In this document: positions 1 to 64,000 of the stretch, in pieces
Position numbering within the stretch: position 1 is the first letter of the stretch
Layout: each line of letters begins with the position of its first letter
Source: Liolophura sinensis
Lineage: Eukaryota; Mollusca; Polyplacophora; Chitonida; Chitonidae
Direction: 5' to 3'
NCBI RefSeq assembly: GCF_032854445.1
Contig: NC_088300.1
Coordinates: 21,311,608-21,375,607 of the forward strand
DNA: 64,000 nt
Made by a program: the position numbers and the translations under genes
The notes under the pieces: generated by a model
Told to the model about the DNA's origin: nothing
What the model saw: the letters and a program-made list of their open reading frames with translations, nothing else
Database searches by the model: none

Positions 1-362
1 TCACAACCCATGGCTTTTGGGGGGGTGGGGAGGTATCCAGCTGTTTGAGGGCCACACAGGAGGCATGCTGAAATCACTTAAACATATAACAATTACATGG
101 TAAACTGAGTGCCAGCCAAGGTGTTAGGGAAGCTACAGCTGGTGATAGGCTGTCATTGGGGAACAGATTGGCCTGAGCAATGGTGGGGTGGAGGTGATGA
201 TGGGGTGGGTTGGGTTGGGAGAGGAAGATTGAGGATGAGGCTCAGTGGTCTCTGCTGAACTGTGTTGAATTGAATGGGCATAGTTTGGCTAACCTAGTTA
301 ATTGCTTTTTGCTTAGAGATTTTCTTATCAAATTTATAAATATCTTTTTTGATATCTGTATA

Positions 363-581
363 CTGTAATTCTTCAACCTTTTCACATATTTGCAAGGTAG
401 ATATTCAAGCATATTCTGAAGGTATTATTCTATATTGACTGATAAAATTATACTTTTTTTGTAAAACCCTGAAAACGGCCAATCCAACCAATATGGCTTT
501 GTCCTCCTAATCAAATCATGAATATGCATAAATTACACTGGAACTTGCTGTCTCATATGCGAAAAGGTTGAGGAATTAGGG
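363..581 (+). mobile_element. MITE copy 1 (TA-flanked, TIR family)
   Basis: Begins CTGTAATTCTTCAACCTTTT after TA and ends in the inverted form GCGAAAAGGTTGAGGAATTA. It shares its interior (AAGCATATTCTGAAGG; GGCCAATCCAACCA) with the copy at 15,204. The right flank is CA instead of TA, probably a mutated target site. There is no transposase gene; it is non-autonomous. Confidence 0.85.
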
Positions 582-722
582 CACAGTGTGCATGTATGCA
601 TGTGCTCAAATAAATGAAAGGAGTGCCATTCAAATGCATATATAAACTTTGAAAAATGAATGAACATTGTGTCATTCATTCATGTACTCATGTACATATG
701 TATATTGATTTCATAAAAAGTG

Positions 723-959
723 GGGGGGGCATGGTTCCGTTGGTTAACACGCTAGTGCAGCATAATGATCCTGGTCAAGTCCAACTCATGCTGGCTTCCT
801 CTCCAGCCATATGTGGGAAGGTTTGCCAGCAACCTGTGGATGGTTGTGGTTTTCCACCGGGCTCTGCCCGGTTTCTTCCCACCATAATGCTGGCCGCCGT
901 CATATAAGTGAAATATTCTTGATTACAGTGTAAAACACTAATCAAATAAATAAATAAAT
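723..959 (+). mobile_element. SINE-A copy (internal deletion)
   Basis: tRNA-like head (catggttccgttggttaaca), then the conserved body (CCACCATAATGCTGGCCGCC) and tail AAATATTCTTGA...CAAATAAATAAATAAA. About 30 bases around box B are missing compared with the copy at 53,962. Confidence 0.85.
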
Positions 960-1023
960 TTCATAAGAGGTCCTACAGGTGTATACCAGTTTCAAACATG
1001 AACATATATACTTTGTGTTGTAG

Positions 1024-1126
1024 CTCTGGTCAAGAGGTGCAGAGAATCAGTGTTATCAACAACCTGCCAGATCTACTGAGGGACAACCATGCTGAGTGTA
1101 TGCGCAGGGTCGTGCCCAAAGTGCGG
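1024..1126 (+). CDS. PPP4R4: PPP4R4 exon 1 (first visible)
   Basis: Acceptor tgttgtag, donor gtaagc. It begins with the last base of a codon and ends in phase 0. It encodes SSGQEVQRISVINNLPDLL and then RDNHAECMRRVVPKVR, the N-terminal HEAT region of PPP4R4. Confidence 0.92.
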
Positions 1127-4100
1127 GTAAGCAAGCCTTACTGTGGAAATATTACTTTATGTTGTATTATGGAAGTGTAGACAAGAAAAACAGTTGTCAT
1201 TATCAGATACACTACTGAAAAACTGTATAAATAAATATGTCACCCTTAAATCATTTTAAAACTTTCTTGGATGGAGATAAATGCATTTAAATATTTGAAT
1301 TTAAAATGTGGTCTTCATAAGCGATATTTACAATGTAGGGCATCACAAGAACACAGGAATTCAAGCATAATGTTTCAAATTTTTGAACCTATTTAACTCT
1401 GTTCATAGATGTTTGAGAAAAAAATGTGAATGTACTTGAACAGTTTTCAGTGATGTATCTGATGAGGATGACTTTTAGTCTGATTTTTTCAAATGGTTCT
1501 GCCATACTTTTAGACAATGCAATCGTGTTATGTGGCCCATCTTCACTATGCTTGACTTTTGTTACCACCATAATGTATTTTCAATGTGATCCCTGATTAA
1601 GGCAAAGCTTTGCAAGTCATTGTAATGTTAATGGATAGCAACCATGGCTGATTTTCATGATTTTTGAAAGCAATATACATGTCTATATATACACATCAGT
1701 TGTTAATATAACATGACAGTTGTTTTTGTTTTAATTTTATTTATTTATTTATGTGTTTGTTGTTTTTTTTTTACTTTGTTTTATGACATTGACATTTTAG
1801 CTGTACATGTATGTAGACATTTGTAGGCTACCCCTTGTTATCATTTGTCAACCATATACGATTGTGATGTGCGAACAATTGAGACCTGTTGTATTCTAAG
1901 CTTCATTTTCGTGTAACATGTGTGATGTAAATTACAGATGGGCCTGCTGCATGAGGTCAGTATAGATACATGTACTGTGTATTGGTTAGAGTATTAAGAT
2001 GCAGGAAGTGCCAGCATTGTGTTGTATTGATAATAAACCTCAGTCTTGTTGACTGTTGCACTTTTACATATGGCATAACAGTGTTTTATGCACGAGTCCA
2101 CGCGGCCAGCCCCACACCCATGTTTGTGGTACATTTCCTGTTACAACACCCTCACATCCTCTGAGGCCAGTCAAACTCAATCAGCCTGTGTTTATAGGCT
2201 CTCTTTATTCCAATGCATGGGAAATAAGGAATAATATTACTTACTAGTTTTGTCTACATCAACCCTGTGCTCCAGAGTAGGGTTTAGTCTGGGTGAATTC
2301 ATAAACAATCGACTGTGGCAGACTATTAAGTTACAGTTTCTAAGCTAGTGAAAACAGATGCAGCCAGTCATGTAATACAGGGTGTTCAGATGTCTCAACC
2401 TTAGGATTGAGGCCTTATCAGGTGACCCATGACCTCACTTTGTCAGACATTAGTTTTACACATACACATTTAATCTTTGCATGGTGTGAGACAAATCAGT
2501 GTTTAAATAATTTAAAGTCTTGTGTGCAAGGAGTCTAGAGTGAGGTTATAAAGTACACAGGGCACAAACATGTATCATGTGACAAATAGCTATAGGAGAA
2601 GTTATAACAAGTTGTCAATGCTGGAATGTGGTGTACAGGTTCTGATAGTGGAGTTGTGGCTGGCCTGTAGGATTGTGTGACAAACAAGTGATGCTTAAGG
2701 TGGTCAGGCTGTCAGCTGTGAAACCTTCAATTCCTTACTAACCACACTTTGACTAACCTATCCTTCCCGGACAAACAGTTCCTTACTTAATGCAATGATC
2801 CTTGTAACTGATGGGTTTATTATTCTGATGACTAACTGTGCCCATTCCACAAAAGCCTGGAAGAAACCTCTGTGTCATTGTGGTGTTAGTGTTTTATTTC
2901 TCTAACATTACACATTGATTTTAAGTTGAAAAAAATTACTGTGAATTTTGATTATCTTACAATTGAAGCATGAAACTGAATGGCAATGTCCATGATTTCT
3001 TTGGCAAGTCTGTATATTGTGAACTTGTGAAATATTTTGTTAATAAAAATGAGGTATGTTATAATAAAAAAAATTGTCTTTAATTACCGGATTATGAATG
3101 TTTCAGGTTTAAATTAATTCTCAAAGCAATGTTAATACAAAAAAGAATGTTACAAATGTTAATACAAAAGAAGCACACACATGTAATTTCAGTAGCATTC
3201 TTCACAGTGGTAGTAAATACTGCAGTAAATATGGAAATATAGATAATGTAAGGTACGTGTATGTAAGTGAGTAAAATTACATTTGTACATAATATATGTC
3301 CATATCTACTTTCTCCATAGAAGTATTGGCATTACACACCAGTCTAATAAATAAATAAAAACAAAGAAACAGAAAATACATGTAAATAGCGATGATATAT
3401 TTTCTAAGGGATTGGGGTGAGTGAGTGAGTGCTTGGGGTTTAACGTCGTACTCAACAATTTTTCAGTCATATGACGACGAAGGAATCATTAGGGTGCATG
3501 CACGTGTAATGTGCCTCCTTGTTGCAGGACGGATTTCCACCGCTCTTTTATTTAGTGCTGCATCACTGAGACGACTTACCGAAGGCAAGTAAGCCGCCCC
3601 GCCCGAGCCATTATACTGATACGGGTCAACCAGTCGTTGCACTATCCCCTTCATGCTGAACGCCAAGCGAGGAAGTTACAACTTCCTCTTTTAAAGTCTT
3701 AGGTGTGACTCGACCAAGGATTGATCCTGGATCTACCGGTCCCGAAGCGGACGCTCTACCAACTGTGCTATCCGGGCCGGTCTAAGGGATTGGAGATGGC
3801 ATCCAATGTGTGTGGTGGCTGAATCACCTGTGTACATGGAAATTAGATAATTTATGGTCCGAGGATATGATTGACATTCCATGATGAAACTCTCGCCCAT
3901 TTGTATTTGGTATACAATGGACAGATGATGTAGCCAAATGTTATCAGTGTATTGTGTAACATAATACACTGCTACAGTATAATTGTAATAACATTGTATT
4001 GTTTGAATTGTCGTCATCAAGCCAACAGGAAACCATCAGGAAACCATTGTCCCCAAAGGATCATGACATTGTAGAACAAAACATCTGCGTAGGATTTGAA

Positions 4101-7100
4101 ATTACTTGTATGATTGAGCCTAACTTGTACACACTGTTAAACCTGACCTCTGTGATAAGAGTAAATACATTTTTGAGTTTGGTAATAATCACCAGTGATA
4201 TGAAAACTGCAGGCTCTTTAATAGAGAAATCTTGTCAGACACTACATGGCCATGCCCTTAAGTATGCCTCAAACATCCAGTGTTTTTAATCCTGGGGAAA
4301 TTTATTTATTTATTTATTTATTTGGCTATTGGTGTCAGCTGAAGCTGTCCATACAACAAAGGGTATATTTCAAAAATAAAATAAAAAATTAAAAAAACGT
4401 CTTCCTGCATACAAGTTTGGTACTTCAATTTTGTACCTTTTTTCCATAGTTACGACAATCAAAAATATTCAAAAGGTTGTTCAGATCTGAATTCTCAGTA
4501 GTCTGTAGATGTTAGGATTTATGCCTGACTATGTACATATACACCTGCATATATAGCAGAAATTTTGGACCAGCATAGTAGTTTATCATATCTAAATTTA
4601 TAATTGGGAAGGTCTTTGCCTGAGTACATGTGATTAAGCTCTTTCTCTGTTTGTGCATTACCATGTGGTGTAAGTGGCCTACTTGTGAGTTTGCAGCACG
4701 CGGCTGCAGCTTGCATCAGTTTGATGGATAGGTACCTTGAACCTCCACTACCTGCCTGGTTGCAGCAGAGATGCAGCATGCAGCAGGGTGCGTCAAGATA
4801 TCTAGAGCATTTTTAAGATAATGCTTCCAGTTACATGTAAGACAGGCTGCAGAGGCTGCATGGTGCAATGCGCGAAAGTATATGGACCATACAAAACACA
4901 GTGCTATGTGTGGAATGCAAGGCACATGATATCTGTTGCAGTTAGCTGTTGTACAGATAGTAAAGCATAAGGCTGTGATACACTGATGGCAGACACCAAC
5001 ACCATAAGCTTATTTCAAAGTAACTACATGTACACATGTATAATGGATAAATGTCCGTGAATTTCAATAACAGGCTTTCCTGTATTTTGATTTGTAGAAG
5101 TGTTTAATACATGTGCAAGTGTAGAATTTTTGAGATACGTACATATATATGTATGCATGTACATGTAAATTCAGTGTCACTTTTGTATGCACTATTCCAA
5201 TTGTAGATCAGTTAATGAATGATTTTCTTCAAAACATGTATTTCAACCGTAAACTGGCAGTGGTTAGAAATGTATGTGTGTTTATACATGTATATCATTC
5301 TGATCCATTTTGTAGAGGGACAGTTGTATAAGCACATGGATTTGAAATGGTGCCAGTGATTACAACTGCAGAAACCTGACTATGACTGGCTTTCATTGAT
5401 TCACTGACTTATTCATTCTTATTAGTCAGCAATGTGATGAACACAAATTCCAGCATACAGTCACTTTTTGTTTGAAGGTTTCCCATTTTCAAACACATGT
5501 AGCACATATAGACGGCCACCTACAATCTTGTGTTGGTGCCAACTCATCTGAGTGTATGGCTAATATATTGGCTTCGGCTTATATTTAGGCAACATGTGAG
5601 TTATTATTCTGTCTAGCTTCACATAGGACCAGGTTTGTTGGGTGCGGTAGAATCTAATAGAGAAGCATTGACAGTGAACTTGGCAGGACTTCAGTTCTCC
5701 TTTTAGCAAACCAGCCATGTAATAACTGACAACATAGACTAGTGAACTTTATTATCTGTTTAGCTTTAATTAATCATTCACTTACAACATAAGTTTACAA
5801 GGGACATGTGTATGTATGTATATGTACAAGACTTACCAAAAGCCTGACTACAACTGAACAGGAATATGGGCCTTTGTGAAGCATGTGCTTGTTGTTTTGG
5901 TGGTACATAATGTTCCCTTATAAATACAATGCACAAAGTCTGTTATTTACGATGTATAAAGGTACATGCACAGTCACATACATGTACATCAACATTTACA
6001 TATGCAAACTACTCAGACATACAATATGCTGCATGTAGTTTTCTAGTCCAAGCCTGAAATGGGAAATATTCTAGATTCTGTTGTCACCACAACATTCTAA
6101 GGGACATGATGGTTATAATCAGATGACAATGCCATGTTTGTTAGAGATCAAATGCATTCCACCAATATGACCTACATATTTGTAAGCTTGTGCTGCCAGT
6201 GAAAATCTGGGGGAGAGCTCATAAGTTCTCTGCAAAGGCTAGTGGTTTACCCTGCTCACTCAGTTGACCTGTTGATTCCACCCATGAAATTGCTGTCATG
6301 TTTTAGTGAAATGCATGTTTATTGCGTTCAGCACTTATCATTCAATGCAGATAGCTAATTTCTACATTTTATGCTAAGGTATCTATACATCTATTAAAAC
6401 ACATTACAATGTAAACCGTTTAAGTCCTTGTTACTGTATGTGTGAGCTGGCTGTCATGTTCTGAAGGAAGGAAGCTGACGGATGCCTGTTTACAGGAGAT
6501 ATACAGGTAGCTGTTATCATGGGTTGGGCAGACTGAAGCATATGTGTCAACATGTTGTGTGTGTATACAGGCAGGTTAAAGATAGTGATTGTATTGGCTA
6601 TGCTGTTGCACATCCTGAAGGAATTGTAGACATTCCTGTGCTATCAATAACATATGTCAGTAACATGTAAGCGAAGATGTGTTCAATTTGACTGGGATAG
6701 TATAAAATGTTTGAAAAGCATTATTTATAGGCAGCTGTCAAAAAAAATTAGAGATGTAAGATATTTGTGACCTCCCCCCCCCCCCCACTCCAAAATATTG
6801 GACTTATGATGTGGCATATCTGAATACAGGTCAATCAAAACAAAAGAGATGTAGGGCCATTTAAGAGTGGTTGTTTTTTTTATTTGGGTGGAGTTTGATT
6901 GGCTACTTCAGGTGCAATACAGTATGCCTATATGTGAAAGTACATGTGGTTTGACTGGACTTTGCTCATGGATGTGAAATTTTCCAATATCATGTCCTCA
7001 TGCAGCCTCTATAACATATTTGTACATTTAGATTGAGGTGTCCCATTAGGGTGTGAAGAGTAAGGTTTGTAGTAGTGGAGATAACCTTCTGTGTCCAGAT

Positions 7101-10100
7101 GTACTGTGTACGTCTCACACTCCACTGTAATGCCTTCCAGTCAGAGGCTGAGGGGGTAGAGGAAGCACCTATCCTTATCACCTGAATTGTTTGAGCTCAG
7201 ACGTCTAAGGTAAACGAGTGGTTGCTCCCCTCTCTTTGCCTCTCCATTACAAGGCCCTGGCAAGTGAAAACAGGCTGTGTTATTGATGGAGCTGATATTA
7301 GACACAGGGGAGTTTGGGGGAGCGTTGAGGTAAACACACCTGATAGGTCTTACTTAAAACTAACAGTGCGATTACCTGAGAGATACTTCTCCCAGCTGGT
7401 ACCTCCACAGTGTCAGGAACAGTATGCTGACAGATGAGCTGGGAATGGGCTTGTTACAGTTATCTCCCTTGCATTGCGTGTTGTGGTTCTCGTGTTAATA
7501 TATATTTACATTTCTCCCTTTTCTGGTTTCTTCATTTGATCTAAAATGTAGTGAAGGATACTTTTTGTATTGACCCCCCCCCCCAACACCCAAAAGAAAT
7601 ATTTAAAAATGTCAGTAGAAATGGTTTTGTGTTAAAAAAATATATACACACCCTATGGCATAAATGAGATGTCATGTCTTCTCACATTTTTTTACTATTC
7701 TTCTTAGCACATTTTAAACATTTAGTGATTTAAATGCATATGCTTACAATACATTTTAATGCACATTTATGTACCTTCTCCACAGGTACATATCATCCAT
7801 GACAGTGGTTATAGGTGCATTATCTGCAGGATATACATGTACATGTAAATTAACATGGATTATAAGATGATGATGTTAAAGGTTTCACATCTTTATGTAC
7901 AGCGGAGAACTTGATGATGTCAGACTTTGTTTTAGCAGAGTTTAACCACAGCCAACCAGGGAGTACCAAACAAAACATTTAAGCTGTCAGATCATAAGGA
8001 AGCATTTCTCAAAGAAACATGTTGTGATTTTCTTGCTTTTTACATGTACGGCATCATATAATGTGAAGATGTATGACATTTTGGTGTGTATTGTTGTTAC
8101 TGTAGGAGGTGTTGCATGTGGCACAGGCTGAGATGCAGCTGGCTGCCAGCTCGGCTTTTCTCCAGATACTGCAGAAGGAACTGGTGCCTATCCAGAACTA
8201 CACCCAGACCTTTCTCCAGACCATACTTATAAGCGTCGACAGTAAAGACCCAGGTCAGCTCTCCTCTGTTCTTTGCCTCCTTTTATTTATACATAGTGTA
8301 ATTCTCTATTTGTTCAAATACGTGAGCTTTTCCTCTAACAGCATAAAATGAAAAGTTTGCTTTCAAGGTCATCCCAGGTTAGTTACAATTTATAATTACA
8401 TGCACGTACATACACTGGATGAGTCCTTTCAAAAAATTGATTTTCTTTCCCTTTTCTTTCCTCTTTGACATTTTAAGCTTAGGTTAAGTTAGTGTTGTAT
8501 TCAAACACAGTACTTTGCCATCTCCATTGTTTTGGTACATGGAGAAGTTTAGGGACAAATGTACTGTAGATGGAATGGTTATTGGAGCTGATTGGATTTG
8601 CTGTAATTTAGATAGCTGACACAGACAATAATCTATATACGTATGTACTCTAATGTAGTTTGTTTAGAATGCATGATTTGCATATTAAAAGCAATCAAAC
8701 AACTTTATGTATGTGCTTGCAAACACATTGCGCATTCTATTTTAGATGGTGTTTGATTTTAGTGTGATGTATGGTGTGGATTGCAGCTACATTATGTGAA
8801 TTTATATGTTTATAGATGTGGCCAATGCCTGGCTAGAAACTCTTCTTGATGTCATTGACCTTCTGCCTAAGGATGTGATCAAGAAAGATGTGAGTGTTAA
8901 AACATTGATCATGTTAAGATGGAGACCTCAAGGTATCCAGATTTAATCTGATTTTGATGTAACAAATCAACATATTGCAGTATTAATGCTGTAAACATCT
9001 TCAGATATATTTCTACATTTCTATATATTGCCCACCTTTCTTGTTCAGTGTCAGTTATTGTGGGAAGTAACATTTGTTTTTTTATTTTTTTATTTTTTAA
9101 ATTTGTTTTTAGTAAAACCAGTAATGAATTTTCAGGTTTACACGTAGTAAATTGGATACAATGAAATTTTGACCAAAGTTCACTTATTTATCTGAACCAG
9201 TACAAAGATTATCAACATCTGTAATTTTAATTCATGATACTTTGATAACTGGTAATATTTTGTAATATAATTTAATGTCATGTTTTTTGCTCTCTGCAGA
9301 TATTGAGTATAGCTGTGGCTAAGGGTCAACTGTCACAGTCTGTCCAGGCAAGGCTGGCATGCAGCAGAATACTGGGCAAAATATCAACAAAGTTTGAGCC
9401 GTTTGTGTGAGTTTTTTTAATACTTAAAACTGATAATATACACTCTTTGACATCATGACATCAAGAAATTACTAGTTGCACTTTGAATTATGCAAGTTTA
9501 ATGAGCTTGAGTATGACAAAGAGTGACATTTTCACTACTTTTGGTAGAATTTTGCTGTGTGTATAAATGATGGTTCTATGTTTTCAGGATAAAGAAGGAG
9601 ATTTTGCCAGTGGTACAGTCAATGTGTCAGGATATAGACTATGAAGTTAGGGGGTGTATGTGTAGGCAGCTAGATCCTGTGGCCAGAGGACTTGGGTACG
9701 TCTGACACAGAGAGTTGATTTTTGATGCAACAAAACAGTACATATTCACAAGGACAAACTCTGTTTGAAAAGAAAAAAGAAAGAAGTGTGGAGTTAAAGG
9801 GAAAATTTATTGATCATAAGTTAATATGAATATTACTCATACATGTTTATTTTTTCTCTGAATGATTGGTGGTTCATTACTAAATATTATTCATGTAAAT
9901 ATAACGTATGTGATTTGTTATTTGAATACTTAATATCTGGAATACACATTATGATGAATTTTGTAAACCTCAGTAAACAAGATAGAAAAAAACTGCTAAA
10001 ATAAATGCCTTCTGTTTATTTATCAGATTGGAGGCGACCAAAAGTGCAATACTTCCTGAGTTAGTGGAACTGACCAATGATGAGGAGAGCCATGTGCGAA

Positions 10101-13100
10101 TTGCAGGCTTGGAAACAGTTGTTAATATTCTTAGTTTACTTGATGATGGTGAGATCTTTTGTGTGCTTGTGTAAAAGTTGCACATGTATGTTTGGTTTTC
10201 TGTGTTAGCCAGAATCAAGATGTTCGTTGCATGCCTTGTATGAAAGGGAAATAATTCATCACATATCTAATTTCTTGCTAGTTTGTAAAAATTACAATAG
10301 TTACTATTGATATTTTAGACGTTAACAGGGTAGTCCATTCAGTACTATGCACACTATATCCTACAGGACCTTGCATTATCCACTGCACGGTCCATTTTTA
10401 CCTAAATAATACTCATTACCTGGGAATAAAACCAGTATCAAGTAATGAATGTGTATCTAAAATGTGTCTCTCTGTCAAATTTCAGAAACATGTAAAAACA
10501 CCATCGTACCTCTGGTATGCAAATTTTGCCAGCAGTCTGTTTTGTCTCAGGACTCTACTCTGCCTGTAGTGGCCAAGCAGTTTGGGAAACTCTGTCATGG
10601 GCTGTCAAGTACGTTTCAAGTTCTGGTACTAGCTAATTAATACATCCCATTTTTCATATATTCAGCTAAATATCTAATCATTTGTGTTAAATTAACAATG
10701 TGATACATAAAGGTCTGGTGACAGTTTAATGTCTTTCATGATTGGGATATCTTGGGCTGTAAATCATGTTGACTTTCTTGTACATGTAGATTCTATTTTA
10801 GTCCAGTGCAGTTTGCCTGTTAGTATTCTTAATGATGGACTTTTTAAGGGGCCTTATGTTGTAGTTGTAATGTCTGTCACCTAGGAGTGTGTGTTTGTGT
10901 TCACAGTAAATCTGATGGATGACCAGAAGCTGTGGTTCATGGATTACTACAGACAGTTGTGTAGAGTGGGATTATCAGACAAGGCAAAGTCAAAGGAGGC
11001 AGAACCTAGCTCTCCTTCTATAAAGGTAGGCAGTCAAGAAGAGCGAGGTATGGAAGTACCCTCAGGAAAGCGTTAGCTACAACATTAGTACAGGTGTTCA
11101 GAATCATCCCAGTTTCTTTGTTCCATGCATATGCTGTCATCAAGTAGGTCATTAGTTTCCTGCGTATTGAAGCATCCCAGATTTGTTTCTAAGATTTATT
11201 TGGGTATAAATAAAGAGGCGGTTAATAAGTAGAGGAGATAGCTGTGTATATTAATTGGGACATTGTGTCATCAAGACTTAATACACATTTTGTTTCATGA
11301 TGTTTGAAGGTTAATTTGATGGGGATGGATATGTTTGATGAGGAAGATAAAACCACAGAGTGTCGACGGCATGCGGCATTTAACTTCCCAGTGAGTATAT
11401 GTCCACTGTTATTTTGTTCCCGCTGTAATAACATTGATTTGTACATTGTCACACTTCCATTACAATTTCTTCTTTTTTTCATTGGCTGAAGTAAAATACT
11501 GAATGTGAAAAGCTCCATTGCTGATGTATTTATATGTATGTTTTTCTCATCTTTTTGCTATTTTACATCATTCCAACTTAAAGTGACATTGTCTTTTCCA
11601 GGCCTTAGTAATGTTTGCAGGTGCCAAGTCTTTCAAATCAGAGCTCTACTTGACATTCTCCCAGTTGTGTACTGACCCCAACCTGTCGGTGAGGAAAACT
11701 GTGGCTTCTGGCCTCCACGAGGTGAATTCTCTGTCTTATTCTGTCCTGTCAGTGTAGCTCTAGAATATATTTCGTGGTGACGCTTTTGGATGTCTTTGTG
11801 ATTTCCTTCAATTTTGATACCTGAGTACCTAATCGCAATTTAAGTATTGTTTTAGTTTAATGACATTATCTTTGTGTTGGCCACATGCCTAGGGAAACTT
11901 GGTTACGAAGTAAGTCAAGAAGTGAGTTGAAAATTTCTTCATTGGGTACAAAGTAACACAAAGGGTTAAACTTGTTTTTGTTGTTTGTGAATGATGCCTG
12001 TTTGTTGATATATTATAAATGTATTTGTCCAGCTTTGAATTGAAGATTCATTTATATCATGGATAGTAATTTGTGCAATGCATTGTGCTCTCAGGTGGCT
12101 GGGATTCTTGGTGTGAATGTGAGTGTTTTACAGCCAGACCTGATGAGACTACTAAAAGACGAATCTGCTGAGGTGAGGACAATGTTACATCTGACAAATG
12201 TTATATGAGTGGAAGGCAATTGGTCTCCAGCAAGACAACACAATAAAACTCTGTCAATCATTTATTTCCCTGAGGGGGCCTCCATGTTTCAGTTCGTTAG
12301 CATGCTAGCACAGCGTAATGACCCAGGAGACCCTCACCAATGCAGTCGCTGTGAGGTCAAGTCCATCTCATGCTGGCTTCCTCTCTGGCCATACGTGGGA
12401 AGGTCTACCAGCAACCTGCTGATGGTTGTGGGTTTCCCCCAAGCTATGACCAGTTTCCTCCCACCATAATGCTGGCCGCCGTTGTACAAGTGAAATATTC
12501 TTGAGTAAGGCGTAAAATACCAATTAAATAAATAAATATTTCCCTGAGAATAATGACAGTGATGAAAAATGTAGATCTGGATGTCATGTAAGTACTCAAC
12601 TGTTTGGAATTTTGAAAGATTTCTGTTACTTTAGTATCACACAAAAGTTGTTTTCCACACTCAAGCAGCAGAGACCCACACACACGTGACACTTACGATT
12701 TTCCAAAGTTAAAGGGTCAGTGAACCATTTGATTGGTTACACACTTAAGGTGAAATGCTGACTGGTTCTTCTCAGATTAATTCAATGGACATTTTGTGAG
12801 TGATGAGAGTTTATTTTTGTGTAACACTGCCTACTGTAAACCTTCAAACTTTTCAACAACTAAAGCATTTTTTCAGTGAAACTTATGAATACATTTATTA
12901 TGAAAACAACAATAAAAATGATTTTTTGTCACTGAAGATGCAAGCCTGATAAAGCTGTGCAGATTATTTGTCTACATTCCATAGTTCTCTTAGGATGTTT
13001 TCAAGTATTTGGTTGCAGAGGTGATTGAAAAGGTTGAAGAATTAGGGTAGTAATATTGGCCGTTTCATGTATATAAGCATGTCTTTTCTCCTGTCCATGC

Positions 13101-16100
13101 AGGTCTTGAAAGGTGTTGTAGCTCATCTACCACAGACTTTAGAACTCCTTGCAAGGGCTGGAGGACCCACCATAACAGAATCAAAGGTGACTCTTTAAGA
13201 AGGGTGTCAAAGTTGTTTTTCAGGATTGAAAAGCTTTCAAAAATTATGGACTTGGATGTATCATGATTTGTGGATATCTCTTAGGTTCATATTATACCAG
13301 TGATGCAGGCATGTGTAAAACCTGCCACATACTCTGTCAGAACTTAAATGTGAAAAAAAAAAGAATAATAAGAAGAAAGCTCTTGCTGTGACTGTTTATT
13401 CTTTATAGTTTGTACAAATTCTGTTAGTGTTACAATATGCTAGAATTTCTTTTCGTTTGTTTCTTTTCAGATGAATCATCTTGCTGATATCATTCCCGCA
13501 CTCTTGGCAGCAGAGAAAGTCATTTTTTCCTCCAATAACTGGAGACTTCAGGAAGAGTTGATGACTAATTTGTCCTGTCTTCCAAAGTGTTTTACAAGTG
13601 ATGCTATATTTTCTAGAATCATTCCAATGGTCTACAAGAATGTTCAGAAAGCGGTGAGTTCAGTATTTTTTTTTTTGTTTTTTTTTTAAACTTACTGATG
13701 GTAATAACATAGAGTAAAATCTTATTAGCAGAAACCTTATGTGATGTCACTGATCCCATTGTGGCCAGGAAATGAAATATTCATATTCATTTTACTAGGT
13801 TGAACAAATGGTAAAAAAAAAAAAATCCAACTACTTTCCTGGACAGGTTTTAATGACCTTTCACCTGACACGTGTACATACTTCATTTTAGAGTGGTTTT
13901 GCCTTTAAGTGAACTAAAATGTTATTAGATATGATGTCCAACAATTTGACAACATATAGACCTACTGACAGAGCAACTGGCAACGTTGTTTGTTGCAGCC
14001 AAAAAATTCCCTTTGTGGAAGTTTCCTTATGCAACAGTGACAAGAAACATTTACTGAAATAAAGCATGATGAGCATCATTTTATTACTATCACTTTATTA
14101 ATTTGTGATGAAAACCATATTGCCATAAAGCCACATCAGCATTCCAGGGTCATGCAAAAAATGGTCCCAGGCGAGATTTGTGCCAAAATTTGTGACATTT
14201 GTCTTGTCTTAACAGTATATTTCAGCTTTCTTTGTACAGTGAATCAACAGTACTTTTCAGTTAGAGATGTCTTTCTTAAGATAAATTTTAATAAGTGTTG
14301 GAATAAAAGGAAATTGCTTCATTGTTCATGGCTGAGGAGTTATGAGTTTGAATGTTGTTAATTACATTCTGGTTTGTTTCAGAGAGCACTTCCTGTTCGA
14401 AGAGCAGCTGGCAGAACATTACTTATACTTTCTAGGAATATTAAAAGATTAGAACAGAGGGAAGAATGTTACACAAATATAATAGAAGGTAAGTCTACAT
14501 CTACATGTTTTGAAAAAAGATAATCTTTATTTTTAAATACAAGAGAATTACAGTAGTTACATGTATGTAAATATACTTTAATGTGGTGTACACGTGTGAG
14601 ATCCTCATCACAAACAAGGTAAACATGATCAAATTCCAAGTCCTCTAAATCTGTCAGATGTTTTAGGTGAATTAAAATGGATTCAGCCACATACAGAAAA
14701 CAGGAAACAGTTAATTCCAGAATTAGAATATGTGCAGAGAATTAAAAATCAGAGAAATATGATTGACCTAAAAAAGACATAAAAATTAAACTCAGGCTTG
14801 TTTTTTTTAACAGTAAATGACCAAAATAGTTAAAGGCAAAGAAAACACTAATATGTAGTATTACTCTTACACATTTTCGATGGAATGCATTCACCAAATA
14901 GAACTTGAAATGCACTATTTCAGTCCAAAAATATGAATGTGATGTCATTGATACCCTCTGTGCCCCAAAAGACCACTGTAGAATCTGTTGTTTTGAAAAC
15001 AAAATAAATTGAACATTTTTTCTGGGCAGTGTTTAATGATCTTTCATCGATCTTCATTTTAGTGTTCCCTTTGCCTTTAAATTTGGCCAGGTTGAGCAGT
15101 GTATGTCAAGGAAATTGTAGGGTAAAAACTGAATTCTGAAGTTCAGGCTACATTTTACCCAGCATAAGCACTTTTTTTTTTGTTATTACTCAGAATGTGA
15201 GTACTGTAATTCTTCAACCTTTTCGCATGTTTCACGTGCAAAGTCTTTATTCAAGCATATTCTGAAGGCATTATTAAGTGCAGATTGGTAAAATCATATT
15301 TTTGTGAAGCCCTGAAAATGGCCAATCCAACCAGTGTAGTTTTGTCTCCAAAATCAGATTATAAACCTGCATGAGTTTGGATATTTGGCGTTAATAAATT
15401 ACTCTGCAAGTTGCTTTTTCACATGCGAAAAGGTTGAGGAATTATGGTACCACAAAGTTTAGTGGTGTATTGCTACACTTTCATGTAAAACCAGCTTCGA
15501 TTACTTGTATGAGCCTGCAAATATTGATTGTATTGTAATCAGTTCTGATTTGGACACCATAAATATTGTAATCAGTTCTGATTTTGACACCACGAATATT
15601 CTAATCAGTTCTGATTTGGACACCATGAATATTGTAATCAGTTCAGATTTGGACACCATGAATATTGTAATCATTTCTATTATGGACGCCATAAATAAAC
15701 TGAGCTTTCTATTACAGATTTCTGTCACAGTTCCAGCTGTTACCAGAGGGGCTTATTCATCGACTTGTGTAAAGTTGTGATTGAAATCTACTCAAAACAG
15801 TTTTTCAAAGAACATTTTTATGAGGCTGTGTTAGAGTTGTCTGTGGACCCTGTACCAAATATACGACTCAAACTCTGTTCAATACTGCCTCAGTTGAAGA
15901 AAGTTGTGAAGGTGCCGAGTGACCGAGCATTATTGCAACAGTTAGAAACATGTGTGCGGAAACTCCTGATTAACGAGAAAGACAAAGATGTCAATGCTTG
16001 TGTGAAACAGGTAAATTCTGCATCATAAGGTGTTTTTTGGTTTTTCTGTTTATTTAGTTTGCTGCTTGGCCTATGGGGAATGGTGCATTGGTGTGTATAG

Positions 16101-19100
16101 TTATGATATAGATATTTCATTTAAATTTCTGTTTTTAAGTCTCAGTATCATTGTAAAAGCTGTTAAAGAAGCCAACATTCTTGTGACTTGCTGCTAAGCT
16201 TGTGGCAATGCAAGCAGGATGGAGCGGTAATGGGGAAGTAACTCACCTATAAACTTTCTGGATGGTGTTTCCTTGTGGAACTTATCTCCCTTAATCATTT
16301 GTTATGGTGCATATAAATCTGATGTAAAAACTACTAATGTTATCATGTTTTCCTGTAGGCTGTAGAAGAGTTGGATCGGATACATGTACAAATGGAAACT
16401 GTAAGTAACAAGCAACATTTCAGAAACAAAGTTATTTTTTAATAGCAAATATTGTCCAGAAGTGGTTTTGTAAGAGCTTTGTCATCTTCAAGTCTTCTCT
16501 TTTATACATGTACTTTGTATCCCATAAAACTTCATTGATTATTCCTCTACATGTAGGGTGGCCAGGATAAAGCCAGGATATTTCATTCTATGTATATTAT
16601 TGCCAACCTATACTAAGTAGTAAATGGAATCCCCTTTATATTTAAAGTGGATGATATCATGCATGTGAAATCCATTACCATTATGTTAACATAAATTAAT
16701 GCAATGTCTATAACCAGTTGATTATATTCCAGATTAAAAAGCGAATGTTTTTTGAGGAAGACATTGCTGATGAGAGAAAAGAGGAAGAAGAGAAACGGTT
16801 GATAGAGCAGGTGCGTGATCGTCACAATGTGATCTTCATTGTTGTAAATGCTATCAGAAAATACGCTGTGAGTAGTATTCCACTGGGAAGAAAATGTCAC
16901 AAGAGCCATGGAATGTTGTGAGCAGGGGTAACAGGTTGTAAGAAGTCCTGTCACTTAATAGTGGATTTGCATGGTGGAGAGTTGCATCTTTTGGTTATTA
17001 TTCATTTTGACACTGTTCACATGTATTGCCAACATACAATGCCATGTACTCGCACAAGAGAGATGATTTATCTTCCTATATCGGTTCATAACCGATATGT
17101 ACACTAGTGTCAATACCCCCCCCCCCCTCCCCCCCCAAAGTTGTCTGACAAGATTTCTGCGGAAGTCATATATCACTTACTTTCTTATCTCTTTTATCTA
17201 ACCTGGTCATCAGCTAATGTGGCCAGTGGGTAAACTTGGCACCGTATCACTGTTGAAAATGCTAAAATATGTTGTACATGTCAAAGGAGTGATCTTATAG
17301 ACTTGTAATAGGTGATCTTTGTCAAGGCTGAGGAAGATTAATGTAAAAGAGACGTTCTTACATCTGGATTGTAGTACATCCTAGTTTATGCTGGAAGGGT
17401 TTTCAAAAAAGGGCAACTACTAAGCAAAGTTGTCCTTTCTGGTTGGGGCTGTGACAGTGTATACTGTAATATTTAACCCATTAATAGTGTGACATAAGTA
17501 TGTTTAATTCTGTTCCCTACTTTCGACAGAAACCTCTTGTAAAATCGTCTTTGTGAGAGAGAAAAATGTCACACATATAAGACCTAGACATAAAGAATGC
17601 CATTGATGTTATCTGCTTGAGAAGAACAACTGGGGTGCTGAGTGCAGTGGGACTGCTGACTCTGTACTGAGCCTGTCACTGATGTTGTTGTTTGATGATT
17701 CTCAGGAGGAAAGGGAACGGAAAGATGAGGAAGCCAAACCTAAAAGTGACAAGAAGAAAGATGCGTCTAAAAAAGACAACTGTAGCAGTAAAATCCCGTC
17801 TCCCAGGAGAGTCTCCACGGGTGAGTCACTGACTCCTTTTAGCGTTACATTCCCATGTTCTGTGGTTATTAGCTGGAATTGTTGAATTTCTATAAAGGCA
17901 ATGAAGACACAAGTACATGGATAGAGTACAAAGCAAAGACTCTCACAATAAAACTTGTGGTATGAAAGGATACATGGAATTGTAAAACAAAGAGTTTTAT
18001 CAGAAGTGGAAAAAGTTATGACAAAGGCATCACATAAAAAAACATTTTTGAGGCATATTTTGTACCTCATAATTACCCCTCTGTGCTATGAATATTTTTC
18101 ATCAGTAGTCAGAAATTTTCGAAAAATGTCTTCAATCATGAACTTACCAGCTTCGTGACATTCCAGCTCTTCTCCAAACAGTTTTTTTAACAGTTATCAC
18201 TTTTGATGTCATAAATACAGGCTATGTAATATGCTGATGGACCGCTAGGACCTTAAGAAAACAATACTTTTCACCCTGAGAAGGAAGCTGAGAAATGTTT
18301 GCTACCTTTATATGTCAGGACACATCCTGTCCTGAACTGCTTAGAAATAAAATAAAAAAACAAATGTTTCATGTATCATTTAAAGCATGAAACTCTGAAG
18401 CATTCAGAATGGCCATTTTGTTATGGTGTTCTGCATGGATCTGATCTCACTAATAGTGGAAAATAATTTATCTGTTTTATTATTACATGTATATATAAAC
18501 ACACATTTATGCCAAAATTCAACTTCACATATACATGGTGTTATTTTCAAAAGAGAATGATAGCTTAATTTTTTGTCCTACTTATACATGTTATCAAGAG
18601 GCTATTGTGCATATACAACAGTTCTTGATGTTATATCCACGCCACCATTTCTAGGCTTTCAGCTAAATTCTAATCCTAAAACTGGTAATTTTCCCTATAT
18701 TAAAGTCTTGTTAAAAATAAACGTGCCTTCTAAAAGCTAAAAATTTTAAGTATCTAATAAACAAAAATTCAACAAATTGAGAGTTCATTGAGAGCAGTAT
18801 GAAGGTTGTAAGCCTCATGCATCTATTAGAGTGTACCCTAATTCCTCAACCTTGTTAGATTTTGGAGAACTACATTGGTTGGATTGACCAGTTTAAGCGC
18901 TGCAGAAAAAGTATAATTTTATCAGTCACACAAAATATGTTTGAATAAACAAACATGCAAAAAAGTTGCAGAATTACAGTATTGTTTTTTATAACTTTAA
19001 AGGATTGATGCCATTGTTTTAGGGGGGAAGGCAACAGGCTCAAGTAGCAGAGAAAAGATCGGTTCAGCAGGGAGAGACTTGAAGAAAACCCCCAGTACCA

Positions 19101-22100
19101 CCAGTACTGTGACAGGGACAACAAGTAGCACAAGGAACAGTGAGTACACTCATGTCTTTCACATCAGTGGGTTAGATCCACACTGTACATCCATGAGCTG
19201 TAACAGATGATAAAATAAAACAAGGCCGGATTAATGCAGAGGTAGAATGTAACAGATACCAGAGTGAAGTCTTTCAGTTTTTTCGTTAGGTATACTTGAA
19301 ATATACATATGTTCTTCTCTTTGTACAAATGGATTAGTGTTTATGGATCTACATACATATACATGTCTATATGAAGCTGCGGATACTGGGTAGGTTTGGG
19401 TACATTTGGAAGGATTCGGTGTATCCCATGCTGCCATGAAAGAGTTTGTTTTGTATGATAAACTGATAACTATTCTGCACTCCACCAAAAAGTTGGAGAG
19501 AAAGCTGGTACACAAGGTATGAATGCCGTGAAAGAGTTTGTTTTGTATGATTAACTGATAACTATTCTGCACTCCACCAAAAAGTTGGAGAGAAAGCTGG
19601 TACACAAGGTATGAATGCCGTGAAAGAGTTTGTTTTGTATGATAAACTGATAACTATTCTGCACTCCACCAAAAAGGTTGGAGAGAAAGCTGGTACACAA
19701 GGTATGAATCCAGATCTTGGAGTTGGTCTTTAAGTACATGTTATTACATGCAAAAAGTCAGTGTGGCATTCATATTTTAATGAGGTTCATTGTGTAGATA
19801 AGCTTAATACCAGCACTAATACCACACAATGACTAAGGAAGAAATGCATACTTGTAGTTATATTTCTTACTCAGATATATCATCGTATCCACTGGGATCC
19901 GTCTTCAATTAACAGTATCTGCTTGCTGTATTTATTATCCTTGGAGTGGTAAATAAATAAGCCGGACATAGGAAAAGTATTCAAGGGTTCAAATTGCTTC
20001 AGCTTGGTGCTTTTAGGAGTCTTTGTATTGCTTGGTCTTGTTAGAAACCATCTGATATGCACCATTACTAAATACTGAAAGCAGTACAGTGATGTTCAAA
20101 GTGGTTATGGTGACATGATGGACACTGCCTGCTCTTCAGACAATGGATCATTGCATTTAGACAGTTCTGAAAAGATACATTTAGTACATACGTGTATGTG
20201 ACTTAAGCCTGGTTGTCTTAAAGCCGGAAGGGCACTCAGAGTCCCACCACAATACTGTCTTATGTGGATACCTGATAACATAGTGGTCATAGCTTGCCAG
20301 AGATGAAAACCTTTCAGAGTGCTATACATGTTGTCAAGGAAACCGCCTCGTATAACAGGCCTCCATCATCAAGGTGACCACTGGTCACTCTTCTGGTAAA
20401 GAAATACAACAGTCCTGATCAACTCTTAGGTTTTTATGTCAAGGTGTCCACTGGTTTTGAATGCCTACATTTCCAGTTAACACCGTAGACATAAAGCTTG
20501 CGGCTGAAGTTCTGGAGTCTTCCTGTTTGTGTGGGAACAGAGTTCTACTCGGTGCAGTTTCTTGTCCTGTTTTTGTTCCTCCAGTTTCTGATAATCTCTA
20601 ATTGGTGGAAATGTTCAGACTACATCTTTATTAATATGATATTCAGAGATTCATATGACTTTTAAATTGGCTGTGTTCTGCTTTGGCCGTTTACAAATTT
20701 GAAATGATTTTCTCATTTATATTGATGTTTATGCATTTAGTTTAGTCACCAAGCTATGTACATGTACATATACATGCAAAACATATATAATAGTGGCTGT
20801 TTACTGGCTAGTATTCAGCATTATATGGTGATAAACAGCTAGTACCTTATGCTTAGCTGTCAATTCTTGATTGAAGACCAATATGTGACATACATGTAAG
20901 CTGTGCCATGCCTCATCCTGAAATTACATTTATTTATTGATGTGACTCGGTGGATCTGTATTTTTACATCTTGCTGAAATTTTGTAACATATAAAATCAA
21001 ATCATCAGAAGTGTAGATACCTCCTGTCATGTGTATACATGTAAATGTACCAGTAAGTCATATTAGTTGAGGCCAAAACAGTAGATGTGATGCTTTTTAG
21101 CACCCCTGTATTAAGTACAGGTGCTGCCTATGTCGTACTCTGGGCGTAGAGGTCCATTAACAGGGAGGGCAATGTTAAACAAAATGTTAGGGGTGGTATC
21201 TCAGAAAGTACTGCATGTATTGACCTGAAGTTTTACATGCATATAAACACAATGACACAAGGAGGTTTATATTAATTAGTCTAAATTATCAAATTCACGA
21301 TTTCAGCACTTTATGTACTTTGTGGAACTGAAGTTTTACATTCATATGCCTCCGACAGGCGACCTCTTTGGTAGCTACCAAATCTAAGTTAGATTGTATA
21401 GATGTTTTCAGGTTCATTTTCGTTTTTATACTGTTTTGAGAAGTCATCCAAAAGCATTGTCGTTAACACTCCAGAGGTGATGAATTGTGGGTCTGGTGTG
21501 TTATCAGGACTGTAACTGAAAGCTGTAGGAAACATTGCAGTTTAAAATTATTTGATTGGTATTACTTTTGTCAAAATAGTTAAATTTCAAATGTGTTTAG
21601 CCCCAATCTTCCCTCTCTCTCTTTCCAATAGATTTCTTTCAGCTCCCTATTTTCCAAAGCCCATCCCAGGCAATGACAGAAGGTACATATAAACCTTGAG
21701 TGAAAGCACTACTGTGTGGCCATTTTAAACTGTTGTGTGCTGTTGGGTTGGCTTTATACGCTTACAGGTGTGATTCCAAGACACATTTTTCTGTGGATTA
21801 TGTACATGTACTGATAATACTGAAAAGCAATACATTTTAAGGTGTTTTTTTGTTGCCACGCCACAATTACTCTACTGTTAAAATTTATGATTTATTTGAC
21901 TGTTGTTTAGCCCCATATGAAGGAATTTTTTCATTTACCTGGTAAAAAGTGGTGGCCAGTTTTGTGGGTTGAAAAAAAAATGTTATGCCTGAGGTAAACC
22001 ACCAACCTTTGGCAAAATACTGATAAACTTTCCTACGTGTGTGCTCACCATATCGGTGGAAGACAAGTGGACACTTCAGACGGTGCAAGTGTCGACTGCT

Positions 22101-25100
22101 TATGGTCACTACACCTCCTTGAACTGTGAGGGCAGGAGAGTTTATAAGTTTCTGTCTGTTTCTATCCTCACATCATGTGGCCTAGCAAATGATTTACTAT
22201 TAAGAAGAACATAATGTCTACATGTATACATTTTTGTGTGCAGCTTATGCACAGGCAGAGTAACTTGTCTTTGCTTAATAACTTTACATTGGTTTACAGT
22301 GTGAGGGTTGATGGTTTTGCTTGTGTAATAGTAAGTGTCATACTGGTTTGGCTGGAGTGGTGTGGCTTCCATATTTAATGGGTGTGTTAGTTGCCTTATA
22401 CTGAATACATTTAAAACTAAGTGAATCCCATAGGTAAACTCTACATTTATCTGAGTATAAAAATGTCAGGTTTGAGAGAAAGTTATCTTTTGTCTACATG
22501 CACATTCTTGTCTTGTCTATGAAGAAGATGGTCAGTCTTGATCTCATTTCAAGTCTGGCTGCAGTGAAAATATTTGTATCAGTTATAGATGTGCTGCATG
22601 GAACTCAAAACCGCTTACCATGGGACATGGGACTGGACAGTGTTATTAGAATCTGAGTTAAATCATGGTAGGCTGTGGGAGGGATACAGTATACATGTAT
22701 ATTGGTGCATTGTCTACATATGTATCATACTTGTGGTTTTGCCACCATTAAAATGTTAGTTGTGTGTAACCTGACTGACCATCAATAAAAGTGGCCCTAT
22801 TTTGTTTGGATTTTGATTGAATTTTTTTTTCTCCCTCAATGTTAATTTCATTAAATCTCTATGTTTTTCATTAGCTAGAAAAACTCCTTACCCGCCAAAC
22901 CTAGTTTTGTTTCTAATAAGGTTGTGTATCCCTGACAAACAATTTTTAATTGAATTTTTCTAATTAAATGAGAGATTTCAGATTTTGTAGACTTGGACAC
23001 ATGTATGCTTGTATGTACACTTCTTTCCAGTGTGCTCTCAGTCAGATTGTTACATTTAAACCATTGTTGGAGTTAATATAGATAACAACAACCATAATAC
23101 AGTCTATGGAATTGTTTTTGCATTCAGCACCCTATCACTTGATGACAGTGAACTTTACTGTTTTTGTGTTTATTTTGCCATTCCCAGGCTAAATCCCTCA
23201 GTAGGGCTATATTCTTATATTTTTAAGTTGAACATTTATGTATTATTTAACTTGTGGACAATGAATTTTGGGGTAACTGTGTTGTACCAATATCACACTG
23301 CCTTCTTCAAGAGAATCTACCTGTACATGTTGATGTTTATATTTACAAAAGAGCTAAAGCATCGGTCCCTGTCTGGTCCCATCAGTCCCGTGACCGGGAA
23401 CCCGCTAAGCCGAGGAGCCCGCTCCAACTCCTCCACAACTCTTCACACCTCCCACATTCCCCGCAGAGGTAAGACTGCATGTCTGCATGTCCAGCCTATA
23501 CCAAATACCACCACTAATGATTGAGATCTGCTCAAAAACGGTCTACAACCCTGTCAAAGTAACCCGTCTCTTTGGTAATGTGTTGAAGTGCATGCTTTTA
23601 TGGAAGGATTCCAAGACTCTGGAACATCGGACACCTGTGGTGTACTGCATGAATTAGATTGAATTTGAATGAATGATTAGATCATTTTTCACCCTCCACC
23701 CAAGCAGTCTCCACTATGTAATGTTAGAAAGTTTCAAATTGTCCTTCTCTTGAATGTAAATTTTTGCGTGATATTTCATGACCAAAGACTTTCAAGCACA
23801 GCTAACGCCATTCCTAGATAAATAGACCCGCTAACAGCAAATGTAGAATATAACACATCTTTAACAGGCAGAGCGATTTTAAAACGTATCCTGTGTTGTA
23901 TATGTATTTAGCCACAGTGGCATCACAGAACGGAAGCACATCCACAGCAAAAGTTAATCGAATTAATGCCACAAGCCCCGTGCCTTTCCTGCATGATCCA
24001 GATGGTAAGTTTGTTTCTTCCAATGTCCGCATGGCTGTCCAAAATTGCATGGGCAAGCAATCAGTGTGACATGCTCGTGACTCGATCTTCCTAAAGCTGC
24101 AGGCGACCATTCTGTTTACAGAAGATAACATTAGGAACGATGGCAGCATGGCCGGTGATGTGACAGTGGGGTGACTGGATGTTGCTTGTAAACACAAACA
24201 CATTTGTGTATGTTTGTGGTGCTGTGGCCTGCAGTGTGTACTCTTAGAGGTGAACAAGGTCTGTTAGGGCAGGAGCTTGATTCATCCTGTTTAGCCCACA
24301 GCTGTGACAAGAGTTAATGGAATCAGAACACTCAAGGACTTCACACTACTACTTCATCTAATATGTTTCACAGAGTTCCTTTCCGGCCACAGGGGTCTGT
24401 CAAGGTTGCTTCACCGAGGTATAGCACATCATAACATAGACATGACCTCCACTCCAAGTCTGGGAGAAGGATGGGAAAAAAATTGACATCACACTGAACT
24501 GAAAGCTGGTTCATGTGTATATGGGAATTCATTGATTTACCCGCCTCATCAAAACAGCTCCCCCCCCCCATTTCAATCTCACATACACATCTAAATGGTG
24601 GCTGGATAACAGCAATCTTATAGCCATCATCACAATTAGCAGGGATATCACTGATAAATGTCATTCATAAAACATACAAATGAAGTGCCAGCAACTTCTA
24701 CAGGAGTGTTTAATGCAAAATGTCGGTAACATCCAAATGTGGTTGATTTTATTTTTTATGGAGATATCAATTTAAAAGTGCATGTGCATGTAAAAATATA
24801 TCCTTCAAAACTAGGAAAGAGGCCAGCGGTCCTATCCAAACAGTGTGAGCTGAAGAACGACAATCCATCCAAAAAAGTATATTTTATGGAGGCAAATAAA
24901 AGTCATAAAATATACAAAGAACAGAACACCTTTCTAAGGTCAGTGGATCTGTCAGTCTTGCAAAAAGAGTGACTTATTCATTCGCGAAATTTTGCATCAA
25001 GTGAGTGTATATATTCTTTGCAAAAGAAAGATAATTTACACAGATTGTTTTAGAGTGTGTGACAACCTCTAAATTATGCATGGATTTTTCCTTTTGTTGA

Positions 25101-28100
25101 TTCATTTGGACCGATGTGCTTACATACCTGTTCAGACATGATGTATGACTGTCACTTGTACGGTCAGAACTATTGTTCTTGTTCTGTGTACTATAGTAGA
25201 GGGCATTCAAATGATAAAAGATCTATTTAACATCAAAGAAGCATGATATATGTGATGTGTTTGCTGTTGAAAGGGTAAGCTGGATAGATTCTGTCAAAGT
25301 CATATAAATTGATTGATTGGTCATTTTATGTAAACCAGATGGTCGGATAGCTTGTGTCAAGCTATGGATATTATTTTGAATTGATTGATAATATTCATCA
25401 AAGTGAAGAGCCCTATGGATAATAAACTGTAAAATACGTAACTAAATATATGGAACATACTTGTGTATGTAGATAGATGTACATAACAGATTAATGTGTT
25501 TGTGCATCAAAATCCTTAGTGCACAACCAACAATGTAATAAGTATCGATGACTGTGGCTAAGTGCCTAGAGCATGCTGTATATATGCACTTCTGATGAAG
25601 CTGTTGTCTCTATTTTAAACTCTCTCTTTTTCTTTCTCTGTCTCTTCAAAGAGCCCTGGCTTCCCATGCTGATGTCAGTTCCACAGGCTGACAGTAAAAT
25701 TCCTGTCCCCTATTCTCTCTCCTCTCCATACACAGGTTGGTCTATTGGACTGATCAAACAAAACCACTGCAAGGAGAATGTGCTGCAGACAATTAGACTC
25801 CCCTCTTCCTGTCTCTTCATATCTTGCTTGATGGATTCCCATCATGTTTGGTTTTATATTCTGAATGTTTCTTGTGTTGTTGTCATGTCAGCCAGCTAAT
25901 CAGTACTACTCAACTGTTCACCATGGAAGACTTCATTCACTTTTTGATATTGGAAGTAGTCATTGATGTTGTCAGTTGTGTGTTGTGATGGAATGCTGCT
26001 TTTGACATGTTTTAGTGTTGACAGTAAGATATTAAAAGAGAAATAACATTACCTTTTCTAACTCCTGTTTCACATCTTTTCTACTTCCTATTCCACACCA
26101 TTTAGCGAATGTGTCTGTGACAAACAAATTATTACAAACAATGGTTAGCTGCTTATCGGCTCAATGTCGGATTCAAGACTCGACAGTTGTTGCTGATGTA
26201 TGGTTTTATGTATTTAGATGTATTTGATTTAAGTGTAAAGGAAAAATGTGCAAATCCTGGAGATACATCCACACCTGACCAGACAAAAGATGCAGCCAAT
26301 GCTACTGAATATACCTGTAACTTTAATATACCTCACCCCGATAGCAGAGTTGGTATCTACTTCGGGGGCGGTAGATCCAGGGTCAATCCTGGGCTGAGTC
26401 ACACCTAGGACTTTAAAAGAGGAAGTTGTAGCTTCCTCGCTTGGCATTTAGCATTAAGGGGATAGTAGCAGTAGATAAAAGAGTGGTCAAAATCCGTACT
26501 GAAAATTTGTTAAGTACGACATTAAACCCCAAGCACTCACTCACTCACTCACTCTTCAGTGAATCATAACCCCTGCCCTCTAATGGTGGGCAGTGTCTTT
26601 ACAGCTCGTACATGTATAACACATTTAGCCTCGGATTCAAAACCAATGAAAATACATACATATGCATGTACATTTATTCCTTTTTTTTATTTGATTGGTG
26701 TTTTACGCCATACTACTTAATATTTCACTCATTCATTGGCGCCCAACATTATGGTGGGAGTAAACTGAAAAGAGCCTGCTCCTAAGTCATTGTGCTGCGC
26801 TAACACACTAACCACTAATCTCTCTCAGCTCTGAGTACCAGTGCTAAAATGTTTGACTTGTATGGTGGGAGTATACCAAACAGAGCCTGCTCCTAAGTCA
26901 TTGTGCTGCACTAACACGCTAACCACTAGGACATGGAGGCCCCAGAAAAGGGAATTAATCTCTCTCAGCTCTGAGTACCAGTGCTAAAATGTTTGACTTG
27001 TATGGTGGGAGTATACCAAACAGAGCCTGCTCCTAAGTCATTGTGCTGCGCTAACACACTAACCACTAGGACATGGAGGCCCCAGAAAAGGGAATTAATC
27101 TCTCTCAGCTCTGAGTACCAGTGCTAAAATGTTTGACTTGTATGGTGGGAGTATACCGAACAGAGCCTGCTCCTAAGTCATTGTGCTGCGCTAACACGCT
27201 AACCACTAGGACATGGAGGCCCCAGAAAAGGGAATTAATCTCTCTCAGCTCTGAGTACCAGTGCTAAAATGTTTGACTTGTATGGTGGGAGTATACTGAA
27301 CAGAGCCTGCTCCTAAGTCATTGTGCTGCGCTAACACACTAACCACTAGGACATGGAGGCCCCAGAAAAGGGAATTAATCTCTCTCAGCTCTGAGTACCA
27401 GTGCTAAAATGTTTGACTTGTATGGTGGGAGTATACCGAACAGAGCCTGCTCCTAAGTCATTGTGCTGCACTAACACACTAACCACTAGGACATGGAGGC
27501 CCCAGAAAAGGGAATTAATCTCTCTCAGCTCTGAATACCAGTGCTAAAATGTTTGACTTGTATGGTGGGAGTATACCGAACAGAGCCTGCTCCTAAGTCA
27601 TTGTGCTGCACTAACACACTAACCACTAGGACATGGAGGCCCCAGAAAAGGGAATTAATCTCTCTCAGCTCTGAGTACCAGTGCTAAAATGTTTGACTTG
27701 TATCTAACTTTCTAAATATCTAACTGAATTTCCATATGCAAGCAGCATCAGGCCATTTTAAAGGTATCAACTTGTTTTAAATGTGAATCGTAACAGTTTT
27801 GGTTCAGGTTTTCTCTGTGAACAATCCCAAATCTGAGATGATACGTAATTGTGAGATGATACGTAATTTAACTTTTATAATTCCTTAATTAGTGGTTGAC
27901 ATTGGTGTTTATGCTTAAGGTGAAAATATGTCAATATTATAGAACATTGTATGGTAAATGTTTATATTTGAAGACTGAGCCTGGTCATATTGAATGATTC
28001 CTTTTCAGTTTTTGGAGGTAGTGCTCCATTATATATAGAAATACATTATAGAAATATGTACAGTATCTCATCTATGCAACAAACCCACTTCAAATGTTTT

Positions 28101-30789
28101 TACCTTCAAAAAGTACTGGACAATAGTATTGGTTTCAGAAATATGTTGAACAGTGTGGGGATTTAATTATTTGGTTAGCCATTGATGAGTATATAAAGTG
28201 TACAAAATATCACAAAAAACATTGTTTAGATGAATACATGTATTTTTAAAGAGGCAAAGTCATCCACTCTTTGGTGAACATCATGTGTACTGTATGCACA
28301 GACATGCACGGTCTTCTAATACTAACAACACTCTCATAGATAGTTTTTACTTTTAACTTGCATGAAGATAAAACATTTTAAAATATGAAAGCTTTTATGT
28401 AAATGTGCACAATGTTCATTTAGATAAAACATCTTAAAATATGAAAGCTTTTATGTAAATGTGCACAGGGTTCATTTTAGGAATGAGTTTGGTTTCTTCT
28501 TTTGTATATAGTGAATTATTCAGGATTAAAGTAAGACAATTATTGGGATTTTGTACTTTTCCAATAAGTTTTTATTTGATGATATGATGTTCTCTCTTAA
28601 TAAATTACATGGTCAGAATACAAATAGTGATGGGATGAAGAAGTTAATCTGCCATTTTCCCTTGTCATTTGATTATGTTCCTAGCAAGTCCATGGATTAG
28701 CTTCCTCCAGGGTCATTGTCTGTGAATAGCTGTTGACCAGCCTTTAGTTATTTTCGCATTTACACACAGCTCAACTGTAATAAAATTTTAAATTGTTGAA
28801 TATATGTATATGTGCATGTGATGTAAGCATGGCTTCTTTGATTGTAGGTATATCCAAATCTCCAATGCAAAGTCTGCAGGTCGTTCTAATGCTGTTGTCA
28901 GCTCTGCATCCACTGCCAATAAGTAAGTAGCTTTGAGTAGGGGGAGCGGTGTGTATCTCAATGTGTACATATTGTATACATGATACACAGTATGACTTCA
29001 TATCATCCGACAGTCAACAGTTAGTGTGTTTCACATAAAGCTTAGCATTTTTCAAGTGATGCATTTTGCTTGATTCTGATTGATTCATCCGCCTTTTAGT
29101 GCCACTTTTTTGTTAAGATTTTTTGTGATTAATTTATTATCCAAAAGGTAATAAGTAAATAAGTAAATTTCTGTGGTCTTTATGTGCTTCTGAAAGTGCA
29201 TTTTTACGTACCAAACTTTCAGTGAAATACTGTAGTTAAGGACAGGAAAATTTACGATTTTTGAACAACTTACATAGTTCAGGCCTGAAAGTAGAATTTC
29301 ATGCGTCCAGTTTTGTTTAAATTCCACAAATGGATAAATATTGGATGCATCTAAACATGGTATCATTTTTGTTTCAGTTTGCCTATATCTACCTTACTTA
29401 ACCTGCTGGTATGTTTCTGTGTTTTTAGAAGGGGCCAGGCATATCATCTGGGAGCAGTGGCATACTAGCCGGCGAGGCTCTATTAACAGTGCCAGTTCTA
29501 CCAGCAGTGGTGAGTGTGATGACTTAGTCTCATGAAATTGGTTGCTTTTCTGCAATAGCAGTGGATTTGAAACTATGCCTAGTAGATTTAACCCAAGATA
29601 CCAAAACTTAAATATTCTTCTACACAAAACAAAATAATTTATGCTGGAGGCTCAATCCTGGCTGAATTTCTTCTACCACAACACAGAATCAATGGTCACC
29701 ATTTAAGAGCCTAATTTGGATTACAATTTTTACAGTTAAGATTAAAATCGCCTTGTTATTAGGCCCCTTGAATATTAGCATTTGCCTAATAAAGGCTCAT
29801 TTATTGGAAATAATTGTCTTTATTGCTTAAATTGCGCATTCTACAGCACTGGATATTTCATTGCCTTAGTCAACCTTTTTTTTCTTCATGTGTTGGGACT
29901 TCACTGTTTCAGACTCTTCTGCAGTTAGCCAGAAGAGCACAGCATCTAGCAGAAAAATGAGCACTGCTGCCAATGTTCCCTCTTCTTCCTCCACATCCAA
30001 GTAAGCAATATAATGTATACAGGAATGCTACTGAAATGACTGAAAATTTTGCCCAAGAAATTGCATTCATTTTGTAGCCTTGCCATAGATGTCACCCTAC
30101 CTTCGAAGCAAACATCAAAACACCTTTCTAAGATAAAAACAACCCTCAGAATCAGGCAAAATGTTCAACTTCATAATTTAATTGTATGAACGGATAAAAA
30201 TAAATTTGCTGGCTGGAACAGCTGTAGAGGTTTGTGGAAAGTACCAATTCAGTCTGTTCCTGACCATGCACTCAAAATTACCTAAATAAGGAATACATGC
30301 ACATGCAGAAAGATTGAGAAATTACAGCACACAGAAACACCAGCTCCAGTTCAAGCCAGGTCATGGATGAATTCCATGGATGGTAGCTCAAATAAAATTT
30401 AGATTAAAACCTTATTATGTATTCATTTTATGTGAGTGTGTCATTCATGGAATTTTAAGCTTTGGCATAGTACTACATGGTGAATTTGACATTTGTGTTT
30501 GACAAAGTTACTCATGATTAAGGGAGTTCCATTTATCTTGAAAACGTGTTTCATCACCATAAGTAATATATAATCACCTTTATTTGCCGTTAAAAACGTA
30601 TGGTACATTTTTGCATGAATTTTTAGGTCAAATAAAGTATGGAAAATTGAGTTTTTCTAGTTCTGCATGTGACACTCTTTGGTTTACCTTCATTTGGTGC
30701 TGAGAATGGATGGCAATCACAGAAATGGCCAGTTGACACTAACTTCCGCTCTTATCTTGTGTTCCAGGAGGAAGACCAGTGTTAAGTAG
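1024..30789 (+). CDS. PPP4R4: PPP4R4-like protein phosphatase 4 regulatory subunit 4 (29 exons in window, 5' end missing)
   Basis: Known of the family: PPP4R4 is a HEAT-repeat protein that binds the PP4 catalytic subunit, mainly in the cytoplasm. What is seen: the joined exons give one open frame of about 985 residues, or about 950 without the three weaker exons. Conserved blocks match PPP4R4 in order: SSGQEVQRISVINNLP, QLSQSVQARLACSRILGK, FGKLCHGLS, SVRKTVASGLHEV, NHLADIIPALLAAEK, LLQQLETCVRKLLINEKD. HEAT-type helices fill roughly the first 620 visible residues, a charged probable coiled coil follows, then a Ser/Thr-rich basic tail ending KRKTSVK. Exon 1 here begins inside a codon, so at least one coding exon lies upstream of the window. 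The vertebrate protein is about 870 residues, so this tail is longer. Identity is confident for exons 1-18 and 29; some tail exons are tentative. CpG is scarce throughout, as in methylated invertebrate gene bodies. Confidence 0.9.
1127..8105 (+). other. PPP4R4 intron of about 7 kb
   Basis: The last codon of the previous exon (KVR) joins directly to EVLHVAQ, as in the family, so no exon is missing here. The intron contains one full SINE-B on the minus strand (3416-3780), poly-C runs at about 6,774 and 7,575, and many ACATGTA-type words. I see nothing else in it. Confidence 0.75.
3416..3780 (-). mobile_element. SINE-B full-length copy with target-site duplication
   Basis: On the minus strand: tRNA-like head (box A gcacagttggtagagcgtcc, box B-like region atccaggatcaatcc), a body with gaggaagttgtaacttcctc, and a tail gacgttaaaccccaagcact with CACT repeats. 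A perfect 13-bp duplication TCTAAGGGATTGG flanks it (3,403-3,415 and 3,781-3,793). Confidence 0.93.
8106..8253 (+). CDS. PPP4R4: PPP4R4 exon 2
   Basis: Acceptor gttactgtag, donor gtcagc. Phase 0 in, phase 1 out. It encodes EVLHVAQAEMQLAASSAFLQ and continues to SVDSKDPG, a HEAT helix pair. Confidence 0.93.
8816..8889 (+). CDS. PPP4R4: PPP4R4 exon 3
   Basis: Acceptor tttatag, donor gtgagt. Phase 1 in, 0 out. It encodes DVANAWLETLLDVIDLLPKD; the NAWLETLL block is typical of PPP4R4. Confidence 0.93.
9300..9406 (+). CDS. PPP4R4: PPP4R4 exon 4
   Basis: Acceptor ctctgcag, donor gtgagt. Phase 0 in, 2 out. It encodes VAKGQLSQSVQARLACSRIL followed by GKISTKFEPF, a strongly conserved PPP4R4 block. Confidence 0.94.
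9588..9695 (+). CDS. PPP4R4: PPP4R4 exon 5
   Basis: Acceptor ttttcag, donor gtacgt. Phase 2 in, 2 out. It encodes KKEILPVVQSMCQDIDYEVR followed by GCMCRQLDPVARGL, a classic HEAT repeat with the D-x-x-x-x-V-R turn. Confidence 0.94.
10027..10148 (+). CDS. PPP4R4: PPP4R4 exon 6
   Basis: Acceptor tttatcag, donor gtgaga. Phase 2 in, 1 out. It encodes LPELVELTNDEESHVRIAGL followed by ETVVNILSLLDD, a HEAT repeat. Confidence 0.93.
10486..10608 (+). CDS. PPP4R4: PPP4R4 exon 7
   Basis: Acceptor aatttcag, donor gtacgt. Phase 1 in, 1 out. It encodes TIVPLVCKFCQQSVLSQDST and ends in FGKLCHGLS, a conserved block. Confidence 0.93.
10907..11025 (+). CDS. PPP4R4: PPP4R4 exon 8
   Basis: Acceptor gttcacag, donor gtaggc. 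Phase 1 in, 0 out. It encodes LMDDQKLWFMDYYRQLCRVG followed by a short polar linker, KAKSKEAEPSSPSIK. Confidence 0.9.
11310..11390 (+). CDS. PPP4R4: PPP4R4 exon 9
   Basis: The acceptor gtttgaag has a poor pyrimidine tract; the donor is gtgagt. Phase 0 in and out. It encodes DEEDKTTECRRHAAFNFP. The CRRHAAFNFP block matches the family's conserved N-C-A-x-N-F-P segment. Confidence 0.87.
11602..11721 (+). CDS. PPP4R4: PPP4R4 exon 10
   Basis: Acceptor cttttccag, donor gtgaat. Phase 0 in and out, 40 codons. It encodes ELYLTFSQLCTDPNLSVRKT followed by VASGLHE, a HEAT repeat. Confidence 0.93.
12095..12172 (+). CDS. PPP4R4: PPP4R4 exon 11
   Basis: Acceptor gctctcag, donor gtgagg. Phase 0 in and out, 26 codons. 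It encodes VAGILGVNVSVLQPDLMRLL followed by KDESAE. Confidence 0.92.
12275..12536 (+). mobile_element. SINE-A full-length copy with target-site duplication
   Basis: Head ggggcctccatgtttcag, box B region gtgaggtcaagtcc, body and AATAAATA tail. A perfect 12-bp direct repeat TATTTCCCTGAG flanks it (12,263-12,274 and 12,537-12,548), the mark of LINE-driven retroposition. Confidence 0.92.
12834..13047 (+). mobile_element. MITE copy 2 (diverged)
   Basis: TA on both sides. The left end CTGTAAACCTTCAAACTTTT and the right end AAAAGGTTGAAGAATTAGGG are imperfect inverted repeats of the same family. The interior is diverged. Confidence 0.6.
13103..13186 (+). CDS. PPP4R4: PPP4R4 exon 12
   Basis: Acceptor ccatgcag, donor gtgact. 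Phase 0 in and out, 28 codons. It encodes VLKGVVAHLPQTLELLARAG followed by GPTITESK. Confidence 0.92.
13471..13653 (+). CDS. PPP4R4: PPP4R4 exon 13
   Basis: Strong acceptor ttcttttcag, donor gtgagt. Phase 0 in and out, 61 codons. It encodes MNHLADIIPALLAAEKV and NWRLQEELMTNLSCLPKCF. The exon opens with an internal Met, not a start codon. Confidence 0.93.
14383..14488 (+). CDS. PPP4R4: PPP4R4 exon 14
   Basis: Acceptor ttgtttcag, donor gtaagt. Phase 0 in, 1 out. It encodes RALPVRRAAGRTLLILSRNI followed by KRLEQREECYTNIIE, a HEAT repeat. Confidence 0.93.
15204..15447 (+). mobile_element. MITE copy 3 (full, 244 bp)
   Basis: TA at 15,202-15,203 and 15,448-15,449. The inverted ends of about 27 bp are CTGTAATTCTTCAACCTTTT at left and, inverted at right, CCATAATTCCTCAACCTTTT. 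The TA target duplication points to mobilisation by a Tc1/mariner-type transposase (inference). Confidence 0.88.
15531..15695 (+). repeat. 33-bp minisatellite, 5 copies, at a PPP4R4 splice acceptor
   Basis: Five consecutive 33-bp units, each starting TATTGTAATCAGTTCTGATT or a close variant, at 15,531, 15,564, 15,597, 15,630 and 15,663. The last is the most diverged. The array ends 22 bases before exon 15. Because 33 is a multiple of three, frames stay open on both strands; this is not evidence of coding. Confidence 0.95.
15718..16010 (+). CDS. PPP4R4: PPP4R4 exon 15 (largest)
   Basis: Acceptor tctattacag, donor gtaaat. Phase 1 in, 0 out, 98 codons. It encodes CYQRGLFIDLCKVVIEIYSK, ELSVDPVPNIRLKLCSILPQ and LLQQLETCVRKLLINEKDKD, the most conserved part of the protein. 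A 33-bp minisatellite ends 22 bases upstream of it. Confidence 0.95.
16359..16400 (+). CDS. PPP4R4: PPP4R4 exon 16 (42 bp)
   Basis: Acceptor tttcctgtag, donor gtaagt. Phase 0 in and out. It encodes AVEELDRIHVQMET, matching the family's V-x-E-L-D-R-x-x-x-x-M segment. Confidence 0.9.
16733..16810 (+). CDS. PPP4R4: PPP4R4 exon 17
   Basis: Acceptor tatattccag, donor gtgcgt. Phase 0 in and out. It encodes KKRMFFEEDIADERKEEEEK followed by RLIEQ, a charged probable coiled coil at the same place as the coiled coil of vertebrate PPP4R4. Confidence 0.9.
17706..17820 (+). CDS. PPP4R4: PPP4R4 exon 18
   Basis: Acceptor gattctcag, donor gtgagt. Phase 0 in, 1 out. It encodes EERERKDEEAKPKSDKKKDA and ends KIPSPRRVSTG, a Lys-rich segment with SP and RRxS-type phosphorylation motifs. 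Confidence 0.85.
18836..18979 (-). mobile_element. MITE copy 4 (internally deleted, inverted)
   Basis: TA on both sides. Left end CCCTAATTCCTCAACCTT, right end AAGTTGCAGAATTACAG. The interior TGGTTGGATTGACCAG is the reverse complement of the interior of copies 1 and 3, so this copy is in the opposite orientation. It is about 100 bp shorter. Confidence 0.82.
19023..19139 (+). CDS. PPP4R4: PPP4R4 exon 19
   Basis: Acceptor attgttttag, donor gtgagt. Phase 1 in and out, 117 bp. It encodes GKATGSSREKIGSAGRDLKK and a Thr/Ser run, PSTTSTVTGTTSSTRN. Confidence 0.8.
19140..21631 (+). other. PPP4R4 intron with 92-bp triplication
   Basis: The intron holds the 92-bp tandem triplication at 19,436-19,709 and frequent ACATGTA words. 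No further exon is recognised. A short palindrome (CTGTATTAAGTACAG) lies near 21,106. Confidence 0.6.
19436..19709 (+). repeat. 92-bp tandem triplication
   Basis: Three nearly identical units of 92 bp (tgaaagagtttgttttgtat ... tggtacacaaggtatgaatg) in a PPP4R4 intron. The third has one extra G. Very low divergence means a recent expansion. Confidence 0.95.
21632..21682 (+). CDS. PPP4R4: PPP4R4 candidate exon 20 (51 bp)
   Basis: A long pyrimidine tract (tctctctctttccaatag) precedes it, and gtacat follows. Phase 1 in and out, 17 codons, encoding FFQLPIFQSPSQAMTE. Support is splice signals and phase only; I recall no homologous sequence. Confidence 0.6.
21950..22105 (-). mobile_element. SINE-D fragment, diverged
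   Basis: Contains cctgaggtaaaccaccaacc and ttggcaa, then caccatatcggtggaagaca, in the same order as the SINE-D core. It lies in a PPP4R4 intron. The ends are not clear. Confidence 0.5.
23352..23468 (+). CDS. PPP4R4: PPP4R4 exon 21
   Basis: The acceptor tttacaaaag is weak; the donor is gtaaga. Phase 1 in and out, 117 bp. It encodes LKHRSLSGPISPVTGNPLSR followed by GARSNSSTTLHTSHIPRRG, a typical disordered phospho-tail. A second acceptor at 23,359 would shift the frame (VPVWSHQSRDREPAKPRSP) and is less likely. Confidence 0.75.
23912..24004 (+). CDS. PPP4R4: PPP4R4 exon 22
   Basis: Acceptor tatgtatttag, donor gtaagt. Phase 1 in and out, 31 codons. It encodes TVASQNGSTSTAKVNRINAT followed by SPVPFLHDPD. 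Confidence 0.78.
24374..24418 (+). CDS. PPP4R4: PPP4R4 candidate exon 23 (45 bp)
   Basis: Acceptor atgtttcacag, donor gtatag. Phase 1 in and out, 15 codons, encoding EFLSGHRGLSRLLHR. Support is splice signals and phase only. Confidence 0.5.
25652..25735 (+). CDS. PPP4R4: PPP4R4 exon 24
   Basis: The acceptor tctcttcaaag follows a long CT tract. The donor gttggt is weak, and an alternative donor gtaaaa at 25,694 also preserves phase 1. It encodes PWLPMLMSVPQADSKIPVPY followed by SLSSPYT. Phase 1 in and out with either donor (84 or 42 bp). Confidence 0.6.
26218..26316 (+). CDS. PPP4R4: PPP4R4 candidate exon 25 (99 bp)
   Basis: Acceptor tatgtatttag, almost the same as that of exon 22; donor gtaact. 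Phase 1 in and out, 33 codons, encoding VFDLSVKEKCANPGDTSTPD followed by QTKDAANATEYT. The composition looks like coding sequence. A SINE starts about 20 bases after the donor. Confidence 0.55.
26337..26553 (+). mobile_element. SINE-B copy, internally deleted
   Basis: Head ccgatagcagagttggtatc, then aaaagaggaagttgtagctt. About 110 bases of the body are missing before the tail gacattaaaccccaagcact and (CACT)n. Confidence 0.87.
26681..26814 (-). mobile_element. SINE-A copy, minus orientation, source of satellite
   Basis: Reads on the minus strand from a head-like part (reverse of gcgctaacacactaacca) to the tail (reverse of ttatttgattggtgtttt). The body is shortened. Its head half is repeated in the adjoining 140-bp array. 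Confidence 0.8.
26749..27700 (-). repeat. 140-bp satellite made from a SINE-A head
   Basis: Six 140-bp units start at 26,861, 27,001, 27,141, 27,281, 27,421 and 27,561, after a shortened leader unit (26,749-26,860). On the minus strand each unit holds the SINE-A head (ggggcctccatgtcctagtg, gttagcgcagcacaatgact) plus about 55 bases of unrelated sequence (reverse of ctctgagtaccagtgctaaa). Units differ at only a few positions. Confidence 0.95.
28367..28478 (+). repeat. 56-bp tandem duplication
   Basis: Two copies of gataaaacattttaaaatat ... aaatgtgcacaatgttcatt, starting at 28,367 and 28,423, with about three differences. Confidence 0.9.
28848..28922 (+). CDS. PPP4R4: PPP4R4 exon 26 (75 bp)
   Basis: Acceptor ttgattgtag, donor gtaagt. 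Used in phase 1-1 it encodes ISKSPMQSLQVVLMLLSALH followed by PLPI, unusually hydrophobic for this tail. The other open frame is Ser-rich (SNAKSAGRSNAVVSSASTAN) but would lead to a stop in the next exon. Confidence 0.6.
29429..29509 (+). CDS. PPP4R4: PPP4R4 exon 27
   Basis: Acceptor ctgtgtttttag, donor gtgagt. Phase 1 in and out, 27 codons. It encodes GARHIIWEQWHTSRRGSINS followed by ASSTSSG, with an RRGS phosphorylation-type motif. Confidence 0.75.
29913..30000 (+). CDS. PPP4R4: PPP4R4 exon 28
   Basis: Acceptor cactgtttcag, donor gtaagc. Phase 1 in, 2 out. It encodes SSAVSQKSTASSRKMSTAAN followed by VPSSSSTSK. Confidence 0.82.
30768..30789 (+). CDS. PPP4R4: PPP4R4 last coding exon 29 and stop codon
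   Basis: Acceptor cttgtgttccag, phase 2 in. It encodes KRKTSVK and then TAG at 30,787-30,789. A short basic Lys/Arg C-terminus after a Ser-rich stretch is also how vertebrate PPP4R4 ends. The 3' UTR follows in the same exon. Confidence 0.85.
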
Positions 30790-31714
30790 GTGAGGTACAG
30801 CTTCTCAACCATGTTGTCCCTCGGGTCATTTAGGCCTTCATAGCTGTGACAGTCAGCAATGCAACAGGCACCCTTGTGATACCACTATACACTATGTGAT
30901 CATGCCCAGGCAGCTAATGACAACGTCACAGAAGCACCCAGGCAAGCAGTGGGCAATGAACTCACTGCCCTGTGACCAGCTCCCCTCACTATGTACACCT
31001 AAACAGTCGCTGTATAAACATATGCAGGGCTGTCCAGCTGTGATTTTACCTACTTACGCGTGCTCAATTGTTATGTATGGAATCTTGCCCTCTTAAAGCA
31101 GTGATATTATTTATGTTTTAACAAGATGTTTTCTGTGGTAATGTGGAGTGACACCACATCATTATGGGTTCAGAGGTATAGAATAACAGAAACACTACAT
31201 GATATATGATCAAAATGTTATCACAGGTACCAGTTATATCTGATAATTATTATTTATCAGGGTTATACCTGTAAGAATGTACCATGCGGTACAGATTAAC
31301 AAGTGTTTTGATAATGAAATGATATGTAAATATGATGGATCAGTGAAAATCCCAAGAATTATTGTAAAACCTTTTGCCTCCTGAAGGGCTAGCCACAGTA
31401 TTTTTTATGAGATTAGTTTTGCTAAGTGATGTACATATATTTTGTATGAAGAGCTATATAGTGTTGATTTCTGTGTTGTTTCCATGCCTAATCACTGTGG
31501 CTGTGTCTGTGTATTGGATTGTCAGGAATGGTTTTCACTTGCCCTGGACTTTCAGTATTATTATGATTATTTTGTGCCATTTGTTTCTGATTTCATCATA
31601 CATGTAAGCACCCAACTCAAACCTTAAGTGTGGTATATTCAGCGTCCTTTGGTTAGCAGAGACAATTGTGAATAACATACCAATCAGTATAACCGTTCAT
31701 AGTTCAGTGTATTC

Positions 31715-31720
31715 AATAAA
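31715..31720 (+). terminator. Candidate poly(A) signal AATAAA (proximal)
   Basis: Exact AATAAA about 930 bases after the PPP4R4 stop, followed by a TG-rich stretch (ttgtatatag). Confidence 0.5.
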
Positions 31721-32006
31721 TTGTATATAGCCATCTGAAAATATCCATTAAATGGACAGTCTTCACTTCTTTATATACATTTCTAGCCAGTCATTTCAAA
31801 AAGCAATGCCATCAATGGTATTCTGGTTTCACTTTATTGTAGGTTTTGGAATTTAAGGAAGGTACATAAAACCTTGTCGTGGATACATCCATTAAGTCTA
31901 CTGGTATTAAAGCACTGTTCCTGTTGCTTTTGAAAGTTGTTTGAAAGAAAACCCATTCATATTATGCTTTTTTTTTGTTATTTTCACTGGTAACATGCAG
32001 ACATTG

Positions 32007-32012
32007 AATAAA
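32007..32012 (+). terminator. Candidate poly(A) signal AATAAA (distal)
   Basis: Exact AATAAA followed by the T/G-rich sequence gttaattgtaggtttg, a reasonable downstream element. Equally possible as the main PPP4R4 3' end. Confidence 0.55.
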
Positions 32013-32030
32013 GTTAATTGTAGGTTTGTA

Positions 32031-35000
32031 ATTTCATATGTTGAGGATTGCAGTACGGTGGTGTTGTGTACAACGTACATGTACACTGAATCTAATCTTT
32101 AAGGCCATGTAAAGGTTAATCTGGGCAAGCGTTTCCTGGAAGTATATATTTCTATCATGTAGCCACATGTTCAAAGTTTCAAATAATTGGTTATTGATTA
32201 GTTTGATACATTGTCAAACATCTAGGACACCAGCTGTGCATTTAAATTGCCATCAGATTCCGTGACAACTGAGTTGACCGACACAAATACTGACCTTGCA
32301 AACCGGGGCTACAGGTATTCTGATGTGTGCTAAACCTGAATGATTCATGAGGGCACATCTTTGACAATTCTCAATGAACTGTACTTATTCCCATATTTCA
32401 TGTAAGTGCCTTGTTTTCATTCTGTAGACCATAAATTTGTTTTCCTGTTGTATATATATATTTTGTAAATGGGTCTGTCTTTATAAGACATCATGCAGAG
32501 ATGTCTTTAATATACCTGAGGTTTCCTGCTTGGTTGTCAGCCTGGATCAAATTTATAACCAACACACTTTGTTGGAGACACAGCATTAGCAGTGTTGAAT
32601 ATATGATAGAAGTTGCAATGGCTTCATTGGCAATCTTCAGTGTTGGTATGAATCTACGAAGTAAAATAATCTGCAAATGCGAAATCTCTCAGGAACAAGG
32701 CTGGTTCTGACATGTGGGAAAATCTGCCAGCACTCAGTATACTGAATTATTAGGATTAACATACTCACAGCTTCTGGCGAGAAACAGACAGCACTGGAAC
32801 GTGTAAGAAACGGTTAATGCTGGAAAAGTACTTTGTACGCTTTTTTTACGCTGACTTGTATCAAACGTTTTGGCTATCTGGCACAGATTAGTTTCAGAGA
32901 TTGTTGTTTTCTGGAATGTGCTTTACAGCTTCTCGTAAACCTCAGAGGATGTGAGCAGTTATAGATTTGGTTTGATTTTGTCTGGATATTATCTTTCACT
33001 CTCGAAGATTACATACGGTTAGATTCTTGGAGCCATTATTCTCTGATACCTCCCTCCTTCACCCAGCTACATCATAGAGACAAACTTCGCGGTACTCTAT
33101 CATTCATGTTAATATGCACCGGCTGGGTTTGTGGTACAACGCTCTACTTGAGCCACGACCAGGTTGTATTGGCCATGTCAAATAAACAGGTATTTAAAGA
33201 CACCGCAGCTTCTGTCTCATGTTTTGTGTTCTTTCTGCAGCTTTTGGCCATTTTAGATATTTTTATTTTCTGTGGTGTCAAAAAAGAAACCAACCGAAAA
33301 AGAAAATCGATGTGTTGTCTGTGACAAGTAAGACTTTTGCAGCCTTTACGATTTCTATTTTATATTCTTGCCCACTGCAGGTGAAGAGCTTTTGATTTTA
33401 TGGATCATGTAGCCATATAGCTTATTCAATCATATTTACATTCTGAAGAACTTAACGGTGTACAATATAATAAAAGACTTACAACATAGAGAATAAAAAG
33501 CACAGCAGCGACGACAGCGTGATAAGTGGCAAATGGTCACACCTTGCTGAGTGGATGAAGGCCTGGGTGTTTTGGTTACAGGGTAACTAAAGCGGACTGA
33601 AGGATGCAAGGTCGAATCTAGGTCTCTGCCGCCTCCGTACATTCCGTTGATAACGGAAATCGCATTAATCTCATGGAAATGTTCAACAAACCACACTGCT
33701 GTACTATAACGTGGTGAAAATTGTTCGAAATTTTTTGCGACTTGCTCTTAATCATACATCTGCTCACATGATTTTCACTACAACTTATTACCCTTCTGTA
33801 CATTAGTTTGTACAGCAAGCCTCTCTTTCACAAAACTTCGAAAATCAGTTATCCTAACTTTTCCCATATATATTACGCCGTCTTAAGGCGTTAGACGTAG
33901 ACGAAGAAAAAGCTTACGAGATATTGGATTTACTAGCTTTTTCCATGAAAGTGGCCACAAGTCGATTAGTTAGTGAAAGATTCCATGAAAATATTGGTTA
34001 TTTACCGCGCAGCAACCAGCGATAGTGTTGTGTGGTGAATATGAATTTATCAAACGGCTGAAACAAGGATCAGGTAAAGGTACAATATGCTGTACACGCG
34101 TCGTACAAAAAAAAAAAAAACCCTAGGTCTAAGATATGTTTGACTCCAAATTTGACTTTACCGAAATCGAGCCAGACTGACTAGTTTTCCTGTCAACGAT
34201 GGCCCGTGTCCAAACAATTGAAATTTGATACAAGAGTTGATGTAATGACAGTACTGTAGTTCACTCATGAGGCTAGAAATTGTCACCAGAAAGCAGCGCA
34301 ATCTGATGCCCATCTGGCTGGCCTGTAGGACCTGTCTTGTAACAGGTCTTCGTTCTGACCCGTGTTGATATCATATAATCCAAGAGGGCATCGGTTCACA
34401 GTGACCAACATTTATATTACTTTTTTGTTTTTAACATTTCTTTTCGCTTTTGGGAAGAACGGTTACAATATTTGACAAACAAAGGCACCCGGATGACAAA
34501 CAACGGTACCGATAAATACCTTTTACTTTCTTTTGATTGTCACCTTTACGGTAACATTTTAGTATCGACTATAACGATGAAACAGGCCGCACAAAATTCT
34601 ATTAGCGTTACTAATAAAGTACTATTTCCCAATATGAAGTCTAAACCGCTGGGTCGGGGTAGGTGTCCATGGAGTTTGTTGTTCAACACAGGGGCGTCGG
34701 AAGGAAATTAAAAGTGATGGGGGTCGGTGAACTGTCTCAACCATCTCAGCACATTAGGCGAGGGTCCATTAAAAGTTCATTGGTACCCCAAGACCAAGTG
34801 GGGTCAAAGAGAGAACAGAAAGATTAGAAGTCATTGCGCAGAGCTTAGACACATGATTCCAAGTTTCCAAATTAGGGCCCCAACCTTTACGATTGCCACA
34901 GACAAGTGTCTTTGGCGAACTTTTTTCACTATGTAAGAGACTTCGTAAAAGAGCCTTATCGGATTTCAAAATTCTTAATATAATTTTACCACATCTGGGT

Positions 35001-35766
35001 CCCACAGCCCCCTTCCCCCCAGAACAAAAATGGAACAAAAAGTGGTGTTCCGACACCACTACAAAAACAATACACGAGAATGTATTTTGTTCCAATGTAC
35101 ATGGTAGCAATCGGGGGCAATCTTTCTGACCTTCGCCATTGTTGGAATTGTCACATCTGTCAGGCATTGTCAGGTTCTCTACCAACCGTGCTTTTGGACA
35201 AACATTTCTACGTTTAATTTGGCAGCCAAGCCAGCAGGCATCAGTGTTAGTCTGAATTAAGTATTATTTGAAGCAGACGTTGTTGTGATCTTTGTCCGTC
35301 CATCTTCTCAGGGCTTGGATGTGACTTGGTACTTAAGGAACTCACAGGCGCCCACCGTCTCACACATATTATAATAGATGTCTTTCCCTAGCGACATGTT
35401 TTTTTTTTTTACAGCCAAGAAATTGTAAGGTATTCTTAAAACCTCTGAAGCCTTTACTAAGGTTTTCGAATGCTTCGGCTGAATCTGTCTTTGTTAGGTT
35501 GTCCGTCACCAGATGCCTTAATTAGCTTCCAGTAGCGTGTATAACCGAATGCTGACCATGTATAGGTGCTGTTGCGTTCTGCTGTATTGACAAGTTCTGT
35601 CGAATATCCAAGAGACCCCGGGAGCATGCGTGAGTTTATGTTCCTCACTCCAACATTAGATAATATGGCAATATTAGTCATGCAAGCTGATTTATAAGAC
35701 AAAAAATGATTTATTTTTGTTTTACATTGAGCTTTAGTCTTTTCACTGTGAAAATTACATGAACAG
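32031..35766. other. Intergenic, no gene recognised
   Basis: Between the PPP4R4 3' end and the first SINE of the next region. No conserved protein, no exon pair and no large repeat are seen. From about 33,000 the sequence changes to CpG-containing DNA. The longest open frame (34,769-35,185, minus) shows no familiar motif. Confidence 0.5.
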
Positions 35767-35932
35767 TATTTATTTATTTATTTGATTGGTGTTTTACGCC
35801 GTAGGCCTACTTAAGATTATCTCACTTAGGCCCAATATACAATGGCGACCAGCATTATGGTGGGAAGAAACTGGACGGAATCTGAAGGAAATCCACGACT
35901 GTCCGCAGGTTGATGTGTGGAAAGTAGCAATA
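35767..35932 (-). mobile_element. SINE-A fragment, minus orientation
   Basis: Starts with the reversed tail tatttatttatttgattggt and gttttacgccgta, then ccagcattatggtgggaa. The tRNA head is missing. Confidence 0.85.
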
Positions 35933-37739
35933 CGGACAAACTTGGCTGTGCTCGGAAATAAACTTTTAATAGACTTTCACTTGGTGTCATCATGTCTTGC
36001 TGCATTTCGTGGACGATATCGTTCAGGAAATCCAAGACGTTCTCCTTCTAGACAGCCGTTTGTATAGCAGGACCATACTCATTTTCGGCTTTCGTCGACT
36101 GCACTTTTCGGAAACACATATCACACGCTGTTGGAACGCCGCCCGCTTTATTGGGGAATGACACTGGTTTCATTTGCTCACATGTGGAATGTGTTATCAT
36201 ATATTCCACAAGAAATACAATGCTGATTGATGTCGGAATCAGCAATTTCTGTTCTTCTCTTTTTTTATTATGTCAGAACAGCTCGTCAATTGATATATCG
36301 GCCGTCATGCATTTGTGACCTGTTGATAGCAGACGACATGCGATAGGTCACATGACCTGGATCATCACAAATGTATTTTGCGTCATTGTGATATCGAATT
36401 TCCTGTAAAATATTGTCACCATTAATCAAAATACACTCGTTACATCGATTTTTCAGTACAGCTAATCACTGTGCTGATCTACTAGGCTACATGCGTAAAG
36501 TGACCCGGATGTATTCAACATCTGGTGTCATTTTAGCAATCATGCAACATAAAATCTCCAAAAAAGTAATATATTAAAAAATTATAAATTGCTTTATATG
36601 TAATTTATCAATGTCGAAAGCAAATATTAATGTATGGATTAATATCCATAAATCCGTTAAAAAACATCTCTTTATTTTTTTTACCTACTTCTGCTTAAGC
36701 CATGCTGCTATGGGGGTGGTGTTTGCTATTATTTTTTATTTAATTGTTTGATTGGAGGCCAGCATTATCGTGGGAGGAAACTGCGCAAAATTCGGGGGAA
36801 CCTCACGACCATCCACAGGTTGCTGCCACACCTTCCCACGTACGGCCGGAGAGCATGCCAGCATGAGCTGGTCTTGAACTTACAGCGACCGCACTGACAG
36901 GTAAATTGACAATTGACCGGATTTCACCGGTAATATCTGTGACCATTTGCCTACTATTACACTCTTGCCACTGATCTGGTTTTACTATCTATGTTTTTAT
37001 GTTAAATGTTAATGTCTGTCTTGGCGGAACTTCCTACATGAACTCCACGCAGATCACAATGGATGAAGAGACCATGAAGCTTGATTCTGTGCTTTATCGT
37101 GATACTTTCTATCTGCTTTTTAATATGTTTTAAAAAGACCTGTCAGAACACTGCGTGCAGATGGAAGAGTTAGATCACGTGAGATTCAGTATGTGGAAAT
37201 GCTGAGGATTAGTCATCAAACTAAGCAGTAACACATGGCCACCATAGCTCATTACATATGCCTGCATAAACCCTGATTCTGTTGGTGGGCTAAGTCTTTT
37301 GAAGATTCCACAAAGCCATTTATGACTTAAGTCAAAATTTGAAATACGATTTTTTGGGCACTTCAAATTAAAATTTTGCCCACCATGTTTCTAAGACAAA
37401 TGTATCAAAAATTCAACTTTCAGTACGGGTACTAAAAACTGTGCACTGTGACGAGGTTTTATGTTTGATTTAAGTCAGAAATGGCTTTGTGCAATCGGCC
37501 CCTGACCCTTTGACATTGCTTTAATGTTTTTATATTAAATGTAATGACAATGCAGGTTGAGTAACAATAACTGAGGTAAACTAACAAAGGACGTAGTTCA
37601 CTAGTTAAGTTTGACCATTTGCCAACTATCACATTTATTTCGCCCGGTCTTTTGTCAATTTGCCTCATTTAAAATTTTATTCCAGCTGTTGACGTAAAGT
37701 AGTAGCAACTTAGATGCCCCTCAGCAGAGGCTTGGTTGG
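35933..37739. other. Intergenic between SINEs and 117-bp array
   Basis: Contains only the SINE-A fragment at 36,732-36,902. Otherwise AT-rich unique sequence without recognisable genes. Confidence 0.5.
36732..36902 (-). mobile_element. SINE-A fragment, minus orientation
   Basis: Reversed tail (ttgtttgattgg) joined to ggccagcattatcgtgggag and ccacgtacggccggagag. The AAATATTCTTGAGTACGG block is deleted and the 5' head is truncated. Confidence 0.82.
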
Positions 37740-38960
37740 TAGGCCTACACTGCTAATTTCGGCTATTGCATGAAACTGGGCGGCTACACTGATAATTCAG
37801 ACTATCGCATAAAACTGGGTTGATACGCTGATAATTTGCATGTGGCTGAGTTGGTACACGGGTAATTTGGACAGTCAAGTGAGTTGGCACACTGAGAGTT
37901 TGGACCATCCTGTGTGGCTGAGTTGATAGACTAGGAGTTTAGAACATTGCATGTCGCCGAGTTCGTAAACTGGTAATTTGGAGAATCATGTGAGACTGAG
38001 ATGGCACACTGAGAGTTTGTATGTGAGACTGAGATGGCACACTGAGAGTTTAGACCATCCTGTGTGGCTGAGTTGATAGACTAGGGGTTTAGAACATTGC
38101 ATGTCGCCGAGTTCGTAAACTGGTAATTTGGAGAATCATGTGAGGCTGAGTTGGCACACTGAGAGTTTAGACCATCGTGTGTGGCTGAGTTGATAGACTA
38201 GGAGTTTAGAACATTACATGTCGCCGAGTTCGTAAACTGGTAATTTGGACAGTCAAGTGAGGCTGGGTTGGCACACTGAGAGTTTAGACCATCCTGTGTG
38301 GCTGAGTTGATAGACTAGGAGTTTAGAACATTGCATGTCGCCGAGTTCGTAAACTGGTAATTTGGACAGTCAAGTGAGGCTGAGTTGGCACACTGAGAGT
38401 TTAGACCATCCTGTGTGGCTAAGTTGATAGACTAGGAGTTTAGAACATTGCATGTCGCCGAGTTCGTAAACTGGTAATTTGGACAGTCAAGTGAGGCTGA
38501 GTTGGCACACTGAGAGTTTAGACCATCGTGTGTGGCTGAGTTGCTACATGGGTGTTTAGACAATCGAGTTGGCACAATGAGAGTCTAGATCAGTGTGTGT
38601 GGTTGATTTGGGACACTGGAAGTTTAGACCATCGTGTGAGGTTGAGTTGGTACATTGGAAGTTTAGATCGCCCTGTAAGGCTTGAGTGGTACAAGATGAG
38701 CTAGATGAGGGTCCAGACCAATTTGAGAGTCAGAGATCGTACACTGGGAGTTATTATGTGTGGTTGAGTTGGTACACTGGGGATTTGAACCATTTTGAGA
38801 GGCTCAGGTGGTACACTGGGGATTTAGACCATTGTGTGTGGTTGAGTTGGCACGATGGGAGTTTGGATCATTTTGAAAGGCTGAGGTGGTACACTGGGTG
38901 TTCAAATAATATTGTTGAACTGAGTTGGTACTTTGGAAGGTTAGATAAATCATGTAGAAC
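37740..38960 (+). repeat. 117-bp higher-order minisatellite (three ~39-bp subunits)
   Basis: The phrase tgtgtggctgagttgataga recurs at 38,061, 38,178, 38,295 and 38,412, exactly 117 bp apart. Each 117-bp unit consists of three related 37-40 bp subunits of the form ggctgagttggcacactgag + agtttagaccatc. The centre is homogeneous; both flanks hold older single subunits. Confidence 0.95.
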
Positions 38961-39289
38961 TGGAATACCCTTATAGTTTAAATATTAAGTAGTGGTACTT
39001 TCATTAACGGCACACAGTCAGCATCTGCAGCTTAGCTTTTTGGTAACGTGTTAGACAAGCGGGAGATCTGCCCGTTCACTTTTTTGTGGGGCGTAAGAAT
39101 TATAATTTTACGCTCCAGTAGGTATCTAAAGCAGTTCTACCCTCCAGTAGCTTTGATGCTGCATTCAGTATCAAATAAATGCATATGAGTACAACATTAA
39201 CATTAAAAAGCTCAATGTGCCTGTTCAGTTTATACATGTAAATCATCAATACGTTTATTTTTTATTGCTGTTTCGGTATTATGGATGGA

Positions 39290-39460
39290 GGAGCAGGAGT
39301 ACCGGGGTAAATCACAAACGCAAATCACGGAAGGAATTGTCTATTCGCGGGGCACACCTCCACACCGTGTTGGTGGAAAGCAAGTAGTTAGATGATCGGC
39401 ACGAGTATTGTCCACCGCTTGTCATCACCACGGTCCCACGTGCAATGGATTGAACCTTTC
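39290..39460 (-). mobile_element. SINE-D copy, diverged
   Basis: Core aggagtaccggggtaaatca, then ccgtgttggtggaaagcaag, and the reversed box B-like ggattgaacctttcg at its right end. Order and orientation match the copy at 52,621. Confidence 0.55.
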
Positions 39461-39769
39461 GTAAAGACAGAGATTTGCTAAGTTTATTCCCTCTTTTACT
39501 GATCGCAAATATTGGTATAAATTGGTAAGTGTATTTGTATGTTATTCAAACACGGTTTCCTGAGCTTACTTTGTCCACTCAGTTCCATGTAGTGAGTTGA
39601 GAGTATGTATACATGTATGGTTATAAACTCCTATATTAGCGTAGGCGAGGGTTTTCGTTCCGAACCCAGCTGAATGGTTAAGCATGCCGATGGGGAGGGA
39701 AGCCGCTGTCTTTTGTATCCTCCATTCTGACACACACAGCCCCACACCCACAGTAGTTTACGGTCGTGG

Positions 39770-40323
39770 TTGGTGGATTCGCGAGCGCCACTCGAAGCCA
39801 TTACCTGGATTTACAACCGATCTGCTAAATTAGGTGAGGCTTGTCCACTCGTGATAACGTTTTGTACCGGAGTTCGGCGGAATCGGCTCGCCTCACCAAA
39901 GTGCCCGATCCGTCACCACCGCCTTGTAGCTTCCTTCTCCTAATATCCACCGCCTCACTGTCACAACCTCCCATTCATCTGAACGTCCACTCGAAAACAA
40001 TGCTGTCGAAATGAACATTTGCGCTTGTGAAAGAGAGAAACCTAAAGTAGTCAGTGATAATAAGTGATTAGTAAGTGCGCAAGCCGTTTCCGCGCGTCGA
40101 GTCGTACAGGAAGCTGTGTAGGTGGAGAGAGTAGCGCGGCTCGGCCAGAACTGCGGCATTACGCGCACTATGCATGTACGGGCGATACTGGCGGTTGGGA
40201 CAGAGAAATCGTGGCCATGCTTAGTTAACTCGACACGGCCGCTCCAGGACTAGATCACGGGAATAGTTGTAACTCCAATTTATGCGTCCTCAACAAGACT
40301 AACGCTATACAATAGGCCTACAG
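39770..40323 (+). promoter_or_regulatory. CpG-rich promoter / non-coding first exon candidate
   Basis: A locally G+C- and CpG-rich block (for example ccgcgcgtcgagtcgtac, agcgcggctcggcc, cgacacggccgctcc) ends in a perfect 5' splice site CAG|GTAAGTTG, with the intron starting at 40,324. No ATG frame of note reaches the donor, so a 5' UTR exon is the likely reading. The gene served is unknown; the GPA2-like exon at 56,933 is a possibility. Confidence 0.45.
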
Positions 40324-41509
40324 GTAAGTTGTTACTTTTTTCGGGCCCTTCTTGATTCCACTACATTGATTAAGTGACGTGGGAAACTATAGATATAATA
40401 GATACGATTATAAAGCGTTTTGCCTGGATGGCAGGCACATTTTCAAAGGTACAATCGCAGGTTTGTGTTCATGTCAGCTTGGTGTTTGGAGCCAAGCTCT
40501 AAGGTTATGTGTTGACCCCATATGGAGGCCCATAAAAGCCACTACAACAGTTGTGCTGTTTGCTGTTGTACTGGCTTAACGTGTTTTCATTGCGATCTCC
40601 AAGTTATCATACGGTTGCTGTTCATGATTTCACGTCAAATGTCACTGTCAGCGCTCTTGTTTTTTTTTCTTTCAAATTATATTACGGCGAGATCTTGCAT
40701 CGCTCTTTCACTCACTTTGGTTTAGCCCGCTGTTTTCAATTAAATATTGACAGCAATATTACGTGACTGCCGTTCCTGATACTAACCACGCATACATACG
40801 CGTTAATGTGGAAGCGTCTTAACTCCGTAACCCCGACGCATGTCACGGTGTTACAGACAGCTTAGAGGACAGGAATATCGTTAAGATGGGTAACAATATT
40901 TGCACACGTTCCATAGATGCTTGATTTAAGAGCTAAGTAAATAAAAGAAATACGATGAGTGTTGACCTGTGAAATATCTAGCCTGCAAAAGGTCGAATGA
41001 CGACCGGAAAACATTATCTGATCAATTCAGCTGTGAAGGAATAGATTCCTACAATACGTCTGAAAATATATATTCGATCTAATACACCAGTCTGAATGAG
41101 ACGGGGGATAATGTCGCATTTCAGCGTAATCCGTGGATTACATGAAGTACACTAATGTCAAAACTCTCGAAGAAGCCAGGCAACACGGGTTGAGTTCTAT
41201 ATTTCAGTGTTATTATATTTCTGTTTATGGTTTGAATAAACGGGAATATAGAACTGAGTATGGTTTGGTGTTTTAGATTTTGTTGTGCCATTATCATGTA
41301 CATGAAATTATTCCGTGCGAACCACAGTGGTATCAGCAAGTCTAGGAGCTCTAAAAGACGTGTGCCTTTGTAACCTCAAACGATCTCAAGACACCAATTT
41401 CTCCTAATGACACTCTAGTCCGAGGTGCTAATTCATTATAGCATAAACTGTCTGCCTCTGCGACGAAACTTGAGACGGAGCATGATTTTTTGACGACAAC
41501 TGGGTGTGA
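40324..41509. other. Sequence between promoter candidate and 34-bp array
   Basis: I see no exon, repeat or SINE here. If the donor at 40,324 is real, this is the start of an intron. Confidence 0.4.
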
Positions 41510-43255
41510 ACCATCATGTCATAGTGACATGAGGAACCTTATACCTGCCGGTTTTGAACCACCATGACCTTATGACGCCAAGGAGGCCTGAATCGCTAAG
41601 AAGGCCTGAATCACCATGTCCTTGTGACGCCAAGAAGGCCTAAATCACCATGTCCTTGTGAGGCCAAGAAGGCCTGAACCACCATGACTTTGTGACACCG
41701 CGCGGTCCTGAACCACCGTGACCTTGTGACGCCAAGAAGACCTGAACCACAATGACCTTATGACACCGCGTGGTCCTGAACCACCATACCTTATGACACC
41801 GCGTGGTCCTGAACCACCATGACCTTGTGTTGTGACGCCAAGAAGGCCTGAATCACCATGACCTTGTGACGCCAAGAAGGCCGGAATCACCATGACCTTG
41901 AGACGCCAAGAAGACCTGAACCACCATATCGTCATGTGGGCGTGGACCACCATGCCCTTGTGACACCACGTGGTTCTGAACCACCATGACCTTGTGACGC
42001 CAAGAAGGCCTGAATTACCATGACCTTGTGACGCCAAGAAGGCCTGAACCAGCATGACCTTGTGACACCAAGAAGGCCAGAACCAACATGGCTTTGTCAC
42101 GCCAAGAAGACCTGAGCCAACATGTCCTCATGTGGGCCTGGACCACCTTGTCCTCAAGTGGGCCTGGACCACCATGTTCCTGTCACACCACATGGTCCTC
42201 TACCACCATGACCTTGTGACACCAAGTTGTCCTGAACCACCATGATTTGTGACGCCAAGAAGGCCTGTGCCACCATGTTCTTGTGACACCACGTGGTCCT
42301 GAACCACCATGAATTTTGACGCCATGAAGGCCTGAACCACCATGACTTTGTGACACCACGTGGTCCTGAACCACTATGACCTTGTGATATTACGTGGTCC
42401 TCAACCACCATGACTTTGTGACGCCAAGAAGGCCTGAAACAATATGTCCTCACGTGGGCCTGGACCACCATGTTCCTGTCACACCACGTTGTCCTGTACC
42501 ACCATGTTTTTGTGAACCATCTTGTCCTTGTGACATCACGTGAGCTTGAACCACCATGTCCTTGTGACACCAAGAAGGCCTAAACCGCCATTGCCTAGTG
42601 ACACAAGAGGGCCTGAACCAGCGTGCCCTTGCGACACCACGTGGGCCTGAACCACCATGTCCTTGTGACACCAAGAAGGTCTCAACCACCATGCCCTTAT
42701 GACACCTTGATGGCATGAACCACCGTGACCTTGTGACGCAATACTAGTTTAAATCAAGAGGTTATTTTGTCACCACGCAGGTGTAAATCACCGCGTGAAC
42801 CTCCATGTTTTGGTGACACCTTGTGGCCCTGAATCGCCATGTCCTTGTGACGCAGGACTGAACAACAATGTCCGTGTCACACCATGCTGGCCTGAACCAC
42901 CAAGGTCCTTGTAACTCCACATTGACCTGATCTACCATGACGCTGTGACACCACGCTGACGAGAACCACAATGACCGTGTAATACCACATTGACCTGAAT
43001 CACTAAACGACACCACACTGGCATTAACCACCAGGTTCTGGAGAGAGCTTGTGGACCTGCATCGCCATGTCCTATTTACACCACACAGGCTTGAATCACT
43101 AACTCTTGTGTCACAATGCTAGCCGAAATAAGCGTGACCGTGTGACATCACACTGACCTGTACCACCATGTCCTTGTGACAACACCCAGGCCTGAACCAC
43201 CAAATCCCTGTGACATAACGCTGGCCTAAACCACAATGTTTTTGTCTTTCTGACA
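41510..43255 (+). repeat. 34-bp minisatellite, about 50 copies
   Basis: Repeated unit caccatgaccttgtgacgcc + aagaaggcctgaac. Two unit types alternate irregularly: one with ccaagaaggcctgaa, the other with ccacgtggtcctgaa. Long minus-strand ORFs (41,645-42,100; 42,154-42,573) are products of the repeat. With a 34-bp period, all three frames are cycled. Confidence 0.95.
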
Positions 43256-43970
43256 CTTCAAGGGCCAGAGCTGTCTAACGTACGTTGAGTCTAACTTTAG
43301 CATTCTCTAATACAGCGTAAACATCAAGCCACTATATTAAATAAATGAATTATTTAAGGACAGGTTTTGAAAACGCCCGGAATGATTATTGGAACATATT
43401 GGCAAAAATATTTTCGTGAGTATCCAAAATTCATATACAGACACCTTAAATAGATTAAACTTACTGGCTTGTGTTTCTGTCACCCGCCAAAATCATCTTA
43501 GACTACATTCCTGTGCTACCAGGCCATCCAGCGATGTGTGTTAGCTTATTTGTCTCGCCATCAATCATAACTTACCATCGTGGCTACGGACGGGGATTTG
43601 CTAACATCAAAGCCTTCAGGACAGATTACTACATGTACTATGCACAATATCATTATAAACTCACCACTGTCATTTACCAAAACGTATCTGGTTATACATG
43701 ATAGGTACTCATCAAGTTATGACGGAACCAGGTAATAGAGAAATCTATTTACTGCTCAAATGTTTACCTGAGATTTGGGGAACATCTCAAATACACGGTC
43801 GATACCTGGTGTGACACACCAAAAATTTTGTCACTCTGCACACACGCGCAGATATAGTAAAAGTAAAGACGTGTAGGCCTACTTGATATGCAGACATACA
43901 TCACACGGATAAAAAGCATTAAGTGTTGAAACAGACTTCTGAAAGTTTACTTTCGACGCTTTTTAAAAAC
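43256..43970. other. Unique sequence, no gene recognised
   Basis: Between the 34-bp array and the SINE-B. It includes a 77-codon plus-strand open frame (43,471-43,701) without a recognisable motif. Confidence 0.4.
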
Positions 43971-44337
43971 GGCCCTGATGACTCAGTTGGTAGAACGTCC
44001 ACTTGAGGGACGGTTGATCCAGGGTCAACCTTGGGTCGGATCACACCTGAGACCTTAAAAGAGGAAGTTGTAGCTTCCTCGCTTGGCGTTCAGCATTAAG
44101 GAGGTAGTGCAACGGCTGGTTGACTCGTATCAGTGTAATGGCTCGGATGGGGAGGCTTACTTGCCTTCGGTAAGTCGTCTCAACGAAGCAGCACTAGATA
44201 AAAGACCGGTAGAAATCGTCCTGCAACAAGGAGGCACATTACACGTACATGCATTCTAAGAACTCCTTCGTCGTCATGTGGCTGAAAAATTGTTAGGTAC
44301 GACGTTAAACCCTAAGTACTCACTTACTCCCTCAACA
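43971..44337 (+). mobile_element. SINE-B full-length copy
   Basis: Head ggccctgatgactcagttgg, box B-like gttgatccagggtcaacc, body aaaagaggaagttgtagctt and gcttacttgccttcggtaag, tail cgttaaaccctaagtactca. Confidence 0.9.
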
Positions 44338-44364
44338 CTTTTTATTTAGGCTTTAATTGCTTAC

Positions 44365-44536
44365 ATGCTGGCTTCCTCTCCGGCCGTAAGTGGGAAGGTC
44401 TTCCAGCAACCTTCGGATGTCCGTGGGTTTCCCCCGGGCTCTGCCCGGTTTCCACCCACCATAATGCTAGCCGCCGTCGTATAAGTGAAATATTCTTGAG
44501 ATCGGCGTAAAACACCAATCAAATAAATAAATAAAT
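44365..44536 (+). mobile_element. SINE-A 3' part
   Basis: Starts inside the body at catgctggcttcctctccgg and runs to the tail caaataaataaataaat. It lies just after a SINE-B copy (43,971-44,337). Confidence 0.87.
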
Positions 44537-45003
44537 TTAATTGTTTATTTCGCTTTTTGTTGTTTCGGTCACACAGAAAAAAAAACATTAGTATCCGTAA
44601 GACACGTTCTCGGTTGTTGTTTACAGAATACAGTTTAACCATTTGTGACAGACACGGTGGAAAACAAGCCATAAATAGTCACCGATTGTTTGATACGTGA
44701 CTACATCTACGTGACGGCGCGCATGTGGCCCCTTGGAGTCTCTTTAGCGCTCTGTTTTCTTTTTCTTTTCAAATCACAAACTTTTCTCAACGATTGAAAT
44801 ATTGATGTATAAATCAGAGAATTAATAGCAAATGATCTGTTTACGTCATACGCCTACCAAATAAGTGCTAAGTGTGAATGAGAAACCCACGATGAGCACG
44901 TGAACATTGAGAGGGACAGCTGGCGGGACGAGGGATTATAGTACAACCAGCTGAATATGGCACGCGATCTTCAAGGACCTGAGTATAACATCAGAGGAGA
45001 CTG

Positions 45004-45055
45004 TATATAACGAAGAGATTGACGAACGTGGAATAAACGACCAAAGTGTGACTCG
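45004..45055 (+). promoter_or_regulatory. TATA-like element followed by a splice donor
   Basis: tatataa at 45,004-45,010 is followed 46 bases later by tcg|gtaagt (intron from 45,056). A very short first exon would be implied. Weak evidence. Confidence 0.2.
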
Positions 45056-45136
45056 GTAAGTGACAACATAAAAGCGGTAAAATAAGAACAATTGATATTT
45101 GCCAGTGTATATATGTATACGCTCATGTATGTACGG

Positions 45137-45254
45137 AGTGAGTGAGTGCATGGGGTTTAACGTCGTACTTAATTTTTCAGTCAAATGACGACGAAGGAGT
45201 CCTTAGGGCGCATGTACGTGTAATGTGCCTCCTTCTTGCAGTACGGAAGGCTTT
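45137..45254 (-). mobile_element. SINE-B 3' fragment, minus orientation
   Basis: Reversed tail gagtgagtgcatggggttta, then acgacgaaggagtccttagg and gtgcctccttcttgcag. The head half is absent. Confidence 0.85.
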
Positions 45255-45489
45255 GAAGTCTGACGGTTTAGTCTGGCTTACTGAGAATGAGAAATGAAAA
45301 CTAAGTATAGCGATTCGGTGAATTATCATATCACACATTAGAAGGCTTGTTCAATTTTCAAAATACACCTTTTAATGAATCACATTACATGTTGGAATTG
45401 TGAATTATCATATCATAGATTTGAACGCTGTGTTGAATTATTGTATTACACATTTAAATGATTTGCTGAGTCATCATTTTACACATTCG

Positions 45490-45662
45490 ATTTATTTATT
45501 TATTTATTTATTATTTGATTGGTGTTTTACGACGTACTGAAAAATATTTCACTTATACTACGGTGGCCAGCATTATGGTGAGAAAATACTACATATGTAC
45601 ACACACCTAATGACTCCTCGTCGTTATATGAGTGAAGTTAACTACGGACGTTAAACCCTAAG
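45490..45662. mobile_element. Chimaeric SINE fragment (SINE-A tail inverted, joined to SINE-B 3' end)
   Basis: 45,490-45,592 is a reversed SINE-A tail and body (tttgattggtgttttacgac; ggtggccagcattatggtga). From about 45,605 the sequence becomes the plus-strand SINE-B 3' end (gactcctcgtcgttatatga; cggacgttaaaccctaagca), followed by CATA repeats. Confidence 0.7.
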
Positions 45663-46290
45663 CATACATACATACACACATACACACATAGAAGGCTTTG
45701 GCGAGTTATCGTATTATACCGTAGACTGATTTGTTGAATTATCACGTTACACGTGGAAACGCTGTTGTGAATCACCAAATCATACCTTACAATGATTTGG
45801 TGAATTGTCTTGCTATATGCTATACATTATAACTCTTTGATGAATTATCAGCTGACCCAGTAGATGACTTGGGTTAATTATCATGTTACACATTAAAATT
45901 AAGGATTTGATCAATTATCTTATACCACATTAGGCCTATAATTATTTCTGTGCACAGCCTGACAAGGTGTTTAACAAGCAACATGCCAGTTCAGTCTGAT
46001 GGGATGCCAGTGTTCATGATTCCCTTGTAAGTCACTAGTCTCATGAACGCGCGGCGTGGAATAGAAGAGTTTGCCTGAGCAGTCATACGATTATGTAACG
46101 AATGTGGATTATAGTTTGATATTGTGTTTACCCTTCATAAGTATATGTCAGAAGATAGTATCGTGCGATACTGCGTTCCACAGATTTTGTTGTTTAATTC
46201 CTATGATGTTCATTATAGATTTGGAGTTATGTGTACTTGCATTGAACAGCATATCGCGCTTTTGGTTGCACTGAGGCGACATTTTTTGTA

Positions 46291-46673
46291 TCAGTGAAGA
46301 TAACTATACCATGACCCGCCGTCGGGACAAACATAACCGACCGTTATATTGTAAATATAGTAACCAGATACTTTCACTTTTTTCTTGGCTTCGTTTAACA
46401 GCTCAAAGTTGACCTGGATATTTGCATTGCTTTTTGGACAGAACTGATGTTCAGTCCTCAGTCCACATAGAAAGTTGCATACACAGGCTTTTAACCTAAG
46501 TGCTTGCATGACAGAGTGGCCTTTGTTTCTCGCCAAGTCGATATTGAAAAGATAAGGTATAATTTTAGATTGTGCCAGGTGACTATGTTGGCGTATTGTA
46601 TGATTGAGCTTCACTGTGTCTGCAGAAGAGAAGTCCCACTGCCAGTATTGGTCAATTCCTGGTTGCACTTACC
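46291..46673 (-). other. Unassigned minus-strand open frame, possible exon
   Basis: A 125-codon minus-strand frame. Its C-terminal half reads like a real protein: FCPKSNANIQVNFELLNEAK, then KKVKVSGYYIYNITVGYVCP and DGGSW, with one N-glycosylation site (NIT) and spaced Cys. A consensus minus-strand donor (GAG|gtaagt) sits at 46,672. I do not recognise a family; it could be an exon, a pseudogene or chance. Confidence 0.25.
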
Positions 46674-46679
46674 TCAGGG

Positions 46680-47694
46680 ATTATACATCCTAGATAACTT
46701 ACTTGAATTAACAGCACGCAGATGATGTGCAAACAGAGAATAAACCGGGACAAAAATACTTCATAAAACATCCATCTTCACAGATCAAAAGCAGAAAAAG
46801 TCAAACTTCTGGTGTTTTCTGTCAAATATGTGTTTGGTGCAAAGAAACGCAGGTCTTCTTGTCTGGACTGTTTGCTTCGAATCCTGGCTAATTACATCAT
46901 ATGCCACATGACCCAATTCGTCGGCTATTACGGGATGCCATAGGAAGGGCTCGGAGTAATTTCATTTTACGGCACCAAGTCAACACCTCTCTGGCCATCA
47001 AAAGCCGCACGCGATAATCTCTATCTCATCGCACAATTGGGGTTACAGTCCCTTTAAGGCTTCTTGGTATATGTTTTCTGTCAGCGCTTTCCGGCAAAAT
47101 ATTACATAAAAAGACGGTTTTCCGGATTCACATTTACAAGTTGCATCGCTTCAATGGCACCATCTCCATGATGCATATTTATGAATACATCTTTTTCATA
47201 CAAATGCAAAATGAAACACATTATGTTAGAATTTTAAGATTTGTTAAGAACAAAGAATTAGCATATGTATAGTGTTCGAACGTCTTTATATGCTGGAGTT
47301 AAACAGAGAAATCATTTTATGGTAGGTTCTTGGATGTCGGATGAACAGGCCTTAGAATAGGACTTTAACAGGAATGGTTATTAGTGCGGCTATAAGGAGA
47401 CCAGAGATTGATAATGTTTCAAGCTTGCAAAATTTAATTTAATTGTGTTCTATTTATACTTTGTTATTACATTATTTAAAAGCCTTTAGGGATTTTTTCG
47501 ACAATGCCGAAGATGTTTCTTTGACAACTAGGTTAAATCCCACAATGCAAGGCACTGTAAGCACTAGTACTTTATAAACCAATTTAATGCACGCATGACG
47601 ATGCTCTGAAATTGTAGAGAAATTTGCAAGATACCGTTCAGTAAGCCAGTAATACCGTGTTTAAAGAGTAAAGAATACATCCAGGTAAGTGCCT
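46680..47694 (+). other. Unique sequence ending in a perfect splice donor
   Basis: No coding evidence. It ends in CCAG|GTAAGT (intron from 47,695), one of three perfect plus-strand donors in this otherwise empty region, so its right end could be a non-coding exon. Confidence 0.3.
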
Positions 47695-48091
47695 ATTTGC
47701 ATGGTCCATTACATCTGTAATGTAGTTTTAGTACAACAAATAAATGTTCACAGCCTATGTGTGTACACAACAAATAACGTACGCACCTCATGATCGTATT
47801 ACATGCTTTACGCTCATAATGTTACTCATTGTTATAATACTGAAGAATACAACATACATACCTCAGATCAGTGGTCAACTTGAATGCCAACAGTTGAACA
47901 AATACTGAAATTCTTACTTCACATTGCACAAACCGTCCTAGTTTGTTAAAAAAAAATGCATGCTGTTAAGTGCTTGGCGCAAACCGTTAGGTATCGGACG
48001 GTCGATACCTCTGGTACACCGTAATAGTATATGCATGGCGGCTGGTATCGACCCTTTAAGACTAGCTGACTGGACAATGGGGTTAATCCTC

Positions 48092-48100
48092 TATAAAAAG
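48092..48100 (+). promoter_or_regulatory. TATA box candidate
   Basis: TATAAAAAG, a strong TATA consensus, followed by ctcgcgcgcatcacctgtct, where a start site about 30 bases downstream would fall. No downstream coding exon or donor is recognised within 1 kb. Confidence 0.3.
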
Positions 48101-48512
48101 CTCGCGCGCATCACCTGTCTGCACCTTAATATGTTATACCACTATAGTCTACCAACGTCATCAGAACATTCAGCAATAACTGGATTGTCTCTGTGTACGG
48201 CTTTTAGCTATTGAACAGTGAACGCTTGTGCTCTGGTCCTTGCAAGAAGTCTCTGACGTGTTTTAGGCTTTTTGTTTATTGCGGATGAGAGTCGGATACG
48301 ACTCTAAGTCAGGAAGTTTGCCAGTTTCCTGGTGAAGAGCGGCGCAGGGTTTTCCCCGATCCCAACCTGGTTTCCTTTGTGCAAACACCTAGCCACAATC
48401 GTGAGACGTTCTTGAATACTTTCTGAACTCTTAAAAGATACATGAAATTCTTGGCTCTTATGCAGTTTAGGATGTGTCCTGACATGCAAATATACAAAAA
48501 ATCTTCTTACTT

Positions 48513-48567
48513 GTGTGAAATATTCTTGAGTACAGCGTAAAAACACCAATCAAATAAATAAATAAAT
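48513..48567 (+). mobile_element. SINE-A 3' end fragment
   Basis: Only the last ~55 bases remain: gtgaaatattcttgagtaca, then caccaatcaaataaataaat. Confidence 0.8.
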
Positions 48568-49267
48568 CTTAGCTTTCTTCTAGGGGCCTAACTTTCTTAA
48601 TTTTCTTTAAAACCATAATTTTTATTTCAAACTTCCTTTTCATGTATCTTTGAGTAATATTTGCGGTCTTGACGCTCATAGAGTAAGTGAGGCGATGAAT
48701 ATAGTACTGTTCGGATCGGTGTCAAGAAACACTGTCCCGGTGGAGCGTCATGTATGGTATATACGGCATGTAACGTTAAAGTCAGACGGCAATGCAACTA
48801 TGATGACCCGAGAACCGTCCTTCTGTAAGGAAACGTCGTGAATCGACCGAGATAATGTTTACCCCTAAGTAATACTCGCTCATGCCTGCAGTTGCACGGC
48901 TTCCAAGCAGTCTGCATGAATGGTTGTAAGCTTCTGCTTCAGTACTCAGGAGTTTGCGACATGACAATGTTTGTAACAGTCTTTTTGCTGCAAGACAGCA
49001 AAACATTGGAAGCCGGTATGATATTTTGTGATAATCTGTAAAATCACACTGTTTCCTTCCCAACAAATACGTGTTTATATCCATTTGAATGTCCATTTGT
49101 CTTTCGAAAACTGTCGTGGATGGATGTTTGTTACTTTTGTACGTATATAAAATACAAAATATATTGTCAGGCCTGGTTGTGTGGGAGGAATCACGTGAGT
49201 GGTATAGATCACCTAATCGTGTCAAGGATATAGATAGGAAAGATACTACTGGCGGAATCCCAATCGA
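48568..49267. other. Unique sequence with a 171-codon minus-strand open frame
   Basis: The minus-strand frame 48,782-49,297 is the longest here that is not made of repeats. It shows no family motif and its N-terminal part overlaps SINE-C, so chance is likely. Confidence 0.2.
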
Positions 49268-49510
49268 TTGATCAGTGTTTAACGCCGTGTTCAACAATAT
49301 TTCATTTATATGGCGAGAATCAGGTTTGTGGGTGGACGAAACCGGACTGATGGACGTAAATGTCCGGCCATCGCGAGGAACCTGAGAAATCCTCTTGCCT
49401 GAAATTCGCAGACAAAATGACGGGAGTTGGATTCGAACACGCGACCAAATGGGTCTTATGGTCGTAGTGAGTCAACATCTTAATCCTCTGAGCGAGAGAT
49501 GCCCTGCTCT
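49268..49510 (-). mobile_element. SINE-C, tRNA-derived, minus orientation
   Basis: On the minus strand the right end is tRNA-like: box A area tctctcgctcagaggattaa and box B gtgttcgaatccaactcc. The body contains cggacatttacgtccatcag; the tail end is the reverse of agtgtttaacgccgtgttca. Only one copy is seen here. Confidence 0.7.
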
Positions 49511-52500
49511 GTGGGATTTAATGAAGTCATTGGTATAGCTCACTTAATTGTTTCATGAGTTAAGATGACAAAAAACAAAAAAGAAAAAAAAAAGGAACAT
49601 TTGAAAGCGCTTTCAAGCTAACAATAGAAATACTCGCAACATACCCTTGAAATTACTGACGAGTAATATTGCAAAGAAAAATCTGAAACACAGCATCATA
49701 ACGAATTTCAACTGCCCGCTGTGGATGCCAAATATTTCACTCCTCTTCTGAAATAACTACGGTTCTATTAATTGTTTTGTTTTTGTTTTGTTCCATATAG
49801 CATGTAATAATAACGTGGGAAATAGTTCATACTGTGTTGGTAATGTATTAAATTTTAACCCTTTAACAATCTGAGTAATTGTTTACACAAGGTTACTGGC
49901 TATTATAACAGTACACAGTCGTGTTATGTATATTGACGATTGTTGAGTGGAAAGAAAATTATTGGTTATGATAATTCACAAAACCTATCGAAGCAAACTT
50001 TAACGCATATTTTCATGTTGTATTCTGCTGTAATATGAAAATCTAAATTACAAGGATTTTCTGGATCTTAGGAGGTTTTGTTATTGAAACATAAGTAATG
50101 TTCTAATGATTCAGTGTCAATAGATTGAAGGGATTCGATCTTGAAGTTTTATTGGTTTGTATCGGAACGACGAAGAAAACTAAGAAAAGTCAGCCAGGCT
50201 TCCGAGTGCAGGCGCATTGTTACCAGTCATGTTCCTTTGGTTAGTGTTTGAAGTTACCTTTGCTCTGTTGGAAAAATTGTAAATGTAAGATGTAAAGTGT
50301 TTGAGCGATCACTTAATAATCTTGGCAAACAGGCATTTTATGTGGATGATACACCGTGAATTTATACTCATACCTTTGCACCTAGTCAATTTTTTTCTGT
50401 TCTTCAAATAACTGAATACTTTTCTCGCAGGTTTACCATTCATCAAGACCCACCACGTGATTGAGGCTACTACGGTAACAAAATCACATGACCACATTTT
50501 TCGGCTACATTTTCATGCTACATGGACATTTGTTATATTTGAAGACAAAAACTAAAGCCAGAACATTATGGTGTATAGTACAAACGCAAAAGTTTAGGCG
50601 ATACATTTTTTCAATTTTTTCAACTGAATTCATTGAACTTCTGTTAGTAAAAGCAGTTCGCATACGTAGCGTTGATGGTAATGGGTTTATACCTATGAAG
50701 CATGACTGCCGAGTGGGGGTTGGGGTTGGTGTGGGCTCCTTCCTGGGCGCTGATGGATAAGATAAAATGTTTTGTGAGACAGTTTTCGATGGTGAGTTAT
50801 CGTCACTCGTGAGAGCTTCAGAGCTTAGGCCGAAATGTGTTTAATTCATCAGAACGGTTGTGACTGAGGCATGGTATAGGCCTATTGGTGAGAGGGCACT
50901 GTCCTGTGAGAAAGGTAAGTCGCAAAGCTTCGGGCTGTTAGGGTTGGGCACCTCCCTGACCCCTCCACACGTCTAACATAGTACCGTAGGCATCTGATCA
51001 GACGGGCGTGAGGCTGTGAAATGACCACTGAGACCCTGTATATGTGCCCTGTGTGAATTCCACGGCCCCCACCAGAGTAAAGTTGAGGCACCTATAATAC
51101 ACCAAACGGTAACACCCCAATCACTTTTCTGGCCATGGAGTTAGATTTCGTGTTGATTGTCCCTGTTCCCAGGAGAAAGGTTCGATTCATCAACTGTCTG
51201 ACCAATCAGGCTTAAGAGGAAACCAATTAGTGGTAAAAATACTTGATCTGTCGGCGTCAGCTGTGGGAAGCTTAGATTCCAGTCTTTGTTCTAGCACAGG
51301 TAAGTCACTTTTCGCTAGTTAACCATTCTCACCTGGTTTGCCAGGTGGCGTGATGTCACACCTAATTTACTTGGAGATTGTTGGCACTGTTAGCTGTTCG
51401 CTTGTTATCACAACCTAATGGCTTGTTTCTGCAAGCCACGCCACTCCAAAGGCGAAGAGTGTCAGACTAACAAGAAAAACGAACCGCTTACTATCACTAA
51501 GGACTGTTTTAATGATAACCGGGAGAACTTTACATCCGACACACGACACTTCGAAAAGATGTGGATAATGAAATTTTTATGTCACCATAGAGATAAAGTA
51601 ATGCCACACGAATCGGACGTTTACCCGTCTTATTAACTTCCTAACTTGTCACAGTGACTGGAAGAACGCGATATGCAGTCGTGCTCTGCAAAAGACTGCA
51701 CTAGTTCACTTGGACTCCTCAGTACCCATATCCATGGTGCTGCGACTTGCGAACATTGATCCGAGTACATATACCACCATAATATAAATTATGGACGCAA
51801 AACGGAGATACACGAGCCTGAAGTTGGAACAAATCGTTACCACGACAAAGACATATTCTCCAATACTTAAAATTCGAGTACCAGGTTGTTGATTCCATGA
51901 TGTTTCAAAACGATTGAGAATTGCAACTGATAGACACTAACCACAAACGGAGAAGACCTCAATTTGGACAGTAGTGTACTCACATACTATCTCACTTTAT
52001 CGTCTTGTCATGTTGACAAAGATATTTGCTTGACACCGTCTCTGATATAGATAGAGTTGGTAGTCGTGTTGAGATTTTCCTAAAATAGCTGAAGCAAATC
52101 TAACACAATTTGGCTGAAGGCCTAGTCCTGAACATGGGTTTATATGACTAAATGGATTTGACTTCAAGGATTGTCAGTCTGGTTTTTGGTTTGTCTGGGA
52201 CTCTCCTCGGTCATGTGACCATAAACGATCGCCTGCATCGTACCTCTGAAACATTTTCTCTTAATTCTGTTAGTTTTCAAAGAGTATTTGTTCAGTGTGA
52301 ATATGTTTTCGTCTTTTTTTTCTTTGTTGGTTACTCGATTTCGAATAGACAATATCTTCAAATTTTTGTATTATAATTTGCCAGAAATCGTTTATGTATA
52401 TACATTGGCAGATTTCACATTTTGCCATTGTGTTTCGCGTTCCCAAACATCTTGATGTTGTCGTACCTGACTGTATAATAATTAAACTCTTGCAGAATTT

Positions 52501-52620
52501 TTCAATGCTAAATGAGCTTTTCTGACAAACACACATCGCTAAGATGTTTGAATTCAACGTGGTCCTTTGACTTTCAACCTATTATAACTGACTGATTCAT
52601 TCATTAATGGATTGGTTTTT
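49511..52620 (+). other. Intergenic, with a perfect splice donor at 51,300
   Basis: No SINE, array or conserved protein in about 3.1 kb. The only notable signal is cacag|GTAAGTCAC at 51,300, which could close a non-coding exon starting somewhere after about 51,100. Confidence 0.4.
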
Positions 52621-52895
52621 CGATTGATTGATTTAATGCTTGGTTGGTATTTAACGCCATACACACATATATCACGGCTGTCAGTTATAATGTAGAAGGA
52701 AACCGGAGTACCTGGGGTAAACCACTGACCTTTGTCAAGTGACTGGCGAATTTTCTAACATGTGACATACAGATGTGCACACCGTATTAATGGAAGACGA
52801 GATTATGGCCTTCTACGAAAGCAAGAAGTCATGAACAGTCCATGAACGGGATTGAAACCACATCTCTTGTGCTTCAGTACTACATTGTGATTGAG
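52621..52895 (-). mobile_element. SINE-D copy, minus orientation
   Basis: Tail side ttggtatttaacgccataca, core gtacctggggtaaaccactg and acctttgtcaa. Near the right end is a reversed box B (gggattgaaaccac). The core is shared with 21,990, 39,300 and 60,365. Confidence 0.65.
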
Positions 52896-53961
52896 AATGA
52901 AACATAAAATAGTTGCTCAAAATATCCCTCTTCTTCAACAGTTGGGCGATGGATACCTTTCGAAGCGCTAATGCGGGCTACAGGCTTTAAAAAATTCCAA
53001 GCTCAAACAGTGCCCGATCTGTGCGCTGATGACAGACATGTTGGTTAAAAATAGTCAGCAGTATAACGAACGGATGTGTGCGTTTGTCATTGTATTATAT
53101 TTATCGTATTAATTAAGCTATATATTGCTCTTTTATAAGATCTCATATATAGGTCGTTTTAGCTTTAGTTTTTACATTGATATGCAGGATGACTACAAGG
53201 CTAATGGAAGTAGGAAATGCCTTGAGGAGATATTATTGCACAATCCACAATTCCACATCTAATCAACATTTGACATGGCGGGCCTTTTTATTACAGGCAA
53301 GATGACTGTATTTATTTGATTGGTGTTTTACGCCGTACTCAAGAATATTTCACTTATACGACGCCGACCAGCATTATGGTGGGAGTTTTTCGGTCAGGTC
53401 CGGGCTGCTGACTATCGGACAGAGGGTCGTCCTAGTCGTGCTTAGCCCCGGGGAATAATCACAACATTTAGATAATGAAACCATCATACACAAAGAGTAT
53501 CCCACTATCTCGTTCAGTTCACCCACGGCCACTTTTATTCCCATATCTTGCCTCCCTTAGGTCATGGTGTGTGTGTTAACTGTGGCTATAGTTAGATTAA
53601 ATCATCCACCTCCTCTAATTCGCTTCACGAACGACATCAATGAAAGAGGATAACACGGACCAATATGCCAATAAACTATTGCCCCGCCGGCCGGGCATCG
53701 AGAGCCACTATAGAGACAGGGGTAAAGCCGCGATGGAATGGGGTATGACATGAATGAGGTGTGTGGGGGCGTGGGAGTTGAGAGAACCTCCATGACCCTC
53801 AGAGTGTTTTTTTCTTCGCAGAGAAATGGTGCATTAGACGGCCAGCAGGACTTTGTGTCTAGTCGTTAGGAAAACAACCGCAATTTTCAGGCATCACGGA
53901 ACACACAAATAAAAAGTTGCATGAAACAAAAAAATATAGATACAACCTAAATGACAATGTA
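52896..53961. other. Intergenic around a SINE-A fragment
   Basis: Apart from the SINE-A tail at 53,310-53,385, nothing is recognised. Confidence 0.4.
53310..53385 (-). mobile_element. SINE-A 3' end fragment, minus orientation
   Basis: Reversed tail tttatttgattggtgtttta, then cgccgtactcaagaatattt and ccagcattatggtggga. Truncated beyond this point. Confidence 0.85.
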
Positions 53962-54233
53962 GGGGGCCTCCGTGGCTCAGTTGTTTAGCGCGCTAGCGCA
54001 GCGTAATGAGCCAGGAGTCTCTCACCAATGCGGTCGCTGTGAGTTCAAGTCCAGCTCATGCTGGCTTACTCTCCGGCCGTACGTGGGAAGGTCTGACAGC
54101 AACCTGCGAATGGTCTTGGGTTTCCCCCGGGCTGTGCCCGGTTTCCACCCACCATAATGCTGGCCGCCATCGTATAAGTGAAATATTCTTGAGTACGGCG
54201 TAAAACACCAATCAAATAAATAAATAAATAAAA
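53962..54233 (+). mobile_element. SINE-A full-length copy (best preserved)
   Basis: The tRNA-like head ggggcctccgtggctcagtt has a box A-like sequence and the box B-like gtgagttcaagtcc. The body follows (ctccggccgtacgtgggaag; ccaccataatgctggccgcc) and then the AATAAATA tail. It is the reference copy for the family in this window. Confidence 0.93.
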
Positions 54234-54849
54234 ATGAAACTCTAATAAATCGGTAATCACATCTTTCGTCCTTCATTAACTAAGCCAGGGGGAAATTTAC
54301 GAAATACATCAGAGAATGAATACATCAGAGACAAACAATATGTATTTATGAATGAATAAAAGACATCTGAGGGCTGATGCACGATAACGGTACTACTGGT
54401 GTTCATTGTTCTTCAGCAACATACCATATACCCATCAGCCCCATTGCTCCTTTTTATGATTAACTTTAATGTTGACAAAGGTTATAGGCGTAATTTCATA
54501 ATCTGATCACATTCTCCGGTGTTGCCGATGGCGACTTTCGGCACTACACGGTTGATGGCAAATAACGACCGTAAATATGCCTTCATTTCCCTCGTTTTTC
54601 AAATGATGTTGGTCCAAAGTTGGGGAAAATACCATCTTTTACGTAGTATGTTTCCAATTGCATAAAAATTTTTTGAAAAAAGATGAACACAGTAAATTGT
54701 CTGATGACCAGACACCTGTTAGTTCAGTCAAATTGTTGGGAACTCCTTTCGCACAGCTGAGGTTAGTCGACTTGTTATTACGTGAATGTGTTGAAGATAG
54801 CCGCCCCTCTCTTGCTGTCTTGTTGCTAATCCCTCTGTCAGAGCGATAA
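54234..54849. other. Unique sequence, nothing recognised
   Basis: Between the full SINE-A and the 46-bp array; no exon or repeat is seen. Confidence 0.4.
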
Positions 54850-55630
54850 CTGTGGACTGTATATTGTCATTTTGCGAAATCCCTTTGTTGGATAATCAAG
54901 GAGAGTTGCCTTGTTGCAAAAATTTCTCTGTCAGATCAGCAACTATGAAAAGTCGCCTTGTTGCGAGACCCTTGCGTTATATAATCAACTATGAACAGTC
55001 GCTGTTTTGCCACATCCCTCTGTTATATCAACACTATGAACAGTCGCTGTTTTGCGAGATCCCTCTGTCAGATCAACAACTATTGACAGTCGCCTTGTTG
55101 CGAGACCATTCCGTTATATCAAAAACTATGATCAGTCGTTGTTTTGCGGGATCCCTGTGTTATATCAAGAACTATGAACAGTCTCTGTTTTGAAAGATCC
55201 CTCTGTCAGATCAACAGCTATGAACAGTCGCCTTGTTGCGAGATCCCTCTGTCACTCTGTTATGAAAGTCCCTATTTCAGATTAACAACTGTAGACTGTT
55301 GTCTTGTTGCGCGATCCCTCTGTCGGATAATTCACGGCAGTCGTCTTGTTGTGAGATCCTTCAGTCAGATCAACAACTGTAAACTGTTATGTCGTTGCAA
55401 GATCCCTCTGTCGGATAGTTAGGGGCAGTCGTCTTGTTGTGAGATCTCAAAGTCAGATTAAATAAGGTAGACTGCTGTCAAGTTGCGAGATTTGTCTGTC
55501 ACATCGACAAATTTCGACTATTGTCTGGTTGCGAGGTCCGTCTGTCACATCGACAAATGTGGACGTTGTCTTATTCTGATATCCTTCTGTCGGATAATAA
55601 CGATAGTCGTCTTGTTGCTCTGATATAACC
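54850..55630 (+). repeat. 46-bp minisatellite, about 16 degenerate copies
   Basis: Unit: gaacagtcgctgttttgcga + gatccctctgtcagatcaac + aactat. The cagtcg anchor recurs at 54,996, 55,041, 55,087, 55,133, 55,179 and 55,225, spaced 45-46. Copies become more degenerate to the right. Confidence 0.93.
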
Positions 55631-55911
55631 CTCTTGCGAATACGGAAGCCCAATCGCCTAGTTTATGAATATGTCTTTATGGCCGATGACTGAGTGCGCT
55701 ATCTCCAGTTACCTGTTACTCTGACAGATGAGAGACAGATGTGTCACATTTCTTTATTCGTCTTGTTGCTCTGATATAACCCTCTTGCGAATACGGAAGC
55801 CCAATCGCCTAGTTTATGAATATGTCTTTATGGCCGATGACTGAGTGCGCTATCTCCAGTTACCTGTTACTCTGACAGATGAGAGACAGATGTGTCACAT
55901 TTCTTTATTCA
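55611..55911 (+). repeat. 151-bp perfect tandem duplication
   Basis: cttgttgctctgatataacc and the bases up to tttctttattc occur twice, at 55,611 and 55,762, with no difference that I can find. It abuts the right edge of the 46-bp array. Confidence 0.95.
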
Positions 55912-56494
55912 TCTTTTAACTTCCTGATACTTCTGTCATATGCATATTATTTTGATTCCAGCTACTTTGTCCATGCCATACAAATTTTATGGCATACTTT
56001 GTGTCCATTATCTCCATATGTATCTCTGTTAGATGACACCTATAGCATCAGTCCTCCTGTCTACATACTCATACATGTAAAATCTTGTTAAAACCTATTG
56101 GGATATTCCAAAACCCATGGGTTTTCCTCCTCCAGTTTTATTTCCATATTAAGGATTATTCTATTTTATGTATATACTGGACTGTGATGTACAAATGTAT
56201 GCCGCTTGTTATTAATTGTCAAATAAACAAACAAACACACACGTTTGTTGTCTCATGTTGTCGCATGAACCCTGTAAGTGCTCTATTATACCATGCACCG
56301 CGCCATCGAATTATTATGGCTACACACCACTTATGGCAGCCATATTGTGGTGACCACGATCATGTGCCCATGACCTGAATTACGTACTGTAGTCTGTTTC
56401 ATAAAATTATATATGTGCACATATCATTTCATTTTCTTCTACGTTCAGCTATACTCATAATAATACCACGCGGTTAAATCTGTTTTGATTGCAG
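55912..56494. other. AT-rich sequence upstream of the GPA2-like exon
   Basis: No repeat or coding frame of note. It ends in a usable acceptor, tgttttgattgcag (56,494), that could open the 5' UTR part of the next exon. Confidence 0.4.
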
Positions 56495-56932
56495 ACCACC
56501 AGCAACTTCGGGACCACTGAGAGGGAAAGCAACAGAAGGACGGCAGACAAGTGTTACGAGTGCCCTTATTAGGATACCATCATCGTGTGAGGAATTTTCT
56601 CGGAGTGGGCACGTCCTCAATACAGCCAGTCTTTGGCCAGCAGGGGAAAAAAGTAAACGTTGTCAGGAATTGCACGATTTGTGTATGAAGTTTGGCGCTT
56701 AAGCGGCTCGTGGTCGAAGTTCCAATATCAGCACTTATAGTACACAGCGTAACAGTGTCCAATCTAGCCGCCCTGCTCTGTGATAGTGTCGTGCCGAGTT
56801 ACATCGCAGAAGATACAGGCTTTTAGAGACAGGAATCTGAATTGTGCTGCGTAATTGTACAGTGACAGTGCCCTGCAGGTGATAGTGCCCAGTGCTCGTG
56901 CCCGGCCGACTGTGTGCGGCTGACTATAGAAG
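56495..56932 (+). other. Possible 5' UTR of the GPA2-like gene
   Basis: Between the acceptor tgattgcag and the ATG. CpG-containing, no long frame, several stops in the frame of the ATG. It could equally be the promoter and leader of an unspliced first exon. Confidence 0.4.
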
Positions 56933-57044
56933 ATGGACCTAAGACACGTGATTGTTGTCACATACAAACTCTTCCTCATCCTGCTCTTCTGTTCCCACTC
57001 TCTGGCCATCCACTCATGGGAGAGACCCGGATGTCATATCTTAG
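56933..57044 (+). CDS. Signal-peptide exon of a putative glycoprotein hormone alpha-2 (thyrostimulin alpha)
   Basis: Seen: ATG in good Kozak context (gaagATGG), with an in-frame TAG two codons upstream, so this is the first possible start. There are 37 codons and then a donor, TTAG|gtaaga (phase 1). Residues 1-10 are MDLRHVIVVT, residues 12-25 form a hydrophobic signal-peptide core (KLFLILLFCSHSLA), and the mature part starts IHSWERPGCHIL. Known: invertebrate GPA2 proteins begin their mature chain with a W-x-R-P-G-C-H pattern whose Cys is the first of the cystine knot; GPA2 pairs with GPB5 and is secreted. Inference: this is the first coding exon of a GPA2 gene, with possible 5' UTR from 56,495. 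The cystine-knot exons were not found before the window ends. Alternative: no splicing, giving a 181-residue secreted repeat protein (56,933-57,478). Confidence 0.5.
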
Positions 57045-57060
57045 GTAAGACTCGTACGTC

Positions 57061-57478
57061 CCCACACACTAATATACACAAATCTCACACCCTAATTCAT
57101 GTGGATCTCACCCTGGATAACATACACATTTCACCCCGGGTTACACGTAGCTCTCACGGTAATAGACATAGATCTCACACTGTAATATACATAGCTCTTG
57201 CAAGACACCTAGCCCTTACACTGGACCCACACACTAATACACACAAATCTCACATCCCAATTCATGTGGATCTCACCCTGGATAACATACACATTTCACA
57301 CCGGGTTACACGTAGCTCTCACGGTAATAGACATAGATCTCACACTGTAATATACATAGCTCTTGCAAGACATCTAGCCCTTACACTGGACCCACACACT
57401 AATACACACAAATCTCACATCCCAATTCATGTGGATCTCACCCTGGATAACATAACTTTCGCACCTTGTTACGCGTAG
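57061..57478 (+). repeat. 165-bp tandem repeat, about 2.5 copies
   Basis: cccacacactaata recurs at 57,061, 57,226 and 57,391, a period of exactly 165 bp (55 codons). Each unit itself resembles a string of diverged copies of the 23-bp unit that follows. It starts 16 bases after the splice donor of the GPA2-like exon. Confidence 0.95.
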
Positions 57479-57479
57479 C

Positions 57480-58255
57480 TCTTACAGCAATAGACATAGA
57501 TCTCATACTGTAATACACATAACTCTCACAAGACACCTAGACCTTACACTGGATTATACGTAGCTCTCACACTGCGATACGCGTAGCTCACACATCACAA
57601 TACACATAGCTCACACATCACAGTACACGTAGCTCACACATCACAATACACACATCTCACACATCACAGTACACATAGCTCACACATCACAGTACACATA
57701 GCTCACACATCACAGTACACATAGCTCACACATCACAGTACACATAGCTCACACATCACAATACACATAGCTCACACATCACAATACACGTAGCTCACAC
57801 ATCACAGTACACGTAGCTCACACATCAGAATACACGTAGCCCACACATCATAATACACATAGCTCACACATCACAGTACACGTAGCTCACACATCACAAT
57901 ACACATACCTCACACATCACAATACACATAGCTCACACATCACAATACCGCACACATCACAATATACATAGCTCACACATCACAATACACATAGCTCACA
58001 CATCACAATACCTCACACATCACAACATACATAGCTCACACATCACAATACGTATAGCTCACACATCACAATACACGTAGCTCACACATCACAATACCTC
58101 ACACATCACAATATACATAGCTAACACATCACAATACGTATATCTCACACATAGCTCACACATCAAATACGCATGGCTCACACATCACAATACGCATAGC
58201 TCACACATCACAATACACATATCTCACCTATTACAATACACATAATTATCACAGT
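57480..58255 (+). repeat. 23-bp minisatellite, about 30 copies
   Basis: Unit cacatagctcacacatcaca + ata, with variants cacgtagctc and shortened forms (caatacctcacacatca). It continues the 165-bp array and decays after about 58,210. Confidence 0.95.
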
Positions 58256-59689
58256 CACCTCATCTTTAATACAGAAACATACATGTCTCGTCAACTACAT
58301 TCAATAACCCGCTCACAAGCTCAATAGATGTAGCTTCCTATCTTATATATAGCTTTCAGTGCACTCAACCTCATTCAGTATTCCGTATTCACACAAATAT
58401 AATTCTCAACTTCATACACATGAATCATGTGCTTATTCAATACACATGGTTCACACATGCGATTATTGACCCGGAACGCACTTATTGGTTTGACAGCCGG
58501 TATACGAATGTCTGTTCCGACGCATACATTCACCCATGGCGCATATATAGGTAGTTTTTTTCATATATTTTTTAAGACAGCCGGCATAAATACCTAGAAT
58601 TAGCATATTCACTGTTCTCACATGGTATTTATAGAGCAAGAACACACGTATATAATAACTCTAGTCAGCTCTTATATAATTGTCAAAGCTCTGACAGTTC
58701 TCACAAAATTGACAGGACAGTCACAAATATTTCAGCGGTCTACACGTCAATAAATGACCACCGGTCGTTGCCCGCAACGCAAAGATAACCGCACATAAAT
58801 CTAGTATCGTATTTTCGTCTCCTTTACTTTTTTGTCATCTGAAGCCATGGTTCTCATGTCTGAACACACAGTGACCACATCAAACCAATAATTTGTGAGA
58901 GCATTGCTCCTGCATACGTGTGAAGCTTATGTGGCACATATTTTCCTTTTATAGAACACTGTCTACGGTCCTTGAACTTGTATGGTTGTGAAGTATTGCA
59001 TCTCGTAAGGTCCCTGTTGAGTTATAGATATTTGATTAGGGTTGAGGGATAAAATCAGACTTTGACGTCCTGGGAAAGTTTATTAGCAATTTTTTTCTTT
59101 ATTAATCTGCTCGTGTCGGTAATAAAGCTAAGGTAAGAGTGGATGTAGACGGCGTGATACGGCCCGCGCAGTGATTAGCTTATCGCTAACTCTCTCTGTG
59201 AGACTGGCGTAAAATGGCGTTGGAGTTTCCCTCCTGCTGTTTGCTAGGGCGGCTTCTATAAAACTTACTTTTCACCGGGCACTGGCCACCCAGCCGTCCA
59301 GTGATGGTAATGAAGCCAGTTTGTCGCTGCTTTGACATTAGCAAGACAATCTTGTTCTGAACGCCATTGCTCAGGTGCCACTTTCAAAAAATTTCGTATG
59401 TCAATTCGTAAATTACGTTGTTTTATGGCGCTGCAATTTAGAAACGTCATTTAGTGAACAACTCGCGAGAGATTTGGTTTTACTACGAATATTTTGTGAA
59501 AGTGGTCATGATTTCTGCAGGGTTGTAACACTGTCAGAAGGTACTGCTCTGACGACTGCTGGCGACAACTGAAGCAACAAAATGTTTGTCGTAAGGTAAC
59601 TTATTTAGGCCTGAGCACTTCTGAATATCACAGCTTGTTTTTGGTAATTCCCAATGTGCCTGGTAATTCCCACAGCACCCGGTATTTAC
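58256..59689 (+). other. Probable intron or intergenic, nothing recognised
   Basis: After the 23-bp array decays, the sequence is unique. I looked for a cystine-knot exon continuing the GPA2-like reading frame and found none on the plus strand. Confidence 0.4.
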
Positions 59690-60118
59690 AAATTTGATGA
59701 CATTGTTTTGGATATGCTTTATGACATGATGTTGGACAAACTTGATGGTATGGTGTAGACAAACTTGATGACGTAGTGTTGGACAAACTTGATGATATGG
59801 TGTAGACAAACTTGATGACGTAGTGTTGGACAAACTTTATGGTATGGTGTAGACAACTTGATGACGTAGTGTTGGACAAACTTGATGGTATGGTGCAGAC
59901 AAACTTGATGACGTAGTGTTGGACAAACTTGATGGTATGGTGCAGACAAACTTGATGACTTGGTGGTGGACAAACCTGTTGATGTGATGTTGGACAAACT
60001 TGATGATATGGTGTAGACACATTTGGAGACATTGTGTGGACAAACTTGATGACATGGTATTGGACAAACTTGATAACAGGGTGTTGGACAAACTTCATGC
60101 TGAGCGTTGGCCAAGCTT
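59690..60118 (+). repeat. ~24-bp minisatellite with ~47-bp dimer order
   Basis: Alternating units: aaacttgatgacgtagtgtt + ggac (24 bp) and aaacttgatggtatggtgta + gac (23 bp). Clear dimers lie from 59,760 to 59,960, with single diverged units on both flanks. Minus-strand ORFs of 99-156 codons here are repeat translations. Confidence 0.94.
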
Positions 60119-61185
60119 AACAACAATGTGTGGCCATACCGAACGACATGCGTTCTAGGTGATTTTAGTACCTTCCATTTTCTGTTGTTCCACCTTTATG
60201 TGTAAAGTTACCTAATCTACACATATGTGCTCACACTATTCGTGGGCCAAAAACGACCGATGACGCTCTAGTGGCTGTTTGCGCCGTCTAACGTTCGTTG
60301 AAGACCACATATCTTCCAATACGTTGTGCATATATGTATCATGAAGGAAAATTCGTCAGTAACTTCCCACAGGTCGGTGGTTTACCCCAATTTGTCAGAT
60401 GTCGACTGTGGTGAATATACAAAAGGTCACGTAGGGAGGCGAACAACTTGTAGGCTTATATATACATGCACGTTTTTAATATCATTCAGTACAATGTCTA
60501 TAGGTTACAAATTCGCTGGTGGTGCAGTTGGATCAAAGATTTGTCTCCGAACTCAAAAGTGCTGGGGCGCTGACTGAATAATACTGCTACATAGACATTA
60601 CCCCCACCCCCACCTCACCCTTCCCTCCAGGAGTTTACATGCCATGTGAAAAAATGTCATTACTACGCTTCCAGTAACAACAGCTCAGAAAGGATGGTCT
60701 TGCTAGGTTGGTTTCCTTATGTTGAAAAGAAAAGTGCAAGGTGCAGGCGTTAGTATGGCGTGGCACTGCGTTAGGAATCGGATATATATTTTTGGGATTG
60801 GCAGATTAACTACATAACTTGTTGGGAACTCAGCGTGTTCATGCAGCCTATAAGTCTGACAAAGTGCTATCTTTCCGGTTAGGTCAATTATCAAACTAGT
60901 TAACGAAGCATTTGTAATCGTCAGGGTCATTTTAGTCAGAACATCGTTGGAACAGGCCTGGGAGTCCCTCAACGGACTATGGCCTGTCAGTCCCACGCGA
61001 TTTAACATGAAATTGAATGCCACTTCTAGACTTTAACACTTTAGTGTCAGACATGCCAGATTCCTCAGACATATGTTTCTAAAGCCGACTTAAGAAGTTA
61101 AGGCTGTACCGTCGGTTCAGGATATATGGAAGTGCAGACTTACTATCAGAGTGAAAAACTTGCTAGTGGTATGCTCCCCGCAGGG
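60119..61185. other. Unique sequence between arrays
   Basis: Only a SINE-D core fragment (60,360-60,405) and a C-rich run near 60,600 are noted. No exon is seen. Confidence 0.4.
60360..60405 (+). mobile_element. SINE-D core fragment
   Basis: ggtcggtggtttaccccaat is the reverse complement of the SINE-D core block ggggtaaaccac. Only about 45 bases are recognisable. Confidence 0.35.
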
Positions 61186-61532
61186 AGTGAGTGAGTAAGT
61201 GCTTAGGGTTTAACGTCGTACTTAACAATTTTTCAGTCATATGACGACGAAGGAATCCTTAGAGTGCATGTAATGAGCCTCCATGTTGGAGGACGGATTT
61301 CCACCGCTCTTTTGTCTAGTGCTGCTTCACTGAGACGCCTTATCGAAGGCAAGTAACCCCGAGCCATTACACTGCTACGGGCCAACCAGTCGTTGCACTA
61401 TTCCCTTCATGCTGAACGCCAATCGAGGAAGTTACTTCTTCCTCTCTTAAAATCTTCGGTGTGACTCCACCCAGGATTGATCCTGGCTCTATCACTCCTG
61501 AAGCGGCTCTACCAACTGTGCTATCGGGGCCG
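61186..61532 (-). mobile_element. SINE-B full-length copy, minus orientation
   Basis: Reversed tail gtgagtgagtaagtgcttag, body cgacgaaggaatccttagag, and at the right end the tRNA-like head (reverse of ctaccaactgtgctatcggg). Several small deletions. Confidence 0.9.
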
Positions 61533-61708
61533 GTCCCCAGAAGGGATGAACTGGAAATCATGTGCAACCGCCGAGAAATCCCGAAAGCCTGTATCCTTTC
61601 TTTTCTCTGACAAGACCACTGTAGCCCTCGGAAAGGCGATGACGTGGCCATTTGTAGCTAACGAGTATAAACAGGTTGTAGTACAAAACTGAATATTTTA
61701 CTGGTGTA

Positions 61709-61790
61709 ATGAATGAATGAATGAATGAATGAATGAATGAATGAATGAATGAATGAATGAATGAATGAATGAATGAATGAATGAATGAAT
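61709..61790 (+). repeat. (GAAT)n microsatellite, about 20 units
   Basis: Uninterrupted GAAT tetranucleotide of about 80 bases followed by agggtttaact, which resembles the reversed end of a SINE-B tail. Confidence 0.97.
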
Positions 61791-62334
61791 AGGGTTTAAC
61801 TCTAGTCAGTCATTCATCTCATCGGGCAGAATCTCGGTGACAGAGGAAACATTTGCCTGAAATTTGAACGATAAAACTTTGGTTCCTGTGACAGTCCTTG
61901 GGAGGATTTAATCACAGTATCCACTACTTCTATTTTATTTCCACCCGCATTCACTTTACTTTCATGCCTTCCTCATCTAAAATGCCTAATTCAGCGTTCA
62001 TAGATAGATTTCGTATGACATTCGTAAGACTCCCGGCTATCCTGCTTGGTCCACATTCAGCTTTTACAATGCTGCTCATTAGGGATGCCGTTAAGCCTTG
62101 ACGAACGCTGGACCTCCTACTGGGTCTATTTCCATCTTGCCTCAATCCAAATATTCCTTGGCTAAATAGAAAGGTTTAATAACGTCTAATAGTGCTATAC
62201 ACCGCCAATACTCTGCTATACACCGCCAATACTCTAAAGAAGGTTTTATCAAGGTTTCGTGCATTGATTGTCCTGCTGGCTCTAAATATAAAAGATTTCT
62301 TTAATATACCTGTCCACTTTCCCTTTTCGTTTCG
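61791..62334. other. Unique sequence between GAAT repeat and 39-bp array
   Basis: Begins with a SINE-tail-like remnant (agggtttaact). A short duplication, ctatacaccgccaatactct, occurs twice at about 62,197 and 62,217. Nothing else is recognised. Confidence 0.45.
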
Positions 62335-63150
62335 CCTTTGAGGCGATGTCCCCAGGTCGTTCGGCCTGAACAGCCTTTGAAGCGATGTTCCCAGGTTGAT
62401 TTGGCTTGAACAGCCTTTGAGGCGATCTTCCCACGTTATTCGGCCTGAACAGACTTTGAGGCGATGTTCCTACGTTGTTCGGTCTGGGCTGCCTTTGAGG
62501 CGATGTTTCCAGGTTGTTTGGTGTGAACAGCCTGTGAGGCGATGTTCCCACGTTATTCGACCTGAACAGACTTTGAGGTAATGTTCCTACGTTGTTCGGT
62601 CTTGGCACCCTTTGAGGCGATGTTTCCAGGTTGTTCGGCCTGAACAGCCTGTGAGGCGATGTTCCCAGGTTGATTCGGCCTGAACAGCCTTTGAGGCGAT
62701 CTTCCCACCTTGTTCGGCCTGAACAGACTTTGGGGCGATGTTCCTACCTTGTTCGCTCTGGGCAGCCTTTGAGGCGATGTTCCCAGGTTGTTTCCGCCTG
62801 AACAGCCTTTGAGGCGATGTTCCCACGTTGTTCGGCCTGAACAGACTTTGAGGTTATGTTCCTACGTTGTTCGGTCTGAGCAGCCTTTGGGGCGATGTTC
62901 CCAGGTTGTTCGTTCTGGACAGCCTTTGAGGCGATGTTCCCAGGTTGTTCGGTCTGAACAGCCTTTGCAGCGACGTTCCCTGGTTGTTCGTTCTGAACAG
63001 CCTTTGAGGCGATGTTCCTGCGTTGTTCGGTCTGAACAGCCTTTGAGGCGATGTTCCCAGGTTGTTCGGTCTGAACAGCCTTTGAGGCGATGTTCGCAGG
63101 TTGTTCGGTCTGAACAGCCTTTGAGGCGATGTTCCCAGGTCTGAACAGCT
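62335..63150 (-). repeat. 39-bp minisatellite, about 20 copies
   Basis: Plus-strand unit tgaacagcctttgaggcgat + gttcccaggttgttcggtc (39 bp = 13 codons). Units are most uniform between 62,880 and 63,150. Several frames on both strands stay open, for example a 145-codon minus-strand frame with the repeated peptide GNIASKAVQTEQP. Confidence 0.95.
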
Positions 63151-64000
63151 CCATAGGCCGACATATTACCGACAATAACATGGAATGTATCTATGAGGGG
63201 AAAATGCATATAACCGTATAGCCAAGAAAGTTTCCATGCCCTCTTCAACCAAAAACGACTGTTTTTCAGTTATTGCTTAATGTATCAATTTAGGCCACCA
63301 GTAGGATATCAATTATGCAATGTTCTATTCGCATAATAGTGTATATGCACTATATAACTGCTCGATTATTATTCATTTATCGTGTGTTAGAGAGGTATAA
63401 ATTGTTCACATGTAGAAATGTGAATGGAGAAAAGTACAATCATTAATGGGATCCCAGTGCACTCAAACGACAGATAATTCTCAAAATAATAAATTACTTT
63501 CGGGGTTTTTGAACAAAATAAATCATAGGTTGGTAAAACAGTATAGGAGTTTTTGCATGTAATTGCAAAGCAGTATGGTCAGACACAATGTGGTAAAGCA
63601 TCATCGTGATTTTTGCGCAACATTCTTCAGTATGATAAAGCCGTATTGTGGATTTAAAGATATTCAGAGGATGATTGAGCAGTTTGAACAAAATGATTGA
63701 CAGTGTTGTTGGGGCTGTATATCAAGTTTTGTATGAAAGTGTTAACTTTTAGGTGAAATTAGACAGATACCTGTCCTAAACAGCTGGGGAAAAAAACAGT
63801 TGACTTGCCTCTTATCACAGCTCAAGTGTCGGATGCAACCTTTACTTACGCCATAAATTCACGTCGTTTGCACTGTGCAGATTCGAAACTGCTGGAGGCG
63901 AGTCTTGCAAAGAAGGAATTGAGTATCTAAAAAATCTGTGGAACTAAGTATAATACCTTCAGGAATTACTGTTAGCTGTAATTGATATCAACCCCATTTT
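63151..64000. other. Unique AT-rich sequence to the window end
   Basis: No exon, SINE or array is recognised. Confidence 0.4.

Follow-up and report, generated by a model that had tools for sequence, protein, structure and literature searches.

The classic runs of symmetric exons are those of collagen and of shuffled extracellular domains. Symmetry as such is widespread, and a survey of human genes gives 42% of exons as symmetric in ordered and disordered protein alike after exclusion of collagens, mostly disordered proteins showing a modest preference for such exons (44% vs. 42%; PMC4838654). Eukaryotic intron phases occur at about 5:3:2 (PMC7259759). In nearly all animals, exons that are skipped show a strong enrichment of frame-preserving lengths; such exons tend to be short, to lie between long introns and to be bounded by poorly defined splice sites (PMC6142364). 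Additionally, a published reviewer comment places skipped exons mostly in disordered regions (PMC6335736). For the gene family considered below, PMC6770196 records that human PPP4R4, regulatory subunit 4 of PP4, ends with SNP at residue 873.

Here we describe the 3' part of a PPP4R4-like gene from the chiton Liolophura sinensis, contained in a window of 64,000 nucleotides (the whole stretch of DNA that was analysed). The HEAT-part exons (Table 1) join via consensus splice sites into a single open frame of 694 codons, the 5' exons of the gene lying upstream of the window. PR65-like HEAT repeats are present in the product, which gives a Pfam HEAT match (E = 2.4e-10) and whose PDB relatives are PR65 chains (best E = 6.5e-22); moreover, 312 of its 694 alignment columns (45%) are identical to a provisional human PPP4R4 sequence, which we take to be 873 residues long and to end in SNP, and the similarity to this sequence spans the entire HEAT part. 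Hence, judged by its HEAT repeats, its PR65 relatives and this identity, the gene is PPP4R4-like, and the name that the sequence-only reading had chosen is sound, with the caveat that the human comparator was provisional. A pattern search of GTDB and IMG/VR with one well-matched exon (97 aa) returned 71 and 14 matches, respectively, with 0 relatives among them. The 3' end is fixed by two exons, of which 29913-30000 is open in phase 1 as its sole phase; together with 30768-30789 it encodes ...SSSSTSKRKTSVK, then a stop. Between these ends the encoded tail resisted alignment with the provisional human tail: none of 17 open readings of 10 exons was significant after 17 tests, the lone one with a shuffle P <0.1 being 28848 in phase 1 (P = 0.023, SKSPMQSL with TKTPTQSL), and three models of the tail as a whole scored no better than shuffles (0.86, 0.66, 0.53). 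An Rfam search of 17500-31000 gave no match, and a tRNA search found none.

Table 1. The PPP4R4-like gene in the window and its nine proposed tail segments, with splice-site scores, the number of segments with an equal or higher splice-plus-coding score (expected from control, scaled to 12 kb, vs. observed) and the posterior in the chain calculation.
Feature	Position	Strand	Length (bp)	Phase	Acceptor; donor	Expected vs. observed	Chain posterior	Remarks
HEAT and coiled-coil part of PPP4R4, 18 exons	1024..17820	+		exit phase 1				
Last HEAT-part exon	17706..17820	+		0-1				encodes EERERKDEE...SSKIPSPRRVST
Tail exon 1, well supported	19023..19139	+	117	1-1	5.5; 7.8	0.00 vs. 2	0.82-0.99 (disorder-tolerant coding models), 0.01-0.46 (HEAT-only model)	
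Tail exon 2 as proposed, plausible	21632..21682	+	51	ambiguous		1.24 vs. 8	<=0.19	boundary ambiguous
Tail exon 3, plausible	23352..23468	+	117		1.3 (weak); 9.4	4.48 vs. 20	<=0.06	
Tail exon 4, well supported	23912..24004	+	93	1-1		0.15 vs. 4	0.03-0.53, shared with 23918	rival acceptor 23918, same frame
Tail exon 5 as proposed, without support	24374..24418	+	45		donor 2.5	11.1 vs. 25	0.00 in 12/12 settings	near background
Tail exon 6 as proposed, plausible only	25652..25735	+	84		donor 5.3	1.08 vs. 7	<=0.04	
Tail exon 7 as proposed, plausible	26218..26316	+	99		donor 4.3 (weak)	0.15 vs. 5	0.04-0.17	rival start 26234 (phase 2)
Tail exon 8, frame arguable	28848..28922	+			11.2; 6.9 (strong)		0.11-0.99 as 1-1	
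Tail exon 9, well supported	29429..29509	+	81	1-1	11.2; 10.0	expected 0.00	0.75-0.97	encodes RRGS
Penultimate exon	29913..30000	+		1-2				DSSAVSQKSTASSRKMSTAANVPSSSSTSK; read from sequence
Terminal coding exon	30768..30789	+						KRKTSVK then TAG; sequence read and translated

The sequence-only reading had filled the space between these ends with nine consecutive phase 1-1 exons. The coordinates and lengths of all nine (9/9) proved to be as described, and each segment is preceded by AG, followed by GT and open in phase 1; their lengths in multiples of three follow from phase 1-1 and are thus not an independent second fact. For comparison with non-coding DNA, we counted, separately for the nine phase pairs, all open segments of 40-150 bp flanked by AG and GT, merging overlapping ones into clusters, and used as control 78 kb made up of the HEAT-part introns and both strands of about 32000-63900, DNA that has minisatellites and might conceal exons. 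At cut-offs of 4/4, the tail span holds 11 phase 1-1 clusters vs. 2.63 expected (Poisson P about 1e-4), while the remaining eight phase pairs give 3-6 observed vs. 3.9-4.6 expected. The excess recurs at 3/3 (14 vs. 5.56, the next pair being 2-2 with 11 vs. 6.64) and at 5/5 (6 vs. 0.77, the next being 0-1 with 4 vs. 1.70), so that 1-1 is the leading phase pair at all cut-offs, with some other pairs mildly high outside 4/4. Given this excess over control, which we observe alongside an intact PPP4R4 frame, the 1-1 run probably has a real core. At eukaryotic intron-phase proportions of 5:3:2, four more phase-1 introns after the first would be met with P = 0.008 and nine with P = 2e-5, the value of 0.008 being the safer one.

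Nevertheless, nine exons are probably an over-count. In a hand-built model whose flanking introns are in phase 1, only 1-1 false exons slot singly into the intron, hence over-predicted single exons are symmetric by construction. Seven of the nine segments pass the 4/4 cut-offs, the failures being 23352 (acceptor 1.3) and 24374 (donor 2.5), and about a quarter of those that pass are expected to be false; at the loosest cut, which admits all nine, the tail has 19 clusters, and the control rate of 0.56-0.88 per kb corresponds to 7-11 per equal span. Five segments lie far above control, with an expectation of 0.15 or less (19023, 23912, 26218, 28848 and 29429). Best supported as 1-1 exons are 19023, 23912 and 29429, followed by 28848, whose splice sites are strong and whose frame is arguable; 21632, 23352, 25652 and 26218 are plausible as exons, and three of these face competing boundaries that use other phases. 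Thus, the claim of nine consecutive 1-1 exons stands as regards nine open 1-1 segments and an excess of their class, and falls short in that not all nine are confirmed as exons or in their phases; moreover, whether 19023, 23912, 28848 and 29429 are adjacent in a same-phase run depends on the uncertain exons in between. Our collective results suggest that the number of 1-1 tail exons is probably five to seven, not nine. Beyond the nine, we noted a further 1-1 segment at 21412-21495, whose splice sum (17.1) exceeds that of 7/9 of them.

Given the bias of the hand-built model, it might be argued that the run is mostly a modelling artefact, in which case the real 1-1 exons would number three or four, and other boundaries and phases would apply in the central part of the tail. 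Two sets of rival segments speak for this. The pair 21643-21682 (1-2) and 23386-23468 (2-1), which when joined encodes TPYFPKPIPGNDRSPVTGNPLSRG, beats 21632 and 23352 on splice sites (12.1 + 13.8 vs. 11.3 + 10.7), and in a phase-free chain calculation 24122-24170 (1-2) joined to 26234-26316 (2-1) is often favoured, with posteriors of 0.59-0.83 and 0.70-0.81 at penalty 16 with two disordered-composition models and of 0.14 and 0.24 with a HEAT-only model. The 0.56-0.88 1-1 clusters per kb that control DNA yields at the loosest cut point in the same direction. Against this stands the phase-pair count, in which the excess at 4/4 is confined to 1-1, the pairs that such rivals would use being observed 6 times (1-2) and 4 times (2-1) vs. 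3.86 expected for each. We regard a mostly artefactual run as doubtful, albeit deserving of some weight.

The chain calculation was run in 12 settings with both ends fixed in phase 1 and 29913-30000 as the end anchor. Of 16 known exons it found 10.3-14.4, and its false exons in 14.2 kb of known introns numbered 0.02-4.7; it also carries a bias towards 1-1 that is absent from the phase-pair count; its values are therefore rough, and a low value is no proof of absence. At penalty 16, the two disorder-allowing models assign 1-1 to 4.0 of the 5.6 and 3.4 of the 5.3 exons expected, and the HEAT-only model does so for 2.8 of 3.4. An initial version of the calculation was discarded, as its false-exon mass was 7.3-7.6 even at the highest penalty, and codon usage alone was rejected as an exon/intron discriminator, since in the mixed model the HEAT-part exons themselves score from -3.7 to 17.4 bits. 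The amino-acid composition used for disordered protein in the coding score was an assumed one. Codon scores of this mixed model speak against the 1-1 run in that they favour phase 2 for 23352 (2.0 vs. -3.4) and 24374 (4.1 vs. -4.3) and phase 0 for 29429 (6.6 vs. 2.0). We kept phase 1 for 29429 because the exon that follows it is open in phase 1 only. The poor score of 23352 is due to its acceptor and its codons; the segment has a GC content of 0.62 vs. 0.37 in its flanks, its peptide is Ser/Arg-rich, and it is probably coding in the phase-1 frame (LKHRSLSGPISPVTGNPLSRGARSNSS).

The last two tail segments are each open in a second frame, 28848-28922 in 2-2 and 29429-29509 in 0-0. The 1-1 reading of 28848 (ISKSPMQSLQVVLMLLSALHPLPI) is hydrophobic, unlike the Ser-rich tail, and its 2-2 reading is YIQISNAKSAGRSNAVVSSASTAN; a further acceptor at 28880 (score 4.6) lies inside the exon and would make it 1-2. 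It is conceivable, given these frames, that 28848-28922, read as 2-2 or as 1-2 from 28880, forms an alternative C-terminus that joins 30768 and bypasses 29429 and 29913, in which case the junction of 28922 with 30768 would give STANKRKTSVK. The exit phase 2 would match 30768, and the 2-2 frame (SNAKSAGRSNAVVSSASTAN) is nearer to the rest of the tail in make-up than the 1-1 reading. Such a C-terminus would, on the other hand, require either an upstream exon with exit phase 2 or use of the weaker 28880 acceptor (4.6), and codon scores, without clearly separating the frames, lean to 1-1 in 2/3 models, all of which makes this arrangement very improbable.

The sequence-only reading had contrasted the tail with mixed-phase HEAT exons. 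This holds in part: phases in the HEAT part do vary, but 9/17 internal exons there are symmetric and five consecutive ones are 0-0 (11310-13653), hence the tail is not alone in having same-phase runs. The two parts differ in their splice sites. In scores that are relative only, obtained with matrices combining assumed generic metazoan frequencies and the 18 HEAT-part exons (scored leave-one-out), splice-site sums span 8.3-21.2 for the nine segments and 12.2-24.0 for the HEAT-part exons, with medians of 11.6 vs. 15.4 (Mann-Whitney P = 0.008), and the weakest HEAT-part exon outscores 5/9 tail segments; the four best tail exons (13.2, 13.3, 18.2 and 21.2) are not clearly weaker than the HEAT part. 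Moreover, exon length is 84 bp for the nine vs. 107.5 bp for the HEAT part, and introns measure 767 bp vs. 348 bp.

These traits bear on the function that had been suggested for the tail, namely that it is an array of cassettes whose combinatorial splicing would vary phosphorylation or docking sites. Weaker sites, shorter exons and longer introns than in the HEAT part are traits of skipped exons, and motifs that we read as kinase-like lie within single exons, RSLSGP in 23352 and RRGS in 29429 (a third, RRVS, is encoded by 17706), so that skipping of these two exons would matter if it occurred. The tail traits are thus compatible with skipping, albeit confounded by false exons, which look weak-sited too. 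The notion that any of the nine could be left out without harm fails for 28848: the final base of 26218 is T and the first two of 29429 are AA, therefore omission of 28848 between them creates TAA. Phase 1-1 excludes a frameshift and does not guarantee an open junction; single skips avoid a junction stop for 8/9 exons, and 448/512 exon subsets do so, the TAA arising in the other 64/512, so that not all combinations are open. Frame-neutrality is necessary for a cassette and weak evidence for one; the human survey, moreover, describes symmetric exons as common in ordered and disordered protein alike (PMC4838654). A cassette array of this kind seems unlikely on the features of the sequence. Less credible still, to the point of being highly improbable, is a multi-cassette array in which independent frame-neutral exons would toggle kinase- or 14-3-3-like sites, with 26218 and 28848 linked by the forbidden-junction stop. 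Among the matches listed in a literature search on PPP4R4/PP4R4 splicing and isoforms, no title concerned splicing of the tail.

We favour, with a probability of about 0.58, the reading that the 3' part of PPP4R4 encodes a Ser/Thr-rich, probably disordered tail spread over short 1-1 exons that arose from evolutionary bookkeeping. A disordered tail of this composition would tolerate gain or loss of short peptide segments. Within a phase-1 intron, a single insertion, loss or duplication would keep the protein intact for 1-1 exons only, and since only frame-neutral exons could be changed singly, 1-1 exons would accumulate. Ordinary skipping of one or two tail exons is plausible in such a gene. 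In proposing this we infer the gain and loss history, its evolutionary cause, the disorder of the tail and any pattern of skipping or splicing. A mostly frame-neutral set of short tail exons is a fairly common layout and is no proof of mix-and-match splicing.

Exon duplication as the source of the tail finds no clear support: among 55 exon pairs none survives correction, the best being 25652 with 17706 (corrected P about 0.26), which share SKIPxP. This peptide, which stands in a basic Ser/Pro setting in 17706-17820 and recurs in 25652-25735, resembles the SxIP motif carried by proteins that bind EB1 at microtubule ends. Compared with the rest of the window at E 0.01, the nine exon bodies had no match, the 3' flank of 26218 alone giving one. 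A repeat about 370 bp long is dispersed over both strands, its pieces being 80-94% identical (26336-26553, 3417-3785, 43970-44334 and 61182-61535, with shorter pieces near 45136, 45606, 53317 and 54150); its copy at 26336 is shortened and begins about 20 bp past the proposed end of the 26218 exon. Two tail introns hold tandem arrays, one of a 92-bp unit in three copies (19432-19709, 97% matches) and one of a 140-bp unit in 6.3 copies (26816-27703, 98% matches), and six units of the latter contain a 36-bp open 1-1 pseudo-exon, which illustrates how false symmetric exons can originate. Downstream of the gene, minisatellite arrays with, e.g., 39-bp and 34-bp units, some with long repetitive open frames, total some 5-6 kb (37880-38928, 41594-42737, 54926-55915, 57061-58244, 59688-60099 and 62334-63140).

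Were the tail what it was first taken for, PP4 would gain a splicing-controlled regulatory subunit, and the locus would offer an easy test case for the growth of a disordered tail via frame-neutral exons. The main lesson, as we see it, is that long runs of symmetric exons in hand-built models need non-coding controls, as the model itself selects for symmetry. Regarding the described systems, the chiton tail differs from the runs of collagen and of shuffled domains in being a low-complexity stretch without a significant repeated unit. With human PPP4R4 the gene shares a PR65-related HEAT array followed by a charged stretch and a Ser-rich C-terminal tail with a short basic end peptide, although its tail is not alignable to the provisional human one above shuffles. 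With frame-preserving exon skipping in animals (PMC6142364), it has in common lengths of 3n, short exons and long introns. Finally, it would resemble the successive symmetric exons of human genes, which the survey defines as at least three adjacent ones of the same phase (PMC4838654), in that a putative same-phase run extends over a seemingly disordered stretch.
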